Of a stretch of DNA of 55,440 nt, positions 1-55,440 are shown one piece after another. The DNA lies in IMG/VR virus record IMGVR_UViG_3300013104_000029, positions 1 through 55,440 of that record; one strand, 5' to 3'. Both the position numbers and the translations under genes were made by a program. This DNA is from a virus. Below the pieces are notes generated by a model. That model did no database searches. It was not told the DNA's origin and saw only the letters and a list, made by a program, of their open reading frames with translations. Numbering within the stretch: the stretch's first letter is position 1; every line of letters begins with the position of its first letter.

Positions 1-30
1 TCGAGGGTTCGAATCCCTCCGGTTCCGCCA
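1..30 (+). tRNA. 3' end of a tRNA gene (partial; rest lies left of the window)
   Basis: Bases 3-19 form a T-arm: GAGGG, a TTCGAAT loop, CCCTC. Bases 20-26 (CGGTTCC) are the 3' acceptor strand, G27 the discriminator and 28-30 the encoded CCA. The G discriminator fits tRNA-Ser among others; the anticodon is outside the window, so the identity is not determined. Integration keeps the tRNA intact because the repeat restores its 3' end. Confidence 0.85.
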
Positions 31-31
31 A
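1..31 (+). repeat. attL: attL core: 31-bp direct repeat shared with the right end
   Basis: The first 31 bases are identical to 55410-55440. The repeat is the 3' end of a tRNA gene plus one base, the usual core for tyrosine-recombinase integration. The integrase gene lies directly beside it. The two copies define the prophage as essentially the whole window. Confidence 0.95.
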
Positions 32-33
32 CT

Positions 34-60
34 AACCCGTTGTTATGCAACGGGTTTTTT
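34..60 (+). terminator. Intrinsic terminator of the tRNA gene
   Basis: A 9-bp perfect stem (AACCCGTTG at 34-42, CAACGGGTT at 48-56) with a 5-base loop runs into TTTTTT ending at 60. It follows the tRNA by 4 bases. It lies on the phage side of the core, so the phage appears to bring its own terminator for the disrupted tRNA unit. Confidence 0.85.
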
Positions 61-69
61 GGTTTCTGG

Positions 70-93
70 GGTCTGCAAAACCTAATGCAGACC
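70..93. repeat. 8-bp inverted repeat between att core and integrase stop
   Basis: GGTCTGCA (70-77) and TGCAGACC (86-93) are perfect inverted repeats 8 bases apart. No U-run follows on either strand, so it is not a clear terminator. Its place beside attL suggests a binding site for integrase, excisionase or a bending protein. CCTAAATC at 92-99 recurs at 55329-55336 beside attR. Confidence 0.5.
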
Positions 94-1301
94 TAAATCG
101 ATCCGCGCTTCTGTGAACCCTCCGGTTTTTGGGACCGGTTCACGGCCGCAATGTTGACCCCGCGGTCGGCGTTCGGTATCCACTTCGCGTAGTCCTTCAT
201 CATCACGACCAGCGAGTGCCCGTGCTGGTTCGCCACCCACACCGGGTTGGCGCCCGCCATCAGCGCCAGGGTCACGCTGGTGTCGCGACACTCCTTCGGC
301 GGCCGGTAGCGTACGCCGCACAGCTTCAGCACGCGGGTCCACGCGAGCCGCTGGGTCTGCTCGTCGCGGTACACCTTGCCGGTGTGCGGGTTCCAGAACA
401 CCTCCACGTTCTTCATCTGCGTGCGGGCGCGCTGGCGCTGGATCACGCCAGCGGCGCGGTCGTTGAGCTCGACCAGGCGCGCGACGTGCGTCTTCGTCCG
501 GTCCTTGTTTCTGGCCATGACGCGCACGCGCCGCACCATCACCGTGTTGTGCACCAGATCGACGTCGCTCCATTGCAGGGCCACCTGCTCGCTCGGCCGC
601 AAGCCGCTGAAGAACGAGAACTCGAAGTAGTCGGCCAGCTCGTCGCCTTCCTTCTTGCGCATCGTCGTGAGGATCCGCTCCACCTCGTCGGGCTCGAACG
701 GGTCGGGCGCGGCCTTCTGGGTCTTCAGGTTGTCGATTCCTTCGGTGGGGTTTGCCAGCGTGCTGGGCTGCCTGCAGATGAGCTCGAACACCGCGCGCAG
801 CGGGATCATGATGTTGTTCTGAGTCTTGCGGCTGAGACCGGCCTTCATGTTGCCCTTGGCGTCCTCGTGCTCGGCCGCCAGTTCGCCCAGGTGCTCGAGG
901 ATCATCTCGTGCGAGATTCGCTCCGGGTGCATTTCGCCGAACACCGGGCGCCAGTAGGCCTTCATGTGCCGCTTGTAGACCTCAAGCGATGAGTGCTCGA
1001 GTTCGCGCGCGGCAAGCCGTTCCCAGACGTCGGCCCAGTCGTTGAACGTGCGCTCCTGCACCTCGCTGGTTGGCTGGTGCTGGCCGCGGTTCTTGTAGTC
1101 GGGGAAGTGCTTGGCGAACGAGAAAGTGCCGTGGCTGATTTCGTGCAGGATCGACTCGCGCAACTTCGCCGCGTGCTTCAGGTTTGCGGCGTTGGGCCGC
1201 AGGTTGAGCGTCGGCGCCACCTGCTTGCCCTGCCACATGAAGCGGACCTCTATGCGCTCGCCCTTTGGCCGAACGCCTCCGCTGGTTGCTTTTCGACCCA
1301 T
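93..1301 (-). CDS. int: Tyrosine-recombinase integrase
   Basis: This 402-residue integrase catalyses recombination between attP and the tRNA attB site, and excision together with Xis. Residues 1-70 look like the short arm-DNA-binding domain of phage integrases, 80-180 the core-binding SAM-like domain, and 200-380 the catalytic domain. Visible catalytic residues are R235 (GLRPSE), R339 (ECRDTS), H362 (GHS) and the nucleophile Y371 (DYAKW). The first histidine of the usual HxxR box is not conserved. The gene ends 62 bp from the att core and its start overlaps the excisionase gene by 52 bp, the usual last place in a left early operon. Confidence 0.95.
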   Translation of the reverse strand: MGRKATSGGVRPKGERIEVRFMWQGKQVAPTLNLRPNAANLKHAAKLRESILHEISHGTFSFAKHFPDYKNRGQHQPTSEVQERTFNDWADVWERLAARELEHSSLEVYKRHMKAYWRPVFGEMHPERISHEMILEHLGELAAEHEDAKGNMKAGLSRKTQNNIMIPLRAVFELICRQPSTLANPTEGIDNLKTQKAAPDPFEPDEVERILTTMRKKEGDELADYFEFSFFSGLRPSEQVALQWSDVDLVHNTVMVRRVRVMARNKDRTKTHVARLVELNDRAAGVIQRQRARTQMKNVEVFWNPHTGKVYRDEQTQRLAWTRVLKLCGVRYRPPKECRDTSVTLALMAGANPVWVANQHGHSLVVMMKDYAKWIPNADRGVNIAAVNRSQKPEGSQKRGSI

Positions 1302-1462
1302 TTCTCGTATCCCTCCATGTCAATCAAGATGCTGCCGTCAGGTGCGCGGCGGTAGTGTTTCCCTTCGATCCACACGCCGCGGTGGATCTTTGTTTCGACG
1401 GCTCGGGCCGTGTAGCCCGTCTCTTCGACGAACTTAGGAATGCGGATGTAGCGTGCCGTCAT
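1250..1462 (-). CDS. xis: Excisionase
   Basis: A 70-residue basic protein starting MTARYIRIPKF. It reads as a phage excisionase of the winged-helix type: an N-terminal helix-turn-helix (FVEETGYTARAVETKI), then the IEGKHY and GSILIDMEGYEKWVE segments common in such proteins. It would bind near the att site and turn the integrase towards excision. The 3' end overlaps the integrase start, so the two are probably coupled in translation. The start at 1462 overlaps the upstream stop as ATGA; a longer upstream frame has no support. Confidence 0.88.
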   Translation of the reverse strand: MTARYIRIPKFVEETGYTARAVETKIHRGVWIEGKHYRRAPDGSILIDMEGYEKWVEKQPAEAFGQRASA

Positions 1463-2115
1463 GAGACCTCCTTCAATGCTTCGTCGCGCGCCTGGTTGAG
1501 CTCGGCCATGCGCACGGCATCGCCGCCGGCACGGTCGGGGTGGTGCTTGCTGGCCAGCCGGCGGTATGCGGCGTTGATCTCGTCGGCCGTTGGGGAGCGC
1601 GTCTCCAGTTCCAGCACCAGCCACCAGTCGCGCCTCATGCCGGCCACGATGGGCGCGGGCAGAGCGGCGAAGCCGGTGAAGGCCCGCTCGAGCACGATGG
1701 CGCCCCCGTGTCGCTCGATGGAGCGCATGGCCTCAATGGTGGCCGCCAGCGCAGCGATGTTCATCTCGACCTTGGTGTATCGGTCGATGGCCATGCAGCG
1801 CGGCGCGCCGGTCCATGGGTCATTCCAATAGACCGCGGCGCCCGGGTCCGCCGGCTGCGCCTGATCGCTGCGCGGCAGGCCGTCCAGACGCAGCTTCAGG
1901 TTGGTGCTGAGCACCAGGTCGTCGCCGCGCACGGCCATACGTTCCAGCTCGGCGCGCAGGCGCTGCGTGGCGGCCGATACGGTGATGCCCTGCACCGACT
2001 TCCAACTGCCGACGCTGGATTGCTTCGTGGTGCCGAACCGGCCGGCGATGCGGGCCTCGTCCGCGGTGCGCTTCCAGCCAGGCGGCCACGCGAGGGGAAA
2101 GGCGGTGATGGTCAT
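1459..2115 (-). CDS. J-domain (DnaJ-like) protein
   Basis: A 218-residue protein whose last ~60 residues are a J domain: it ends with a helix containing AAYRRLASKHHPDRAGGD, which carries the HPD tripeptide needed to stimulate DnaK ATPase. The N-terminal 150 residues are not recognised; residues 50-120 include a predicted helical stretch (AATQRLRAELERM). The start at 2115 (MTITAFPL) is chosen because the next gene upstream ends there with a 4-base overlap; the frame stays open to 2178. It sits directly upstream of xis. A role in recruiting host DnaK to phage replication or excision is inference. Confidence 0.8.
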   Translation of the reverse strand: MTITAFPLAWPPGWKRTADEARIAGRFGTTKQSSVGSWKSVQGITVSAATQRLRAELERMAVRGDDLVLSTNLKLRLDGLPRSDQAQPADPGAAVYWNDPWTGAPRCMAIDRYTKVEMNIAALAATIEAMRSIERHGGAIVLERAFTGFAALPAPIVAGMRRDWWLVLELETRSPTADEINAAYRRLASKHHPDRAGGDAVRMAELNQARDEALKEVS

Positions 2116-2423
2116 GATCCGACCACCTCGTCTATTCCTTCCCAACGAAACTCGCCCAGCGGGAAGTGCGCGCCACATCCAACGCAGAATGTGCCGCTGT
2201 AGAAGTCCGGCTGCCGCGCGTAGGTCTCAGCGAGCGGCAGTGACATTGTCGTGAGACCGCCGCACTTCAGGTGCACATAGCTCCGACGCACCGGGCGCAC
2301 GAAGCCTTTGGCGCGCTCCTCAACGCTGAGCACCACGTAGCCCTTTTGCTGGCCAGTGGAGGGGTCGATTTCGCGATGGTCTGGGGTGACGGGCGAGCCG
2401 TCGGTGAGGGTCGTCTTGGTCAT
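2112..2423 (-). CDS. Small putative zinc-binding protein, unknown function
   Basis: 103 residues. One cysteine (LKCGG) is followed 25 residues later by a CVGC pair, and there are several histidines, consistent with a weak zinc ribbon. It overlaps both neighbours by 4 bases in the left early operon. I do not recognise a specific family. Confidence 0.65.
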   Translation of the reverse strand: MTKTTLTDGSPVTPDHREIDPSTGQQKGYVVLSVEERAKGFVRPVRRSYVHLKCGGLTTMSLPLAETYARQPDFYSGTFCVGCGAHFPLGEFRWEGIDEVVGS

Positions 2424-2623
2424 TTGCGGGCCTTGGTTTGGGCGGCTTCCTTGTTTGCCGCGAGAACGACTTGACCCAACGCCTGCGCGCTGTCGGTCAC
2501 AACGACGAGAGTCAGGGAGTCGCTGGTGAGCGAGCCGACCTCTTCATAGGCGAAGCCAGCTTCTTTGAGGCGGCGGCTGAAGATCGGGAGCTTCCACTTG
2601 TCGATGACGATGCCAGCCTTCAC
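2420..2623 (-). CDS. Small phage protein of unknown function
   Basis: 67 residues starting MKAGIVIDKWKLPIF. This opening is familiar from short phage early-region proteins that have no assigned role. It reads as a small alpha/beta fold: a beta strand, a helix (FSRRLKEAGF), strands (SLTLVVVT), then a helix. It overlaps the genes on both sides by 4 bases. Confidence 0.7.
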   Translation of the reverse strand: MKAGIVIDKWKLPIFSRRLKEAGFAYEEVGSLTSDSLTLVVVTDSAQALGQVVLAANKEAAQTKARK

Positions 2624-3393
2624 CGTGCATCTCCTTCGCCCGTCTCAAGCGGCGTGTCGTCGGCCTCGGGCGCGGCCGGCAGCGGCGAGTGCTTCGGCTT
2701 CGCAGCCTGCTTTGCGCGGATCCTGGCCACGAGCTCGGGCACGCTGATGCGCGCCAGCTCGGTCTCGCCCTCGGCATGCATGTCGAGGTCCTGCGCCAGG
2801 CACAGCGCCGCCAGCGTGACCATGACGCCGCCGACCTCCTGCGCCTTCTCGCCGACCGGGCGGCCGAAGGTGTAGTCCACGAGCTGGTGGGCTTCGCTGG
2901 CCGTGCAACCACAGGCCTGCACCAGCTCGAGCGCTTCTTCGAGGAAGCGGTGGTTGCGCTCCTCGCGGTCGTTGGCGATGGCCTCGCCGAAGCACTCCAG
3001 CAGCCACGGCTTCACGCGCGCCTGGAACGGCGTCAGCGCGGCATGCCACTCTGCCGGAACTTCCGGGCCGCGCTGGATGGCGTTGGCCAGATCCTGCCGG
3101 TCGTCGTACATCCAGTCGCCGGTGCGCGGGTCGTCCGCCGCCGCAACCTGGGAGGCCCACAGCAGGGCATGACGGTGACCGAGCAGGTACTTCCAGCTCG
3201 GTACATCCGGCGCCTCGGCCGCGAGCGGCAGGCCCTGCAACAGCTGCGCGGCACGCTCCATGTTCGCGGCGACTTCGCTTTCGGCGTTGTCCTCGCGCAG
3301 TGCGGCCGCGTCGTCTTCGAGGCAGGCAATCACAGCGCTGATTTCGAAGGCATCCTCGTCGCGTGAGTTGGTCTCGGGTGAAGTGGTGCTCAT
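2620..3393 (-). CDS. MazG-like nucleotide pyrophosphohydrolase domain protein
   Basis: 257 residues from MSTTSPETN. The region around residues 155-215 looks like the all-alpha NTP pyrophosphohydrolase (MazG-like) fold: an EEALEL acidic helix, then KAQEVGGVMVTLAAL, which supplies further E/D metal ligands. Such phage enzymes hydrolyse NTPs or alarmone-related nucleotides. The start at 3393 is preceded by a good ribosome site (CTGGAGAGA on the minus strand); the frame is open to 3498 but the extra part looks like out-of-frame arginine-rich shadow. The N-terminal half is not recognised. Confidence 0.7.
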   Translation of the reverse strand: MSTTSPETNSRDEDAFEISAVIACLEDDAAALREDNAESEVAANMERAAQLLQGLPLAAEAPDVPSWKYLLGHRHALLWASQVAAADDPRTGDWMYDDRQDLANAIQRGPEVPAEWHAALTPFQARVKPWLLECFGEAIANDREERNHRFLEEALELVQACGCTASEAHQLVDYTFGRPVGEKAQEVGGVMVTLAALCLAQDLDMHAEGETELARISVPELVARIRAKQAAKPKHSPLPAAPEADDTPLETGEGDAR

Positions 3394-3395
3394 GG

Positions 3396-3620
3396 TCAGT
3401 CTCTCCAGGTGAGGCATGCCGCCGTCGAGCACCGGCCGGTCATCCGGCCGTCGATCGCGCTGGCGGTGTAGGTGAGAAGACCGCCGCACCGGAAGCACCG
3501 CATGGATGCCTTCACGGTCTCGGCGGGGCGTAGCGCCTTCGGGTCGAAGTGCTGGCGGAAGATGGCGGCCTTGGTCTGCGCAACCGCGCTGGAGAAGGCG
3601 CCGAAGCCGGGCCGCGTCAT
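3396..3620 (-). CDS. Small zinc-ribbon protein
   Basis: 74 residues. C42-x2-C45 (RCFRCGG) and C64/C69 (GRCSTAACL) form a plausible four-cysteine zinc ribbon in the C-terminal half. It starts with a 4-base overlap with the ASCH gene. The gap to the next gene is only 2 bp. No function is assigned. Confidence 0.7.
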   Translation of the reverse strand: MTRPGFGAFSSAVAQTKAAIFRQHFDPKALRPAETVKASMRCFRCGGLLTYTASAIDGRMTGRCSTAACLTWRD

Positions 3621-4048
3621 GGCTTCACCTCGAAGAAGCCCAGCGCTCCCTTGAGCGCCCGGAAGGGCAGCGGCTTGGCGTTGGCCAGCACGAAGCCGAC
3701 GGCGCCCATGTACCAGGGCGAATCGCTGTGCTCGACGCAATCCACGATGTCGACCTGGCCGACGATGCCGCCGCGCTGCAGGTCGTTGAAGGGCGGCAGT
3801 TCCACGCCCAGGCGATAGCAGAATTCCGTCGTGCCGAAGTACTCCGCGCTGGTCATGCCCTGGCTGGCGTGCACGAGGACCGTGCCGCGCTCGCGGGTGC
3901 GCCAGGTCCGGTTCTCGATGGTCTTGATCCTGCCCTCGGCCAGCTCGCGAGCACGCTCTCCCGCGTGCGTGAGGTCGGGGCGGATGATCAGCCATGCCCA
4001 GGGCTGTCGGATCGACAGGGCCTTCATGGCGACGTACTCAGCCTGCAT
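3617..4048 (-). CDS. ASCH-domain protein
   Basis: 143 residues. KALSIRQPWAWLI near the start, then IENRTWRTRERGTVLVHAS, is the signature of the ASCH fold, a PUA-like RNA or modified-nucleotide-binding domain common in phages. The start at 4048 is chosen because GGGAGG lies 6 bases upstream; an in-frame ATG at 4027 would begin directly at MKALSIRQPW and has a weaker ribosome site. With 4048 it overlaps the upstream gene by 11 bp. Confidence 0.8.
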   Translation of the reverse strand: MQAEYVAMKALSIRQPWAWLIIRPDLTHAGERARELAEGRIKTIENRTWRTRERGTVLVHASQGMTSAEYFGTTEFCYRLGVELPPFNDLQRGGIVGQVDIVDCVEHSDSPWYMGAVGFVLANAKPLPFRALKGALGFFEVKP

Positions 4049-4235
4049 GGCGCGCCTCCCGCACATCGATCAAGGGCAGGTAGTTGCCCATGGCCAGCGG
4101 TTGCTGGGCCTCCAGGGTGACGGTCACGACCAGGCCGTGCGATCGCGCATAGTCGACCAACTGCTGGGCGTGCATCTGCGCCGCCTGGATCTCTTTGGCG
4201 CGCACGCGGTCGGGGGAGGTGTCGAGAAGCTGCAT
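4038..4235 (-). CDS. Small protein of unknown function
   Basis: 65 residues, mostly helical (AKEIQAAQMHAQQLVDYARSHG). A GTG directly upstream (4238) is an alternative start giving a 4-base overlap with the preceding gene; the ATG at 4235 overlaps its stop by one base. No family recognised. Confidence 0.6.
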   Translation of the reverse strand: MQLLDTSPDRVRAKEIQAAQMHAQQLVDYARSHGLVVTVTLEAQQPLAMGNYLPLIDVREARHAG

Positions 4236-5101
4236 CACTCGTCTCCCGCGCGTTGCAGCGCCTTCTGCACGTCGCCCGAAAGCTGCTGGTCGGCGGCCTC
4301 AGCGAACAGCCGGCCGTAGCTCCACGTGGTGTCGCGGAACACTCGGCCGTCCTCGAAGTCTTCGAGGCACGACAGCACGTCATTCGCGATGTCCTTGTCC
4401 TCGGTGGTCTCGATCTTGAAGCTGCTCAGCGCGCCGTTGACACGGTAGGCACCCTCCGACCAGTCCGCGCGCGTTTGCGCCATAGCCACGGCCAGATTCA
4501 GCCGCTGATCCTTCTCGCGGAGCGCGTCCAGCACGTCCGACCAGGTCGACTCAAGCGGCAGCTGGTACCGCAGCAGGATGGTGGCCAGCTCCATGTCGGC
4601 CTTGCGCTTCTCGACCAGCGCAGCGGCCTCGCGCTCGCGCTTCGCCTCGGCCTGCTTGGCCTCTTCCTCGGCGCGGGCGGCGTAGGCGTCGTATTCCTGC
4701 TTCAGGCGCTCGTAGGTGATGGTGGCGAACTCGAAGCTGTCGGACGTCGGGCAATGGCGCAGGATGTCGCCGATGTAGCCGGCCGAGTGGGTGATGGTCT
4801 TCGGGTACCGGGCCCGCGACTTCGTGTCGCGCTCGGTGTACGAGGTGGGCATGCCGACCTCGGTCATCAGCGCTTCGATGCGTGCGCGCACAGCCTTGTT
4901 CGCTTCGATGGCCGGCAGATTCTTCTCGTGCGTGGCGACGTCCCGAGCGCGGGCTGCTTCCAGCTCCCGCATGGCATGGGCTGCCACAGCGCGCGGCTTG
5001 TCGGCCCCGTAGCTCATGCGGCTGGTGTAGCTTGAAGGGCTCGACATGCATTTGCCGACGGCGCCGCAGATCTCGACGGGCCGAATGGTGACTGGGTTCA
5101 T
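4235..5101 (-). CDS. Coiled-coil early protein of unknown function
   Basis: 288 residues from MNPVTIRPVE. A long charged helical segment (roughly residues 130-170, YAARAEEEAKQAEAKRERE) predicts a coiled coil. No enzyme motif is visible. The start at 5101 has GTGAGG upstream; MSSPSS at 5047 is an alternative. It is the first minus-strand gene after the plus-strand cassette, so it may need its own promoter, though I see no convincing one. Confidence 0.6.
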   Translation of the reverse strand: MNPVTIRPVEICGAVGKCMSSPSSYTSRMSYGADKPRAVAAHAMRELEAARARDVATHEKNLPAIEANKAVRARIEALMTEVGMPTSYTERDTKSRARYPKTITHSAGYIGDILRHCPTSDSFEFATITYERLKQEYDAYAARAEEEAKQAEAKREREAAALVEKRKADMELATILLRYQLPLESTWSDVLDALREKDQRLNLAVAMAQTRADWSEGAYRVNGALSSFKIETTEDKDIANDVLSCLEDFEDGRVFRDTTWSYGRLFAEAADQQLSGDVQKALQRAGDE

Positions 5102-5130
5102 ACTGCGGGCCTCACAACAAGGAGATGGAA

Positions 5131-5310
5131 ATGGCGACTCAGAACGAGCGACTTGCCGCGCACCAGGCATGGCAGGAAGCCACTAAGGCGCTGCAGGACG
5201 CGCTGTTCCCGCCGGTGGGTCATCAGCGGGCACCGCTGGACGTGGCGCAGAAGTTGGTGGCAGACCTCGAGCACAAACTCGCCGCCTTCAAAGCCGCCTA
5301 CGATCTGTAG
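5131..5310 (+). CDS. Small helical protein, opposite strand within the left operon
   Basis: 59 residues, nearly all helix, starting MATQNERLAAHQAW. AAGGAG at 5119-5124 is 6 bases from the ATG at 5131; the earlier ATG at 5125 touches the ribosome site and is unlikely. It diverges from the coiled-coil gene (5101) with 29 bp between starts. It forms a two-gene cassette with the next gene. Confidence 0.65.
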   Translation: MATQNERLAAHQAWQEATKALQDALFPPVGHQRAPLDVAQKLVADLEHKLAAFKAAYDL

Positions 5311-5319
5311 CCGCGCGCG

Positions 5320-5562
5320 ATGACCAAGCCGACCCGCACCGCCGAGCAGCTGCAGGCCCTGCTGCTTGAGCGCATAGAGGCCATTCCCGACCTGCGCGGC
5401 CAGGTAACCGACGTGCACCGCGCCGGCGTCGTTGGAACGGGCCTCAGCGGTGACGACGGGCCCAGCTGGACGGTGCCCGTGCGCACTGACCGCGGCACGC
5501 ACCGCGCCGACATCGCTCGCATCATCCGCACGCTGCAGGGGCAGTTCGACCTTGAGGATTGA
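5320..5562 (+). CDS. Small protein of unknown function, opposite strand
   Basis: 80 residues (MTKPTRTAEQLQALLLERI...). N-terminal and C-terminal helices flank a polar middle (GTGLSGDDGPSWTVPVR). It starts 9 bases after the previous stop and ends 2 bases before the convergent stop of the cytosine methyltransferase gene, with no visible terminator between them. Confidence 0.6.
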   Translation: MTKPTRTAEQLQALLLERIEAIPDLRGQVTDVHRAGVVGTGLSGDDGPSWTVPVRTDRGTHRADIARIIRTLQGQFDLED

Positions 5563-5564
5563 GG

Positions 5565-8054
5565 TCACGCTGCGGCCCTCCCATAGATCTGCGCCTCGTG
5601 CGCAAAGTTGGCTCGCACGAGCGCCTCGGCCTGCGCTGGAGCAACGCTGTTGCCGCACATGCGCACCTGGGCCGTCGCGCTCAGCTTGATGCGCGGCACC
5701 GCCAGCGGGTCGGCCGCCTGCACTCCGCCGGCGAACAGCAGCGCCGGATCTGGAATCTCGTCGATGACGTAGTCGGCGGGGAAGCTCTGCGCGAGGAACA
5801 GCTCGGGCGCCTTCAGCATCCGCAGCGTGATGTCCACCAGCACCCACCACTGGCCGTCGTGCTGCATCAGCACCAGCTCTGCCAGTTCCGGGAACTGTTC
5901 GGGCAGATGCTCGTGCAGCAGGGCCGCGCACAGCCGCGCGCGCTCGCGCAGTTCGGGCGCCAAGCAGTCGGCCGGCACTTGCTCGACTTCCACCAGTCCC
6001 ATGCGGCCCTTCGTCGGCAGCGTGTGCATAGGCTCGGCCAGGCCCTGCCACTGGCCGCCGCTGCTGTAGTACTTCACGCAGTAGGCGGTGATCAGGCGCT
6101 GGTTGCTGCCTGCGGAGGTGATGGTGGACATAGGCGCATCGGCGGCGCGGCCGTCGCCTTCGTAGAAGCCGCCGTTGGCCTGCTCGATGCACGCGGCCAC
6201 CAGCGCCTGCTCGCCGCGGTGCGCGCCGGTGATGGTGCGCAGCGGCTCCGCAGGGTCGTTGCCCGCGCGCTCGCCGTGGTGTGTGAGGTGCGTGAGGTGA
6301 ATGGCCGCCACGGCGCTGGTGGCGCCGCTGGCCGTCACGGTGTTGAGCGGCTGCTCGACGCTCCGCACGCCGTGGCTGAAGCGCTTCGTGCCATCCTTGC
6401 CCTCGCCGTGGCCCGCGTCCACCAGGTGCGCGGCGACGAGGCCCAGCGGCACACTGCCGCCCGGGCGCTTGATGAAGCTGTTCGCGGTGACGGTGTGCAG
6501 CGGCTCCTGAATGTCGTGGCCCACGCTGTTGGCGCGGAACTTTGTGATGAAAGCGCCTTCGACCACCGCATGCTTCACGCCGCCGGCGACCACGGTGCCG
6601 AGCGGGCGCGTGATGTCGAGCGCGCGCGGCTCCTGCCCAACGCGCTCGCCGTACCCGGTCTGAATCAGCGTGGCGCCCGCCAGCGCGTGATGCGTGCCGC
6701 TGGCCGAGACCGTGGAGAGCGGCGCGGCCACATCGTCGCCCTGCAGGTGGCTTTCCTCGGTGCCGCGCAGCGGGGCGATCACGGGCGCGACGACGGCATG
6801 GTGGCCGCCGGTGGTGACCGTGGAAAGCGGTGCCGAAGCTGGTGCGCCGGAGTGGCCGGTGGTGTTCGTCATCACCATCGGCCTCAGCTGCGGAGTCACC
6901 ACGGAGAAGTGGCCGCCCTTCACCTGAGCGCAGATCGTCCGCAGCGGCTCGTCGGCAGCCATCGTGCGTTGGTTGCTGGCGTTCGCGTGCTCGTTGACGA
7001 ATGGAGCCAGCACCGGCCCGACCGCGGCGAACCCGTTGGACGAGGTGACGGTGCGCAGCGGCTGATCGGCGCCCCAGGCGTTCGGGCCGCGGCCGGTGGT
7101 CTGCCCGTTCGCTGTGTTCGCGACGAACGGCGCCAGCACAGGTTGCGCTACGCACGAGTCAGCCTTCGAGGTGATGGTTTGCAACGGCGCGCCGACAGAG
7201 CGCGACGGCGACTGACCCATGCGGCCGCCCACGCCCACGATGAAGGGCTTCGGGCTGGCCAGGACGTGCCGCCACAGGCCCTTCGCCACGCGGCGCATGG
7301 TGTTGGCCGCCAGCGGGCGCTCGCGGCCGAACACGCTGCGCGCGGGCAGGCTGAAGTCGATGCACTCGGCGGCAGAGCGCCAGGGCAGCAGTTTGCCCGC
7401 CAGCACTGCTGCGCTGGTCGGATCGCCGTGCGTGGCATCGGGCCAGACGATGGGCAGGCCGTCGCGGCGCGCCACGAGGAACAGGCGCTTGCGGATCGTC
7501 GGCGCGCCCTGGTCGCACGCGCGCAGCTCGCGCCACTCGACGTTGTAGCCGTGGCCGCGCAGCTGGCGCACGAAGCTCTCGAACGTCTTGCCCTTGCGCG
7601 CGGGGTCCGGCCGGGCCATGCCGTCGGCGCCCACCAGCAGCGGGCCCCAGGTGGTGAATTCCTCGACGTTTTCCAGCATCAGCACGCGCGGCTTTGTCAG
7701 CGCGACCCAGCGCATGCCCACCCAGGCCAGGCCGCGGATGTGCTTCGCCACCGGCGTGCCGCCCTTGGCCTTGCTGAAGTGCTTGCAGTCGGGCGAGAGC
7801 CAGACCAGCGCCACCGGCTGATTGCGCGTGACCTTGATCGGGTCCACCTCCCACACGCTCTCCAGCAGGTGCTGGGTCAGCGGGTGGTTCATGGCGTGCA
7901 TCGCCAGCGCCTCGGGGTCGTGGTTGATGGCAATGTCCACCGGACGGCCAAAGGCGGCCTCCAGGCCCGTCGACGTGCCTCCGCCGCCGGCGAAGCTGTC
8001 GATGATCAGCTCGTGCCCGAGGTCGAGCGTCAGGGTGAAGGCGTCCCGCTTCAT
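5565..8054 (-). CDS. C5-cytosine DNA methyltransferase with an eleven-unit repeat insertion
   Basis: 829 residues, about twice the usual length. C5-methyltransferase motifs are present: motif I (DSFAGGGGTSTGLE, ~19-32), motif IV with the catalytic cysteine C90 (SPDCKHFS), motif VI (ENVEEF, ~128-133), motif VIII (IRKRLFLVARR), motif IX-like (KAPELFLAQSFPADY, ~748-762) and motif X (CGNSVAPAQAEALV). Between VIII and IX, residues ~290-690 are a chain of units each opening P-L/M-x-T-V/I (units start at 290, 332, 370, 409, 445, 484, 518, 569, 604, 641, 675). This fills the place of the target-recognition domain. Probable role: methylating phage DNA against host restriction. Motif IV reads SPDC rather than the usual PPC. 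Confidence 0.9.
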   Translation of the reverse strand: MKRDAFTLTLDLGHELIIDSFAGGGGTSTGLEAAFGRPVDIAINHDPEALAMHAMNHPLTQHLLESVWEVDPIKVTRNQPVALVWLSPDCKHFSKAKGGTPVAKHIRGLAWVGMRWVALTKPRVLMLENVEEFTTWGPLLVGADGMARPDPARKGKTFESFVRQLRGHGYNVEWRELRACDQGAPTIRKRLFLVARRDGLPIVWPDATHGDPTSAAVLAGKLLPWRSAAECIDFSLPARSVFGRERPLAANTMRRVAKGLWRHVLASPKPFIVGVGGRMGQSPSRSVGAPLQTITSKADSCVAQPVLAPFVANTANGQTTGRGPNAWGADQPLRTVTSSNGFAAVGPVLAPFVNEHANASNQRTMAADEPLRTICAQVKGGHFSVVTPQLRPMVMTNTTGHSGAPASAPLSTVTTGGHHAVVAPVIAPLRGTEESHLQGDDVAAPLSTVSASGTHHALAGATLIQTGYGERVGQEPRALDITRPLGTVVAGGVKHAVVEGAFITKFRANSVGHDIQEPLHTVTANSFIKRPGGSVPLGLVAAHLVDAGHGEGKDGTKRFSHGVRSVEQPLNTVTASGATSAVAAIHLTHLTHHGERAGNDPAEPLRTITGAHRGEQALVAACIEQANGGFYEGDGRAADAPMSTITSAGSNQRLITAYCVKYYSSGGQWQGLAEPMHTLPTKGRMGLVEVEQVPADCLAPELRERARLCAALLHEHLPEQFPELAELVLMQHDGQWWVLVDITLRMLKAPELFLAQSFPADYVIDEIPDPALLFAGGVQAADPLAVPRIKLSATAQVRMCGNSVAPAQAEALVRANFAHEAQIYGRAAA

Positions 8055-8218
8055 GCTGCGTGCGCCTCCTGAAGGTCGACGACCTCGCGCACGGCCTCGG
8101 CGGTGATGCCGAGGGCCTGCGCCGCGGCGCGGGCGGCTGCCTCGCGGTCAGGATTCAGGGCGAGGGCGCGCGCGAACGCGGCCTTCACCTTCTCGATGGG
8201 GATGACGGCGAAGTCCAT
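8051..8218 (-). CDS. Short helical protein upstream of the methyltransferase
   Basis: A 55-residue open frame (MDFAVIPIEKVKAAFARAL ... EAHAA), alanine-rich and amphipathic. It overlaps the methyltransferase start by 4 bases and lies 3 bases after the next gene's stop, as expected for a real operon member. LGITAEAVREVV could be a helix-turn-helix half. Function unknown. Confidence 0.65.
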   Translation of the reverse strand: MDFAVIPIEKVKAAFARALALNPDREAAARAAAQALGITAEAVREVVDLQEAHAA

Positions 8219-8221
8219 GGG

Positions 8222-8929
8222 TCAGTCGTCCTCGCCCTGGTCGTCGCTGTCTGCGTCGGCATCCGCGTCGCTGTCAGCGTCCGCATCGCCTTCGCCGCTC
8301 GCGGCGCCGTGCGTCTCCGCGAAAATGTCGCCGGCGGTCTTGCCGTCGCCTTCGGTGCTGGGCGGCGGCGGGGTGTCGGGCTTGCCCGCGCGGTAGCCCT
8401 TCTTCGCGGGCAGCAGCTCGGCCGGCGCGAGCAGCATCGCGGAAATCTCGCCTTCGCTGGCCAGGCCCGACAGCTCGCCGTAGACGTCGTTGTTCTCCAG
8501 CTCGTCGCCGTTGTATTGGATCGTGCCCATGATGGTCACGCTGCCGCCCTCGTTGATCTCGTAGTGCAGGTTGGCCAGCACGACGTCGGTGAAGTCGACG
8601 TGGTGTTCCTCGGTGCCCCAGTCCCAGACGAAGCGATAGCCGCGCCACTTCTCGCCCTTGGCGTAGTGGTAGGTGGTCGGCAGCTTCGCGTGGCGCAGGT
8701 TCGGCAGCGGGATGACGACGTCGGGCAGCGTTTCCTGGCCGGACTTCAGCGCGTTGTTGCAGTAGTGGTGTTCGCGCAGGCCCGGCTCGATCAGGTCGAG
8801 CAGGGTGTTCTCGCCCTTGAGCGAGAAGGCGATGTCGATCGCGCGCACCTTCTCGTCGCCGTGCAGCTCGCGGCGCGGGTTCGCGTTGGTGATGATGATG
8901 AAGGTGGGCTTCTCGAGCTGGAAATTCAT
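8222..8929 (-). CDS. Early protein with acidic repeat tail, unknown function
   Basis: 235 residues from MNFQLEKPTF. The first ~165 residues look like a compact alpha/beta protein with many strands (DVVLANLHYEINEGGSVTIM). The tail is low complexity: a proline run (PDTPPPPST) and then alternating D-A/D-S residues ending DDQGEDD. The tail could mimic DNA or bind a basic partner; that is a guess. No family recognised. Confidence 0.65.
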   Translation of the reverse strand: MNFQLEKPTFIIITNANPRRELHGDEKVRAIDIAFSLKGENTLLDLIEPGLREHHYCNNALKSGQETLPDVVIPLPNLRHAKLPTTYHYAKGEKWRGYRFVWDWGTEEHHVDFTDVVLANLHYEINEGGSVTIMGTIQYNGDELENNDVYGELSGLASEGEISAMLLAPAELLPAKKGYRAGKPDTPPPPSTEGDGKTAGDIFAETHGAASGEGDADADSDADADADSDDQGEDD

Positions 8930-8963
8930 ATGGCCGTGCTCCGTGTTGAAGGTGATGTGGGAA

Positions 8964-10058
8964 TCAGATGTGGCAGTCGACGACCGTGACGCGCTCGCTG
9001 TCGGGGAGGCTGCGCAGGGTGAGCCAGTAGTTCGCCGCGTAGTCGAGGGTCGAGCCATCGGTGGCGTCGCTCATGCCCCACCAGCCCATCGAACCGCGTT
9101 CGCTCCAGTTGCCGTCGTGCAGCAATGCCCAGGTGCTTGAATTGACCTGTGACTCGCGTTCAACGTATTGCGCGCGATCCTTGGCGGCGAGGACTCCGCT
9201 CAGCTCGCTTGCGCCATCCCACCTGTCGATGACTTCGCGTTCGACCAGGTCCTTCACGACCTGCTGGCTGTTGTAGAACTCACGCGCGGATTCGAAGGTG
9301 AACTCGCCAGCGTCACGACGCTTGAGCACACTGGCCCAGCTGTGCACCTCACGGCCCGCAATTGCAGCGGTCACGGCGTCGAAGACGCTGCCTGCCTTGC
9401 GCTGTTGCTCGGCCAGCATGCCGTCCAGATCAAGTTCTCCCACGAGGCTGGTGCTGCCGTGCGAGCCATCCTTGAACAACAGCTTGTTCGGCCAGCGCCC
9501 GCCCACGGTCCACCAGTCCCATTTCTTGTTCGGGTTGGTGCGGTTAATGACCTTCACCGGGTTGCCGTCGGCGTCGATCACCGCGTAGCCAAACTTGTGC
9601 GCGTCTTCGAGATCGGGCGATTCGTTCGCCGAGATCACCTTCCCGCCGTGGTAGTCGGCGTACCAGCCGGTGAAGGACTCGAATGGCACGTCGAGGGCTT
9701 CAGCGCCTTCGGGCACGAACAAGGCCTTGGCCCGGTAGCCACGGCCATCGCCCCAATCCTTGCTGGAATACGAGATGCCCGCAGGGCCGCTCCAACCGCT
9801 GCCGGCAAACGGACCGAGCTTGCGCGCCTCTTCAGCAGTCAGCTCTCGATAGCAAGCATCGTCGTACTTGCTGATGACGCTGCCGTCGGGCATGCGAAGC
9901 ATGCTGCGCGTGGCACCCTTGAATTCCTCAATGGTCTCCGCGGTGATGTCGAGGTCCTGAACGTACTGATCGCTCGTGCCGGTGCACTCGAACTCGTGGA
10001 AGGGTTGCAGCGCGGCGGCGTGGTCAGCGCCGATGACCAGAACTGTGAAGTGAGACAT
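8964..10058 (-). CDS. Conserved-looking phage protein of unknown function
   Basis: 364 residues starting MSHFTVLVIG, an opening I associate with a family of phage hypothetical proteins of similar size. It is tryptophan- and aspartate-rich (KKWDWWTVGGRWPNK, GSMGWWGMSDA). No catalytic motif is recognised. The frame is open upstream to 10337, but that part is arginine/serine-rich shadow; ATG 10058 fits the family opening. Confidence 0.7.
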   Translation of the reverse strand: MSHFTVLVIGADHAAALQPFHEFECTGTSDQYVQDLDITAETIEEFKGATRSMLRMPDGSVISKYDDACYRELTAEEARKLGPFAGSGWSGPAGISYSSKDWGDGRGYRAKALFVPEGAEALDVPFESFTGWYADYHGGKVISANESPDLEDAHKFGYAVIDADGNPVKVINRTNPNKKWDWWTVGGRWPNKLLFKDGSHGSTSLVGELDLDGMLAEQQRKAGSVFDAVTAAIAGREVHSWASVLKRRDAGEFTFESAREFYNSQQVVKDLVEREVIDRWDGASELSGVLAAKDRAQYVERESQVNSSTWALLHDGNWSERGSMGWWGMSDATDGSTLDYAANYWLTLRSLPDSERVTVVDCHI

Positions 10059-10170
10059 GTGAACTCCGGTGAAGGTGAAGAAAGAGGGCGGCCGCTTGCG
10101 CGGCGCTGGCTGGAAAAAGGAGGAGGGAGGAGGAGATGGCCCAGCCAGGCGCGCCCGTGAAAGTGGTTCG

Positions 10171-10407
10171 TTAGAAAGGGATCTCGTCGTCTTCGGGATC
10201 GGTGCGCTGGACGAGCGCGACCTTCTCGACAGGGACGACGCCAGCGCGGCGCACCTCGACGGCGTGCAGCACATAGAAGTTGTGGCCAGGCCTGGACGCG
10301 GCCAGGCGCTCGGCTTCATCGCTCGCGCTCGCAGCACTGTGGTGTTGGCGGCTAGGTGGCCGGACGCCGTCCGGGTTCCACACGAGCCAGAACTCTTGTT
10401 CGTCCAT
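10171..10407 (-). CDS. Small protein of unknown function
   Basis: 78 residues (MDEQEFWLVWNPDG ... EDDEIPF). FWLVWNPDG followed by a run with ASDEAERLAASRPGHNFYVLHAVE resembles short phage proteins often placed near single-strand-binding or recombination genes. The acidic tail EDDEIPF resembles SSB C-terminal tips (DDDIPF), which bind many replication proteins, but no OB fold is evident. Confidence 0.6.
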   Translation of the reverse strand: MDEQEFWLVWNPDGVRPPSRQHHSAASASDEAERLAASRPGHNFYVLHAVEVRRAGVVPVEKVALVQRTDPEDDEIPF

Positions 10408-10409
10408 GG

Positions 10410-10694
10410 TCAGGCCGCGACGGGCGCGGGGAACTTGTCGAAGGCAAGCGGCCTGATGTGCTCGCCGAAGAACGTGCCCTTCGACTCGGCGGCCATGAAG
10501 GCCGCGTGCACTTCCGGCTCGACGTTCGGGTACTGGTAGACGTGACCCGGCCCGCGCGTGAAGGTCACCTCCAGCGTGCGGCGCGCCGCGTCGTAGCCGA
10601 TGGCTGCCACCTGGTGGGATTCCACGGGCGTCGTCGGGATGGCGACATAGGGCTTGTCGGAGAAAGCGGCCGGGGCCGCGTAGGTCTTGGGCAT
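10410..10694 (-). CDS. KTSC-domain protein
   Basis: 94 residues. The stretch ESHQVAAIGYD, then LEVTFTRGPGHVYQYPNVEP, then AAESKGTFFGEHIR matches the KTSC domain, a small beta-rich module related to the lysyl-tRNA synthetase C-terminus. It occurs in many phage and bacterial small proteins and may bind RNA or act as an adaptor; its role is not established. It lies two bases upstream of the small acidic-tail gene and after the exonuclease gene in the operon. Confidence 0.8.
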   Translation of the reverse strand: MPKTYAAPAAFSDKPYVAIPTTPVESHQVAAIGYDAARRTLEVTFTRGPGHVYQYPNVEPEVHAAFMAAESKGTFFGEHIRPLAFDKFPAPVAA

Positions 10695-10720
10695 GGTGGT
10701 GCTCCTGAAGTTGCGGGTGG

Positions 10721-12619
10721 TCAGGCGGCCTGCTTGGCCTGGATGCCCTGAACGTGGGCCACGATGGCGGCCAACATGTGGGGAAAGTCGCTCTCGTGGT
10801 ACCGGGGCGCGGCACGCTCGCGGCCAGCCGGTTCGAAGCCCAGGCCGCGCAGGCCTGCTTCGGTGACGGTGAAGTGCTGCAGGCGCTCGTTGATGGCGCC
10901 GATGCTCAGCGAAGGGGCGCTGGCCGGCGCCGCAGCGGCGCACACAGGCAGCGGGATGACCGCGGGAGCCGGTGCAGCGGCGGGGGCGCTACTTGGCGTT
11001 GTCGATGGCGGCGCGACAGCGGCGGAGGCCGTACTTGGCGTCAATGCGGGCGGCGTAGCGGCGGCCGCGCGTGCCTCGGCCTTCACCAGCAGCGCGCGGA
11101 TCTCGGTGACCGCTGCGTCCTTGGCCTGCTGCGCCATGCTCATCAAGGAGCCGAAGCGCTCCTCGTCGATGCGCCAGGCCTCGGTCTCTGCCAGCGTGTC
11201 GCGGATGCATTCGATGGTGCCGCCAGCGCGTACACCGGCGCGGCCGAGCGTCGCAATCATGACCTGCTGCTCGATGCCCTGAATCTCGGACATGGCCATG
11301 TCCTTGCGCAGCTGCTCGCGTTGCTCTTCTTCCTTCTTCGCTTCGGCCGCGCGGTGGTCGGCGATGCGGCTCTTCACCAGCGCGGTCAGGTCGTCGGGTT
11401 CCTTCTGCACGATGACCTGCGTGTCGGGGAACAGGAACGCCAGTTCGGTGGCGTGCTCGCGCAGGGTGGCGAGGTTCAGCTGGATCCGGTCGGCCGTGGC
11501 GCTGGCTGCGATCTTGGCGTTCGCCAGCGCGGTGTCGACGGCGTTCTGCATGCTGTCGAACGAGCGCATGCCCTTGATGGCGCCGCCGAAGTCGACCTGA
11601 ACGCTGGGCATGTAGGGCTTGCCCAGGCGCTGGTTCATCGCGGTGATGTGGTCGGCGAGACCCTTGACGCCGCCGGCGACGATCTCGCCCTTGCGCGCCA
11701 GCTTGCGAGCCTCGACCAGCTTGTTCAGCTCGAGGCGCGTCGCGCGCGCTTCTTCGGTGATCGCGTCGATGGTCTTGAACAGCTTGTCGATGCTCTCTGT
11801 CTGGCTGAGCGCATGCTCCTTCGCCGCCTTGAGGCGCGTCTCGACCTCGCCGCACCAGGTCACGGTCTTCGCGGCGTTCGCGAAGTCCTGGTCGGTCTGC
11901 AGGTCGCGGTTGATGCCGGCGAACACCGCCAGCGCGTGCGTGCGGTACTGCTCGAGGTTGCTGTCGGTCACCTCGCCGGTGACCTCGATGCGCAGCGCGG
12001 GCAGCGTCTCGGGCGTGCGGCCCACGGCCTCGACGACAGGTTCGGTCGGCTCGTAGGTCTCGAGGTCGCGCTCGAACTGGGCCCAGCCGGCGCGCAGGCG
12101 CGCGAACCATTCCGGGTTTGGGAACACCCAGACGAACACCATCTTCTCGGGCGTGCCGTCGGACACGACGAAGATCAGTTGCTCGGCGCCCGTGACCATC
12201 AGGATCTGCTGGCACTGGGGCATGTGCTCATCGGGCACCTGACCAGCAGCGACGATTGCGGCCAGCGTCTCGTTCCACTGCTTGTGCTCCATGGCGATGC
12301 GGTCGTCCATCGTCAAGCCGTCGCAGGATGCCGATTCCTTGCCGTCGGAGCAGGTGACCGGGTAGAGCTCTTCACCGATCAGCTTCTCGATTTGCGGTCG
12401 CGCCAGCGCCTCGACCTCGTGGCCGTGGTCCAGCACGTTGACCTGCAGCCACTCGCTGAAGGTCTTCGCGATGCCCGTCTTCTTCATGCGCAGCAGCTCG
12501 TTGCGCGTGGTCTTCTTCGACAGGCCCAGCATGGCCGCGGCCTCGCTGGCGCCGAAATGCTGCAGGCGGAACAGGTCCCAGGCGTCGGTGCCTTGCACCA
12601 GGTCGTGTGTTTGCTTCAT
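10721..12619 (-). CDS. YqaJ-type phage exonuclease with long C-terminal extension
   Basis: 632 residues. The N-terminal ~210 residues match YqaJ/lambda-exonuclease recombinases: QGTDAWDLFRLQHFGASEAA opens the fold, and D100 (SCDGLT), E111 and K113 (EHKQW) form the nuclease active site, with H65/E68/E70 nearby. It would resect double-stranded ends for the Erf-type annealer encoded just upstream. Residues ~225-490 are helical and coiled-coil. Residues ~500-560 are an Ala/Pro linker, followed by a small C-terminal domain. The extension roughly triples the usual length. Confidence 0.85.
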   Translation of the reverse strand: MKQTHDLVQGTDAWDLFRLQHFGASEAAAMLGLSKKTTRNELLRMKKTGIAKTFSEWLQVNVLDHGHEVEALARPQIEKLIGEELYPVTCSDGKESASCDGLTMDDRIAMEHKQWNETLAAIVAAGQVPDEHMPQCQQILMVTGAEQLIFVVSDGTPEKMVFVWVFPNPEWFARLRAGWAQFERDLETYEPTEPVVEAVGRTPETLPALRIEVTGEVTDSNLEQYRTHALAVFAGINRDLQTDQDFANAAKTVTWCGEVETRLKAAKEHALSQTESIDKLFKTIDAITEEARATRLELNKLVEARKLARKGEIVAGGVKGLADHITAMNQRLGKPYMPSVQVDFGGAIKGMRSFDSMQNAVDTALANAKIAASATADRIQLNLATLREHATELAFLFPDTQVIVQKEPDDLTALVKSRIADHRAAEAKKEEEQREQLRKDMAMSEIQGIEQQVMIATLGRAGVRAGGTIECIRDTLAETEAWRIDEERFGSLMSMAQQAKDAAVTEIRALLVKAEARAAAATPPALTPSTASAAVAPPSTTPSSAPAAAPAPAVIPLPVCAAAAPASAPSLSIGAINERLQHFTVTEAGLRGLGFEPAGRERAAPRYHESDFPHMLAAIVAHVQGIQAKQAA

Positions 12620-12631
12620 GGTGGTGGTCCC

Positions 12632-13648
12632 TCAGGCGTTGAGTTCGGCGCGGCGCTTGTCGTAGAGCGCGTTGAGTTCGGTGCGGTGGGCGGGATCGGC
12701 CACGGCCTTGATGAGATCGGCCGCCACTGCCAGCGCGTCGTCGTCGGCAGCCTTGGTCAGCTGGTCGGCGACGTGGGCATAGGTCGGGCCCGGCGCCCCG
12801 CCGCCGGCCGGCGCGCGGATGGCGGTGATCTGCTCTTCGCTCAGCGGGTACTTCGTGCGCGCCTTGGCGATGACCTGGTCGGCCTTCGCGCGACCCTCGG
12901 CGATCGCTGCACGCCACTCGGGAAGGCGTTGCGCGAACAGGTCGGCGGGCCAGCACGCCGGCGCGGCGGGCGGCGGCGGCGCGCTGCCCCGCTGGGGGTC
13001 TTGGCCGTCGTCTTCTGCGGCGCCCCGACCGTCGTCATCGTTCTCGTCCTTGGTGGCCAGGCCGGTCGCCGCGAGCAGCGTGTAGCGCTGCAGGTAGGTG
13101 ATGGTCGACGCGACCTGCTGGATGCCGTTCTTCTTGCCGCTGTTGTCCGGCGCGCCGTCGAGCGAAACCGATTCGCTGTGGCCGAGGCGGTGGGTGATGG
13201 TGCAGGTGACCACGATGCGGCCGCCGCCCTGCTGCAGATCCCAGCGGTGGGAGAGCCCGTGGCGGGCCATCGCCGGCACCACCACATCGGTGATGTGCGA
13301 CAGCTCGGCATGCTTGTAGCCGACGAAGCCGCCCTTGTCGGTGGTGTAGCCCACCTGCTTGCGCTTGAAAATCTCGAGCGGCTCGGCCTTGAAGTCGGCC
13401 ATGGCCTTCACGAAGGCCTTGCGTGCCTCGTTCGACTCCCAGCGCTCCTGCAGCTTCATCGCGCTCTCGACCAGATCGAGCGACGCGCCGCGGCTGAGCG
13501 CCGTGAGCATCATCCCGAACGGCGAGGACTCGGGCATGCTGGAGGCCAGCGCGCCGCCCTGCTGTGTTGCGGGCACTGGCGCCGAAGCGGGCCGGCTGAT
13601 GGTTTCGAGTTCGAGCACTTCGGGCTCGGCAGTGGCGGTTGCGTTCAC
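12632..13648 (-). CDS. erf: Erf-family single-strand annealing protein
   Basis: 338 residues. The ERF signature is clear: KAFVKAMADFKAEPLEIFK, GGFVGYKHAELSHI, and GIQQVASTITYLQRYTLLAA followed by TGLATKDENDDDG. It anneals complementary single strands during phage recombination and pairs functionally with the YqaJ exonuclease 12 bp downstream. After residue ~230 there is a Gly/Pro linker and a C-terminal helical region that may contact SSB or the exonuclease. Confidence 0.92.
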   Translation of the reverse strand: MNATATAEPEVLELETISRPASAPVPATQQGGALASSMPESSPFGMMLTALSRGASLDLVESAMKLQERWESNEARKAFVKAMADFKAEPLEIFKRKQVGYTTDKGGFVGYKHAELSHITDVVVPAMARHGLSHRWDLQQGGGRIVVTCTITHRLGHSESVSLDGAPDNSGKKNGIQQVASTITYLQRYTLLAATGLATKDENDDDGRGAAEDDGQDPQRGSAPPPPAAPACWPADLFAQRLPEWRAAIAEGRAKADQVIAKARTKYPLSEEQITAIRAPAGGGAPGPTYAHVADQLTKAADDDALAVAADLIKAVADPAHRTELNALYDKRRAELNA

Positions 13649-13658
13649 GGATTGCCTT

Positions 13659-13841
13659 TCAGCGAAAGAGGTTGAAGACGGAAGGGAAGAAGAGGGCGAG
13701 CAGCGCAGCGGCCAAGCCGCAGCCGCCGGCGACCCAGAGCCACGCCTTGATCAACTGCAGCAGCTCGCCGATGGAGTCCCAGGACTCGGCAACCGGATCC
13801 GGGGTGTCGTCGGGGAAGTAGTGGGGGCGGGCGCGGCTCAT
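13659..13841 (-). CDS. Small single-pass membrane protein
   Basis: 60 residues: a polar N-terminus (MSRARPHYFPDDTPD) and one hydrophobic segment (WLWVAGGCGLAAALLALFF, ~34-52). The frame upstream of 13841 is shadow; this start overlaps the next gene by 4 bases. Function unknown; superinfection exclusion or membrane anchoring are possibilities. Confidence 0.6.
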   Translation of the reverse strand: MSRARPHYFPDDTPDPVAESWDSIGELLQLIKAWLWVAGGCGLAAALLALFFPSVFNLFR

Positions 13842-14089
13842 AGCGGGCTCCAGTTGTTGAAGATGAGAGCCACCGCGATGCCGATCACGCCGACGACATA
13901 GAGCGCCTTGTCGGCCGCGCGGTGCGACGGCTGTGGATCGGCCATGGGCACGATGACGCCGCCGGCGTTGGTGTCGCCGAAGGCCTGGGCCAGCGTGCGC
14001 GGGCACGGCGTGTGGCGCTCGTGCGTCGCATCGACGGTGCCGGCGAACTCGCGCGGGGCGGTCAGCGGGGTGTGGATCAAGCTGTGCAT
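13838..14089 (-). CDS. Small membrane protein, unknown function
   Basis: 83 residues with a C-terminal hydrophobic segment (ALYVVGVIGIAVALIFNNW). It partners the membrane protein that follows, with a 4-base overlap, and overlaps the zinc-finger gene upstream by 13 bp. Confidence 0.6.
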   Translation of the reverse strand: MHSLIHTPLTAPREFAGTVDATHERHTPCPRTLAQAFGDTNAGGVIVPMADPQPSHRAADKALYVVGVIGIAVALIFNNWSPL

Positions 14090-14568
14090 GCGGTCCTCGC
14101 TTTCACGGCCGCGACGACAGCGGCGCACTGCGCCACGTCGAACCAGCCGATGTGGCATTGCTCGACATCGGCGATGCCCAGCGCGCTGGCCAGCCAGGCA
14201 TAGGCCTCGCTGCGCGTCATCGAACCGCCCTGCCAGAGCGGGTTGAAGGCGTCCTTGGCCTCGCTGCGCGCGCGCCGCATCTCGGGCGTGGCCAGCGTGC
14301 CGAGCGGAATGCCGGTGAAGGGGTGCAGGCCGACGTACGAATCACAGCCGGTGCACATCAGCGCCCAGGGCCAGTCGCCGTACTCACGGCCGTAGATGCA
14401 GCTGTTCTTGTCGATGAAGACAGGCGCGCCGCAGTTCGGGCACCTCTCCGGTATCGGCAGCGGGTTGCGCACACGGGCTACGGCGCGGCGCGAGGGCGCC
14501 CAGGGCGTGACAGGGCCAGTGCGCGGCGGCAGGGCAGCGCGGAGTTGATCGCGCATGGAGCGGCTCAT
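14077..14568 (-). CDS. DUF3268-like zinc-finger protein
   Basis: 163 residues. CPNCGAPV (43-50) and MCTGCDSYVGLH (71-82) form a two-knuckle zinc finger; the region after it (FTGIPLGTLATPEMRRARSE) and the C-terminal AYAWLASALGI ... CHIGWFD are typical of the phage/prophage family I know as DUF3268. Probably nucleic-acid binding; no role is established. Confidence 0.75.
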   Translation of the reverse strand: MSRSMRDQLRAALPPRTGPVTPWAPSRRAVARVRNPLPIPERCPNCGAPVFIDKNSCIYGREYGDWPWALMCTGCDSYVGLHPFTGIPLGTLATPEMRRARSEAKDAFNPLWQGGSMTRSEAYAWLASALGIADVEQCHIGWFDVAQCAAVVAAVKARTACTA

Positions 14569-14858
14569 GCTGCGCTCCCGGTGGCCTTGGTGCGGTAGCC
14601 GTCGAGCTTCGCGTTGCACGCGGCAATCTCGGCTGCGGTCGGTGCGTTGTTCATCGCCGGCACGAGCGCGGCCGCTGCCTCGTGGCAGCCCTGCACGCGC
14701 AGAAAGTGCATCAGCACGCTCTCCAGGCCGCCGAGGAATCCACCCACGGCCGCGTCGTGGCCACCGCCCGCGCGCGCGGCGATGGTGTGCCCGCTGACGT
14801 TGGCGCTGCGGATGCTGGCGACCAGCAGCGCCGCGTCGCGCTTGCTCAAGCCGCTCAC
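14565..14858 (-). CDS. Small protein of unknown function
   Basis: 97 residues, helical and alanine-rich. It overlaps both neighbouring genes by 4 bases, which supports it as real. The glycine stretch AARAGGGHDAAVGGFLGG in the middle is odd but gives no clear motif. Confidence 0.55.
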   Translation of the reverse strand: MSGLSKRDAALLVASIRSANVSGHTIAARAGGGHDAAVGGFLGGLESVLMHFLRVQGCHEAAAALVPAMNNAPTAAEIAACNAKLDGYRTKATGSAA

Positions 14859-15112
14859 AGGACACCTCGGTTCTGCTGCGACAGCGAGAAGAGGTCGGAG
14901 GGCGCGAAGTACTCCGGCGTGGCCTTCGCAGCATTCAGCGCGCGGTCGGCGGCCAGCGCCTGCTGCTCGGTGTGCGCCACGACGTGCTCGAACTCGGCAT
15001 CGCCCATGTCGGTGCAGTCTTGGTCGGCAGCCAGGACCTCGGCCGGGTGCACCCAGTTGAAGGCTGCGCCGCGCCGCACGAAGCGGAAGCCCTGTTGTGC
15101 CAGCGTGCTCAT
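14855..15112 (-). CDS. Small protein of unknown function
   Basis: 85 residues (MSTLAQQGFRFVRRG...). Mixed alpha/beta with an acidic middle (AADQDCTDMGDAEFE). It overlaps both neighbours by 4 bases in the left early operon. No family recognised. Confidence 0.55.
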   Translation of the reverse strand: MSTLAQQGFRFVRRGAAFNWVHPAEVLAADQDCTDMGDAEFEHVVAHTEQQALAADRALNAAKATPEYFAPSDLFSLSQQNRGVL

Positions 15113-15405
15113 GCCAGCATCCCCAGCGTGTATTCGATTTGCTTTATGGCTTCGTCCACCGAGCCGGTGAACTGGTCGCCGTAGTCCGCTGCTTCAGCTG
15201 CGCGTTGCACCTGCTGCAGCTTCGCCACCGCTTCCAGCAGGTGCTTCCTCGCGGCCACCTCGGCCATCGAGCGCAGCGGGTACTGGTCAAGCGGCGTCAG
15301 GGGGATGCAGCCATTCCGGCGGCAGTGGCTGACTGTCTCGCAGCTGTCGCACAGGCCATGAGCCTTTCCTGCCGGACTGGCTTGAGCCTGAAGTTGTCCT
15401 TGCAT
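15109..15405 (-). CDS. First gene of the left early operon, unknown function
   Basis: 98 residues. A cysteine cluster (LCDSCETVSHCRRNGC) near residues 20-35 could bind a metal; the rest is helical. The second in-frame ATG (15405) is preferred because GAGGAG (plus-strand 15413-15418) sits at normal spacing from it and touches the first ATG at 15411. It is the first gene after the left promoter, about 40 bases from the predicted transcript start, the place where lambdoid phages carry N. It is not recognisably N-like. Confidence 0.65.
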   Translation of the reverse strand: MQGQLQAQASPAGKAHGLCDSCETVSHCRRNGCIPLTPLDQYPLRSMAEVAARKHLLEAVAKLQQVQRAAEAADYGDQFTGSVDEAIKQIEYTLGMLA

Positions 15406-15450
15406 GTCCATCTCCTCGGTCGCCGCTGCGGAAGTGCAGGGCGTGAGGAA

Positions 15451-15479
15451 TTATTAGTCTGACTGTTCGATCATGTCAA
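15451..15479 (-). promoter_or_regulatory. Left early promoter (PL)
   Basis: On the minus strand, TTGACA (plus-strand 15474-15479) is separated by exactly 17 bp from TAATAA (15451-15456): a near-consensus sigma-70 promoter. Transcription should start near 15444 and run leftwards to int. Two operators overlap its two boxes. Confidence 0.88.
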
Positions 15480-15492
15480 CAGTCGGACTAAT
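15453..15492. promoter_or_regulatory. Left operators (two 15-bp sites)
   Basis: Sites at 15453-15467 (minus orientation) and 15478-15492 (plus orientation) both read AACAGTCnGACTAAT and differ only at the centre base. One covers the -10 and the other the -35 of PL. The same sequence recurs beside the Cro gene, so CI and Cro are the likely ligands. Confidence 0.85.
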
Positions 15493-15544
15493 TATTTTTG
15501 GCGTAGGCTATCTGGCGCCTCCTGGCGCAGCCGGGTAGAGGAGG

Positions 15545-16171
15545 TCAGCGGCTGACGGAGGCGACGCGGCAGGCGCTGTTCAGGTAGTCGGTGGCCACCG
15601 CCCACGGCGCCACGTTCGGGTCGCTCTGCGCTTTCTTGACGAAGCCGACGGTGACCCAGCCAGAAGACCGTGCCGTGCGACGGTCGAGCGACGCATCGGA
15701 GGTCCAGCCGACCTGGTTCGCCGCGCTGGCCTCCACTGGCGTGCAGCCGAACTTCTGCAGGTAGGCGCGGGTGTGCGAGGCCGACAGCGTGGCCGAATCG
15801 AAGCCGTAGCGCTCGAAGGCGCTGGCCGCTGCTGCTTGATCGTGGCAGACCACGGCAGCCGGGCCCTTGAACATCGGGCAAATTGCCGTCACGGGGCGCG
15901 CCGCTCCGGCGCAGGGCATCCAGGTTTGCTGGTAGGCCGGCGCGCTGTCGGGGCCGAGGCACCAGCCGGCTTTCTTGATCTGGTTGAACTTCCGGTCGCG
16001 CTGCGTGCACGCTTTCTGTGTGGCCGGGCTGTCTCCGCTTCCGCCGCGGCATGCCTCATCGAGCGGATCAAGTTGCTCGATCAGTCGCGCGACATTGGCG
16101 GGTGGCTGGGCGGCGTGCGCCGCACCAGCGATGGCGAGGGCCAGAGGGATCAGGTACGGCAGGCGGCGCAT
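15545..16171 (-). CDS. Secreted cysteine-containing protein in the CI operon (candidate lysogenic-conversion gene)
   Basis: 208 residues with a clear Sec signal peptide: MRRL, a hydrophobic core (LIPLALAIAGA) and an AHA-A cleavage site near residue 21. The mature part has an N-terminal region with LDEACRGGSGDSPATQKAC and GWCLG, a pattern I recognise from short bacterial and phage periplasmic proteins. At least four cysteines could pair. Its start lies one base after the CI stop (TGAcATG), so it should be translated with CI and made in the lysogen. No promoter of its own is visible. Function unknown; superinfection exclusion or envelope modification is inference. Confidence 0.75.
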   Translation of the reverse strand: MRRLPYLIPLALAIAGAAHAAQPPANVARLIEQLDPLDEACRGGSGDSPATQKACTQRDRKFNQIKKAGWCLGPDSAPAYQQTWMPCAGAARPVTAICPMFKGPAAVVCHDQAAAASAFERYGFDSATLSASHTRAYLQKFGCTPVEASAANQVGWTSDASLDRRTARSSGWVTVGFVKKAQSDPNVAPWAVATDYLNSACRVASVSR

Positions 16172-16172
16172 G

Positions 16173-16952
16173 TCAGAAGTCCTCGCTTTTCCATGCCTTC
16201 ACCACGCGGGCGAAGATTTCGAAGTCCATTCCCTTGACGATGTCGAACGGCTCGTAGTCCTGATTCGCCGACTTCGCCCGGATGATTGTGCCGTTGAGGG
16301 TGGGGATGCGCTGCAGGCGCTTGACGAACCCTTCTTCGCCGACGCGGAAGAAGTAGATGCCGTCGATATCCGCCTTGTTGATCCCGGTGTCGACCAGCAG
16401 CGGGTCGCCCGGGTTGAAGACGCCTTTCATCGAGTCGCCGAAGCCGGTGACGATCGCCAAGTTTTCCGGGCTCGTGATCCGGTGCACGTTCTTCTGCAGC
16501 CATTCCTGGCTGACGGTCCAGCTGCGGATGACGCCAGGCTGCTCTTTCAGGATCACGCCATGTCCCATCGCGCCCCCCGTGTCGTATTGACTGATCCGAA
16601 CCGCATCTTCGACCACCTCCGAGACGGTGCGCGTGGAGCGGGCAGCGTCCTCTTCGTGCGCCGCCAGGGCGCTGTTGCTGAGCTTGCGAATCTCCTCGGC
16701 GATGGACGGGCTGAAAGCTCCAACGTCCACGCCCAGGAGCGCGGCGAACTTGGACGCCGCATCGGCGTTGAGTGGAATCTTCCCGTTGAGGTACTGGTTG
16801 AGGGCGCTCTGGCCGAAGCCCAACTGCTCCGAGCACCAGTCCTGTGAGCACGGCAGCTTTTCCTTTCGACGATCAGCCTGCCACGCGACGAATAGGTCTT
16901 TGAGGCGGTTGGCATCACCGAGCTGGCGGACGGTCAGAGGTTGGGCGGGCAT
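16173..16952 (-). CDS. CI-type repressor with S24 (LexA-like) autocleavage domain
   Basis: 259 residues. The N-terminal ~80 residues form a helix-turn-helix of the CI type (DWCSEQLGFGQSALNQYLNG). The C-terminal ~115 residues are an S24 peptidase: catalytic S174 in GDSM and K211 in FVKRLQ. AMG near residue 128-130 is a possible cleavage site in the linker. It should keep the prophage silent and be inactivated by RecA-stimulated self-cleavage. It faces away from the Cro gene across the shared operator region. No ribosome site precedes the ATG, and a -10-like TAATAG ends 10 bases upstream, so its message may be leaderless. Confidence 0.92.
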   Translation of the reverse strand: MPAQPLTVRQLGDANRLKDLFVAWQADRRKEKLPCSQDWCSEQLGFGQSALNQYLNGKIPLNADAASKFAALLGVDVGAFSPSIAEEIRKLSNSALAAHEEDAARSTRTVSEVVEDAVRISQYDTGGAMGHGVILKEQPGVIRSWTVSQEWLQKNVHRITSPENLAIVTGFGDSMKGVFNPGDPLLVDTGINKADIDGIYFFRVGEEGFVKRLQRIPTLNGTIIRAKSANQDYEPFDIVKGMDFEIFARVVKAWKSEDF

Positions 16953-16963
16953 CGCTTGAGCCT

Positions 16964-17035
16964 ATTAGTGGGGCTCATCACGAGCAAACAGTCGGGCTGA
17001 TAAAAAGTTTGACTAAAACGATCAGTCGGACTAAT
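16964..17035. promoter_or_regulatory. Right operator region between CI and Cro genes
   Basis: Sites resembling AACAGTCnGACTAAT are at 17021-17035 (AtCAGTCGGACTAAT), 16987-17001 (AACAGTCGGgCTgAT), 17003-17017 (AAaAGTttGACTAAa, weaker) and 16964-16978 (minus strand, weak). Centre spacings are about 16-23 bp, as expected for cooperative repressor binding. The best site lies between the -35 and -10 of PR, the weakest over the CI promoter. Confidence 0.8.
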
Positions 17036-17038
17036 AAT
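17009..17038 (+). promoter_or_regulatory. Right early promoter (PR)
   Basis: TTGACT (17009-17014), a 17-bp spacer, then TAATAA (17032-17037). The predicted start of transcription falls at about 17044-17046, on the ATG of the Cro-like gene, implying a leaderless message. Confidence 0.85.
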
Positions 17039-17044
17039 TCCGAC

Positions 17045-17287
17045 ATGAACCCAATCAAAGCAATTCGCGAGCGCCTGGGCATGACTCAGCTGGAGCTGGC
17101 CGCCGAACTCGATTGCTCGCAGAGCAACGTGTCCTTCATCGAGAAGGGGCAGTCGGTCCTTCAACCGATGGCGAAGGCGCTGATCGCGGTGGCCGCCAAG
17201 CGTGGCCTGGCCATCACCTACGACCACGTCTACGGCGATCAGGAGCTGCCCCCAGTCCCCGCTGAAGAAGAAGCGAAGGCGGCTTGA
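17045..17287 (+). CDS. Cro-like helix-turn-helix regulator
   Basis: 80 residues starting MNPIKAIRERLGMTQ. An XRE-type helix-turn-helix is plain: MTQLELAAELDCSQSNVSFI. It is the first gene rightward of PR and opposite to CI, the Cro position. A TTG-initiated extension from 17009 would lie in promoter sequence, so ATG 17045 is used. No Shine-Dalgarno is present. Confidence 0.85.
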   Translation: MNPIKAIRERLGMTQLELAAELDCSQSNVSFIEKGQSVLQPMAKALIAVAAKRGLAITYDHVYGDQELPPVPAEEEAKAA

Positions 17288-17290
17288 GCC

Positions 17291-17500
17291 ATGCGCCTCG
17301 CCCGCCTGTTCACTCGCCTGCTGGCCTACGCCATGGCCGCCGTCGCATGCGGGCTCGCGCTCGCCGCGTTCTGCAACTGCCGGCCAGGTGCCGCGGCCCT
17401 CGCGCTCGGCGCCGGCGGCTTCTTCTTCCTGATCCTGCTGCGCGACTGCGCGCTCAACGAGCAGCCGCTGCAGGACTTCGAGGCCCAGTTCATGGATTGA
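17291..17500 (+). CDS. Small membrane protein after Cro
   Basis: 69 residues with two hydrophobic segments (LLAYAMAAVACGLALAAF and AALALGAGGFFFLILL) and an acidic C-terminus. It begins 3 bases after the Cro stop. Function unknown. It precedes the long hairpin at 17520-17602. Confidence 0.6.
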   Translation: MRLARLFTRLLAYAMAAVACGLALAAFCNCRPGAAALALGAGGFFFLILLRDCALNEQPLQDFEAQFMD

Positions 17501-17519
17501 AGACCACCCATGCGCGTCT

Positions 17520-17602
17520 TTTCTGATGTGCCCACCAGTGCCTCCGTGTTCCCGCGGGGGGCCTCCCAAAGGGGCGCGTGCACTGGCTGGGTACATCAGA
17601 AA
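17520..17602 (+). other. Long imperfect inverted repeat (RNA hairpin) in the right early leader
   Basis: Arm 17520-17541 (TTTCTGATGT...CCAGTGC) pairs with 17580-17602 (GCACTGG...ACATCAGAAA): about 21 base pairs with one G-U and one bulge, around a 38-base GC-rich loop that can fold again. No U-run follows directly (T7 appears only at 17634-17640). It is untranslated and lies between the Cro pair and the next early gene. It could be an antitermination signal, an sRNA or a regulated terminator. Confidence 0.6.
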
Positions 17603-17649
17603 GGTCGTGATCTTGAGCGTCGTCATGGCCCTTATTTTTTTGCCCGACC

Positions 17650-17672
17650 CAACCGGTTAGGCAACTGGTTAG
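17650..17672 (+). promoter_or_regulatory. Direct repeat CAACYGGTTAG, possible regulator site
   Basis: CAACCGGTTAG (17650-17660) and CAACTGGTTAG (17662-17672) form a 12-bp-period direct repeat 33 bp upstream of the next gene. Direct repeats spaced about one helical turn are what CII-type activators bind, but no -35/-10 pair is clear here. Confidence 0.4.
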
Positions 17673-17704
17673 ACGCTGAAATTTTCCTATCGAGAGGCCC
17701 CTTG

Positions 17705-18055
17705 ATGGACCAAATGGAGTTCCGGCTCTTGGAGCGTGTACACGCACCAAGCGTCGTCCCTGAGCAATGGGTGAAATACGCAAAAACCTACCGCGCTGCG
17801 GTGCGTGTCGCTTGGACGTTGCGGCGCATGAAGGCCGCGAAGCCCGCCGACATGGCGCGCGACATGGGCTTCTACGCCCAGCACATCAGCGACTGGCTGG
17901 CCGAGGACGACAGAAAGACACGTCGCAGCCTGCCGGCCACGGAGATCCCGGACTTCGAGTCCTGGGTCGGCAACACCCTGGTTTCGCAGTGGCTGGCGTT
18001 CCACGCCAAGCTGACCGTGCTCGAGCAGATCACGGCTTCGCAGCTGCAGGCCTGA
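17705..18055 (+). CDS. Helix-turn-helix protein at the CII position
   Basis: 116 residues. The middle (KAAKPADMARDMGFYAQHISDWLAED) looks like a helix-turn-helix with an extended recognition helix; the C-terminal ~35 residues are helical (VSQWLAFHAKLTVLEQI). Gene order (CI, Cro, this, replication genes) is that of lambda cII, and the gene is preceded by the direct repeat at 17650-17672. I cannot assign it to the CII family from sequence alone. The frame is open upstream to 17510, but that covers the hairpin and does not look coding. Confidence 0.6.
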   Translation: MDQMEFRLLERVHAPSVVPEQWVKYAKTYRAAVRVAWTLRRMKAAKPADMARDMGFYAQHISDWLAEDDRKTRRSLPATEIPDFESWVGNTLVSQWLAFHAKLTVLEQITASQLQA

Positions 18056-18074
18056 CGACGAGGAGCGCACGAGC

Positions 18075-18320
18075 ATGACGAGCATCTACTGGCCCGGCAC
18101 GCGCATCGTGCGCTCGACCCACAACGGTTTCACGCTCGGCCTCACCGGCGAGCCCGTGAACTGGAAGCCGCTGCAGCGTTCCGCGAACGCCCGCCGCAGG
18201 AGCACCGCGAACGTCGATCAGGCCCGCGCCACCGGCAAGGACCTGTCGACGATGCACGGCATCTCGAAGAAGGCGGACACGCGCATCGCCGCGCAGCGCG
18301 CGCGGAAGGCAGGGCGGTGA
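18075..18320 (+). CDS. Small basic early protein, unknown function
   Basis: 81 residues: a beta-rich start (IYWPGTRIVRSTHNGFTLGL) and a basic helical tail. GAGGAG lies 10-15 bases upstream. Its TGA overlaps the ATG of the helicase-methyltransferase gene by one base, so the two are probably coupled. Confidence 0.65.
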   Translation: MTSIYWPGTRIVRSTHNGFTLGLTGEPVNWKPLQRSANARRRSTANVDQARATGKDLSTMHGISKKADTRIAAQRARKAGR

Positions 18321-20845
18321 TGGACTATGCCGACTTCCTCCGCGCCAAGATCCGCATGGCCCAGTTCAAGGGCTTCGACGTTCCGCTCGAGCAGATCAAC
18401 CCCGCCCTGAAGCCGCACACCCGCGACATCGTACGCTGGGCAGTGCAGGGCGGTCAGCGCGCCATCTTCGCCAGTTTCGGCCTGCACAAGACTGCGACCC
18501 AGCTGGAAATCTTCCGGCAGATCGGCATGGCTCGGCCCGAGCTGTTCCGCCTGCAAATCGCCCCGCTTGGCGTGCGGCAGGAGTTCCGCGACGAGATCAC
18601 CGCGCGCTTCCAGGGCGCGCACGCCATCGACATGCGCTTCGTGCGCCGCGACAGCGAGATCGACGACCCGGCCACTCTGTACCTGACCAACTACGAGGCC
18701 GTGCGCGAGGGCAACATCACGGTGGGCCACTTCGGCGCCACCAGCCTCGACGAAGCCAGCGTGCTGCGCAGCTACGGCAGCAAGACCTACCAGGAGTTCC
18801 TGCCGGCCTTCGCACCGGTCGAGTTCAAGTTCGTGGCCACCGCCACGCCGAGCCCGAACCGATTCAAGGAGCTGATCCACTACGCCGGCTACCTCGGCGT
18901 CATGGACACCGGCCAGGCCCTCACGCGCTTCTTCCAGCGCGACAGCGAGAAGGCCGGCAACCTGACCCTCTACCCGCACAAGGAAGAGGAGTTCTGGCTC
19001 TGGGTGGCCAGCTGGGCGGTTTTCATCCAGCGCCCCAGCGACCTGGGCCACTCCGACGAGGGCTACGTGCTGCCCGCGCTCGACGTCCGTTACCACGAGG
19101 TGCCGAGCGACTACGCCGCGGCGGGCACCGAGAAGAACGGCCAGGGCCTGCTGATCCCCGACGTGGCGATGGGCCTGTCGGCGGCGGCCAGCGAGAAGCG
19201 CGGCAGCATGCCGGCGCGCGTGGCCAAGGTGCAGGAGCTGGTCAGCGCGGATCCTGCTGACCACTTCATCGTCTGGCACGACCTCGAAGACGAGCGCCAC
19301 GCCATCCAGCAGGCGATTCCCGAGGCGGTCAGCGTCTGGGGCTCTCAAGACCTGGAAGAGCGCGAGTCGCGCATCGTGGCCTTCGGCAACGGCGAGCACC
19401 GCGTGCTGTCCACCAAGCCGGTGATCGCCGGCAGCGGCTGCAACTTCCAGCGCCACTGCCACCGCGAGATCTTCGCGGGCATCGGCTTCAAGTTCAACGA
19501 CTTCATCCAGAGCATCCACCGGGTCCAGCGCTTCGGCCAGGCCCACGCGGTGCGCATCGACATCGTGCACACCGAAGCCGAGCGGGAGGTGCTGCGCAGC
19601 CTGCTGGCCAAGTGGGCACAGCACGAAGAAATGGGCCAGAAGATGACCGACATCATTCGCAAGTACGGACTGAGCCAACTCGCGATGCAGGATGCTCTCG
19701 CGCGTTCCATCGGCGTGAAGCGCATCGAGGTCCGCAGCGACCTGTTCACGGTGGCGCAAAACGACTGCGTCGAAGAGGCTCGGTTGCAGCCGGAGAACTC
19801 CGTCGACCAGATCATCACGAGCGTCCCGTTCGCGAACCACTACGAATACACGCCGAGCTACAACGACTTCGGCCACACGCAGGACAACGCGCACTTCTGG
19901 GCGCAGATGGATTTCCTGACACCCGAGCTGCTGCGGATCCTGAAGCCTGGCCGCATCTACTGCTGCCACGTGAAGGACCGGATCAACTTCGGCAACGTCA
20001 CCGGCGCCGGCATTCCCACCGTCAGCCCATTCCATGCCGAGGCGCTTTTCCATGGCCTGAAGCACGGCTTCGACTACATGGGGATGATCACGGTGGTGAC
20101 CGACGTGGTGCGGGAGAACAACCAAACGTACCGCCTCGGCTACACCGAGATGTGCAAGGACGGCACGAAGATGGGCGTGGGCTCGCCCGAGTACATCCTG
20201 CTGTTCCACAAGCCGCAGACGGACCGCTCCCGCGGCTACGCCGACGTGCCCGTGGTGAAGTCCAAGGCCGAGTACAGCCTCGCGCGCTGGCAGGTCGATG
20301 CGCATGCGCTGTGGCGCTCCAGCGGCGACCGCCTGCTGACGGCCGAAGAGATGGCCAGCTATGGGCCCGCAAAGCTGGCCAAGATCTTCACGCAGCACAG
20401 TCTGGCCAACGTCTACGACTTCGACTTCCACGTTCGAATCGGTGAGGAGCTGCTGGCGCGGCAGGCGCTCCCGAGCACATTCATGAGCCTTGCGCCCGGC
20501 AGCCACCATGCGGATGTCTGGCACGACGTGGTGCGCATGCTGACGCTCAATGGCGAGCAGTCAAGCCGCGCGGTCGAGAAGCATGTCTGCCCGCTGCAGT
20601 TCGACATCGTCGACCGCCTGATCGAGCGCTACAGCAACAAGGGCGACGTGATCTACGACCCGTTCTGTGGGCTCGGCACCGTCCCCGTGCGCGCTATCAA
20701 GGCCGGCCGCCGCGGCGCTGGCTCGGAGCTGAACCCGGCGTACTTCCTCGACCAGGTGCACTACCTGCGCGCCGCTGAGCGTGACGCCAGCATGCCCAGT
20801 CTGTTCGACTTCGAGGTGCCCGAGACCGAAGCGGAGGCCGCATGA
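18320..20845 (+). CDS. SNF2-like helicase fused to a beta-class N4/N6 DNA methyltransferase
   Basis: 841 residues with two modules. Residues ~20-450 are an SF2/SNF2-type ATPase: an altered Walker A (GLHKT, 54-58, where GLGKT is usual), motif II LDEAS (143-147), TATP (174-177) and motif VI QSIHRVQRFGQ (397-407). Residues ~465-825 are a beta-class amino-methyltransferase: motif IV TSVPF (500-504; usual form S/N/D-PP-Y/F), then motif I DPFCGLGT (780-787) towards the C-terminus. It probably methylates adenine or N4-cytosine while moving on DNA. P1 DarB is a known larger methyltransferase-helicase with an antirestriction role. A GTG one codon upstream (18317) is an alternative start. Confidence 0.88.
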   Translation: MDYADFLRAKIRMAQFKGFDVPLEQINPALKPHTRDIVRWAVQGGQRAIFASFGLHKTATQLEIFRQIGMARPELFRLQIAPLGVRQEFRDEITARFQGAHAIDMRFVRRDSEIDDPATLYLTNYEAVREGNITVGHFGATSLDEASVLRSYGSKTYQEFLPAFAPVEFKFVATATPSPNRFKELIHYAGYLGVMDTGQALTRFFQRDSEKAGNLTLYPHKEEEFWLWVASWAVFIQRPSDLGHSDEGYVLPALDVRYHEVPSDYAAAGTEKNGQGLLIPDVAMGLSAAASEKRGSMPARVAKVQELVSADPADHFIVWHDLEDERHAIQQAIPEAVSVWGSQDLEERESRIVAFGNGEHRVLSTKPVIAGSGCNFQRHCHREIFAGIGFKFNDFIQSIHRVQRFGQAHAVRIDIVHTEAEREVLRSLLAKWAQHEEMGQKMTDIIRKYGLSQLAMQDALARSIGVKRIEVRSDLFTVAQNDCVEEARLQPENSVDQIITSVPFANHYEYTPSYNDFGHTQDNAHFWAQMDFLTPELLRILKPGRIYCCHVKDRINFGNVTGAGIPTVSPFHAEALFHGLKHGFDYMGMITVVTDVVRENNQTYRLGYTEMCKDGTKMGVGSPEYILLFHKPQTDRSRGYADVPVVKSKAEYSLARWQVDAHALWRSSGDRLLTAEEMASYGPAKLAKIFTQHSLANVYDFDFHVRIGEELLARQALPSTFMSLAPGSHHADVWHDVVRMLTLNGEQSSRAVEKHVCPLQFDIVDRLIERYSNKGDVIYDPFCGLGTVPVRAIKAGRRGAGSELNPAYFLDQVHYLRAAERDASMPSLFDFEVPETEAEAA

Positions 20846-21093
20846 CGCCCCTCCAGATCAAGATCGCTCGCCGGCGCGAGCACCAGATCCTGGCCGAGGG
20901 GCTGGCCATCGAGATCGCAATGGACCTGGGCGAGCGCGACGAGGCTGACCGGCACCGCCGCGAGATGGAAGCGCTGATCGCCGCGCGCGAGGCGGCGCTG
21001 CAGCTCGAGGAAGAGGAGGGCGCCAGCTACTTCGAGGCTGCGGGTCAGGTCGCGGCCATCCAGGCTGACGCGCGGAGGGCGGTGAGCGCGTGA
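20842..21093 (+). CDS. Small helical charged protein
   Basis: 83 residues, almost entirely charged helix (IKIARRREHQILAEGLAIEI ... AALQLEEEEGASYFE). It overlaps the methyltransferase stop by 4 bases and the next gene's GTG start by 4 bases. Function unknown. Confidence 0.6.
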   Translation: MTPLQIKIARRREHQILAEGLAIEIAMDLGERDEADRHRREMEALIAAREAALQLEEEEGASYFEAAGQVAAIQADARRAVSA

Positions 21094-21974
21094 CTGATTC
21101 TGCCGAAAAGACAAAGCGGCCGGCGTCCCAGTACTACTGGGGCGACTGGTGGAAGGACAAGGGGTTGCACTCGTGTTCGCTGACGGCGCGCGGCCTGTGG
21201 CATGAGATGAACTGCCTGATGCATGAGGGCGAGCCCTACGGGCACCTGACGCTGAACGGCCGCCCGATGTCGATCGCGCAGCTGGCCAACCAGTGCCGCA
21301 TCACGCCGAACGTCTGCAAGAAGCTGCTGGACGAGCTGATGGCGGCCGGCGTGCCCTCTGTGGGCGATGCGGGCGTAATCTTCAGCCGTCGCATGGTGCG
21401 CGACGAGGCCGTCAGGAATGCCCGTGCCGCTGGCGGGAAGGCTGGCGCCGAACACGGGTTCAAGGGCGCCGAGGCGGGTAAGAAGGGGGGTAGGCCGAAG
21501 CAGTCGAAGGGGGTTGAAAAAACCCCCCTTCATGGTGCCGAAGAACCCCCCCCTTCTTCTTCATCTTCTTCTTCACCTTCAGATCTATTTCCGGAAGCTA
21601 ACGCTTCCTCGTCGGCGGCCGAGCCGCCGGCATGCCCCCATGCCCGACTGCTCGACCTCTTTGCCGAACTCGTGCCCGAGCTGCCACAGCCGCGGCGCGA
21701 GATGTGGGCCGACGGCAAGGGCGCGGAGGCCATGCGCCAGCGCTGGAAGTGGCTGCTGACGGCCAAGCGCAGCACGAACGGCCACCGGTACGCCAGCACC
21801 ACGGAGGAGGGCGTGGAGTGGTTCCGCCGCTTCTTCGAGGCCGTGGGCGCATCGGACTTCCTGACCGGCCGCAACGGCGCATGGCGCGGCTGTGACCTCA
21901 CCTGGCTGATGGGCAAAGAGAACTTCACCAAGGTGGTGCAGGGCAACTACACGAACAAGGATCAAGCGTCATGA
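21090..21974 (+). CDS. Replication initiator/helicase-loader-like protein (lambda O/P position)
   Basis: 294 residues from a GTG that overlaps the previous stop. The N-terminal ~110 residues look like a winged-helix: KGLHSCSLTARGLWHEMNCL, then SIAQLANQCRITPNVCKKLL. A low-complexity Ser/Pro/Ala linker follows (~150-185). The C-terminal region (LFAELVPELPQPREMWA-like, then RRFFEAV ... DLTWLMGKENFTKVVQG) resembles the C-terminal part of phage replication proteins that end with WL...NFxKVxxGxY. It lies directly upstream of the DnaB gene, so an origin may lie inside or beside it; I saw no clear iterons. Confidence 0.7.
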   Translation: MTDSAEKTKRPASQYYWGDWWKDKGLHSCSLTARGLWHEMNCLMHEGEPYGHLTLNGRPMSIAQLANQCRITPNVCKKLLDELMAAGVPSVGDAGVIFSRRMVRDEAVRNARAAGGKAGAEHGFKGAEAGKKGGRPKQSKGVEKTPLHGAEEPPPSSSSSSSPSDLFPEANASSSAAEPPACPHARLLDLFAELVPELPQPRREMWADGKGAEAMRQRWKWLLTAKRSTNGHRYASTTEEGVEWFRRFFEAVGASDFLTGRNGAWRGCDLTWLMGKENFTKVVQGNYTNKDQAS

Positions 21975-23353
21975 ACGACCGAGTCGATGAATCCCTCTTG
22001 GCACCGGCGGTGCTGTGGAGCCCTGATGCCGAAACTTCGCTGCTCGGCGCGCTGCTGCTGGAAAACAGCCTGTGGGATCGCGTGGGCGACATGGTCTCCG
22101 AGACCGACTTCTTCAAAAACGAGCACAAGCTGATCTTCGGCGCGTTGAGCGGCATGCTCAATGCCTGCAAGCCGGCCGACGTGCTCACGGTCTTCGACCA
22201 GCTGCAGCGCAGCCGCAAGGCCGACATGGTGGGGCTGACGGACCTGCACGCACTCACCCAGTACGTTCCGAGCGCATCCAGCGTGCGGCAGTACGCGCTG
22301 ATCGTGCGCGACTTTGCGCTACGCCGGAAGCTGATGCTGGCCAGCACCCAGATTCACGAGCTGGCCTGCCAGCGCGGCGTGGGCTTCGAGGAGACGCTTG
22401 ATCAGGCGACCGCGCTGCTGACGCCGCTGTTCGACGCGGACAAGAGCGAGGCCTGGCTGGACATGGACGATGGAATGGTCCAGTTCCTCGACGGCATCCA
22501 GCGCCGCCACGACGGAGAGGAAGACTTCCTGTCGACCGGGATCAAGTCGCTCGACGACCGGCTCGACGGTGGCATGCGGCGCGGCGAGGTCATCGTCATC
22601 GCCGGCCGCCCGGGCATGGGCAAGACGGCGCTGGCCATGTCCATCGCGGATCACATCTGCGGCATGAGCGAACCCGTGGGCGTGCTGTCGATGGAGATGC
22701 CGAAGGCGCAACTGACCACGCGAGTCGTGTCGATGCGCTCGAACGTGCCATTGCACAAGCTCAAGCGGCCCGAGCGCATGAACGACTACGACTGGAGCGA
22801 GATGACGCGCGCGGTCGACCAGCTGCGCTGCCTGCCGCTGTTCATCGACGACCAGACGGCGCTCAACATCAACCAGCTGCGCTCGAAGGCGCGCGCGCTG
22901 AAGCGCCGCCGCGGCCTGCGCCTGCTGGTGGTGGACTACATCGGGCTGATGGAGGGCACGGACCGCAAGGCCAACCGCGCCACGCAGCTCGGCGAGGTCA
23001 GCCGCGGCATCAAGGCGCTGGCCAAGGAGCTGGACTGCACCATCCTGCTGCTGGCCCAGCTGAACCGCGAGGTCGAGAAGCGTCCGAACATGCGTCCCAT
23101 CATGGCCGACCTGCGCGAGTGCGGCGACATCGAGCAGGACGCCGACATCATCGCGTTCGTTCACCGCCCGGCGCATGTGAAGCCCGACCTGGGCCCGGAG
23201 TGGAAGCACTACGCCGAAATCATCATCGGCAAGCAGCGAGACGGCCAGACCGGGCTCGTCGATTCGCAGTACACAGGCGACACCGTGAGGTTCTGCGATT
23301 GGGTGGGGGACCGGCCCACCTCGATGGTGCGCACGAAGGGAGCCGACCTGTGA
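21971..23353 (+). CDS. dnaB: DnaB-type replicative helicase
   Basis: 460 residues. The N-terminal DnaB domain (~15-115) contains SPDAETSLLGALLLEN and DFFKNEHKLIF. The RecA-like ATPase has Walker A GRPGMGKTA (~212-220), Walker B LLVVDYIGLM and the QLNREVEKRPNMRPIMADLR segment typical of DnaB. It would load at the phage origin with the upstream initiator. The start overlaps the previous stop by 4 bases. Confidence 0.95.
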   Translation: MNDRVDESLLAPAVLWSPDAETSLLGALLLENSLWDRVGDMVSETDFFKNEHKLIFGALSGMLNACKPADVLTVFDQLQRSRKADMVGLTDLHALTQYVPSASSVRQYALIVRDFALRRKLMLASTQIHELACQRGVGFEETLDQATALLTPLFDADKSEAWLDMDDGMVQFLDGIQRRHDGEEDFLSTGIKSLDDRLDGGMRRGEVIVIAGRPGMGKTALAMSIADHICGMSEPVGVLSMEMPKAQLTTRVVSMRSNVPLHKLKRPERMNDYDWSEMTRAVDQLRCLPLFIDDQTALNINQLRSKARALKRRRGLRLLVVDYIGLMEGTDRKANRATQLGEVSRGIKALAKELDCTILLLAQLNREVEKRPNMRPIMADLRECGDIEQDADIIAFVHRPAHVKPDLGPEWKHYAEIIIGKQRDGQTGLVDSQYTGDTVRFCDWVGDRPTSMVRTKGADL

Positions 23354-23859
23354 TCAACATCGGCATCGATCCTGGCATCGCCGGCGCCGTGGCGTTCGTT
23401 GACAGCGCGACGGGCCGCGCGCAGGTGTTTGACCTGCCCATCCATCGGACCGACCGGCGCATTGACGGCCTGGCCCTGGCGCTGCTGATGCGCGAGCATG
23501 CACCGGCAGCAGTCGGCGGCCGCGTGTTCCTCGAGAAGCTCCACGCGCGCGCCAGCGGGGGCGGCATGCAGCAGATGGGTTCCATGATGAAGACCGTCGG
23601 CATCATCATCGGCGCCATCGACTGCACGAAGTTCCCGCTGGTCGAAGTCGTTCCCCAGACTTGGAAGCGCACGTTCGGCCTGATCGACGCGCCCAGCGCC
23701 TTCAGCGCGAAGAAGACGGACGCGGAGCGCAAGGCCGGCTCACTGGCTGTCGCGCGGCGGCTCTATCCGGCGTTGGAAGCGGAACTCCGGCGCGCCAAGG
23801 ACGACGGCCGCGCCGAGGCGCTGCTGATCGCCCACTGGGGAAAGGTCACCCAGTCATGA
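23350..23859 (+). CDS. RuvC-like Holliday-junction resolvase
   Basis: 169 residues from GTG (GTGA overlap with the helicase stop). RNase-H fold acidic residues are visible: D7 (IGIDPGIAGA), E62 (VFLEKLHA) and D151/D152 with E156 (DDGRAEALLIA). This is the phage RuvC-like family that resolves junctions in replicating or packaging DNA. Confidence 0.85.
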   Translation: MINIGIDPGIAGAVAFVDSATGRAQVFDLPIHRTDRRIDGLALALLMREHAPAAVGGRVFLEKLHARASGGGMQQMGSMMKTVGIIIGAIDCTKFPLVEVVPQTWKRTFGLIDAPSAFSAKKTDAERKAGSLAVARRLYPALEAELRRAKDDGRAEALLIAHWGKVTQS

Positions 23860-24413
23860 AGTGGACCGAAGGCATCATCGCCAGCATCATTGCCCGCCAG
23901 ACGCTGGCGAAGAAGTGCATCCTGCTGGTCGACCGCTGCAACTGGACGGGCGCCGAGTGCGACGTGCTGGGCGTCACGATGGACCTGCGCGTCATCGACG
24001 TGGAGGTGAAGATCAGCCGCGCCGACCTGAAGGCTGACGCGAAGAAGGACAAGTGGTGGAAGCGCGTCACGTGGCGCGATGAGCCCGGGCCGCCACAGCT
24101 GCGCCCGCACCCGCCGAAGGTCTGGAAACACTACTACGCTTTGCCGGCCGAGATCTGGAAGCCCGAGCTGTTGGCTTTCCTACCGTCGCCCGCCAGCGGC
24201 GTGCTGCTGGTGCGTGAGCGCGGCAGCATGCTGGAGGCCTACTGCGAGCGCCGCGCGACGCCGAACAAGGACGCCGCCCGCCTGTCGCCGGCGTCGGTCA
24301 TCGACATCGCTCGGCTGGCGAACCTGCGCATGTGGGACGCCTACGGCAGCGCCGAGAAGGCGCAGCGCGAGATCCGTGAACTGCGCCAGCGCGTGGAAGG
24401 GGAAACGGCATGA
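23856..24413 (+). CDS. PD-(D/E)XK nuclease-like protein
   Basis: 185 residues. D36 in ECDVLGV, then E50-x-K52 in DVEVKISRADL, is the D...ExK core of a restriction-endonuclease-like fold (MmcB-like proteins share this pattern). The C-terminal part is helical. A nuclease function is inferred from these residues only. It starts with a 4-base overlap. Confidence 0.6.
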   Translation: MKWTEGIIASIIARQTLAKKCILLVDRCNWTGAECDVLGVTMDLRVIDVEVKISRADLKADAKKDKWWKRVTWRDEPGPPQLRPHPPKVWKHYYALPAEIWKPELLAFLPSPASGVLLVRERGSMLEAYCERRATPNKDAARLSPASVIDIARLANLRMWDAYGSAEKAQREIRELRQRVEGETA

Positions 24414-24595
24414 CCATCTGCGCCCGCTGCCACCGTTGGCTTCACCGCACGCCCGTGTTCGTCGCCGGCATGGCGCTCGGTCCGAAGTGCGCAACCGCCG
24501 TGGCTGGCTCGAAGCCGCGCCGCACGGCCATCACCACCGCGCTGCGCCCGGCTGATGCGCGTCAGCGCGATCTCTTCTCCGAGGCAACACCATGA
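24410..24595 (+). CDS. Small zinc-ribbon protein
   Basis: 61 residues: CARCHRWLH near the N-terminus and GPKCATAV further on could form a partial zinc site. Overlaps both neighbours by 4 bases. This short type is frequent between phage replication and NinB genes. Function unknown. Confidence 0.6.
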   Translation: MTICARCHRWLHRTPVFVAGMALGPKCATAVAGSKPRRTAITTALRPADARQRDLFSEATP

Positions 24596-25044
24596 TCGAG
24601 CAACGCCTGATGTCGAGCCCGCGCAGCGCGCACGAGACCTTCAACGAGCTGTACGGCATCGCCAAGGAAAAGACCAAGACCGGCGCGCGGTACCTGCTGC
24701 AGCTGGTCAGCACCAACGACTACTACCGGCACCAGCTGCGCAAGGCCTTCCATGGCCCGGTGCTGCGCGACATCGCCGAGCAGGTCTGGGTGCTGGATGA
24801 GCAGCGCGGCGTGCGCGTGCGGTACGTGCCCCTGGCCTGGAAGCACTACTTCGCCGAGCTTTTCATCGAGCCGACCTTCGAGGAATACAAGGTGCGCGGC
24901 ACCGGCGAGATCAAGGTGCGCCAGCGCCGGCGCAGCACCGAGGCGCTGACGGATGACGAATTCGCCGAGTTCCTGCTGAAGGTGCAGGCGCATGCCGTCA
25001 CCGAGCTGGGCGTGGTCTTCACCGAGCAGGAGGAGGGCACATGA
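24592..25044 (+). CDS. ninB: NinB-like recombination protein
   Basis: 150 residues. The C-terminal part, with RRSTEALTDDEFAEFLLKV and HAVTELGVVF, matches NinB (lambda Orf), a single-strand-DNA-binding recombination mediator. Length matches the family (~145). Its place after the replication genes is that of the lambda nin region. Confidence 0.8.
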   Translation: MIEQRLMSSPRSAHETFNELYGIAKEKTKTGARYLLQLVSTNDYYRHQLRKAFHGPVLRDIAEQVWVLDEQRGVRVRYVPLAWKHYFAELFIEPTFEEYKVRGTGEIKVRQRRRSTEALTDDEFAEFLLKVQAHAVTELGVVFTEQEEGT

Positions 25045-25376
25045 TTTTCCCACCCATCGAGACGGACAACGTTCACGCGTTGCCTGTGAAGCCGCGCCCA
25101 GCACCGGACGATGGCGCAATGCTGCAGCCCGTGCCGCACACACAGTGCCAGCACCACCTCGCGGTCTTCACCATCGACCTTGACGCCGGCAAATGCTTTT
25201 GCAAGCGCTGCGCCGGGGAGGTGTCGCCCATGTTCGTGCTCGAGCAGCTCATGCGGCAGGAGAGCCGCTGGATGCAGACGATGGCGACATACCAGGACCA
25301 GATGAAGCGCCTGGCCGAGCGCTCGCGCACGAAGTGTCAGCACTGCGGCGAGATGACGCGGGTGAGCCACAGATGA
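25041..25376 (+). CDS. Zinc-finger-like protein
   Basis: 111 residues. CQHH, CFCKRC and CQHCGEM in the middle and C-terminus could hold one or two zinc ions; a helical segment (MFVLEQLMRQESRWMQTMAT) separates them. Nucleic-acid binding is likely but not shown. Confidence 0.6.
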   Translation: MIFPPIETDNVHALPVKPRPAPDDGAMLQPVPHTQCQHHLAVFTIDLDAGKCFCKRCAGEVSPMFVLEQLMRQESRWMQTMATYQDQMKRLAERSRTKCQHCGEMTRVSHR

Positions 25377-25954
25377 AGCGCACTCCCATGTCGCGCGGCA
25401 CCGGCTTCAAGCGCCGCGCGCCCACCACTCGAGCACCAGCAAGAAGTGAGGCTGCATGCGGGCTGCCGGCCGACCACGCGGCTATCGAGCATCAGGTGCC
25501 GACCACCCTTGTGCGCGCCGCGCGCCGCGGCACCTACGCCGCGCCGCCGGCCGCCGCCGCGATTCCCAAGACGCCGCGTGCCGCGAACCGGCACCTTCTC
25601 AACATGGCGCACGGCAAGCCTTGCCTGATTCGCAGCCCGATTTGTGTAGGTGGCACCGAGACCACTGTGGCGTGCCACGGTGGCGGCGTCGCCGCCGGCA
25701 AGGGCCTTGGCTACAAGCTGCACGACTGGCGTACCGCCTGGGGCTGCTACCGCTGCAACCACTACACCGACGCCTACGGCGGCGCCACGCGCGCGCAGAA
25801 GGGCGCCGCTTTCGACATCGGCTTCCTGCGCCAGGTGCTGGAGTGGCGCGCCATCGTCGCCGACATCACCCAGCCCGCCAAAGACCGCCTCGCGGCCCAG
25901 TGGGCACTGGACCACATCAACGCAACGCCCGTAGGGCAAGGAGACGGCGCATGA
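25373..25954 (+). CDS. DUF1364-like (YbcO-type) HNH-like protein
   Basis: 193 residues. From about residue 75, HGKPCLIRSPICVGG ... TVACHGGG ... AWGCYRCNHYTDAYGG matches the DUF1364 / YbcO family of lambdoid nin regions, thought to be HNH-like nucleases. Two CxxC-like pairs and histidines give the metal site. The N-terminal 70 residues are a basic, low-complexity extension not typical of the family. Confidence 0.75.
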   Translation: MKRTPMSRGTGFKRRAPTTRAPARSEAACGLPADHAAIEHQVPTTLVRAARRGTYAAPPAAAAIPKTPRAANRHLLNMAHGKPCLIRSPICVGGTETTVACHGGGVAAGKGLGYKLHDWRTAWGCYRCNHYTDAYGGATRAQKGAAFDIGFLRQVLEWRAIVADITQPAKDRLAAQWALDHINATPVGQGDGA

Positions 25955-26127
25955 AGGTCGACATCGACGCGGAAGGCGTCTTAGTGGTGACGCCAGAGAC
26001 TGGCTTGGAAGCATTCGCGCTCAACGCGTGGTTCGATGAACTGGAGCGCCGCGTGACCTGGAAGCAAATGAACGACAGCAAGGGCGGCATCGTCATCAAG
26101 CCAGTCGCAAAAGGAGAGAAACCATGA
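25951..26127 (+). CDS. Short protein of unknown function
   Basis: 58 residues (MKVDIDAEGVLVVTP...). AAGGAG lies 7 bases upstream and both ends overlap neighbours by 4 bases, supporting expression. Beta strands then a helix. Not recognised. Confidence 0.65.
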   Translation: MKVDIDAEGVLVVTPETGLEAFALNAWFDELERRVTWKQMNDSKGGIVIKPVAKGEKP

Positions 26128-26399
26128 ATTGCATCAAGGGCGATCTCGCCATCACGAAGGGCGCGCCGATGGACAACGACCTGTTGGTCGATGTTCTCGA
26201 AACGCGCGAAGTGCACGCTGTCTACGGACCGATGTGGCTCGTGCGATCGCTGGGTTCGCCGTTCCACATCGACCCTGGTGTGCGCGACGCCTTCGCAATT
26301 TGGCCGGACTGCATGTTGCGGCCTATTCGCCACCCCGGCGACGACGCCGTAGATGAGACCTTGCTGATGTTCCGCATCCCGGAGTTCGACACGGTATGA
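26124..26399 (+). CDS. Small protein of unknown function
   Basis: 91 residues (MNCIKGDLAITKGAPMDND ... MFRIPEFDTV). The opening resembles short phage proteins with an SH3-like beta barrel (GDLAI, VVxVLETREV), but I cannot assign a family. Overlaps both neighbours. Confidence 0.6.
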   Translation: MNCIKGDLAITKGAPMDNDLLVDVLETREVHAVYGPMWLVRSLGSPFHIDPGVRDAFAIWPDCMLRPIRHPGDDAVDETLLMFRIPEFDTV

Positions 26400-26647
26400 G
26401 CGCCGGCCTCACGCTCAAACAGGCCGAAGTGCTCGCCTTCATGCGCGAGTTCTTCGAAGCCAACGACCAACTGCCGCCGGCCAGTGTTCTGCGCGTCCGC
26501 TTCGGCTGGGCTAGCGAGAACTCGGCCGCCACCTACCTGATCACGCTGGCGAAGAAGGGCTACATCGAGCACAACGCCGTCGGCAAGTACCGTTTCACGA
26601 GGAACACAGCGTGCGCAAGCAATGCCGCCGCAAGCACTACGCCCTGA
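26396..26647 (+). CDS. LexA-type winged-helix DNA-binding protein
   Basis: 83 residues. LTLKQAEVLAFMREFFEAN, LPPASVLRVRFGWASENSA and ATYLITLAKKGYIE match the LexA N-terminal winged helix, without a peptidase domain. It may act as a regulator in the nin region. It overlaps the following gene by 37 bp. Confidence 0.7.
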   Translation: MSAGLTLKQAEVLAFMREFFEANDQLPPASVLRVRFGWASENSAATYLITLAKKGYIEHNAVGKYRFTRNTACASNAAASTTP

Positions 26648-27072
26648 GCAACCCAATCGCCCTGGCCATAGCCGGCGCATGCATCACCGATGACGGCCGG
26701 CTCGACAAGCTGCGTCTGCTCGAGCTGTCGGCCATCGATGCCTTCGCGCGCGGCGCGGCCACGGTCGACGATTGGCGCACGGTGGCCGACCTCACGAACC
26801 TGGCTCAGACCATGTGCGAGATGGGCATTGGGCCGGAGGTGCTGCCCGCGGCGATGCAGGTCGAGAGCGTGCTGGGCGAGTCGCACAAGCGCTTCAAGGT
26901 CACCGGCCGCATGGGCACCACCGGGCTCGGCCTGCGGGCCATGCGCGAACTGCAGGAATGGCACCACCTGCAACGCACGGCCGTGGCCCGGTCGGTTTAC
27001 GAGCGCGCCATCGAGCGCACCCACAACAGGATCCGCAGCGCGCACCCGAGCGTGAAAGTCTGCGTGGCCTGA
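26611..27072 (+). CDS. Phage protein of unknown function
   Basis: 153 residues from GTG, with GAGGA 8 bases upstream. Largely helical: LDKLRLLELSAIDAFARGAA, then TNLAQTMCEMGIGPEVLPA. I have seen this pattern in betaproteobacterial phage nin-like regions without an assigned role. The start lies inside the previous gene in another frame. Confidence 0.6.
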   Translation: MRKQCRRKHYALSNPIALAIAGACITDDGRLDKLRLLELSAIDAFARGAATVDDWRTVADLTNLAQTMCEMGIGPEVLPAAMQVESVLGESHKRFKVTGRMGTTGLGLRAMRELQEWHHLQRTAVARSVYERAIERTHNRIRSAHPSVKVCVA

Positions 27073-27093
27073 CATCGAGAACAGGAAGGAACC

Positions 27094-27843
27094 ATGACCA
27101 CAGAGAGCAACGCCCCCACCATCGAAGAGCGCTACAGCAGCGCCACCAACGCCAGCAACCTGAAGGTCGAGCGCGACCACCTCCGCCGCAATGTGGCCGA
27201 CATCCTGATCGCGGCCGGCTGGAGCCGGCATGGATTCGGCACTTCGTTGATGCGCCTGCAGAGCGAGTGGGACGGCAGCGCCAAGCCGCGCCCGCTGTCG
27301 GCCGCCGCTATCCGTGTGCTGGCTGGCACCTTCGAAAAGGAGCGGGGCCCAGACGGCAAGGTGCAGGTCGAAGCGCTCGGCCCCGAAGCCGCGGCCAAGC
27401 GACGCGAGGGCCGCCCTGGTGGCTACGAGCGCGTGACGCCGCCGGAGGCCGCACGGCGCCAGGCTCACGAATGGCACATGCACGACCTCGGTCTGCTGTT
27501 CCAGAAGCTGAAGACTCTCCCGGAAGTGCGCGACATGCTCATGTCCTGGGGTTCGTGCCAGGGCATCGAAAGCGCCGGCGTTAAGGCAGCCAGCGTGATC
27601 GCATGGTGGCTGAACCACACCTGCCCAATGTGCAACGGTGGCGGCTACGAGCTCGTGCTGGGAACGAACCGGCAGTCGAATCGGCTTTGCACGCACTGCA
27701 AGGGGTCGAAGCGGGTGAAGCTGCCCTACGGAATGGACGGATCGGCGATGGTCGGTGAGATCGAACGCTCGCTGCACCAGGCCACGTGCAGCATGGGGGC
27801 GGCCACGTCGAATCGTTCGCGCCCGGCTAGGATGGAGCCATGA
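27094..27843 (+). CDS. Candidate late antiterminator (Q-like) with zinc finger
   Basis: 249 residues. CPMCNGGGYELVL and, 21 residues after that first cysteine, CTHCKGSKRVKL form a DnaJ-like CxxCxG zinc finger; Q antiterminators carry similar CxxC-G pairs. The N-terminal part is helical, with EWHMHDLGLLFQKLK. Its place at the end of the early operon, about 1 kb before the late promoter and tR'-like terminator, fits Q. Full-length similarity to a Q family cannot be shown here, so the role is an inference from position and finger. Confidence 0.45.
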   Translation: MTTESNAPTIEERYSSATNASNLKVERDHLRRNVADILIAAGWSRHGFGTSLMRLQSEWDGSAKPRPLSAAAIRVLAGTFEKERGPDGKVQVEALGPEAAAKRREGRPGGYERVTPPEAARRQAHEWHMHDLGLLFQKLKTLPEVRDMLMSWGSCQGIESAGVKAASVIAWWLNHTCPMCNGGGYELVLGTNRQSNRLCTHCKGSKRVKLPYGMDGSAMVGEIERSLHQATCSMGAATSNRSRPARMEP

Positions 27844-28085
27844 CAGCAGAACGCTCAGAGCCGAAGCTCCAGAACACTGCACGGATCGGCCGCTTTTATT
27901 GCCTCACTTGCGGATGGCCGGTCGTGACGGCTTGCTGCAACGATGCGATGGGGGTGCTTCATCCGGACTCTGACTGGTGGGCCTACTGTTCAAACCAGGG
28001 ATGTTTGCGCCACCCGGGAACAGAGATGGGTCAGTCCGCCGACACAAGTTGGATGGAAAGCATCCCGGAGGCCTTGCAAGTATGA
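27840..28085 (+). CDS. Small cysteine-rich protein
   Basis: 81 residues. YCLTCGWP, CCND and CSNQGCLRHPG give two to three cysteine pairs, a probable zinc-binding module. It overlaps both neighbours by 4 bases. Function unknown. Confidence 0.6.
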   Translation: MTAERSEPKLQNTARIGRFYCLTCGWPVVTACCNDAMGVLHPDSDWWAYCSNQGCLRHPGTEMGQSADTSWMESIPEALQV

Positions 28086-28435
28086 AAACCTCTGAACTCA
28101 CCGGCGCGCAACTCGACTACTGCGTTGTGCGCACGCTGATGGAACCGTTCAAGGGCCGCGCGCTGAACGACGAAACCAAGGCGGACATAGTCGAAGCCTT
28201 TGGGCTGGGTGCTGATGTGCCATTTCGGCCGTCGACCAATTGGGCGCATGGCGGCCCGATCATTGAGCGCGAAGGCATCAGCCTCATGCAATGGGAAGTG
28301 CCCAACGACGATGGCACGCTCTGGACCGCGAGGAACCTTACCGCCACGGTTCACCAATCTGGGCCCACCGCTCTCTTCGCCGCCATGCGCGCCTACGTCG
28401 CCTCGAAGTTCGGGGAAGAGGTGCCGGATGAGTAG
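28082..28435 (+). CDS. ninX: NinX-like (DUF2591) protein
   Basis: 117 residues: MKTSELTGAQLDYCVVRTL at the start, and NWAHGGPIIEREGISL in the middle followed by ARNLTATVHQSGPTALFAAM, match the phage NinX/DUF2591 family. Its role is not established. Overlaps the previous gene by 4 bases and the next by 8. Confidence 0.85.
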   Translation: MKTSELTGAQLDYCVVRTLMEPFKGRALNDETKADIVEAFGLGADVPFRPSTNWAHGGPIIEREGISLMQWEVPNDDGTLWTARNLTATVHQSGPTALFAAMRAYVASKFGEEVPDE

Positions 28436-28856
28436 CAGCATGGAAATCGCTGACGCACGCCTCTATGCCGATGGCATGCGCCAGCAGATCAAGCGCTTCG
28501 CCACGCTGACCATTCAGTTGGAAATCGTTGATGACGTTCGGCAATGGTGCCTTGAAAATGAGACTGCGGGATGCATCGGGAATCCGGTCGGGATCGCCAT
28601 CGGCTGTACCGGCGGCTATCTTGATGGCCTCATTCTGGTACGGCAAAAAATCGATGCATCCCTCGTGAGGGGGGTCACCTCGCGGATCATGATTCCCTCG
28701 GCGCAATCTCTCCTGGCGACGCCTCAGGCGTGGCTGGACTTCTTGGTCCTGCACGAACTCGCGCACCTGGAGAACAAGTGGGGTCAAGAGCGAGAAGACG
28801 ACTGCGACAGCTGGGCCATGGAGCGATTTCTGGCCGGTCGAAAGCAAAACGACTGA
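28428..28856 (+). CDS. HExxH metalloprotein, ImmA/IrrE-like candidate
   Basis: 142 residues. H109-E-L-A-H113 followed by an acidic stretch (EREDDCDSWAMERF) has the layout of zinc metallopeptidases, where the second element (E..A..FA) supplies the third ligand. ImmA-type phage proteases cleave repressors of mobile elements. It is the last gene of the right early operon, immediately before the late promoter. GAAGAGG upstream supports ATG 28428; ATG 28440 is possible. Assignment rests on the motif and its surroundings. Confidence 0.6.
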   Translation: MSSSMEIADARLYADGMRQQIKRFATLTIQLEIVDDVRQWCLENETAGCIGNPVGIAIGCTGGYLDGLILVRQKIDASLVRGVTSRIMIPSAQSLLATPQAWLDFLVLHELAHLENKWGQEREDDCDSWAMERFLAGRKQND

Positions 28857-28869
28857 ACTCCGGCGCTGC

Positions 28870-28897
28870 TTGACGCGGGCAAACTCCTACATACAAT
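28870..28897 (+). promoter_or_regulatory. Late promoter (PR'-like)
   Basis: TTGACG (28870-28875), a 16-bp spacer, TACAAT (28892-28897). The predicted transcript begins near 28904, inside the 5' arm of the leader RNA, and is followed by a terminator 150 bp downstream. It is the only strong promoter seen between early and late genes. Confidence 0.75.
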
Positions 28898-28902
28898 CGC
28901 CG

Positions 28903-29055
28903 CCCCATCGAGAACGGACCGTCCTGCTGAGGCCGTCGCCCCTCGTACAACGGCACCAGCCTACATAGACCATCACGCTTGAAACACAGCGCGTTTGCCC
29001 TCGATGGGGAAGGTGCCTCCAGAATTCCCAAGCCGCCCACCGAGGCGGCTTTTTC
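28903..29055 (+). ncRNA. Late leader RNA ending at a terminator (6S/tR'-like)
   Basis: From the predicted start to the terminator is ~150 nt with no gene. CCCCATCGAG (28903-28912) is perfectly complementary to CTCGATGGGG (29000-29009), closing a ~107-nt domain at its very 5' end. Without antitermination this would be a short stable RNA, as lambda 6S is from pR'. Inner structure includes a small ACGG/CCGT hairpin at 28914-28922. Fold and abundance are predictions. Confidence 0.6.
29031..29055 (+). terminator. Intrinsic terminator of the late leader (tR'-like)
   Basis: GCCGCC (29032-29037), a 6-base loop, GGCGGC (29044-29049), then TTTTT. It precedes all late genes, so their expression from the PR'-like promoter requires read-through. 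Confidence 0.88.
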
Positions 29056-29304
29056 GTATCCGAAGCCCGTGGAAACCGTTCCCAGGCATCGAGAGCCGGC
29101 TACTCCACCGCTGGGGTGGCACAGCTTGGGTGTGGCGAACCCTTAACGGCGCAAGTCAAGCCTTGACCAAGACCGCCTCAGATCGCTTCGTGCATCGGGC
29201 CTAACTCGGGCGTCATGCCGCCGGATCGCGTAACCGGCACCCTTTTTTCCCGTCATGGCAAGGGCCCCCGCCGGTAGCCGCGGCATCGACACCTGAGGTA
29301 TCCC
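29056..29304. other. Untranslated gap between leader terminator and first late gene
   Basis: About 250 bases without a convincing ORF. A weak second terminator is possible: GCCGG (29220-29224) and CCGGC (29234-29238), then T6 at 29243-29248. No tRNA or convincing promoter was found. Together with 28857-29055 it makes a 448-bp regulatory gap. Confidence 0.5.
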
Positions 29305-29589
29305 ATGCTCACCACCCGATCCCGCTTCCTCACCTTGGCCTTTGCTGCCGCCGCCCTCGTGGCCGGCAGCGTCACCGGCGCGTTCGAACGCGTGGCGACA
29401 GTCTGTACCACCGCCTACCGCTTCGCGTGTGACTTCGTGGCCAGCGTGCCCGCCGCGTTCGAAGTGCCGCGCCTGGCCCTGCTGTCGCGCCCGGTCGAAC
29501 TCGTGCAGGCCTGCGCCTATGCCCTGGGCCGGGCCAAGCGCGAGCGCCCGCACGTGCGCAGCCAGTGGCGCATGTGCCCGTCAATCTGA
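29305..29589 (+). CDS. First late gene: small protein with N-terminal membrane segment
   Basis: 94 residues. A basic start and a hydrophobic stretch (FLTLAFAAAALVAGSVTGAF, ~8-27) give a membrane anchor or signal sequence; the C-terminus is basic. TGAGGT lies upstream. Function unknown. Confidence 0.5.
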   Translation: MLTTRSRFLTLAFAAAALVAGSVTGAFERVATVCTTAYRFACDFVASVPAAFEVPRLALLSRPVELVQACAYALGRAKRERPHVRSQWRMCPSI

Positions 29590-29594
29590 AGAAG

Positions 29595-29615
29595 TTTCGA
29601 AATTTCGAAATTTCG
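29595..29615. repeat. Tandem TTTCGAAA palindromes
   Basis: Two full copies of TTTCGAAA and a third partial (TTTCG) follow one another with an 8-bp period. Each full unit is a perfect palindrome. The block is A+T-rich in a G+C-rich region and lies directly after a stop codon; a weak hairpin with a U-run follows at 29626-29648. A protein-binding site is possible. Confidence 0.55.
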
Positions 29616-29699
29616 CAATCTCAGGAACGCCCCACCCGGAGCGTTTTTGCATTGGGCCGCGAGCCGGCCCAGCGCAAAGACTTCCAACAGGAGAACGCC

Positions 29700-29948
29700 A
29701 TGTCCCTCGTGACCGAAATCGAATCGCTGTTCCAGGACCTGCGCACGAAGGTGGGCGGCTTCACGTCCGACGCAGAGCTGCACTTCACCAACTTCCTGCA
29801 CCTGGCCCGCTCGGAAGAAGCAGCTGCCGAGGCGCGTGGCGAGCCTGTGGCGTCCGCGCCGGCACCTGCTGCAGCTCCTGCATCGGCACCCGTCGCGCCC
29901 GTACCAGAAGCATCGCCCGAAGCCGAATCGGACACCTCCGCCACCTGA
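29700..29948 (+). CDS. Small protein with Ala/Pro-rich tail
   Basis: 82 residues. The first ~45 are a helix-rich acidic domain (MSLVTEIESLFQDLRTKV...), the rest a disordered Ala/Pro/Glu tail. AGGAG lies 8 bases upstream of ATG 29700; the frame is open upstream but the SD supports this start. Function unknown. Confidence 0.6.
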   Translation: MSLVTEIESLFQDLRTKVGGFTSDAELHFTNFLHLARSEEAAAEARGEPVASAPAPAAAPASAPVAPVPEASPEAESDTSAT

Positions 29949-30055
29949 CCCCAGTTCCAGAGCGCACCCCCGCGCTGCCGCCATTCCCTCCCGGCGGTTC
30001 TGCGCGTTGCTCTAACCCCAGCGGTGCGGTGGGTTGAAACCGCCCGCCCCGTGGC

Positions 30056-30101
30056 CGCCGCCGGCATAGCTCCCTTTCCTCCTTTCGGGACGCCGGCGGC
30101 G
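30056..30101. other. GC-rich 10-bp inverted repeat
   Basis: CGCCGCCGGC (30056-30065) and GCCGGCGGCG (30092-30101) are perfect inverted repeats around a 26-base pyrimidine-rich loop, 25 bases before the next gene. No U-run, so more likely an RNA-stability or processing element than a terminator. Confidence 0.4.
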
Positions 30102-30125
30102 TGTCCGGCCCATCGGATGCCGTAC

Positions 30126-30287
30126 ATGGAGACTCGAGCTGTCACCGTCGAAATCACGGTAGCGTGGTGGTTCGGCTGGTACGTCGCCACGCTGATGCTG
30201 GTCGCGGCCCTGATGTGCACCGAGCCCGATCCCGAGAAGCTGGCCCGAGTGCTCCTCAGAGCCATCCGGGTGCGCACGGTGCGCTGA
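30126..30287 (+). CDS. Small membrane protein
   Basis: 53 residues from METRAVTVE (ATG 30117 also possible). One hydrophobic segment, VAWWFGWYVATLMLVAALM. The TGA overlaps the next ATG by one base. It could be a holin-like or structural accessory protein; a late gene so far from the lysis genes is unlikely to be the main holin. Confidence 0.55.
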   Translation: METRAVTVEITVAWWFGWYVATLMLVAALMCTEPDPEKLARVLLRAIRVRTVR

Positions 30288-30910
30288 TGTTCAACATCTC
30301 GATCAAGGCCGATGTCGCCCGCGTGGAGCGCACGCTCTCCGCCTTCGCCTATAAGCAGATGCCGTACGCCACGGCGCTCGCTCTGACAGGCCTCGCCAAG
30401 ATCGTTCAGGCCGGCGAGCAGGATGCGATGGACTCGGTATTCGACCGGCCCACGCCCTTCACCAAGAAGTCGGTCGGCGTCAGGGCCGCTCGCAAGGACA
30501 CGCTGGAGGCGCTGGTCTACGTCAAGGACATCGCAGCCGCCTACCTCGAGCCCTACGAGACAGGCGGCACCAACAAGCTCAACAGCCGCGCGCTGCTGAA
30601 GCCTGTGAACGCTCCACTGAACCAGTACGGCAACCTGTCCAAGAACAAGCTGGCCCAGCTCAAGGCCAAGGGCAACACCTTCGTAGGCAAGATCAAAGGC
30701 AAGAGCGGCGAGGTCATCAATGGCGTATGGCAGCGCACCCCCGCAGCCAGGGGCAAGCCAGCAGGCATGAAGCTCCTCATCCGCTTCGGTGATGCCCACC
30801 CCATCAAGCAGCGCCTCGACTACAGGCAGCGCGCAGAGCAGCTGGTGCGCTCGAACTTCAACAGGGAGATGGGCAAGGCGCTCGCCAAGGCCATCGCCAG
30901 CGCGAAGTGA
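30287..30910 (+). CDS. Possible virion or connector-associated protein
   Basis: 207 residues: ATALALTGLAKIVQAGEQDAM, then a basic central part (SVGVRAARKDTLEALVYVK) and a basic helical tail. The overall look resembles HK97 gp10/minor tail-type proteins, but the location before the terminase genes is unusual for those. Function uncertain. Confidence 0.5.
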   Translation: MFNISIKADVARVERTLSAFAYKQMPYATALALTGLAKIVQAGEQDAMDSVFDRPTPFTKKSVGVRAARKDTLEALVYVKDIAAAYLEPYETGGTNKLNSRALLKPVNAPLNQYGNLSKNKLAQLKAKGNTFVGKIKGKSGEVINGVWQRTPAARGKPAGMKLLIRFGDAHPIKQRLDYRQRAEQLVRSNFNREMGKALAKAIASAK

Positions 30911-31066
30911 CCCGTCCTGACCAGCCTCGACGCCCGATCCAGCCGGCATGCACCACCATGGGGCATCCGGGAGGGTGTTGCGAGATTGCAACGGGTCCTT
31001 CCGGGGTCAGGCTGCATCGCGGGCATTGCGCGCCGCGTTTCTCGGCCGGCGCTGAGTTCAAAACAA

Positions 31067-31347
31067 TGTCCGCACAGGATGTCCGCACCTATGGCTGAAG
31101 CAGTGACGGGCCGCGAGTTCGCGCGGCTGGAGGGTTGCGACGAGAAGCAGGTGCGGCGGGCGTTGGCGCGTGGGCTGCTGGTGGCCGATGCCGAGGGAAA
31201 GCTCGATCCCGCGCAGGTTGGCAGCGGGTGGCGCAAGCCGCGTGCGGACAGCAAGGAAGCGCCGCCGAAAGCACCTGCAGCGCCGCGCGCGAAGAAGGCT
31301 GCGGACACCGGTGCGGACAAGGCGAGGGCTCCGAAGAATGTCCGCAC
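31067..31347. repeat. Repeated 9-mer TGTCCGCAC: candidate terminase (cos/pac) recognition sites
   Basis: TGTCCGCAC occurs on the plus strand at 31067, 31080 and 31339, and on the minus strand (GTGCGGACA) at 31242 and 31311, with an 8/9 copy at 31299. I noticed no other copy in the window. The cluster spans the start and first third of the small-terminase gene, where lambda-like phages place terminase-binding R sites. The first pair is spaced 13 bp. Confidence 0.55.
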
Positions 31348-31705
31348 GCCGGCGAAGGCCGAGCCCGAAGCGGTCGATGGCGTGCCGGTGGTGCAGAGCG
31401 CCGACGGCGCCAGCCTCAAGCGGGCAGTGGCTCACAAGGAAGACTACGCCGGCCGGCTGAAGGAACTGGAGTACCGCCAGCGCGCCGGCGAGGTCATCAG
31501 CCTTGAGCTGGCCAAGCAGGTGCTGTTCACGGAGTTCAGGGCCGCGCGCGATGCGTGGCTGAACTGGCCCACGCGGTACGCCGCGCTGATCGCGGCCGAG
31601 CTTGGCATCGAAGAAGCAGACCGGCTTGCGGAGACCCTGACCACGTATGTTCACAAGCAACTTGCCTCCCTGGGAGAGCCCAGCGGACAGTTCCGCAAAG
31701 GCTGA
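31079..31705 (+). CDS. terS: Terminase small subunit
   Basis: 208 residues. A winged-helix-like N-terminus (VTGREFARLEGCDEKQVRRA, ~10-30) should bind the packaging site. An Ala/Lys/Pro linker follows, then a helical C-terminus (EYRQRAGEVISLELAKQVLF ... HKQLASLG) as in Nu1-like small subunits. MAEAV at 31091 is an alternative start. Its C-terminus overlaps the TerL start by 59 bp. Confidence 0.8.
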   Translation: MSAPMAEAVTGREFARLEGCDEKQVRRALARGLLVADAEGKLDPAQVGSGWRKPRADSKEAPPKAPAAPRAKKAADTGADKARAPKNVRTPAKAEPEAVDGVPVVQSADGASLKRAVAHKEDYAGRLKELEYRQRAGEVISLELAKQVLFTEFRAARDAWLNWPTRYAALIAAELGIEEADRLAETLTTYVHKQLASLGEPSGQFRKG

Positions 31706-33776
31706 GCTTCTCAGGAAGGAAGTTGCCGCCGGCTGGTCCACGCCGCCGCGGATGTCGGTGCCGGCCTGGGCCGACGAGTTCCGCAAGCTGGCCAAGGGCT
31801 TCGGCGCCGTGTCTGGCGACTGGGAAACCTCGACCGTGGAGGTGGCGCGCGGCCCGATGCTGGCGGTCACCGAGCCGGGCGTTCGGACGATCACGGCGAT
31901 GTGCGCCACGCAGTTGCTCAAGACCGAGCTGCTGCTCAACATCTTCGGGTATCACGTCCACCTGGACCCGTGCCCGATCCTGATCCTCCAGCCGAAGGCA
32001 GAGTCGGCCGAGCAGTTCTCGAAGGAGCGCCTGCAGCCGATGGTGGCCGCGACGCCGGTGCTCGACGAGCGCGTGGGCGGTTCCGAGGAGACGCTGACCT
32101 ACAAGCCCTTCCCTGGCGGCTTCGCCGGCCTGGTGGGCGCGGGCAGTCCCGACAACCTGGCGCGCCGCCCGATCCGGGTGGTGCTTGCCGACGAGATCAA
32201 CAAGTACCGGCCCACGAAGGAGGGCGACTCCCTGGTGCTGGTGGGCGAGCGCACTGCGACGTTCGCGCTGAATTCGCTGGAGGTGCGGGCGTGCAGCCCG
32301 ACCATCGAAGACGAGTGCGCCATCTCGGAGAGCTACGCGAACTCCGACCAGCGCCGCGCGACCATCGCGTGCCCGCACTGCGGCCACCGCATGTTCCCGA
32401 TGTTCTTCCAGCACGTGCAGTGGCAGAAGGACGACAAGGGCAACCACCTGCACAAGACCGCGCGGATCTACTGCGAGGCCTGCGGCAACGCCTGGTCGGA
32501 AGGTGAGCGGCAGAAGGCGCTGGCCACCACGCGCTGGCACCAGACGAAGCCGTTCGAATGCTGCGACGTCCGCCACGTTCCGCTGGATGCATATGCCGCG
32601 CTCTGGAAGGAACTGGGCGACAGCGAGGCGGCCGTGGCCCAGGTCTGGGACTGGTGGGAAGACGACGAAGAAGGCCGCTACGCGGTCTACCGCGCGCGAT
32701 GCTCGCAGTGTGGCAGCTGGCCCCTCGACAACTCGCACGCGGGCTTTCAGGCCGGCAAACTGTTCTCGCCATCGCAGAAGGACCGGCCGAGCGAGCAGGC
32801 TCGGAAATGGCTCGAAGCGAAGGGCGATGCGGACCGCGAGCTGTCGTGGTGGAACACCCAGCAGGGCCTGCCGCACCGGCCGCTGGCCAGCAAGGCGCTG
32901 GCGGTCGACACGCTGCTGTCGCGGCGCGAGGTGTTCGACGCCGAGGTGCCGCACGGCGTGGCGCTGCTCACGCTCGGCATCGACGTGCAGGACTTCCGGA
33001 TCGAACTCGAGCTGGTCGGATGGGGCAAGGATGAGGAGAGCTGGTCGATCGACTACCACGTCATCGAAGGAGAGTTCGGCGACCCGGCGACGCAAGCGCA
33101 GCTCGATGCCTACATGAAGCGGCTCTGGCGCCGGGGCGACGGCCGGACGTTCGAGGTAATGGCCGCGTGCATCGACTCTGGCGGCCACCACACCCAGGCG
33201 GTCTACAACTTCGCGAAGGCGCGGCTCGGTCGGCGCGTGTGGGCCATCAAGGGCGCTTCGGAGCGCGATGGTCAGCGCAACCCCGTGTGGCCCACGAAGA
33301 AACCGAACCGGCGCACGAAGGCCAGTTTCCGGCCGGTGGTCATCGGCGGCAATGCCGCGCGCGACATCATCCGCACCCGCCTGCTGCTGGGCGTGCCCAC
33401 CCCGGGCAAGCCGGCTCCGGGCTACATGCACTTCCCCGCGGACCGCGACATCGGCTACTTCCAGCAGCTGACCGCCGACCGCCTGACGTTGAAAGAGATC
33501 GGGCGTCGCAAGGTGCGCATCTGGGAAACACCGAACGGCAAGGCCAACGAGGCTGCCGACTGCCGCGTCTACGCCTACGCCGCGCTGTGCGGCCTGCTGC
33601 ACTTCGGACTGCAGCTCAACCGCCGCGCCGAACTCGTGCTGCCCGCACCGCCGGCCGCCGACCAGAACGCCATCGCGCTGCCGCAAGAAGACGGCGCCCT
33701 GATACCCGACGGTGTGCCGACCGCTGTTGCGCCGCGCCCCGCCGCCAAGAAGAGCCTGATCGCCAGGCTCGCATGA
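31647..33776 (+). CDS. terL: Terminase large subunit, lambda GpA type
   Basis: 709 residues. The ATPase half has a P-loop-like segment (ATQLLKTELLLN, ~87-98) and Walker B VVLADEIN (~182). Two CxxC pairs (CPHCGHRM, CEACGNAW) lie at ~240-280, and a third at ~355. The nuclease half carries LGIDVQD (~445) and CIDSGGHH (~509), metal-binding acids typical of GpA proteins. It packages DNA into the prohead and cuts at cos. Confidence 0.93.
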   Translation: MFTSNLPPWESPADSSAKAELLRKEVAAGWSTPPRMSVPAWADEFRKLAKGFGAVSGDWETSTVEVARGPMLAVTEPGVRTITAMCATQLLKTELLLNIFGYHVHLDPCPILILQPKAESAEQFSKERLQPMVAATPVLDERVGGSEETLTYKPFPGGFAGLVGAGSPDNLARRPIRVVLADEINKYRPTKEGDSLVLVGERTATFALNSLEVRACSPTIEDECAISESYANSDQRRATIACPHCGHRMFPMFFQHVQWQKDDKGNHLHKTARIYCEACGNAWSEGERQKALATTRWHQTKPFECCDVRHVPLDAYAALWKELGDSEAAVAQVWDWWEDDEEGRYAVYRARCSQCGSWPLDNSHAGFQAGKLFSPSQKDRPSEQARKWLEAKGDADRELSWWNTQQGLPHRPLASKALAVDTLLSRREVFDAEVPHGVALLTLGIDVQDFRIELELVGWGKDEESWSIDYHVIEGEFGDPATQAQLDAYMKRLWRRGDGRTFEVMAACIDSGGHHTQAVYNFAKARLGRRVWAIKGASERDGQRNPVWPTKKPNRRTKASFRPVVIGGNAARDIIRTRLLLGVPTPGKPAPGYMHFPADRDIGYFQQLTADRLTLKEIGRRKVRIWETPNGKANEAADCRVYAYAALCGLLHFGLQLNRRAELVLPAPPAADQNAIALPQEDGALIPDGVPTAVAPRPAAKKSLIARLA

Positions 33777-33786
33777 AGGATTCACC

Positions 33787-33990
33787 ATGCTGATTTCCCG
33801 CAAGGTCGGACACGTCACGTTCCACCACGACGACGAGTTCAAAGGCGAGGTGACCATCGAGAAGGGTGACACGCGCCTGTCGGTGTCGATGGAGGCGCTG
33901 CGCGCCTTCGTTGCCGAGAGCGTGCGCCACGAGCTCGCCGCCCATGTGGCCAAGATGAAGCCGGCAGACCTGCTGCGCCGGATCGCCTGA
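33787..33990 (+). CDS. Small structural-region protein
   Basis: 67 residues (MLISRKVGHVTFHHDDEF...): beta strands then a helix ending in KPADLLRRIA. It lies between TerL and the gpW-like gene, a position where many lambda-head phages carry a short unknown protein. Confidence 0.6.
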   Translation: MLISRKVGHVTFHHDDEFKGEVTIEKGDTRLSVSMEALRAFVAESVRHELAAHVAKMKPADLLRRIA

Positions 33991-33992
33991 CG

Positions 33993-34259
33993 ATGCGCCG
34001 CACCAGCATCCTCGACGGCATCAGCTTGGCCGACCTGCAGGCGCGCCTCGCCGCTCTGCAGCAGGCCTATCTCGACCTCATGGCAGGCGGGAAAGTCGCG
34101 TCCGCGTCGTACACCCAAGGGGACGGCGCCCGCACGGTGACCTACACCCAGGCGAACATCGCCGACCTCACGCAAGCCATCCTGGCGCTGCAGACCCAGA
34201 TCGACCGGCTGACCGGCCAGTGCATCAATCGCCGCGCGCCGATGCGGCCGGTGTTCTGA
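33993..34259 (+). CDS. gpW-like head-completion protein
   Basis: 88 residues. ISLADLQARLAALQQAYLDL, then a hairpin (KVASASYTQ...TVTYTQ) and ANIADLTQAILALQTQID, match the gpW fold that plugs the portal and joins it to the tail. It ends one base before the portal gene. Confidence 0.85.
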   Translation: MRRTSILDGISLADLQARLAALQQAYLDLMAGGKVASASYTQGDGARTVTYTQANIADLTQAILALQTQIDRLTGQCINRRAPMRPVF

Positions 34260-34260
34260 G

Positions 34261-35943
34261 ATGAGCGCTCCTTTTCAGATCCTCGACGCGAGCGGCAAGC
34301 CGATGAGCATGCCCACGCCCGCGCGAGCCCGCGCCAGCGGCGCGCCGGGCTACCTCAACCTGCCGAGCGGTTCGAACTTCGCATACGAAGCCTCGAACAT
34401 CGCGAGCCAGGAGATGGGCAACTGGCAGCCGTGGATCCGCTCGCCCGACTCGGAGATCAACCCGTTCCGCGACCGCATGGTGGCGCGCACGCGCGACCAG
34501 GTACGCAACGACGGATGGTCGACCGGCGGCGTCACGCGGATCCTCGACAACGTCGTCGGCACGCACCTGCGGCTGTCGGCGTCGCCGGACTACCGGGCGC
34601 TCAAGGCGCGCTTCGGCAAGGCCTTCGACGCCACCTGGGCGATGGAATTCCAGCGGGCGGCCGAGGCGCTGTGGCGCGGCTACTCGGAGAGCCTGGGCCG
34701 GTGGAACGACGTGGAGCGCGCTCTCACGACCGGCCAGCAGTTCCGGCTGGCCATGCGCCACAAGCTGATCGACGGCGAGGCCTTGGCGCTCGCCTACTGG
34801 ATGCCGGAGCGCGTGGGCGCCGGCGGTGCCGACTATGCGACCTGTATCCGCCTGATCGACCCCGACCGGCTCAGCAACCCGTTCCAGGGCCCCGACACCA
34901 AGAACATGCGCGGCGGGATCGAGATCGACGAGGAAACCGGCGAACGCCTGGCCGCGCACATCCGCCGCGCGCAGCAAAACGACTGGTATCTCTCGGTCGA
35001 GGCAAACACCTGGGAGCGCGTGCCTTTCGAGGATGACGACGGCTTCACCCGGGTGATCCACGACTTTGACCGGGACCGCGCCGGCCAGCACCGCGGCATC
35101 AGCGCGTTCAGTCCGATCCTGTCGCACGCCCGCATGCTGGCACGCTACTACGGGCTCGAACTGCAGCAGGCGTCGCTCGCCGCAGCGCTGGGCACCTATG
35201 TGACCAGCCCTTACGACCCTGCGCTCGTGCAGGAGGCCCTGGGCGCCGACGACGCCGCGGCGCAGGAACTCAATGCCTACCAGCAGATGCGTGCCGAGTG
35301 GTCGCAGGAGCGGCCGGCCTACTTCAACGGCGTGAAGGTGCCGACGCTGGCGCCCGGCGAAAGCATCGAATCGGTCGCGAGCCCGCACCCGCACACCGGC
35401 TTCGCCGACTTCGCCCACGAGATGCTGGGCCTGTACTCGGCGGCTACTGGCCTGTCGCGCGAGCAGATCACCCAGGACTGGTCGCGGACCAACTACAGCA
35501 GCGCGCGCGCCGCGCTGATGGAGAGCTGGAAGACGCTGATGCGCCGGCGCGGCGAGTTCACCACCAACTTCGCCACGCCGAACTACGCGCTGTGGCTGCG
35601 CGAGGCGATGGAGAATGGCGAACTGCCGCTGCCCGCCGGCGCGCCGAGCTTCGTCGAGGCGGCCACCGCCTATTCGCGCTGCCGCTGGCTCGGCCCGGCA
35701 CGTGGCTGGATCGACCCCGTCAAGGAACCGGCCGGCAGCGTGCTGCGCATGGAAGCGGGCCTAGCCACGCTGGAGAGCGAAGGCGCAGAGCAGGGCGTCG
35801 ACTGGGAGGAGGTCGCCGACCAGCGCCAGATCGAACAGAAGGCCTACGAAGAGCGCGGCCTGCCGCCTCCGAAGTGGGCAGCCATCCAGGGCACCGGCGA
35901 CTTCTTCAAAGACGACAGCGAGTCGAAGGCACAGCAACCATGA
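34261..35943 (+). CDS. Portal protein, lambda gpB type
   Basis: 560 residues. Recognisable lambda-portal segments: RMVARTRDQVRNDGW, GHISAFSPILSH-like (RGISAFSPILSHARM), and SPHPHTGFADFAHEMLG ... LSREQITQDWSRTNYSSARA. It forms the dodecameric channel for DNA entry and the terminase docking site. The acidic, disordered C-terminus is normal. Confidence 0.93.
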   Translation: MSAPFQILDASGKPMSMPTPARARASGAPGYLNLPSGSNFAYEASNIASQEMGNWQPWIRSPDSEINPFRDRMVARTRDQVRNDGWSTGGVTRILDNVVGTHLRLSASPDYRALKARFGKAFDATWAMEFQRAAEALWRGYSESLGRWNDVERALTTGQQFRLAMRHKLIDGEALALAYWMPERVGAGGADYATCIRLIDPDRLSNPFQGPDTKNMRGGIEIDEETGERLAAHIRRAQQNDWYLSVEANTWERVPFEDDDGFTRVIHDFDRDRAGQHRGISAFSPILSHARMLARYYGLELQQASLAAALGTYVTSPYDPALVQEALGADDAAAQELNAYQQMRAEWSQERPAYFNGVKVPTLAPGESIESVASPHPHTGFADFAHEMLGLYSAATGLSREQITQDWSRTNYSSARAALMESWKTLMRRRGEFTTNFATPNYALWLREAMENGELPLPAGAPSFVEAATAYSRCRWLGPARGWIDPVKEPAGSVLRMEAGLATLESEGAEQGVDWEEVADQRQIEQKAYEERGLPPPKWAAIQGTGDFFKDDSESKAQQP

Positions 35944-36803
35944 AACCCTATCCGTTCTCGGCCGCTCGCATCTTCGGTGTGCCGCTGGCCATCCATCCGA
36001 CGAAGGGCAAGGTCATCGCGCGGGCGCTGGCCGATCGCCTCAACATCACGAGCGTGACGGTGCAGGGCGCCGGCGGCGCAACGATGATGGAAGACGACTG
36101 GGACTACAGCGAGCCGGCCGAGGAGCGCGGCTACGAGGTGGTCAATGGCGTCGCGGTGGTGCCGGTGAGCGGGACTTTGGTGCACAAGGGCACCAGCCTG
36201 CGGCCTTACTCCGGCATGCTGGGCTACAACGCCATCCGCCACAACCTAATGATGGCGTTGAACGACGACAGCGCGCGCGCCGTGGTGCTCGACTGCAACT
36301 CGCCGGGCGGCGAGGTATCCGGTTGCTTCGACCTGGTCGATGCCATCTACGAGGCCCGCGGAGACAAGCCGATCACGGCCATCTGCGACGACATGGCCTA
36401 CAGCGCCTGCTATGCCATCGCCAGCGCCTGCGATTCCATCGTGCTGCCGCGCACGGGCGGTGTCGGCTCGATCGGCGTGATCACCATGCACGCCGAGTAT
36501 TCGAAGGCTCTGCGCGGCGCGGGCGTCGAAGTCACCATCTTCCAGTACGGCGACCGCAAGGCCGACGGCAATCCCTACAACCCTCTTTCGAAAGAAGCGG
36601 CCGCCCGTTTCCAGGCAGACATCGACGAGCTCGGCGAACTGTTCGTCGAGACCGTCGCCCGCAACCGCGGCATCGCGGCTTCGAAGATCAAGGCCACCCA
36701 GGCCGCCACGTACATGGGCGCCGCCGGCGTCGATGCTGGTCTCGCCGACGCTGTCATGGCGCCCGACGAGGCTTTCCGAGTCCTGCTCGCCGAGCTGGGC
36801 TGA
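35940..36803 (+). CDS. S49-family head maturation protease
   Basis: 287 residues. ClpP/SppA-like fold: NSPGGEVSG oxyanion region (120-128), catalytic S155 in MAYSACYA and K207 in GDRKADG. It would process scaffold and head proteins. Overlaps the portal stop by 4 bases. The usual in-frame scaffold (lambda Nu3) is instead probably the separate acidic gene that follows. Confidence 0.92.
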   Translation: MKPYPFSAARIFGVPLAIHPTKGKVIARALADRLNITSVTVQGAGGATMMEDDWDYSEPAEERGYEVVNGVAVVPVSGTLVHKGTSLRPYSGMLGYNAIRHNLMMALNDDSARAVVLDCNSPGGEVSGCFDLVDAIYEARGDKPITAICDDMAYSACYAIASACDSIVLPRTGGVGSIGVITMHAEYSKALRGAGVEVTIFQYGDRKADGNPYNPLSKEAAARFQADIDELGELFVETVARNRGIAASKIKATQAATYMGAAGVDAGLADAVMAPDEAFRVLLAELG

Positions 36804-36827
36804 ACCACCACCACCAGAGGTACTGAC

Positions 36828-37415
36828 ATGAGTCTGCAAAAAGCGGTGGCGAACGCCTTCTCGTTCGCGCACTTGGGCAACATCGGCCGCAGCAAGGCGT
36901 CGAAGGCCGCCGCCGAGGACGACGAGGAAAAGAAGGACGCGAAGGCCGAGGCCGAAGAAGACGACGACGAAAAGAAGGACGACAAGTCGGCCGAGGGCGA
37001 AGACGACGACGCCAGCGCCGAGGGTGACGATCCCGAGAAGAAGGACGACGACGAGAAGCCTTCGAGCAAGGCCGAAGACGACGACGAAGACAAGGACGAG
37101 GAAATGCGCGGCAAGTCCGCTGCAGCTCAGGCGCGCCGCCGTGAGCAGGCTCGCTGCGCCGCAATCTTCGCATCGCCGGCTGCCGCGCGAAACCCCGTTC
37201 TCGCCGCTAACCTGGCTTTCAAGGGCCGCATGCCACGCCGCGAGGCCATAGCTCTGCTGGAAAGCACGCCCGCACCGGCAGCCGCCAGCCACGTCAGCCG
37301 CTCCGCGCGAAATCCGCAAGTCGGCGCCGGTGGCGACACCAAGCCCACGCCCCAGCAGGCCGTCGCCGCTCGCTGGGACCACAACCTCCAGGCAGCAGCC
37401 AAGGGCCGCCGCTGA
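36828..37415 (+). CDS. Acidic head-assembly (scaffold-like) protein
   Basis: 195 residues. Residues ~28-93 are almost only D, E, K, A and S; the C-terminal half is Ala/Arg-rich with helices (RREQARCAAIFAS). The position between protease and decoration protein, and the composition, suggest a scaffold or protease-cleaved assembly factor. Confidence 0.6.
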   Translation: MSLQKAVANAFSFAHLGNIGRSKASKAAAEDDEEKKDAKAEAEEDDDEKKDDKSAEGEDDDASAEGDDPEKKDDDEKPSSKAEDDDEDKDEEMRGKSAAAQARRREQARCAAIFASPAAARNPVLAANLAFKGRMPRREAIALLESTPAPAAASHVSRSARNPQVGAGGDTKPTPQQAVAARWDHNLQAAAKGRR

Positions 37416-37447
37416 TCTTCAACCTGTTGCCTACAAGGAACTGAACC

Positions 37448-37828
37448 ATGGCCAATCCCACCGTCACCCCCCTCGTCGAGCAATGGCACGACGGCGGCTT
37501 TCTCGTCTCCCAGGCGAACGGGCACCGCTCGGTCGACCAGGCTGTGCTCGCCGCCGGCGCGAAGGTCTACGCCGGCACCATCGTCGGCAAGATCACTGCC
37601 TCCGGCAAGTTCGTGCAGTGCGTCAGCACGGCCAGCGACGGATCGCAAGTGCCCGCCGGCATCTTGTTCGGCACCAAAGACGCCACGCTGGCCGACAAGC
37701 CGTGCGTGGTCGTGCGCCGTGACTGCGAAGTCAACACCACCGAGCTGATCTGGGATGCGTCGTTCAACGCCGGCGCCATCACGACCGGCCTCGCCACCCT
37801 GGCCGGCCTCGGCATCATCGGCCGCTGA
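37448..37828 (+). CDS. Head decoration protein, gpD type
   Basis: 126 residues. A beta-rich protein with GAKVYAGTIVGKIT and VPAGILFGTKDATL, typical of lambda gpD/SHP-like decoration proteins that stabilise the expanded capsid. It lies just before the terminator and the major capsid gene. Confidence 0.85.
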   Translation: MANPTVTPLVEQWHDGGFLVSQANGHRSVDQAVLAAGAKVYAGTIVGKITASGKFVQCVSTASDGSQVPAGILFGTKDATLADKPCVVVRRDCEVNTTELIWDASFNAGAITTGLATLAGLGIIGR

Positions 37829-37850
37829 GCCCACACATCAACCAATTGAG

Positions 37851-37872
37851 ACCGCCTTCGGGCGGTTTTTTC
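37851..37872 (+). terminator. Intrinsic terminator upstream of the capsid gene
   Basis: CCGCC (37852-37856), TTCG loop, GGCGG (37861-37865), then TTTTTT. It ends 20 bases before the capsid ATG. Confidence 0.85.
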
Positions 37873-37891
37873 ATTTCCAGAAGGAACTGAC

Positions 37892-38956
37892 ATGGCAGCC
37901 GAAATCATCGACATCTTCAACGGCGACGCGTTCAGCGCGCTGACCCTGACGCAAGGCGTTCAACGCAACCCCTACCAGCCGGGTGCGCTGGGCCGGCTCA
38001 ACATCTTCGACCCGAACCCGATCCGCACCACGGCGGTCTCGGTGGAAGAGCGCACCGGCGTGCTGAAGCTCATCGGCTTCAGCCAGCGCGGCGCCGAAGG
38101 CACGCAGCGCACGACCGAGAAGCGCAAGATGCGCTACTTCGACGTGCCGCGCCTGATGCACGACGACACGATCCACACGTACGAACTGCAGAACATCCGC
38201 GAGTTTCCGGAAGGCCCCACCGGCCAGATCGTGACCGTGCCGATGCAGCTCGAGCGCGAAGTGGCGCGTCGACTCGCCGGCCCGACCGGCCTGCTGGCCA
38301 GCGTCGAGTACACGAAGGAATACCTGCGCCTCGCGGCCGTGCAGGGCATGGTGCTGGACCCCAAGGACGGCAGCGTGCTCTACAACTGGTTCGACGAGTT
38401 CCAGATCACGCAGGCGGCCGAAGTCGCCTTCAATCTCTCGGCCGGCACCGCCAACAGTCTGCGACCGATCATCAACGGCATCAAACGCACGATGGCGCGC
38501 AAGGCACAGGGCGCCTTCACGCAGACCACGTCGGTGATGGCGCTGTGCGGCGACGTGTTCTACGACCAGTTCACGAACCATCCGGACGTGATCCGCACCT
38601 TCCTGAACTGGGAAGGCGCGAAGCAGCTGCGCGACGACTCCTTCGGCGACGCCTTCAACTCGGTCGAGTTCGACGGCATCACCTGGGTGAACTACCGCGG
38701 CTCCGACGACAACAGCTCGGTGAAGATCGCGGACGACAAGGTCAAGTTCTTCCCGGTGAATGCGCCCGGCATCTTCCAGGAGGTGATGGCGCCCGGCGAG
38801 TCGGCCGAATTCATCAACCAGCCCGGCGCGCCGGTGTACGTGCTGCCGATCCCCGACCGGGATCGCCGCATGTGGTGGAAGATGGAGGCCTACGCCTATC
38901 CGCTGTACCTCTGCACCCGTCCCGAGGTGCTGCTCTCCGGCCGCGCGGGCACCTGA
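37892..38956 (+). CDS. Major capsid protein, lambda gpE type
   Basis: 354 residues. Characteristic segments: FSALTLTQGVQRNPYQPGAL at the start, QGMVLDPKDGSVLYNWFDEF, and VNAPGIFQEVMAPGE near the end. It forms the icosahedral shell. AGAAGGA lies 6 bases upstream of the ATG. Confidence 0.93.
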   Translation: MAAEIIDIFNGDAFSALTLTQGVQRNPYQPGALGRLNIFDPNPIRTTAVSVEERTGVLKLIGFSQRGAEGTQRTTEKRKMRYFDVPRLMHDDTIHTYELQNIREFPEGPTGQIVTVPMQLEREVARRLAGPTGLLASVEYTKEYLRLAAVQGMVLDPKDGSVLYNWFDEFQITQAAEVAFNLSAGTANSLRPIINGIKRTMARKAQGAFTQTTSVMALCGDVFYDQFTNHPDVIRTFLNWEGAKQLRDDSFGDAFNSVEFDGITWVNYRGSDDNSSVKIADDKVKFFPVNAPGIFQEVMAPGESAEFINQPGAPVYVLPIPDRDRRMWWKMEAYAYPLYLCTRPEVLLSGRAGT

Positions 38957-39276
38957 TGGTCGACTGGGACGCGCTGGTGCTGGGCCCGGTGCACGGGGTC
39001 TTCGCCGAACCTGTCGTCTACCTTCCTCGGGGCGGCTCGCCGTCCACGACGGAGGGCATCTTCGACGAGGCCTACCGCGAGGTGGACCTGGCCGGGGGGA
39101 TGGCGGTCACGACGGAGACGCCGGTGCTCGGGATCCGGCTCAGCGCGTTCCCGCGAATTCCGTTGCAGGACGACCAGGTGCAGATCGTGCGCACGGGCAT
39201 CACCTTCACCATCCGGGAGACACAGCTAGATGGCCACGGCGCCGCGAAGCTGCTGCTGAACCGGCCGACGCCATGA
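38956..39276 (+). CDS. Head-tail joining protein
   Basis: 106 residues, mostly beta: IRLSAFPRIPLQDDQVQI and GITFTIRETQLDGHG match the phage head-tail joining/FII-like family. It overlaps the capsid stop (TGATG) and the next gene's start. Confidence 0.75.
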   Translation: MVDWDALVLGPVHGVFAEPVVYLPRGGSPSTTEGIFDEAYREVDLAGGMAVTTETPVLGIRLSAFPRIPLQDDQVQIVRTGITFTIRETQLDGHGAAKLLLNRPTP

Positions 39277-39953
39277 CCGATACCAACCCTCTCGCGCAGC
39301 CCATGCTCGCGCGCCGGATGCTGCGGCTGGCGGTGATGGCGGCGCTGCAGCCGCTGAAGGCCTCCGCCGGCGTGGCGACCATCTCGTCGCCTGGCGTGTG
39401 GCCCACGCCGCAGGAGAAGCTGCCCGCGCTGCTGGTCAACACGCCGACCGAGCAGAAGACAGCGGTCACCACGGGGCAGGCGAACTTCACCACTGGTTCG
39501 TCTATCGTCATTCAGGGGCAGCTCTCCCGTTCGTCGCCGGAGGAGGCACTCGACGCTCTCGAGGCTTTGGCTTTTGCGGTGGAGAACGCGGTGCTCACGG
39601 ACTACTGGGTCACCCGCACTGTTCAGCGGTTCACGAGCGTGCAGACCGAAAGCGAAGTGACTTCCGAGGGCGGCCCGCATCTCGCCGGTTTCCGCATGAC
39701 GCTGGTCGGCGAGATGTTCGAGACCTTCGATCCGACGTTGGTGCAGCCAGCAGAGACGCCGTGGCCGCCGCAGTCGCCCGTGATCGTTCCCCTCGAGAGC
39801 ATGCGCATCCACCTGGACACCGCCCAGCCTTTCGACGCCTCCGGCACCTACCCGGATCCGCCGTTCCCTGACGCCGTGAACCCGGCGCCGCGCACCACCG
39901 GGCCCGACGGACGGGACGAGGGCGCTCTCGACATTCAACTACCGCAGCCATAG
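39273..39953 (+). CDS. Tail completion/terminator-like protein
   Basis: 226 residues. A helix-beta arrangement (LRLAVMAALQPLKAS; KLPALLVNTPTEQKTA; IVIQGQLSRSSPEEALDALE) resembles tail-terminator proteins that cap the tail tube before it joins the head. The C-terminus is proline-rich. Family not certain. Confidence 0.65.
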   Translation: MTDTNPLAQPMLARRMLRLAVMAALQPLKASAGVATISSPGVWPTPQEKLPALLVNTPTEQKTAVTTGQANFTTGSSIVIQGQLSRSSPEEALDALEALAFAVENAVLTDYWVTRTVQRFTSVQTESEVTSEGGPHLAGFRMTLVGEMFETFDPTLVQPAETPWPPQSPVIVPLESMRIHLDTAQPFDASGTYPDPPFPDAVNPAPRTTGPDGRDEGALDIQLPQP

Positions 39954-39965
39954 GAGCCATCCGCC

Positions 39966-40199
39966 ATGTACGTGAAAGCCGCCCCCGGCATGAAGATCCG
40001 CGACCCCGATCTGAAGGACCTGCTTCCCGACGACGGCCGCGACGTGCCCGACACCGACTACTGGCAGCGCCGGCTGCGCGACGGCGACGTCGTCGAGGCC
40101 AATCCTCCCGCCGAGGCGCCCGAGCCTCCCGCTCCAGCACCTGCATTGCCGAAGGCCGAGAAGGCCGCCAAGCCCGACACGGCCACCAGCACCAGCTGA
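39966..40199 (+). CDS. DUF2635-like small tail-region protein
   Basis: 77 residues: MYVKAAPGMKIRDPDLKDLL and PDTDYWQRRLRDGDVVE match the DUF2635 family always found just before a Mu-type sheath gene. The rest is an Ala/Pro/Glu tail. Function unknown. Confidence 0.85.
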   Translation: MYVKAAPGMKIRDPDLKDLLPDDGRDVPDTDYWQRRLRDGDVVEANPPAEAPEPPAPAPALPKAEKAAKPDTATSTS

Positions 40200-40221
40200 G
40201 CGCTACCACCCCTCACCGAAC

Positions 40222-40244
40222 AGCCCGCCTTGAGCGGGCTTTTT
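40222..40244 (+). terminator. Intrinsic terminator upstream of the sheath gene
   Basis: AGCCCGC / GCGGGCT with a 4-base loop followed by TTTTT. It ends 16 bases before the sheath ATG. Confidence 0.85.
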
Positions 40245-40260
40245 CATTTCAGGAGCCACC

Positions 40261-41742
40261 ATGACGATTCCCTTCGCGAATCTCCCGGCCAACATCCGAG
40301 TGCCCCTCTTCTATGCGGAGGTGGACAACTCGATGGCCAACAGCGGCACGCTCAACCAGCGCGCGCTGATCATCGGCCAGAAGACGACGGCCGGCACCGG
40401 CGTGGCCAACGTGCCGGTCATCTCGCAGGGCGTCTCCGACGCGGCGCAGGTCGGCGGCCCGGGCTCGATGCTTCACCTGATGACGGCGAAGTACCGGGCG
40501 AACGACACCTTCGGCGAGGTCTGGTACCTGCCGCTGGCTGACGACCCAGCCGCCACCGCTGCGACTGGCACGCTGGCCGTCACAGCCGCGCCCACGGCGA
40601 ACGGCACGCTGTACCTCTACATCGCCGGCGTGCGCGTCGCGGTCCCCGTGCTGTCCACCCAGACGACCGCCGCCATCGCTACGGCCATCGCCGCGGCTGT
40701 CACGGCCACGCCGAACCTGCCCGTCACCGCGGCCGCCACGACCAACACGGTGACCTTCACCGCGATCAACAAGGGTCCATGCGGCAACGACATCGACCTG
40801 CGCGTGAACTACCAGGGCACGGCCGGCGGCGAGACCCTTCCCGTGGGCATGACGTACACGATCACGGCCATGGCCAGCGGCGCCACGGCGCCCAGCCTCA
40901 CCACCGGCCTGCTGAACTTGCTGGACAAGCCGTTCGACTTCATCGTGTGCCCGTACACCGACACGACGAGCCTCGATGCTCTGAAGGCGCTGCTGGGCGA
41001 CCAGACCGGCCGCTGGAGCTGGTCGAGCCAGATCTATGGCCACGTGTTCGCCGCATACCGCGGCACGCTGGGCGCGCTGACCACGTTCGGCACGGGCCGC
41101 AACGACCAGCACGCTTCGGTGATGGGCTTCAACGACAGCCCGACGCCGAGCTGGCTCTGGGCCGCGGCCTTCGCTGCCCAGGTCGCGGTCAGCGTGCGAG
41201 CCGACCCCGGCCGCCCGGTGCAGACGCTGGCGCTGCTCGGCATCCTGCCGCCGCCGCTGCAGTCGCGCTTCCAGCTCACGGACCGCAACACGCTGCTGTA
41301 CGATGGCATCTCGACCTTCACGGTTGCGGACGACGGCACCGTGGCGATCGAGAACGCGATCACGACCTACCAGAAGAACAGCTTCGGCCAGCCCGACAAC
41401 AGCTACCTGGAGATCGAGACGATGTTCACGCTGATGTTCGTGCTGCGCTTTCTGCGCACGCGCGTGACCAGCAAGTACCCGCGCATGAAGCTGGCCGCCG
41501 ACGGCACGCGCTTCGCAGCGGGCTCGGCCATCGTGACGCCCAACATCATCAAGATGGACCAGATCGCGGCGTACCAGGAACTGGAATACGCGGGCCTCGT
41601 GCAGCGCAGCGACCTGTTCGCGCAGAACCTGATCGTTCAGCAGAACGCCCAGAACCCGAACCGCGTCGACGTGCTCTGGCCCGGCACGCTGATCAACCAG
41701 CTGCGCATCTTCGCGCTGCTCGCCCAGTTCCGCCTGCAGTAA
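40261..41742 (+). CDS. Contractile tail sheath protein, Mu gpL type
   Basis: 493 residues. Typical segments: NIRVPLFYAEVDNSMA at the start, an inserted Ala/Thr-rich domain (~100-200), DFIVCPYTDTTSLDALKALL, HASVMGFNDSPTPSWLWAAA and QNPNRVDVLWPGTLINQLRI at the end. It identifies a myovirus. Its contraction drives the tube through the envelope. Confidence 0.95.
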   Translation: MTIPFANLPANIRVPLFYAEVDNSMANSGTLNQRALIIGQKTTAGTGVANVPVISQGVSDAAQVGGPGSMLHLMTAKYRANDTFGEVWYLPLADDPAATAATGTLAVTAAPTANGTLYLYIAGVRVAVPVLSTQTTAAIATAIAAAVTATPNLPVTAAATTNTVTFTAINKGPCGNDIDLRVNYQGTAGGETLPVGMTYTITAMASGATAPSLTTGLLNLLDKPFDFIVCPYTDTTSLDALKALLGDQTGRWSWSSQIYGHVFAAYRGTLGALTTFGTGRNDQHASVMGFNDSPTPSWLWAAAFAAQVAVSVRADPGRPVQTLALLGILPPPLQSRFQLTDRNTLLYDGISTFTVADDGTVAIENAITTYQKNSFGQPDNSYLEIETMFTLMFVLRFLRTRVTSKYPRMKLAADGTRFAAGSAIVTPNIIKMDQIAAYQELEYAGLVQRSDLFAQNLIVQQNAQNPNRVDVLWPGTLINQLRIFALLAQFRLQ

Positions 41743-41772
41743 GCGCCGGCGCCAATCCCTCAAGGAACCAAC

Positions 41773-42141
41773 ATGCCAAACGACACCAACCGCCTGGCCG
41801 GGCAGGCCTACCTTTCCGTCGACGGCGTCACCTACATGGTGGCGGGCGCCTTCGAGTACTCGCCGTCCCGCGTGACCCGCGAGACGCTCACCGGCATGGA
41901 CACCGTGCACGGGTACAGCGAGAAGCCTCAGGCGGGACACATCTCCGCCACGCTGCGCGACAGCGGCGGCCTCAGCGTGGCGAGCCTCAACGACATGACC
42001 AACGTCACCGTCGTTGCCGAGCTTTCCAACGGCAAGACCATCGTCGGCCGAAACATGTGGACCGTCGAGACCCAGACGGCCAAGGCCGAAGACGCAACCA
42101 TCGAAGTCAAGTGGGAAGGCATTTCCGTCACGGAGCAATAA
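41773..42141 (+). CDS. Tail tube protein, Mu gpM type
   Basis: 122 residues: GQAYLSVDGVTYMVAGAFEY, then GMDTVHGYSEKPQAGHISA, match the Mu-type tail tube. It stacks as the inner tube. AAGGAA lies upstream. Confidence 0.92.
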   Translation: MPNDTNRLAGQAYLSVDGVTYMVAGAFEYSPSRVTRETLTGMDTVHGYSEKPQAGHISATLRDSGGLSVASLNDMTNVTVVAELSNGKTIVGRNMWTVETQTAKAEDATIEVKWEGISVTEQ

Positions 42142-42144
42142 ATC

Positions 42145-42426
42145 ATGGATCTCGAAAAAACCATCCCCCTGCGCAAGCCCGTCGAATTCGCGGGCAAGAC
42201 CTACGACACGCTCGAACTGCGCGAGCCCACCGCCGGCGAGCTCGAGAAGGCATCGACTGCGACCACCAACATGGGCGTCGTGATCAACCTGATTTCGGCC
42301 GTGGCCAAGGTGCCGCGCAAGGTCGTGGAAAGCCTCTGTCAGCGAGACCTGAAGGAGGCCGGCGATTTTTTGGAAGCGTTCAGCGAGAGCGACCAGACCA
42401 CTGGCGAGACCTCCTCGCCGACCTGA
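42145..42426 (+). CDS. Tail assembly chaperone, short form
   Basis: 93 residues (KTIPLRKPVEFAGKTYDTLE ... VESLCQRDLKEAGDFLEAF). This is the Mu gp41/P2 E-type chaperone that binds the tape measure. It also gives a longer frameshifted form; see next entry. Confidence 0.9.
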   Translation: MDLEKTIPLRKPVEFAGKTYDTLELREPTAGELEKASTATTNMGVVINLISAVAKVPRKVVESLCQRDLKEAGDFLEAFSESDQTTGETSSPT

Positions 42427-42530
42427 CCAAGTTCTACGGCTGGGGCCCGCGCGATGCGTGGGAAGAGCCGTGGAGCCGCCTCGCATGGTGGCACGCGCAA
42501 GCCGAGCGCATGAACAAGAAAACGGACTGA
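42145..42530 (+). CDS. Tail assembly chaperone, -1 frameshift form
   Basis: The slippery heptamer T-TTT-TTG at 42366-42372 lies in frame at GAT TTT TTG. A -1 slip there joins residues 1-75 of the short form to an out-of-phase tail containing DHWRDLLADLTKFYGWGPRD and ending at 42530, giving ~128 residues. The tail (KFYGWGPRDAWEE ... LAWWHAQAERM) is the recognisable second half of Mu-like chaperones. Confidence 0.85.
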
Positions 42531-42536
42531 CACACC

Positions 42537-44444
42537 ATGGCTAATGTCTTCGCGATCACGATCTCCGCGGTCGACCGGGCCACGGCCACCGTGCGCAAGA
42601 TCAACAACTCGTTCTCCAAGCTCGTGCGGCCGGTGAACCAGCTGCGCACCTCGGTCAAGGCCCTCGGGCGCGAACTGGGTATCGACAAGCTGGCGAAGTC
42701 GCTGGGCAACGTGGCACGGCGCGCCCGGGACGCGGCAGCCCAGGTCGCGAAGATCGGTGCACCGCTGCTGGCGCTGATCGGTGGCGGCTCGCTCGTGGGT
42801 ATCGCGGCGCTGGCCACCCAGTGGGCGCGGCTCGGATCGGAGGTGGCGCGAACGTCGCGCACCATCGGAGTTTCCGTCAGCGACCTGCAATCGCTGCGCG
42901 GTGCCGCCCAGGCGACCGGCTTGTCTTCGGAAGATCTGACGAGCGGCATGAAGTCGCTGGGGGACACCCTGCAGGATGCGCTGTACGGGCGCAACCAGGA
43001 TGCGCTGGCCGTGCTGAACAAGCTGGGCATCAGCATCCGCAAGACCTCGACGGGCGCGGTCGATTCCGTGCAGGCCTTCCGCGACCTGTCGGTGGCGATC
43101 TCACACATCAAGAGTCCGCAGGTGCAGGGACTGGTGGCGCGCACCTTTGGTGTCGAGGCGCTGCTGCCGATCCTGCGCGAGGGCCCGGCCGCCATCGCCA
43201 AGTACCAGCAGAAGGTCGCGGCGCTGGGCGCAGTGATGGGTCCCGAGCAGATCCGCCGGGCCGAGAGCTTCGGCTTGGCCCTGAACTACCTCAGCATCGC
43301 CGGCCAAGGCCTGCGCAACACCATCGGCGACGCACTCATCCCGGCATTTCAGCCGCTGATCGAAGGCCTGACCAAGTGGATCTCAGTGAACCGAGACCTG
43401 ATCGGCCAAGAGGTCGGGCGCTGGGCGCGCGAGTTCGCCGAATGGGTGAAGAGCATCGACTTCAAGGAACTGTGGGCGGGCCTGCAGAAGACGCTCAAGG
43501 GGATTGCGGACTTCGTTGAGCTCATCGGCGGATGGAAGGTGGCGGCCATCGGCGTGGCGCTGGTGATGGCTGGGCCGCTGCTGCTCAGCATCACGAACCT
43601 TGCCCTGGGCGTCGGCGGGTTGCTTCTCAAGCTACCGCTTCTGATTGCCGGCTTGAATGGCGTCGCGACGGCTTCTGCAGGCGCGAACGTGGCCGGGGTG
43701 GGCCTGCTGGGCACCTTGGGCAAGATCGGCGTAGCCGGTGTCGCTGCCTATGCTGCCCTCCAGATTGCGCGCGCGGCGGGCCTCCCTGACACCGACAAAG
43801 CCAAGGGCATGCAGTCGGTCAAGCAAGGCAACTGGCTGGCGGCGTCGGCGCAGCTGCCGGCTCTGGATTTCGCCAGCGAGGTCTGGAAGCGGATCACTGG
43901 CAGCTCTGGAGCGAACTCCGCATCGAGCCAGCCAGGCGACAGCCTGGGTGCCGTGAATTTCTTCAAATCCAAGGGGTGGACGCATGCCCAGGCCCTAGGA
44001 ATCGCGGCGAACCTGAAGAAGGAAAGCAACTTCGACAACAGGGCTGTGGGCGACAGGGGGCAAGCCTATGGGATTGCTCAATGGCACCGGGATCGCCAGC
44101 GAGAGTTCGAGAAGTGGGCCGGCAAGAAGATCCAGGGCTCCTCGCTCGAGGAGCAGATGGGCTTCGTCAACTTCGAGCTCACGCAGGGGAAAGAAAAGGC
44201 GGCCGGCGACGCTCTCAAGAAAGCCACCAACGAGCAGCAGGCCGCCTCCATCGTGTCGCGGCAGTACGAGCGGCCAGCCAATGCGGACGCCGAGGCAGCG
44301 GGCCGCGCGCGGGCTGCGACCGAGATGAAGCAGCAGCTCGAGATCAACCTCAAGGGTCTGCCGGCCGGAACGACGGCGACCGCACGCGACAGCACCGGCA
44401 AGAACGTTCCCGTGAACGTTGCAACCAGCATGGCGGGACCATGA
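42537..44444 (+). CDS. Tape measure protein with C-terminal lysozyme-like domain
   Basis: 635 residues. Long helices with membrane-like stretches (LLALIGGGSLVGIAALA; VAAIGVALVMAGPLLLSI) set tail length. Residues ~470-590 are a tail-lysozyme domain: AVNFFKSKGWTHAQALGIAA, KKESNFDN with a catalytic-type glutamate, and GQAYGIAQWH. This likely digests peptidoglycan during injection. It is short for a tape measure, implying a short tail. Confidence 0.9.
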   Translation: MANVFAITISAVDRATATVRKINNSFSKLVRPVNQLRTSVKALGRELGIDKLAKSLGNVARRARDAAAQVAKIGAPLLALIGGGSLVGIAALATQWARLGSEVARTSRTIGVSVSDLQSLRGAAQATGLSSEDLTSGMKSLGDTLQDALYGRNQDALAVLNKLGISIRKTSTGAVDSVQAFRDLSVAISHIKSPQVQGLVARTFGVEALLPILREGPAAIAKYQQKVAALGAVMGPEQIRRAESFGLALNYLSIAGQGLRNTIGDALIPAFQPLIEGLTKWISVNRDLIGQEVGRWAREFAEWVKSIDFKELWAGLQKTLKGIADFVELIGGWKVAAIGVALVMAGPLLLSITNLALGVGGLLLKLPLLIAGLNGVATASAGANVAGVGLLGTLGKIGVAGVAAYAALQIARAAGLPDTDKAKGMQSVKQGNWLAASAQLPALDFASEVWKRITGSSGANSASSQPGDSLGAVNFFKSKGWTHAQALGIAANLKKESNFDNRAVGDRGQAYGIAQWHRDRQREFEKWAGKKIQGSSLEEQMGFVNFELTQGKEKAAGDALKKATNEQQAASIVSRQYERPANADAEAAGRARAATEMKQQLEINLKGLPAGTTATARDSTGKNVPVNVATSMAGP

Positions 44445-45349
44445 GCATCTCCAGCAAAGTCAACACCGCCCTGGGCGCAGTCTCCAAGGTGCAGGGCCTG
44501 CTTGGCGCGGCGTCGAGCATCTCCGGGCTGTTCGCCGGCAACGGCCTGAACGGTTCGGCCTTCGACGCCGGCTGGCGCAGTCGCCTGCAACCGGCATCCT
44601 TCGGCGGCGTGCCGTTCGGCGTCTTCGGCGGCCAGATCCGCGTGGGCCGGCGCAACGCAGTCCACGAATACCCGTTCAAGGATCAGGTCTGGGTCGAAGA
44701 CATGGGCCGCGCCGCGCGCCGCATCACCCTGCACGGCTTCCTAGTGGAGAACGGGCGGTATGGCGGCGGCGACGTCATCGCGCAGCGCGAGCAGCTGATC
44801 GCTGTCTGCGAAGCACCGGGCAAGAAGACGCTGGTGCACCCGACGCTGGGCGCGCTCAACGTAGCGTTGCTGGACTCGGCGATGGACGAGCGCTGGGACA
44901 GCGGCCGCGTGTTCGAGATCACCTTCTCCTTCATCGAGGAGGGCGAGCGTTCCTTCCCGTCGGCGATCTCGGACACGCGCGCGGAGGTCAACAGCCTCGC
45001 GGACCTCGCGGACGCGGCCGTTGGCAGCGACTTCTCATCGGCCGTGTCGGGCGCGCTGGCGCAGGGTGCTTCCGTGGTCGGGCAAGCCGTCAGCACAGCC
45101 AGCACTTGGGCCAACACCGCACTGACCCTCGCCAACGACGCGACCAATCTCATGCACATGGTGAACTCGCTGCCGGGCGGGAACGGGCGCTACTTCGGCG
45201 GCCGGACGCGCGGCATCGGCAAGCTGAACGCGCAGCTGGCCAGCGTTTCGACGATTCCGCAGCTGATTGCTGCCGGCACTGTGGCTCGCTCGCGCGTGGC
45301 GAGCGCAGCAGCCGCGCTGACGGCGGCCGCACAGGACATCTCGTCGTGA
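44441..45349 (+). CDS. Mu gpN-like tail/DNA circularisation protein
   Basis: 302 residues. WRSRLQPASFGGVPFGVFGG ... RRNAVHEYPFKDQVWVEDMG and RRITLHGFLVEN match the N-terminal domain of Mu gpN. The C-terminus is Ala-rich helix. It links tube to baseplate. ATG 44441 overlaps the tape-measure stop. Confidence 0.9.
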   Translation: MSISSKVNTALGAVSKVQGLLGAASSISGLFAGNGLNGSAFDAGWRSRLQPASFGGVPFGVFGGQIRVGRRNAVHEYPFKDQVWVEDMGRAARRITLHGFLVENGRYGGGDVIAQREQLIAVCEAPGKKTLVHPTLGALNVALLDSAMDERWDSGRVFEITFSFIEEGERSFPSAISDTRAEVNSLADLADAAVGSDFSSAVSGALAQGASVVGQAVSTASTWANTALTLANDATNLMHMVNSLPGGNGRYFGGRTRGIGKLNAQLASVSTIPQLIAAGTVARSRVASAAAALTAAAQDISS

Positions 45350-45909
45350 GCGGCGTCGATGATTTCGCTGCGGCCGCGCAATCCGTTGCCGCAACCCTGC
45401 TCGCAGCCACGAGGGATCCGGCGGATGCGGTGCGCATGCTCACCACGCTGTCGATCTTCTCGCCCAGCGATCCCACGCCGGCGTCTGCGGTGGGCGTAGC
45501 CATGTCGACCATGCAGAGCGGCTGCGGTGACCTCTTTCGCCGTGCTGCGCTGGTGGCGCTGTGCCGCGCGTCGACCAGCTACCAGCCTTCATCGTTCGAC
45601 GACGCCGCGGCGCTGCGCACCCGGATCACCGATCTGTTGGACGCCGAAATCCTGATCGCTGGCGACCAGGGGGCCGACGCCACATTCGATGCGCTGCGCA
45701 ACCTGCGCACAGCCGTTGTCCGGGACCTGACTGCCCGCGGCGCTAACCTGGCGCAGCTCATGGACATCAGCAGCCCGACCTCGATGCCGTCCACCGTCAT
45801 CGCCCAGCGCGTCTACCGTGATTCCGAGCGTGCTGACGAACTGGTGATTCAGGCCGACCCGCGCCACCCGGCATTCATGCCCGTGTCGTTTCAGGCACTC
45901 TCGAAGTAG
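45346..45909 (+). CDS. Baseplate/tail accessory protein after gpN
   Basis: 187 residues from GTG (GTGA overlap). Helical, with DLFRRAALVALCRASTSYQP and TLTARGANLAQLMDIS-like stretches. Phages with Mu-type tails often split this off from gpN; its function is not known separately. Confidence 0.7.
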   Translation: MSGVDDFAAAAQSVAATLLAATRDPADAVRMLTTLSIFSPSDPTPASAVGVAMSTMQSGCGDLFRRAALVALCRASTSYQPSSFDDAAALRTRITDLLDAEILIAGDQGADATFDALRNLRTAVVRDLTARGANLAQLMDISSPTSMPSTVIAQRVYRDSERADELVIQADPRHPAFMPVSFQALSK

Positions 45910-45915
45910 GCGCAC

Positions 45916-47013
45916 ATGGAAGAACTGATCCTGACCGTCGGCGGCCGTGAGCTGTCCGGCTGGACCGAGGTGCGCGTGACCCGCGGCATCGAACGGTGCC
46001 CGTCCGACTTTCAGATCGGCATGACCGAGCGCTTTCCTGGCCAGGACGATGCCTTCGTAGTGCAGGATGGTGACCCTTGCACGGTGAAGCTGGGCGATGA
46101 CCTGGTGCTGACCGGCTACGTGGACCGCGCTATCTACGGCATCGGGCCCGAGCAGCACTCCATCACCATCGTCGGCCGCAGCAAGTGCGAAGACCTCGTG
46201 GACTGCTCGGCCGAATGGCCCGGCGGCCAGATCAGCGGCGCCGACGCGCTCGGCATTGCCCAAAAGCTGGCGCAGCCCTACGGCATCACGGTCAGCGCGC
46301 CCGGCAGCAAGGGCGTGCGTGTCGAGCAGTTCAACCTGATGATCGGGGAGACCGCTTTCGAGATCATCGAGCGGGTGTGCCGCTACGGCGCGCTGCTGGC
46401 CTACGACCAGCCGGACGGCAACCTGCTGCTGGCCCAGGCGGCCAGCGTGACGGCCGCCAGCGGTTTCACCGAAGGCGAGAACGTGCAGTACGCCACGATG
46501 ACGTACGCGAGCGACCAGCGGTTCTCGGACTACCAGTGCTTCATGCAGAGCATGGACGTGCTGGGTGACATCGGGGAAGGTGGCAATCTCCTGGCCAAGG
46601 TGACCGACCCTGGGGTCAAGCGCCACCGGCTGCGCATGATCATTTCCGAGTCGCCCGGCGGCGGCCAAGACTTCGCCCAGAAGCGCGTGACTTGGGAGGC
46701 GAATCGCCGCATCGGCCGCGCCGCCCAGCTCAACGTGATCACCGACGGGTGGCGCGACAGTGCCGGCACGCTGTGGACCCCGAACACACTGGTTCCGCTG
46801 TGCCTTCCTTCCCTGAAATGCGGCAGTCCGGAAGAGAAGGCGATGTGGCTGGTCACTGAGGTCTCATACCGCCGAGATAGCGCTGGCACCACGTGTGCGC
46901 TGACCGTCATGCGACCGGAAGCCTTCCTGCCCATCCCAATCCTGCAGCTGCCGACCTTCGCGGACATTCCCGTGAATCCTGGCATCGGCTGGGGCAACGA
47001 GGTGCGCCGATGA
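45916..47013 (+). CDS. Baseplate hub protein, Mu gpP (gp44) type
   Basis: 365 residues: LTVGGRELSGWTEVRVTRGI at the start and VGRSKCEDLVDCSAEWPGGQ later mark the Mu gpP/gp44 hub, homologous to T4 gp27. It carries the spike. Ends with a 4-base overlap. Confidence 0.92.
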   Translation: MEELILTVGGRELSGWTEVRVTRGIERCPSDFQIGMTERFPGQDDAFVVQDGDPCTVKLGDDLVLTGYVDRAIYGIGPEQHSITIVGRSKCEDLVDCSAEWPGGQISGADALGIAQKLAQPYGITVSAPGSKGVRVEQFNLMIGETAFEIIERVCRYGALLAYDQPDGNLLLAQAASVTAASGFTEGENVQYATMTYASDQRFSDYQCFMQSMDVLGDIGEGGNLLAKVTDPGVKRHRLRMIISESPGGGQDFAQKRVTWEANRRIGRAAQLNVITDGWRDSAGTLWTPNTLVPLCLPSLKCGSPEEKAMWLVTEVSYRRDSAGTTCALTVMRPEAFLPIPILQLPTFADIPVNPGIGWGNEVRR

Positions 47014-47675
47014 ACGAAGAGATCAAGAAGCTGTGGCGCCGCGTGCAGCTCGTCGTTGGTCGCGGGCGCATCACTACCACCGACGACAGCGGCCCGGTGC
47101 AGAAGGTGCAGATCCAGATTGGCGAACTCGAGACGCGCGACACCACCCCGCGCGTCGCTGAATATGGCTTCACGTCGTACCCGCTGCCCGGGTGTCATGG
47201 CGTGGTGGTGTTCGTGGGCGGCGACCGATCCAACGGCGTGATCCTGGGCACCAACGACCAGCAGTCGCGGCTGAAGAACCTGAAGCAGGGCGAGGTTGCG
47301 ATCTACGACGATCAGGGGCAGTCGGTCTGGCTCAAGCGCACTGGCATCGAGATCAACGGCGCGGGCCTGCCCATCAAGGTCTTCAACACGCCGACGGTGC
47401 GCGTCGAGGCCGATACGAGCGTGACTCTGGCCACACCGCTGGTGCACTGCACTCAGGATCTGACGGTCGACGGTCTGCTGACCACGCTGAACTTCACGAT
47501 GCTCGGCGGCGGCGTGGCCAGCTGGGGCGCAGGCGGTGGTGGAACCATGAACTACAACAACATGACCGTGACGTACACGAACAGCACGATCACATCCAAC
47601 GGCCACATCATCGACCACCGGGAGACGCATAGCGGCGTCACGACGGGCGGCGGCGTTTCGGGACCCAGCGTATGA
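47010..47675 (+). CDS. Baseplate spike, Mu gp45 type
   Basis: 221 residues. N-terminal OB fold (KLWRRVQLVVGRGRITTTDD), a beta-helix middle, and the histidine motif HIIDHRETHSGV near the tip, which binds iron in related spikes. It pierces the outer membrane. Confidence 0.92.
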   Translation: MNEEIKKLWRRVQLVVGRGRITTTDDSGPVQKVQIQIGELETRDTTPRVAEYGFTSYPLPGCHGVVVFVGGDRSNGVILGTNDQQSRLKNLKQGEVAIYDDQGQSVWLKRTGIEINGAGLPIKVFNTPTVRVEADTSVTLATPLVHCTQDLTVDGLLTTLNFTMLGGGVASWGAGGGGTMNYNNMTVTYTNSTITSNGHIIDHRETHSGVTTGGGVSGPSV

Positions 47676-48118
47676 GCGACACCACCACCGTCTGGGTTCC
47701 CGCGCTCGGCCGCGGGGACTGGGTGCTGCAAGGCGCCGACCTGCAGAGCGGCGATGACCTCATCACCGCCGTGCTCATAAGCCTGTTCACCGACCGCATC
47801 GCCAACGAAGACGACGAGATCCCCGACGGCACCGACGACCCGCGGGGCTGGTGGGCCGACGCCGGCGAGCGCTATCCGATCGGCTCTCGGCTGTGGCTGC
47901 TCGGCCGCGAGAAGCAGACCGCCGACACCAAGGCGCGCGCACGGGACTACATCGTCGAGAGCCTGCAGTGGCTGATCGACGACGGCGTGGTGGCGCGCTT
48001 CGATGTGGATGTCGCGTGGGTTGCGCCTAGCAACCTGGGCGCGCAGGTCATTGCCAACCGGGTCGACGGCAGCACCGTCGCCATGAACTTCGCCTCCGTC
48101 TGGCAAGGAATCAACTGA
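47672..48118 (+). CDS. Baseplate protein, Mu gp46 type (gp25/W-like)
   Basis: 148 residues: [40 protein letters not shown]. Mu gp46-like baseplate wedge protein. Its stop shares a base with the next ATG. Confidence 0.9.
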
Positions 48119-49245
48119 TGCCGTACTCCCGTCCGAAACTCAGCGACCTGAAGAACCTGGTGGCGCGCGACATCGAGTCCTCGCTGCCGGGCTCCGACGC
48201 GCTGCTGCGCTTCTCCAACATCGGCGCCACTGGCAAGGCCCAGGCGAACCTCGCGCACCTGCACTACGGCTATCTCGACTGGATCGCTAAGATGGCGGTC
48301 CCGTGGACGGCCGAAGACGAGTTCCTGGAGGCGTGGGCCGGCCTGAAGGGCGTGATCCGCAAGCCGACCACCCAGGCTGGCGGCAATGCGACGTTCCCCG
48401 GGGTCACCGGCAAGGTGCTGCCGGGCGGCACACCCCTGATCCGCGGCGATGGCCAGACCTACACGACCAACGCTGACGCCACGGTCGACGGCACGGGCTT
48501 CGTGACCGTCGCCGCCACGGCGGTGGCCGATCCGGCTGGCTCGGTGGGAGCCGTCGGTAATTGCGCCGCCGGCGTGGTGCTGACGCTCGGCTCTGCGGTG
48601 TCCGGCATCCAATCGGGTGGCGTAGCGGCCACGGCTTTCACCGGTGGCGCTGACGTCGAGCAAGACGATAGCCTGCGCACGCGCATGTTCGCCGCGTTCC
48701 AGAAGCCGCCTCAGGGCGGGAGCATGGACGATTACGTGGGCTGGGCGCTGGCGGTGCCGGGCGTGACAAGGGCATGGTGCAAGCCCCGCGGGTTTGGCGA
48801 CGGAACCGTTGTCGTCTACACGATGTTCGACCAGGCCAACGCAGGATCCGGCGGATTCCCGCAGGGGACCAACGGCACGGCCACCGGTGAAGATCGCGCG
48901 GCCCATGCGACTGGGGATCAACTCACGGTTGCCAATGCGATCTTCCCACTGCAGCCGGTCACAGCGCTGGTGTACTCGTGCGCCGCGACGGCCTTCCCGG
49001 TGAACTTCACCATCACCGGACTGACCAGTGCAAGCCTCGTGACGCGCGCACTGATCGCGGCGGCCATCGACAGTGTCTTCTACCTGGAAGGCACGGCGAC
49101 TGGCGGCACCGTCGCGCTCTCGCTGATCGAGTCTGCGATCGCCGCGATCTCGGGCACCAAGGGATTTGTCATCACCGTGCCCGCTGGCAACATCGCGACC
49201 GCCTTGGGCTACCTCCCGGTGCGCGGGACCGTCACCTATCCCTGA
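48118..49245 (+). CDS. Baseplate J-like protein, Mu gp47 type
   Basis: 375 residues. [20 protein letters not shown] at the start, [20 protein letters not shown] and the [20 protein letters not shown] region match baseplate J. It connects wedge and fibre. Confidence 0.93.
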
Positions 49246-49248
49246 CCC

Positions 49249-49845
49249 ATGAGCGCACCGCAATACACCGCGGCCGACTACCTGGCGGCGCTTCAGTCCC
49301 TCATGCCGCGGGGCCGCGTGTGGCCGCGCGATGGCGACGCGACGCTGACCAAGCTGCTGGCCGGCCTCACGCCGGTCTACGAGCGGCAGAACGCGCGGTC
49401 GAATCAGCTGCTGGTCGATGCCTTTCCTGCTTCGACACTCGAGTTGCTGCCAGAGTGGGAAGACACGCTCGGTTTGCCAGACCCGTGCGCAGGCCTAGCG
49501 CCGACCATCGCACAACGCCGCGCGCAGGTGGTCGCGCGGCTCATCGCGGTCGGGGGTCAGTCCGCTCCTTACTACATCGCCTATGCGCTGTCGCTGGGCT
49601 ACGTGATCACGGTCAAGAACTTCGTGCCGGCGCGTGCGGGCATTCTGCGCGCTGGTGATCCACTGAATGGCCCTGCGTGGGCGCACGCCTGGCAGGTCAA
49701 TGCCCCGCTGAATACTGTCCGCCGAATGCAGGCCGGAACGGGGCGCGCAGGTGATGCGCTCGCGACCTGGGGTAATGCAGTTCTCGAGTGCGCATTGCGC
49801 GAGGTTATGCCTGCGCACACCGTCCTGATCTTCTCCTACACATGA
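49249..49845 (+). CDS. Tail protein, Mu gp48 type (DUF2313)
   Basis: 198 residues: AADYLAALQSLMPRGRVWPR, then ELLPEWEDTLGLPDPCAG, match Mu gp48/YmfQ proteins (tail-fibre attachment). A terminator follows at once. Confidence 0.92.
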   Translation: MSAPQYTAADYLAALQSLMPRGRVWPRDGDATLTKLLAGLTPVYERQNARSNQLLVDAFPASTLELLPEWEDTLGLPDPCAGLAPTIAQRRAQVVARLIAVGGQSAPYYIAYALSLGYVITVKNFVPARAGILRAGDPLNGPAWAHAWQVNAPLNTVRRMQAGTGRAGDALATWGNAVLECALREVMPAHTVLIFSYT

Positions 49846-49862
49846 AACCACGTACATCCATC

Positions 49863-49888
49863 GAGCCCGCTGCGAGCGGGCTTTTTTT
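49863..49888 (+). terminator. Intrinsic terminator upstream of the fibre gene
   Basis: GAGCCCGCT / GCGAGCGGGC-type stem with a short loop and seven T residues. Ends 24 bases before the fibre ATG. Confidence 0.85.
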
Positions 49889-49911
49889 CGTCTGCACTCT
49901 GAAGGAATCCC

Positions 49912-51207
49912 ATGTTTGCAATCGATGACGCAACCGCCGTAGCGGTGATGCCGACGCCCGAGGCGGCTGGCACGCCCGGCTTCTTCACGGAGGGCAATCC
50001 AGCACTTGGCCAAGCCGCAACGTATGTGCGCGCCTCGTTCCTCAACGCCCTGATACAGGAGATGTTGAACATCCTGACGGCCGCTGGCATCACGCCGAGC
50101 AAGACTACCTATGACCAGCTGCTGTCGAGCTTCCGGTCGAACGCTTTGGTTACTGCGAACGACACCGGCTCGGCGAACGCCTGCGCAATTGCGTATACGC
50201 CGGCCATCACCACGCTGACCGATGGCATGGTCCTCTGGTTCAAGGCAGCAGCCACGAACACGGGGGCTACAACGCTCGCAGTGAACGCTGTTGGCGCGAA
50301 GAATGTGGTGGGTGGTGCACACCAGCCACTGCAGGGCGGAGAGATCGTCGCCGGCGGCAAATGCATGGTCGTCTGGAATGCTGCAATCCCGGCATTCGTC
50401 CTTGTCGAGTGCACTGGCGCCGCTCTACAAGTGGCGCCGGCTACAAAGAGCCAGCATGCGCCGCAAATGTCTCAAGTAGCTGGCGTTGTCGGCACGTCGC
50501 GCAACTTGACGATGTCAGTGACGGCGGCCTCTGCCACGGCGACGATGACGGCGGACGAAATCATCGTTGAAAGTTCGCTTGGCGGCGTGCGCTACTGCCT
50601 GTCGAGTTTCAACAAGACTATTAACCTGGCGACCACCGGTGCCGGCGGCATGGATACGGGTACAGCCCCCGTTTCCGGATTTGTCGCGCTGTATGCGATC
50701 TACAACCCTACTACGGGCACTTCAGCACTGCTGGCCACGAATGCCACGGCAGCAGTGCAGCCGCAGGTCTACGGCGGCGCGAACATGCCGTCCGGCTACA
50801 CGGCGAGTGCGCTGGTGTCGGTGTGGCCCACGAACGCGAGCAGCCAGTTCGGCGCGGCGTACCAGATCGACCGACAATTGAGCTTCGTGTCAGTGTCCGT
50901 GCTCGGTGCCAGCTCGACACAGCAGGCCTCTCCTACTTCGCTCTCTGTTGCCAATGCCGTGCCGCGCAACGCCCGCACGGCAAACGGCGTGGTGTCCAAT
51001 GCATCGTCTACGGCCTCGGCGCTGAGCAACACGATCTTCTCCAATGCTGCGCAGATCGGTGCGCAACAAATGAACATCGGCAGCGCGCCGTCCATCTGGA
51101 GCAACTGGGTGGTTCCCATCATCACGAGCCAGACGATCTTCTACAGCGGCACCGTGGGCGCCGGCACCATGTCGCTGAGCATCTGGGTGACTGGCTACAC
51201 CTTCTGA
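49912..51207 (+). CDS. Tail fibre protein
   Basis: 431 residues. The N-terminal ~100 residues (FAIDDATAVAVMPTPEAAGTP, then NALIQEMLNILTAAGI) match fibres that attach via gp48. The rest is Thr/Ala/Ser/Gly-rich beta repeats typical of a receptor-binding shaft and tip. From about 50450 the codon use appears less G+C-rich than neighbouring structural genes, suggesting exchange of the receptor-binding end. Confidence 0.85.
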   Translation: MFAIDDATAVAVMPTPEAAGTPGFFTEGNPALGQAATYVRASFLNALIQEMLNILTAAGITPSKTTYDQLLSSFRSNALVTANDTGSANACAIAYTPAITTLTDGMVLWFKAAATNTGATTLAVNAVGAKNVVGGAHQPLQGGEIVAGGKCMVVWNAAIPAFVLVECTGAALQVAPATKSQHAPQMSQVAGVVGTSRNLTMSVTAASATATMTADEIIVESSLGGVRYCLSSFNKTINLATTGAGGMDTGTAPVSGFVALYAIYNPTTGTSALLATNATAAVQPQVYGGANMPSGYTASALVSVWPTNASSQFGAAYQIDRQLSFVSVSVLGASSTQQASPTSLSVANAVPRNARTANGVVSNASSTASALSNTIFSNAAQIGAQQMNIGSAPSIWSNWVVPIITSQTIFYSGTVGAGTMSLSIWVTGYTF

Positions 51208-51216
51208 GAGGGAATC

Positions 51217-51615
51217 ATGGCATCAATCTTTGTTCAGTTCGCCGACGCCACGGAAGCCGTAGTGGTTGGTAGTTTCGGGTGCGCGCAAGATCCTGACGTT
51301 CACTCGGATCTTGGGGAAGTCGATGAGGACGATCCGCGCTACCTGGCGTTCCTCAAGAAGGCCGACGGCGGCGCTGTCCCCGCGCAGGTGACAAAGCGGC
51401 AAGGTCGTCTCGCGCTGCTGGCTGCGGGGAAGCTCTCGGCGGTGACGGATGCGATCGCGGCGCTGCCCAGCCCGCAGAAGGAGGAGGCCCAGATCGAATG
51501 GGACGACGCCACCAGCTACGAGCGAGCATCGCCGTTCGTTGCGATGCTGGCCGAGAAGGTCGGCCTGGACGCTGCCGCCCTCGATGAACTGTTCACCCAG
51601 GCCGCGACGCTGTAA
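51217..51615 (+). CDS. Fibre-associated protein
   Basis: 132 residues. A beta-rich start (SIFVQFADATEAVVVGSFGC) and a helical end (PFVAMLAEKVGLDAAALDEL). The position after the fibre suggests a fibre chaperone or small fibre component. No certain family. Confidence 0.65.
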   Translation: MASIFVQFADATEAVVVGSFGCAQDPDVHSDLGEVDEDDPRYLAFLKKADGGAVPAQVTKRQGRLALLAAGKLSAVTDAIAALPSPQKEEAQIEWDDATSYERASPFVAMLAEKVGLDAAALDELFTQAATL

Positions 51616-51635
51616 GGCGCAACACTCCAACGACC

Positions 51636-51655
51636 AACCCGCTTCGGCGGGTTTT
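51636..51655 (+). terminator. Intrinsic terminator before the lysis genes
   Basis: AACCCGC, TTCG loop region, GCGGGTT followed by TTTCTTTT. Ends 20 bases before the first lysis-gene ATG. Confidence 0.8.
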
Positions 51656-51675
51656 CTTTTGCCTGAAAGGGCCAC

Positions 51676-52074
51676 ATGAACCAGCAACCCATCACCGACA
51701 TCGTCGGCCTGTGCGTCGTGCTGGCCGCGTTGATCTTCTCGCAGGACGTGGCGGCCGTGGTCGGCCCGTACCTCGTGATTCTCGTGGCAGCAGCTATCGG
51801 CGCGTCCTTCAAGCTTGGCCGGGCCGACAAGACATCCCGCGCCGTCGCCTTCATCTCGTTCTCGCGCAGCGTTGGGATCGCCGTGATGCTGACGGTAGGC
51901 GCCGCGGCCATCGTCAACAGCATCCGCCCGGATTTGCACGAACGCCTGCTGCTGGCCCCCATCGCCATCGTGCTCGGCTGGCTGGACTGGCCAGCATTCT
52001 TGCGGCGCGCTGTGACGTTCTTCTGGGCCAGCGTCGACACGATGCGCGGCAACAGTGGAAAGGACACGCAATGA
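51676..52074 (+). CDS. Holin candidate, three membrane segments
   Basis: 132 residues with three hydrophobic stretches: IVGLCVVLAALIFSQ, AAVVGPYLVILVAAAIGA and SVGIAVMLTVGAAAIV. Position directly before the endolysin group supports a holin. The C-terminal tail is polar. Confidence 0.7.
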   Translation: MNQQPITDIVGLCVVLAALIFSQDVAAVVGPYLVILVAAAIGASFKLGRADKTSRAVAFISFSRSVGIAVMLTVGAAAIVNSIRPDLHERLLLAPIAIVLGWLDWPAFLRRAVTFFWASVDTMRGNSGKDTQ

Positions 52075-52400
52075 ACGACCTCTACCTGCTCGCGCTGGCT
52101 AACGCAGCGATCTGCTTTGGGATCGTCTTCATCTCGATCTGCCGATTGAACGCCATGGAAGGCGATGTGCTGATGCGTGTAACCAGCGAATACACAGCCT
52201 ACCTCTGCGCGGCGCTCGCCGCAGCTTTTCAGCCTTGGTGGGGCGAGTGGCCGCAGTGGGGATCGATCCTAGTCTCGGGCGCGTTGCTGTTCGGCCTGGG
52301 CTGTAGTGGGCACGCGTGGCGCCGCGGGAAACAGGACATGGCGCCTGACGTTGCTCATTCAGACCACACCCCACTTTCAGAAGAATCGGAGCGCCCATGA
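52071..52400 (+). CDS. Second membrane protein of the lysis cassette
   Basis: 109 residues, ATGA overlap with the previous gene. Three hydrophobic stretches (LALANAAICFGIVFISIC; YTAYLCAALAAAF; ILVSGALLFGLGC) and a polar tail. Either a second holin or an antiholin; sequence does not decide. Confidence 0.6.
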   Translation: MNDLYLLALANAAICFGIVFISICRLNAMEGDVLMRVTSEYTAYLCAALAAAFQPWWGEWPQWGSILVSGALLFGLGCSGHAWRRGKQDMAPDVAHSDHTPLSEESERP

Positions 52401-53035
52401 CCCGATCTCTTTCCGACTGGCTGCGCATCCTGCAGGCCTGCGGGGTCCGTGCGCCGACGGCGATACGCTGGGCGCCGGTGTTCGCCGACACCATCAAGCC
52501 CGATACCTTCAGCGCTGGCGACAAGGACCTGGCCGACTTCCTGCCGACGATCCTGCACGAGAGCGCGATGCTCGAGAAGATGAAGGAGAGCGGCAGCTAC
52601 AGCGCCGACCGGATCCGCGAGCTCGGCAGTGCCAGCAAGCCCGGCACGCGCTGGCGCTCGCTGGTGCCGCGGGCCGACGAGCTCGCGCGCAACGAGGTCA
52701 AGTTCTTCGAGGCCTGCTACGGCGGCCGAATGGGCAACGGTCCAGAGGGCACCGGCGACGGTGCGAAGTACCCAGGCCGCACGCCGATCGGCATCACCGG
52801 CAAGGACAACTACCGGTGGCTGGGCGACCTGGTGGGTCAGGATCTGCTGGGACTGCCCGAGCTGGCCGAGCAGCCTCACTTCGCGCTCGAGTTCTGCATC
52901 AAGTGGTGGGAGGGGAAAGTCCCCGACTCGAAGCTGGGCGACACGCGCGCGGTGCGCAAGGTCGTGAACGGTGGGTATTTCGGCCTGGCCGAAGTGGAAG
53001 CGCTCGCCGCCAAGGCCCGCGCGGCGCTGGCATGA
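52397..53035 (+). CDS. Endolysin, GH19 chitinase-like
   Basis: 212 residues. DFLPTILHESAMLEKMKESG with E55 and E64 as the likely catalytic pair, and YPGRTPIGITGKDNYRWLG in the middle, match GH19-type phage lysins that cut the peptidoglycan glycan chain. No signal peptide, so it depends on the holin. Confidence 0.9.
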   Translation: MTRSLSDWLRILQACGVRAPTAIRWAPVFADTIKPDTFSAGDKDLADFLPTILHESAMLEKMKESGSYSADRIRELGSASKPGTRWRSLVPRADELARNEVKFFEACYGGRMGNGPEGTGDGAKYPGRTPIGITGKDNYRWLGDLVGQDLLGLPELAEQPHFALEFCIKWWEGKVPDSKLGDTRAVRKVVNGGYFGLAEVEALAAKARAALA

Positions 53036-53205
53036 ACTCCGAGCCTGACGTCGACGAGCGGCGCGCGGCTGCGCAGCCCAGGGACTGGCCCGAGGACTTC
53101 GACAAGCCAACCGGCTGGAACGTCTGCGGCGACTGCAACCGCGTGTTCCTCGGCGTCGCCACGCGAATCCAATGCCGCCTCTGCGACGGCAGGAGAACCC
53201 TATGA
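53032..53205 (+). CDS. Small zinc-ribbon protein in the lysis cassette
   Basis: 57 residues. Cysteines in NVCGDCNRVF and IQCRLCDGRRT make a complete four-cysteine zinc ribbon. It overlaps the endolysin stop and the Rz-like start by 4 bases each. Function unknown. Confidence 0.65.
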   Translation: MNSEPDVDERRAAAQPRDWPEDFDKPTGWNVCGDCNRVFLGVATRIQCRLCDGRRTL

Positions 53206-53738
53206 GCATTTTCGGAAAGCTGATCCCGTGGTGGGTGCAGCCGCTGATCATTGTGTTGTTGCTGGGCGTCCTGCTCGGCCAGCGCGTGCAGGTCAGTAAC
53301 GCCAAGGCGAATGTCGCCCGCGCGAAGCTGGAATTTTCCGAATGGAAGACCGCAGCCGCAGAAAACCGGATCCTCGCGGACCGCGCACAGCGCACCGAGG
53401 AGCAACGCAAACAGGCAGTAGCCGACAAAGAGGCCCAGGATGCAAACACGAAACTCGTTCAAGCGCGCGCTGATGCTGTCATCGCTAACGCTGCTGCTGG
53501 CAAGCTGCGCGACCAGCTCGCTGCCTACATCGCAGCAGTCCGTCGAGCCAGCCAAGATCCCGCGGCTCCCTCCGGAAGCAAGGGTCAGCCAGGTGCCGAT
53601 CCCCTCGATCTGCTTGCCCAACTGTACGGCCGGGCTGACGAAACTGCGAGAGCAATCGGCCAATATGCTGACGATCTCGCCATCCGCGGCGCCGCCTGCG
53701 AGCGCACCGCCGACGGACTACAGCCTGCCGCTCGGTAA
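53202..53738 (+). CDS. Rz-like inner-membrane spanin
   Basis: 178 residues: one N-terminal membrane anchor (VQPLIIVLLLGVLLG, ~12-26) followed by a long periplasmic coiled coil. With the Rz1-like protein nested in it, it would fuse inner and outer membranes at lysis. Confidence 0.8.
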   Translation: MSIFGKLIPWWVQPLIIVLLLGVLLGQRVQVSNAKANVARAKLEFSEWKTAAAENRILADRAQRTEEQRKQAVADKEAQDANTKLVQARADAVIANAAAGKLRDQLAAYIAAVRRASQDPAAPSGSKGQPGADPLDLLAQLYGRADETARAIGQYADDLAIRGAACERTADGLQPAAR

Positions 53739-53757
53739 GCTGCCAACTCCGCATTGA
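53440..53757 (+). CDS. Rz1-like outer-membrane lipoprotein spanin (nested)
   Basis: 105 residues in another frame inside the Rz gene, extending 19 bases beyond it. Lipobox LLASC with lipidated C23, then a proline-rich body (IPRLPPEARVSQVPIPS). Start codon ATG 53440. The nested layout is the usual spanin arrangement. Confidence 0.8.
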   Translation: MQTRNSFKRALMLSSLTLLLASCATSSLPTSQQSVEPAKIPRLPPEARVSQVPIPSICLPNCTAGLTKLREQSANMLTISPSAAPPASAPPTDYSLPLGKLPTPH

Positions 53758-53763
53758 CCACGT

Positions 53764-53788
53764 CCCCCAGCCTTCGGGCTGGGGGTTT
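53764..53788. terminator. Terminator between the lysis genes and the dioxygenase gene
   Basis: CCCCAGCC, TTCG loop, GGCTGGGG and TTTTT. It ends the late operon, and it could also stop the convergent minus-strand transcript because the stem is symmetric, though the T-run exists only on the plus side. Confidence 0.85.
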
Positions 53789-53796
53789 TTCTTTTT

Positions 53797-54747
53797 CTAG
53801 AGCGGCCCTGGCTGCGTGCTGCTCTCGCGCGGCAGGGGCTCAAACGTTGCTAGATCGTAGTGCCCGCTCGAGCACGCAAGCGAACCATGCTTCTTCACGA
53901 CGGTGCGCATAGGCCCGATGTCGAAGTAGTTGGGCCGAGCCGACTGTGGGCAGAAATGCCCCACTAGGCTGTGCCGCGAGAGATTGGGGTCTGTCACCGG
54001 TGATCCGCCATGCGCGAGATCCGCATGCCACACCAGGATGTCGCCCTTCCGGGCAAAGAATCGCTCGACGCCGCGCACGCTTTTGTCCGCGAGCGTTCGG
54101 AGGTAGCCAATCCATTGCTCATGGCAGTCGAGGCCGTCGATGGACCCGTCCCAATGCTTGCGGCCCGCGGAGAAGTTCCAGTCAGGGTAGTGATGGCTGC
54201 CCGGGAGGTACATCAGCTCGCCCGAACCTTCCTGGATGTCTTCGAGCGCGATCCAGCATGCAGCTAGCTCCATGGGGCGGTTCACCACTACATACGCCGT
54301 GTCTTGGTGAAGGCGCTGCTGCGATCCCTGCGCGAAGCTCAGGCTTTGGAACAGAAGCGGGTCTTCGCCGAAGATGATTTGCAGGAACTCGATGAGCTGC
54401 GGCGAGCTGAAAAGGTCGATGGCTTCCGGTAGCGCTGCGTAGCAGTCGACCATCCGCGAGGTCCGGCCGTCGACAGGCTCGGTCATGTGCTTGGTGACGT
54501 GGTCACCATGCGTCTGGTACAGAAGGGCGGCATTGCTTTCCTTGAACGCCCTGTCAACCCGGTTCCGGAAAACGTCGATGGCATTGGCGGAGGCCGCACC
54601 TTTCAGCACGACATAGCCGTCGCTCCTGAATTTTGTGAGTAGCTGCGACTGACGCCATCCCAGCTTTCTGCGCCTGAGTTCCTCTCGCCAGTCGGATCTG
54701 TCAATCCACATGCCCCCAAATTTGGAGCTATAGGTCACTTCGCCCAT
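53797..54747 (-). CDS. Fe(II)/2-oxoglutarate dioxygenase, PhyH family
   Basis: 316 residues. The iron triad is H147-x-D149 (RLHQDTAY) and H246 (LAHGGSP), with R258 in the 2-oxoglutarate position (LSRHSLVGHF). The 160-190 segment (LAACWIALEDIQEGSGELMY) is typical of PhyH enzymes. A good ribosome site (AGGAGG) precedes ATG 54747. It reads opposite to the late genes, so it is probably an independently expressed accessory gene. Substrate unknown. Confidence 0.85.
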   Translation of the reverse strand: MGEVTYSSKFGGMWIDRSDWREELRRRKLGWRQSQLLTKFRSDGYVVLKGAASANAIDVFRNRVDRAFKESNAALLYQTHGDHVTKHMTEPVDGRTSRMVDCYAALPEAIDLFSSPQLIEFLQIIFGEDPLLFQSLSFAQGSQQRLHQDTAYVVVNRPMELAACWIALEDIQEGSGELMYLPGSHHYPDWNFSAGRKHWDGSIDGLDCHEQWIGYLRTLADKSVRGVERFFARKGDILVWHADLAHGGSPVTDPNLSRHSLVGHFCPQSARPNYFDIGPMRTVVKKHGSLACSSGHYDLATFEPLPRESSTQPGPL

Positions 54748-54829
54748 TTACGGCCTCCTGCCGATGTTCTTTTTTGGTGCGCGGAGGATAGCAACTTTTG
54801 TTTCGTCGGAGGCGAAACGCAACACCCAA

Positions 54830-55219
54830 TCAATCCGCCATATCGTCGTCGTTCACGTCGAACCCGCTCGATGACCGCGGGTTGTGTCGGTCGAGCGCGG
54901 CGTAGCCTTCCTCATGGTGCACCACGCACCACCAGGTCTGCCGGGTGTGCATCGGCTTGCTCTTGAGCGCCCGGAAGGTGATTTCCATGCCGGTCAGCAT
55001 GATCCCGCCGTCCTTGATCGCCAAGATGCGGGCGTAGTGCAGCGGCTCGATGCAGTCTTTCTCCCGATCTTTCAGGCTCAGCAGCCGGGCGTCCCAAGTC
55101 CGGCCGTAGTGGGCGGGGTTGGCCTTCCTGAAATCGAGCCAGCCGCGCGCGCCGGCCTCGCCGCCGATGTCGCCGCGGGACCGCCAGTTGCCATGCCGTC
55201 GAAGAAGGACCACGTTCAC
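54830..55219 (-). CDS. Gene of unknown function under a LexA box
   Basis: About 129 residues from GTG 55219 (frame also open to ATG 55270, but that start lies upstream of the operator). Contains RGWLDFRKANPAHYGRTWDA, IKDGGIMLTGMEITFRALK and TRQTWWCVVHHEEGY. The start is uncertain: GTGs at 55225, 55219 and 55213 are all possible and no ribosome site is visible. Not recognised as a known SOS protein. Confidence 0.55.
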   Translation of the reverse strand: MNVVLLRRHGNWRSRGDIGGEAGARGWLDFRKANPAHYGRTWDARLLSLKDREKDCIEPLHYARILAIKDGGIMLTGMEITFRALKSKPMHTRQTWWCVVHHEEGYAALDRHNPRSSSGFDVNDDDMAD

Positions 55220-55224
55220 AATCA

Positions 55225-55240
55225 CTGTATGAGCATACAG
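55225..55240. promoter_or_regulatory. LexA (SOS) box
   Basis: CTGT-ATGAGCAT-ACAG fits the LexA consensus CTGT-N8-ACAG exactly, with flanking A/T symmetry (ACTGTATG...CATACAGT). It overlaps the likely promoter of the minus-strand gene starting at about 55219. Confidence 0.8.
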
Positions 55241-55337
55241 TACTCCGAAGAGCGACGGAATCGCCGACATCGGCCGGCGCGCATGGTAGATTGCTTCCGC
55301 GAAAAGGCCGGGCAGTCCTGAAAACAGTCCTAAATCA

Positions 55338-55362
55338 GCGTGTTTTGGCGTGCCGTAGCGTG
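55338..55362. promoter_or_regulatory. Three GCGTG motifs at 10-bp spacing beside attR
   Basis: GCGTG at 55338, 55348 and 55358, all on the same strand and helical face, about 50 bp from the att core. This is the expected layout of integrase arm-type binding sites. CCTAAATC (55329-55336) just before them also occurs at 92-99 near attL. Confidence 0.5.
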
Positions 55363-55409
55363 CCCGCTCAGAGGGAGGTCTACGCTGTGGACCGCTACAA
55401 AACTCACTT

Positions 55410-55440
55410 TCGAGGGTTCGAATCCCTCCGGTTCCGCCAA
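55410..55440 (+). repeat. attR: attR core: 31-bp direct repeat
   Basis: Identical to 1-31. Marks the right end of the prophage. Confidence 0.95.

Follow-up and report, generated by a model that had tools for sequence, protein, structure and literature searches.

Why would a phage join an SNF2-type motor to a DNA methyltransferase in a single chain, and is such a chain a working enzyme when single letters of its motifs depart from the textbook strings? The locus that raises these questions lies in a prophage; "the window" is the whole 55,440-nucleotide stretch that was analysed (IMG/VR record IMGVR_UViG_3300013104_000029). Our preferred reading, with a probability of about 0.6, is that the fusion protein is an ATP-driven DNA-modification enzyme of early lytic growth, which marks phage DNA, most likely against host restriction.

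Gene and domain structure

A sequence-only reading placed the gene at 18320-20845 and described an SNF2 motor and a DNA methyltransferase in one chain. The reading frame holds with a corrected start, a GTG at 18317; the ATG at 18320, from which the earlier reading began, is codon two. The strings that were quoted (FGLHKT, LDEAS, QSIHRVQRFGQ, TSVPF and DPFCGLGT) are all present (Table 1). Profile matches and predicted folds agree on both modules: an SNF2-type motor makes up residues ~20-447 of the protein, and a beta-class DNA amino-methyltransferase residues ~470-830. In a profile search, residues 26-839 match phrog_16, "DNA helicase" (E 2e-119). The best phage and plasmid matches share 60-65% identity across 99-100% of the chain.

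Table 1. Coordinates of the fusion gene, its motifs and its neighbours in the window
Feature	Position	Strand	Details
C5 methyltransferase gene	5565-8054		phrog_116
CI-like repressor	16173..16952	-	phrog_4 E 2e-39; phrog_6201 CI-like E 7e-17; diverges from fusion operon
Two small upstream genes	17767-18078, 18075-18320	+	chained to fusion by 4-base overlaps
Helicase/methyltransferase fusion gene	18317..20845	+	842 aa, GTG start
SNF2-type two-lobe motor	18374..19657	+	residues 20-447
Walker A GLHKT	18479..18493	+	residues 55-59; FGLHKT = 54-59
Motif II DEAS	18749..18760	+	residues 145-148; LDEAS = 144-148
Motif VI QSIHRVQRFGQ	19508..19540	+	residues 398-408
Beta-class DNA amino-methyltransferase domain	19724..20806	+	residues 470-830; motif order IV, VIII, X, I
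Motif IV TSVPF	19817..19831	+	residues 501-505
Motif VIII hairpin	20090..20215	+	residues 592-633
Motif X HVCPLQ	20582..20599	+	residues 756-761
SAM-binding motif I DPFCGLGT	20657..20680	+	residues 781-788
83-aa ORF	20842-21093	+	directly downstream of fusion, 4-base overlap
Replication initiator	21090-21974	+	PHROG match; 4-base overlaps at junctions
DnaB-like helicase	21971-23353	+	PHROG match; 4-base overlap with initiator
YbcO/HNH nuclease gene	25193-25954		

Structure prediction, one of the checks proposed earlier, returns an SNF2-like motor with Z ~30 to the Ino80 and Isw1 ATPases (376-399 residues aligned; VIA-align, top chains listed). As a single sequence the protein has no Pfam helicase model listed at E up to 1; the family profile matches SNF2/Rad54 1z63 (E 2.5e-14), and the homologous stand-alone helicase P0002 matches Pfam SNF2-rel_dom and Helicase_C. 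Alignment, profile and structure agree that the motor has the two-lobe SNF2 fold and carries motifs I, II, III and VI; ATPase activity and translocation may be predicted.

The second half matches PF01555 (N6_N4_Mtase; E 1e-13; score 52.2 bits, cut-off 26.7). Modelled separately, it has Z 24.5 to TTHA0409, 24.2 to CcrM and 22.2 to M.PvuII, and the first 20 of 50 structure rows are all DNA methyltransferases (Z 18.5-24.5); the comparison covers the top chains, and a family missing there is not thereby excluded. In beta-class amino-methyltransferases the motifs run IV, VIII, X, I. A serine in motif IV, rather than D or N, leans to cytosine N4 methylation. The target is therefore more likely cytosine N4 than adenine N6, a preference drawn from this serine rule and from the nearest structures, which include both N4 and N6 enzymes.

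Active sites and selection across the family

The database search proposed earlier finds the family to be widespread: it matches 312 of 50,697 phage records, in 304 of which at least 80% of the protein is covered. Relatives were taken as the best 80 of 131 and the best 80 of 386 confirmed places, so that the alignment leans to close relatives; 159 ORFs from 160 loci (L090 has no clean ORF) and the query collapse to 145 distinct rows.

It had been noted that GLHKT and TSVPF deviate from the usual GLGKT and PP-Y/F. Seen against the family, neither is an oddity. Among the matches listed, K58 and G55 of Walker A are found in 145/145 rows; position 57 is H in 87 and G in 58, and the tree of the family shows four or more exchanges between the two. 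Motif IV reads S[IV]PF throughout: S502, P504 and F505 are invariant, and position 503 is I in 128 rows, V in 17 and P in none. Of the remaining motifs, again among the matches listed, D145, E146 and A147 (motif II), Q398, R402, R405 and Q408 (motif VI), H756, C758, P759 and Q761 (motif X), and D781, F783 and G785 (motif I) are present in all 145 rows, and P782 in 144. Intein-like insertions interrupt Walker A between K58 and T59 in one relative (L081) and lie immediately ahead of C758 in three (L019, L029 and L161); inteins prefer conserved sites (PMC9957025).

Motif IV of the window protein aligns to the SPPF of the two-gene relative. In a 122-row tree, a branch (SH-aLRT 99) separates the S[IV]PF rows from the SPPF relatives. 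The tree omits L060 and L073, two of 60 fusion rows, which do not have the exact TS[IV]PF string, and its root is unsure, with the outgroup P0005 on a very long branch. KsgA/Erm RNA methyltransferases have N-[L/I]-P-Y in motif IV; a hydrophobic second place is therefore compatible with activity.

Both halves are under purifying selection. Over five relatives, dN/dS is 0.08-0.23 for the whole gene, 0.08-0.24 for the helicase half and 0.07-0.21 for the methyltransferase half, with synonymous distances of about 1 or above for two of the five (L082 and L005). It is hard to credit, therefore, that the protein is a catalytically dead enzyme which does nothing but bind DNA. The histidine in place of the glycine ahead of the Walker lysine and the missing proline at the second place of motif IV would suit such a protein, but the invariant residues of both sites, the repeated H/G interchange and the dN/dS values speak against it, and degenerate active sites were rejected on these three grounds. 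A motif that differs from the textbook string by one letter should be set against a family alignment before it is labelled as altered.

A conserved hairpin in the methyltransferase

Within the methyltransferase, conservation is higher in the motif VIII hairpin than in the catalytic core. Across phyla, mean pairwise identity among fusion rows is 0.81-0.82 in the hairpin against 0.55-0.75 in the core motifs, whereas the hairpin of the SPPF relatives, nearly all two-gene, reaches 0.45-0.64 in the same core bins (56 fusion and 46 SPPF rows; L060 and L073 are again left out, and the pool before thinning included three SPPF fusions). Residues ~634-755 are not conserved in this way: identity is 0.47 and 0.53 in the core bins 0.55-0.65 and 0.65-0.75, and 0.40 and 0.61 over the counterpart in the SPPF relatives.

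Against the preferred reading, a methyltransferase that counters restriction should vary in the target it recognises, yet this hairpin is hyperconserved; a regulatory mark or a fixed target would fit it equally well. It raises the tentative and rather doubtful idea of a processive writer, driven by its motor, whose single target is the same in phages of several bacterial phyla. A fixed target recognition domain is upheld in part only, since the hairpin is hyperconserved and ~634-755 is not. If true, the idea would imply a shared phage epigenetic mark, or a near sequence-independent "painting" driven by translocation, and not the mimicry of a single restriction system of the host.

Operon and neighbouring genes

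Each junction of the gene chain from 17767 to 23353 is a 4-base overlap. The two small upstream genes have no Pfam or PHROG match. A promoter scan of 15400-24200 gave two promoter-like sites, against a mean of 0.6 in shuffles, and none in 17627-17766, the gap ahead of the first gene of the chain; the case for an operon is therefore made from gene overlaps and order. This early operon diverges from the CI-like repressor, so the fusion gene is probably silent in the lysogen, and the comparison of lysogen and cured methylomes that had been suggested may well be blind to it. Relatives of the window's initiator, counted at two similarity steps, lie directly downstream in 24/161 loci, window included, and a relative of the C5 methyltransferase is present in 43/161 family loci, both among the matches listed. 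The C5 enzyme and the fusion look as if DNA modifications were stacked.

The sequence-only reading saw no restriction subunit nearby, and PADLOC likewise gives no restriction model among the ten neighbours scanned. No nuclease model is found among the matches listed for the fusion protein (Pfam, PHROG, NCBIfam, and 25 of 55 PADLOC matches), and the chain has little room for a nuclease; a YbcO/HNH nuclease gene is present farther along the window, at 25193-25954. Another explanation makes the locus a defence expressed in the lysogen to exclude other phages, much as DISARM or BREX do with their helicase and methyltransferase components. Weak DrmD matches to the fusion (NCBIfam NF038317, residues 339-449, E 0.0016; PADLOC, residues 369-426, E 5e-5) and the DruM and DrmMII models among the PADLOC matches of the C5 methyltransferase would agree with such a defence. 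It is nonetheless very unlikely: the gene stands in a lytic-side early operon opposite the repressor, its family is present in the same 312 phage records, and of the ten neighbours only two are matched, the C5 gene by methyltransferase models and the DnaB gene, weakly, by mads_8 (E 2e-5).

The equivalent slot in related mycobacteriophages

The slot was surveyed in eight records of related mycobacteriophages; 362 records matched at least part of the flank. The slot is refillable. Three of the eight carry the fusion (Cornie and Eish are fusion phages), two carry separate helicase and methyltransferase genes, one carries other methyltransferases without the helicase, and two carry neither. In the six carriers, every PF01555 match at E <= 0.001 sits in the slot. 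In Mantra the slot holds methyltransferases but nothing related to the helicase; in the whole records of Drago and Llama neither the fusion protein nor PF01555 has a match. The module can thus be dispensed with, and what selection retains seems to be the methyltransferase.

Motor and methyltransferase are also kept together when split. Among the 80 loci where a P0003 relative occurs, a helicase homologue lies upstream on the same strand at 74, and at three the two are fused (motif IV is unreadable in one of the 80 rows).

These observations bear on two further explanations. In one, which is unlikely, the fusion is an epigenetic regulator whose fixed, shared methyl mark times replication, packaging or late transcription and has no part in anti-restriction. 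The hairpin, far better conserved than the core motifs and unlike that of the SPPF relatives, and the nearby replication initiator are in its favour; yet with neither module in two of the eight phages and other methyltransferases in a third, growth on M. smegmatis does not depend on a fixed mark. In the other, the protein is a replication or recombination motor, an analogue of Rad54, UvsW or RapA, and its methyltransferase is secondary. The SNF2 fold is consistent with this, and the neighbouring replication genes would also fit a replication role: the initiator and DnaB lie downstream in the same gene chain, and the initiator recurs at family loci. However, Mantra keeps methyltransferases and not the helicase, Drago and Llama have neither, and the methyltransferase half is under purifying selection; such a role is therefore improbable.

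Proposed function

Protection of phage DNA, the role suggested earlier, remains the likeliest. The N-terminal motor would bind double-stranded DNA and move along it using ATP. It would carry the methyltransferase, which is predicted to transfer methyl groups from SAM to an exocyclic amino group, more likely cytosine N4 than adenine N6, in newly replicated phage DNA. Such methylation would most likely protect the genome of the phage against restriction by the host.

The gene had been put forward as a candidate for a poorly described system. As to biochemistry this stands: our literature search found no biochemistry and no methylome, ATPase or restriction assay of any family member, although more than 300 phage records carry the protein. 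Among the titles and abstract openings listed for methylomes and essentiality none names the gene, and the word "helicase" is absent from the main text of a gut-phage methylome paper (PMC10477858). As to novelty it does not: 53 of the 60 matches listed are named helicase and/or methylase, and a published account of mycobacteriophage Pacc40 gp60 gives it a helicase domain with a methylase domain after it (PMC11855218, section 3.6). The family is a known kind of phage enzyme, experimentally uncharacterised as far as found. The mycobacteriophages grow on a laboratory strain (M. smegmatis mc2 155), and their slot offers near-natural swaps between fusion, split form, other methyltransferase and neither; whether coupling to the motor changes the density or place of marks, and defeats restriction, is open to test there.

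Comparison with known systems

P1 DarB, to which the protein had been likened as a compact form, is also a phage-borne single chain with an SNF2-like ATPase and a DNA methyltransferase, according to PMC5512222. In the same paper its methyltransferase is EcoKI/TaqI-like and its helicase is C-terminal to it, the reverse of the order in the fusion; DarB-like antirestriction proteins (polyvalent protein dyad) are marked by that order and by an LPD36 domain. The best BLASTP match between the two has E 0.86, the helicase and methyltransferase family HMMs do not match DarB, and the two proteins fall in separate PHROGs. The idea of a small DarB was rejected, given the opposite domain order, the separate PHROGs and no sequence relation detectable by these searches.

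The likeness to DISARM DrmD and other defence SNF2 helicases is confined to part of the second motor lobe (~339-449). NF038317 scores 16.8 bits against a cut-off of 610. The ten scanned neighbours have no match of the DISARM helicase or DrmA/B/C type; their only Drm-type matches are the DrmMII methyltransferase models on the C5 gene. The fusion was thus not assigned to DISARM.

TTHA0409 (2zie), CcrM, MboIIA and M.PvuII share the methyltransferase fold and motif order but are standalone enzymes; motif IV of TTHA0409 is TSPPY.

The gp67/gp68 dyad of mycobacteriophage Cabrinians is closer. Its helicase (33% identity, E 2e-68) and methyltransferase (25%, E 3e-34) match the fusion in gene order and slot. 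It differs in having separate genes, an SPPF motif IV, a canonical GMGKT Walker A and fewer residues separating motif VIII from motif X.

The closest relatives are the helicase/methylase proteins of phrog_16, such as Pacc40 gp60 and gp80 of Arthrobacter phage RadFad, which are full-length homologues with the same domain order. Pacc40 gp60 carries extra stretches, whereas the window protein is without insertion. The window protein departs from these relatives in two letters, a histidine at the Walker A glycine and a V where motif IV has I; the named actinophage members are 60-62% identical to it.

Domains and folds

The sequence-only reading placed an SNF2 helicase and a DNA methyltransferase in one chain, and structure prediction recovers both folds. 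All the motif strings quoted in that reading are found in the fusion ORF. In a single-sequence search the protein matches PF01555 (N6_N4_Mtase) above the cut-off, and a match to phrog_16 'DNA helicase' covers nearly its full length. A profile of 60 family members, compared with the PDB, matches SNF2/Rad54 (1z63, E 2.5e-14) and TTHA0409 (2zie, E 5.5e-17). In the AlphaFold2 whole-chain model (mean pLDDT 79), residues 20-447 match the SNF2 remodeller ATPases Ino80 and Isw1 (Z about 30). When a methyltransferase-only model (80 aligned sequences; pLDDT 80) is compared with known structures, the first 20 of 50 rows are DNA methyltransferases, including TTHA0409 (Z 24.5), CcrM (24.2), MboIIA (24.1), M.BceJIV (23.8) and M.PvuII (22.2). 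Confidence is lower between motifs VIII and X in both models. The residues outside the two domains (about 1-19, 448-469 and 831-842) are too short to accommodate a nuclease domain.

Motifs and constraint

The Walker A (GLHKT) and motif IV (TSVPF) sequences had been read as altered, but both are family traits. The family alignment was built from the query and 159 ORFs of 160 loci; merging identical rows leaves 145 distinct ones. The Walker lysine is invariant; it is preceded by H in 87 rows and G in 58, and followed by T in 112 and S in 33. In a tree of 60 rows, six changes of the H/G label are required, at least four of them forced by well-supported branches. All 145 rows have S-[I/V]-P-F as motif IV (I in 128, V in 17); at this position the homologous two-gene form reads S-P-P-F. 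The first proline of the usual motif IV acts chiefly through its backbone, and KsgA/Erm enzymes are functional with N-[L/I]-P-Y. In comparisons with five relatives that are 80-94% identical, the whole gene has a dN/dS of 0.08-0.23, the helicase half 0.08-0.24 and the methyltransferase half 0.07-0.21. A damaged enzyme, as the two deviating signatures might suggest, is rejected because the motifs are family-wide, the Walker lysine is invariant and dN/dS is low. The fusion is a real and conserved enzyme, and very probably an active one.

Four family members carry insertions of 327-333 aa each. In L081 the insertion lies between the Walker lysine K58 and threonine T59; in L019, L029 and L161 it lies immediately before C758 in motif X. 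Size, end residues and position lead us to take them as putative inteins. Inteins are listed in mycobacteriophage N6_N4 methylases in a passage of PMC5050341.

Gene neighbourhood

The window (55,440 bases; an IMG/VR-type virus record) has the gene layout of a temperate phage. A rightward early region to the right of the CI-like repressor holds the replication initiator, DnaB and the fusion gene. Because the fusion's gene chain diverges from the repressor and runs into the initiator and DnaB, expression would be expected in lytic growth and would be low in the lysogen. Neighbouring genes overlap by 4 bases at every junction from 17767 to 23353, including both junctions of the fusion, which implies translational coupling.

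Features of the window
Feature	Position	Strand	Remarks
Integrase	93-1301	-
C5-cytosine methyltransferase, 829 aa	5565-8054	-	PF00145 (residues 17-202), phrog_116; much sequence outside the PF00145 match
RecE-like exonuclease	10721-12619	-	with the next gene, a phage recombination pair (10721-13648)
ERF-type annealing protein	12632-13648	-	adjoins RecE-like exonuclease
DUF3268 zinc-finger protein, function unknown	14077-14934	-	left of repressor
CI-like repressor	16173-16952	-
Two small upstream chain genes	17767-18320
Antisense ORF, 768 aa	18218-20524	-	covers most of fusion gene; taken as a probable by-product of codon composition
Helicase/methyltransferase fusion gene, 842 aa	18317..20845	+
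Small downstream chain gene	20842-21093
Terminase, portal, major head protein	from 31647 onward

The window's initiator has relatives directly downstream of the fusion in at least 24 of 161 family loci (two similarity steps; the count includes the window), and at least 43 loci have a C5 cytosine methyltransferase relative close by (one similarity step); these are lower bounds since flank lengths differ, and the window's own C5 gene is beyond the span scanned. The three small chain genes flanking the fusion have no Pfam or PHROG match. Relatives of the downstream one occur in 2/161 family loci, itself included, and relatives of the two upstream ones in 0/161.

Distribution and relatives

A database search for the same fusion in other phages, proposed in the earlier reading, finds it widespread, with matches in 312 of 50,697 phage records, 304 of them covering at least 80% of the chain. 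Most of these phage records belong to Mycobacterium (146) and Flavobacterium (85), followed by Arthrobacter (27), Pseudomonas (22) and further genera. Plasmids give 13 matches among 72,556 (6 covering at least 80%). Contigs carrying the fusion are labelled Pseudomonadota, Actinomycetota, Bacillota, Bacteroidota, Spirochaetota, Chlorobiota and Planctomycetota, although some of these labels belong to metagenome bins and could be mistaken. For 59 relatives picked at <80% mutual identity, the pairwise minimum is 48% and the median 58%. In a megablast search with 20 kb of the window, all hits among the matches listed (10 of 105 phage) fall within the fusion gene.

A two-gene relative, a helicase gene followed by a methyltransferase gene, occurs often. 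Among 80 viral loci retrieved with its stand-alone methyltransferase, 74 have an upstream same-strand helicase homologue, three are fused and three have none, two of these last having little upstream sequence. In a 122-row methyltransferase tree (a quick build with open forks and a distant outgroup), a branch with SH-aLRT 99 has the S[IV]PF fusions on one side, and the three SPPF fusions sit among two-gene forms; this placement suggests that motor and methyltransferase were probably fused, or split, more than once.

Some annotations near family members deserve mention. A PAPS reductase-like gene (phrog_424) begins where the fusion match ends (L004:10526-11635). The RefSeq product name of gp60 of phage Pacc40 (L165:5953-9978), 'anaerobic ribonucleoside reductase large subunit', looks wrong; it also appears on 4 of 60 rows among the phage matches listed.

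An exchangeable slot in mycobacteriophages

Eight hand-picked mycobacteriophages, seven Cheoctovirus (including cluster F1 Pacc40) and Cornie (Cornievirus), were compared over the genes following a common HNH endonuclease gene. They were drawn from 362 records matching at least part of the flank; Drago and Llama matched over the HNH gene only. This slot holds the fusion in Pacc40, Cornie and Eish; in Cabrinians and Whouxphf it holds two genes, one for a helicase (446 and 429 aa) and one for a methyltransferase (316 aa). Mantra has two methyltransferases of other kinds and no helicase; the larger of the two resembles the window protein in short stretches only (best E 2e-4). Drago and Llama have neither module. 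Searched over the whole record, Mantra, Drago and Llama have no match to the window protein at E <= 0.001, and Drago and Llama have none to PF01555; in the other six phages every PF01555 match falls inside the slot. Close to the slot, Llama has short ORFs that carry the annotation 'DNA methylase' but are unsupported by PF01555, the one family searched. Genes annotated PAPS reductase also lie near the slot in Eish and Drago.

On the evidence of these eight records, the module is dispensable for growth on M. smegmatis, and the common element of the fillings is a DNA methyltransferase, with or without a motor. The exchangeable slot is the useful yield of the analysis, as it makes the function of the fusion directly testable.

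Proposed function and comparison with known systems

The catalytic residues of both modules are conserved. In the most likely mechanism, the motor would move along double-stranded phage DNA using ATP, carrying the methyltransferase. The methyltransferase would mark phage DNA during its replication, and the methyl marks would block host restriction enzymes. The S at the start of motif IV, in place of D or N, points to cytosine N4, which is therefore favoured over adenine N6 as the candidate methylated base; close structural neighbours include both N4 and N6 types.

Conservation in the motif VIII hairpin (about residues 592-633) exceeds that of the core (identity 0.81-0.82 against 0.55-0.75), which suggests a fixed methylation target; SPPF relatives show the reverse pattern (0.45-0.64). 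An anti-restriction role would instead favour target variety. Residues 634-755 are not unusually conserved, however, which limits the fixed-target argument.

The proposed likeness to antirestriction proteins, with the much larger DarB of P1 as an example, does not hold for DarB: no sequence relation to the fusion was found, and the domain order of DarB is the opposite. DarB is described as a methylase-helicase dyad in PMC5512222, which also reports that the coupling of SWI2/SNF2 ATPases with adenine methyltransferases is widespread in phages, either within one chain or between adjacent genes. In PMC11855218, Pacc40 gp60 is described as having a helicase domain with a methylase domain after it; PMC9957025 is on a different family. 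The suggestion of a poorly described system stands insofar as no assay of the fusion family was found in the open-licence literature (titles, abstract starts and selected passages), but not as a new system. The fusion, neither a new system nor a damaged one, is a member of a known phage family that is, as far as found, uncharacterised.

Follow-up and report, generated by a model that had tools for sequence, protein, structure and literature searches.

A conserved structured RNA in the late leader of a lambda-type phage locus with a Q-like antiterminator gene

The virus record analysed here, a window of 55,440 bp, contains a short late leader that is best read as heading a late operon of the lambda type, under Q control, and as carrying a conserved structured RNA absent from Rfam, with a preferred role in cis (rough probability 0.66). 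The locus varies the known lambda late leader by this conserved RNA element. The phylogenetically supported fold of the leader is a predicted 37-nt stem-loop at 28909-28945, not the perfect 10-bp closing helix, or clamp, that drew attention to the region in the initial annotation. The features of the locus, all on the plus strand, are as follows.

27094-27840, plus strand: Q-like antiterminator gene, 249 aa with two CxxC pairs (predicted fold; weak PHROG Q-like matches in homologues)
27840-28085, plus strand: gene for a small phage zinc-binding protein, between Q and the late promoter (Pfam PF23895, E 3.6e-15)
27977-28435, plus strand: NinX-like gene (Pfam PF10765, E 4.8e-18)
28440-28856, plus strand: short gene with a HELAH motif, between the NinX-like gene and the late promoter; possible metallopeptidase (open frame; sub-threshold YgjP-like match)
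28870-28897, plus strand: late promoter, TTGACG-16-TACAAT (10/12 match to sigma-70; same promoter in relatives)
28888-29026, plus strand: conserved leader unit, the promoter end plus RNA, described by covariance model R1
28903-28912, plus strand: 5' arm of the closing helix, CCCCATCGAG, perfectly complementary to CTCGATGGGG (no compensatory change)
28909-28945, plus strand: 5' stem-loop, CGAG/CTCG, GG/CC and CGTCCT/AGGCCG with loop GCTG (RNAalifold, covariation)
28971-28997, plus strand: second hairpin, ACGC...GCGT region (RNAalifold consensus of class A)
29000-29009, plus strand: 3' arm of the closing helix, CTCGATGGGG, also part of the 3' motif CGATGGGGAAGGTGCC
29030-29055, plus strand: intrinsic, tR'-like terminator, AAGCCGCC-CACCGA-GGCGGCTT plus T tail (sequence pattern)
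30986-35943, plus strand: late genes for the small and large terminase subunits, head-tail adaptor and portal (PHROG matches)

The gene at 27094-27840 is identified chiefly through the predicted structure of its product. A Foldseek search of 350,542 PDB chains with the AlphaFold model of the 249-aa protein (pLDDT 75.9) ranks lambda Q in its loading complex (7ubm_Q) best, at a probability of 0.96 against 0.12 for the next match; because the E value is 0.33 and the TM-score is low (0.28/0.39), the call rests on this probability rank, the CxxC layout and the position of the gene. All Pfam models fall below cut-off for this protein and its HMM matches are weak, and a tblastn search with it in phage records gave no match. 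Its Q-like fold and its place before the late promoter lead us to read it, with good but not full certainty, as a Q-like antiterminator. Replication genes and a NinB-like gene lie 5' of it in the window, and packaging and head genes recognized by PHROG matches follow the leader on the same strand. A protein with a LexA-type DNA-binding domain (PF01726), possibly a phage regulator, is encoded upstream of Q at 26396-26647.

The earlier comparison with a pR'/6S/tR' unit is borne out by this order of Q-like gene, sigma-70 promoter, short RNA, terminator and late genes. The promoter is the sole sigma-70-like site in 28000-30000, and its spacer, AAACTCCTACA, is largely conserved in class A relatives (defined below) and is a candidate Q-binding element between -35 and -10. 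In the initial transcribed region of class A, inspection reveals no conserved hexamer that would correspond to a -10-like pause element. Transcription would begin near 28902-28907, the sequence alone not fixing the exact base: CCCC occupies the usual start position, and G28902 and A28907 are the purines closest to it. Were A28907 the first base, the four C's would be lost and the closing helix would shrink to 6 bp. At the other end, an 8-bp stem at 29030-29051 followed by a T tail agrees with the proposal that a terminator ends the RNA at about 150 nt.

About 25 phage or prophage loci, those with a name belonging to Burkholderiales, have a similar leader downstream of a Q homologue, and these leaders can be divided into three classes. 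Class A comprises the window, the phage contig L013, the prophages L021, L047 and L048, the prophage remnant L049 and the phage contig L092; class B is L016; class C contains 19 loci, including Acidovorax and a Burkholderiaceae genome bin. In all of these loci apart from L092, which is noted here as a class A leader only, the leader was located downstream of a Q homologue. L021, L047, L048 and L049 belong to Variovorax paradoxus and its genus. Further loci were found by searching with the Q-like protein, and nearly all have a promoter downstream of Q, followed by a similarly sized leader. L013 was matched by the arm pattern. Model R1, built from the window, L013, L021, L047 and L048, also finds L049 (8e-24), L092 (2e-42) and L016 (3e-6). 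Scanning with the pattern AACGGCANNNGCCTACA lacked specificity, L092 being the only real leader among 96 matches rescored with R1 (L058-L153). L014, which is unrelated and matched the helix pattern by chance, was discarded.

The conserved element in class A consists of the promoter and about 130 nt, 81-95% identical in four relatives, and it is better conserved than the adjacent Q gene: leader identity to the window is 95% in L013, 84% in L021 and 81% in L048, against 72%, 63% and 62%, respectively, for the nucleotide sequence of Q. In L013 a 146-nt island of 95% identity stands out from other shared segments at 70-89%. Within the leader, long stretches such as CGTACAACGGCACCAGCCTACAT are nearly invariant. 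The classes are linked by a 3' motif, CGATGGGGAAGGTGCC in the window and CGACGGAGAAGCTCGCC, CGATAGAGAAGCTCGCC and AGATGGTGAAGCTCGCC in others, and L054 has a 5' stem-loop of class A type together with a 3' end of class C type. The relatives share no conserved reading frame here, which makes a coding role for the leader improbable.

Searches against Rfam 15, including bacterial 6S RNA, gave no match up to E 10 for window positions 28400-29700, and none for the leaders proper of L013 and L016-L020, sub-threshold matches elsewhere being at chance level. With the leader as query, nucleotide searches of phage and plasmid records returned no real match, and no earlier description of such a leader was found in the literature searched, which included few subscription journals.

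The surroundings of the leader differ between loci. In L013, L021 and L048 no terminator directly follows the class A leader, and reverse-strand frames or tRNA genes are found there. Minus-strand open frames in L013 (about 6297-6761) and L021 (about 5554-6327) end exactly at the leader 3' end, as if genes had been inserted precisely at this point. Many relatives carry tRNA genes (Met, Trp, Ser, Gly) beyond the leader, at distances of a few hundred to roughly 1,100 bases (L013 6861-6937; L016 6071-6146; L021 6529-6604; L047 1939-2015; L048 1873-1971 and 2041-2117; also L026, L031-L033 and L035); the window has none. In L049 a protein-kinase-like frame on the plus strand (437-1486) converges on the 3' end of the degraded leader. 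The first 18 bases past the -10 element in class C (e.g. L017 5664-5681) form an inverted repeat, TGCGACTGCCGGTTCGCA, at the transcript start that is nearly invariant even though the spacer of the promoter varies; it may fold as a hairpin or serve as a site for a protein.

The clamp exists as described: CCCCATCGAG and CTCGATGGGG pair perfectly, with 87 nt between the arms and a span of 107 nt. The 153-nt RNA 28903-29055 has a predicted energy of -56.2 kcal/mol, compared with -43.2 +/- 3.8 kcal/mol in shuffles (z -3.4), and its predicted fold includes the closing helix. Perfect 10-bp inverted repeats with loops of 20-150 nt are common in this GC-rich window (40 observed, 24.7 expected from first-order Markov sequences), so that the clamp is notable only for its place at the promoter and transcript start; from that frequency, the chance that such a repeat begins no more than about 5 nt from a given site is estimated at roughly 0.5%. 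The initial annotation saw in it a designed-looking closed fold and proposed covariation in related phages as a check. The complete helix is confined to the window and its closest relative, L013, whose arms are identical and therefore yield no covariation. In L021, L047 and L048 it is partly broken, the 5' strand being almost fixed and the changes on the 3' strand uncompensated. Across the five class A sequences 84% of cells are paired, about the level of shuffles, and no pair is changed on both sides; L049 was left out of this comparison, its leader 3' end running into an unrelated gene. These sequences give the idea of a designed or selected closed fold no support; the fold that covaries is a competing one. 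The clamp is best read as a lineage-specific, stable alternative.

That competing fold is the 5' stem-loop. In five class A sequences 93% of its cells are paired and 5 of 12 pairs are changed on both sides, with no shuffle in 500 as good in pairing or covariation score; adding L049, L016 and L054 raises the number of doubly changed pairs to 7 of 12, again with 0 of 500 shuffles as good, in sets that are small (five to eight sequences) and related and for structures chosen on the same alignments used for testing, which favours them. Because the shuffles leave this relatedness in, the count of changed pairs is a stronger statement than the shuffle count. Sliding the partners of the stem-loop destroys the signal. 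The second hairpin shows little covariation because it is nearly invariant. The class C leader has a fold of its own, with both partners changed in 10 of its 28 pairs (0 of 500 shuffles). A candidate helix common to the classes, C[CU]GUC/GAU[GA]G, was dropped as costing more than 20 kcal/mol in the window and L013.

Stem-loop and clamp are mutually exclusive because both need CGAG at 28909-28912. Predicted energies favour the stem-loop in L021, L047 and L048; for the full-length RNA of the window and L013 they favour the clamp by about 12-13 kcal/mol. Predictions for the nascent window RNA place the stem-loop as the best fold at 44-50 nt; other folds follow at lengths of 60 to 100 nt, and the clamp is best once 105 nt is reached.

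According to the preferred reading, the promoter at 28870-28897 would start an RNA near 28902-28907, most copies of which would stop at 29030-29055 when Q is absent, so that a lysogen would constitutively make a short transcript of about 150 nt. Loading of the Q-like protein encoded at 27094-27840 would then allow polymerase to read through into the terminase and portal genes. The selected element of the leader would be the 37-nt 5' stem-loop, followed by a 3' part more conserved in sequence. Once about 45 nt are out, this stem-loop would form and help the early elongation complex in cis; it may time a promoter-proximal pause or Q loading, or contact polymerase as HK022 putRNA does. The clamp would be an alternative fold, stable once about 105 nt have been made and perfect only in this lineage. 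A cis role is favoured by the retention of the leader in L013, L021 and L048, where no terminator directly follows. The earlier suggestion that the RNA has a function of its own thus gains support from conservation and covariation, but the closing helix as its selected fold does not.

The main rival to a role in cis is that the released leader acts in trans, by analogy with StxS, as a small RNA constant in the lysogen, processed, and pairing with host or phage mRNAs. Its genomic place is that of StxS, a terminator stands right behind the RNA in the window, L016, L047, L054 and most of class C, and nearly invariant stretches such as the one quoted above would suit a pairing RNA. The three relatives without a terminator directly behind the same RNA speak against it, however, as does the fact that each of classes A, B and C has invariant stretches of its own, and we consider a trans role possible but on the whole unlikely. 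Conservation might instead act mostly on DNA, through the promoter, a Q-binding element and the initial transcribed region, the RNA folds being incidental. The class A spacer and first 20 transcribed bases are indeed nearly invariant, and in the published mechanism Q engages promoter DNA between -35 and -10 together with a -10-like pause element (PMC6606751). The conserved stretch extends about 120 nt beyond the start, however, and compensatory changes in stems are not expected from constraint on a DNA site, so this explanation appears quite improbable.

Equally doubtful is that the clamp itself is functional, sealing a closed RNA at its ends, with the RNA acting on its own. Its strong predicted stability would fit, as would predicted 5'-3' closures with different sequences, of 5 bp in L016 and of 3 bp in class C (columns 2-4/108-110, paired throughout), but the lack of compensatory change, pairing no better than in shuffles, a 3' arm that decays opposite a nearly fixed 5' arm, the abundance of such repeats in the window and covariation for the competing stem-loop all argue against it. 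A bolder scheme, which we hold to be a long shot, gives both folds a part: Q-like proteins of Burkholderiales phages would work with a leader that switches from the early 5' stem-loop to the closed clamp after about 105 nt, and late-gene antitermination would rely on an RNA element alongside the DNA site.

Control of late genes by Q is described as DNA-directed: at a sigma-dependent pause, Q binds the DNA of the promoter. A leader better conserved than Q and bearing a covarying stem-loop suggests either an RNA part in this control in these phages or an overlooked family of phage small RNAs.

Among known systems, the closest in layout is lambda pR'-6S RNA-tR', which has in common with the window an upstream Q or Q-like gene, a strong promoter, a short terminated leader and late genes downstream. 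The window differs in its conserved, covarying 5' stem-loop, in a leader more conserved than Q, in the three genes between Q and the promoter, and in that no clear -10-like pause element was found. StxS, which derives from the pR'-tR' region of Stx phages, is processed by RNase E and is bound by Hfq (review PMC7873438), is likewise a small RNA from a late-promoter leader, but some relatives here have no terminator. IsrK of the Gifsy-1 prophage is a small RNA functionally linked to the antiterminator gene AntQ (PMC12197685). The common ground is a prophage small RNA linked to an antiterminator; the IsrK mechanism involves a messenger isoform, and the window leader is without any Rfam match. In phage HK022, putRNA modifies RNA polymerase by itself, through two specific stem-loops. 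The putL site lies just downstream of its promoter (PMC9378689). The likeness to the window is one of setting: in both, a phage operon transcript has a structured RNA close to its 5' end in a context of antitermination. The put sites work at early promoters with no phage protein involved, whereas the late leader of the window is accompanied by a Q-like protein.
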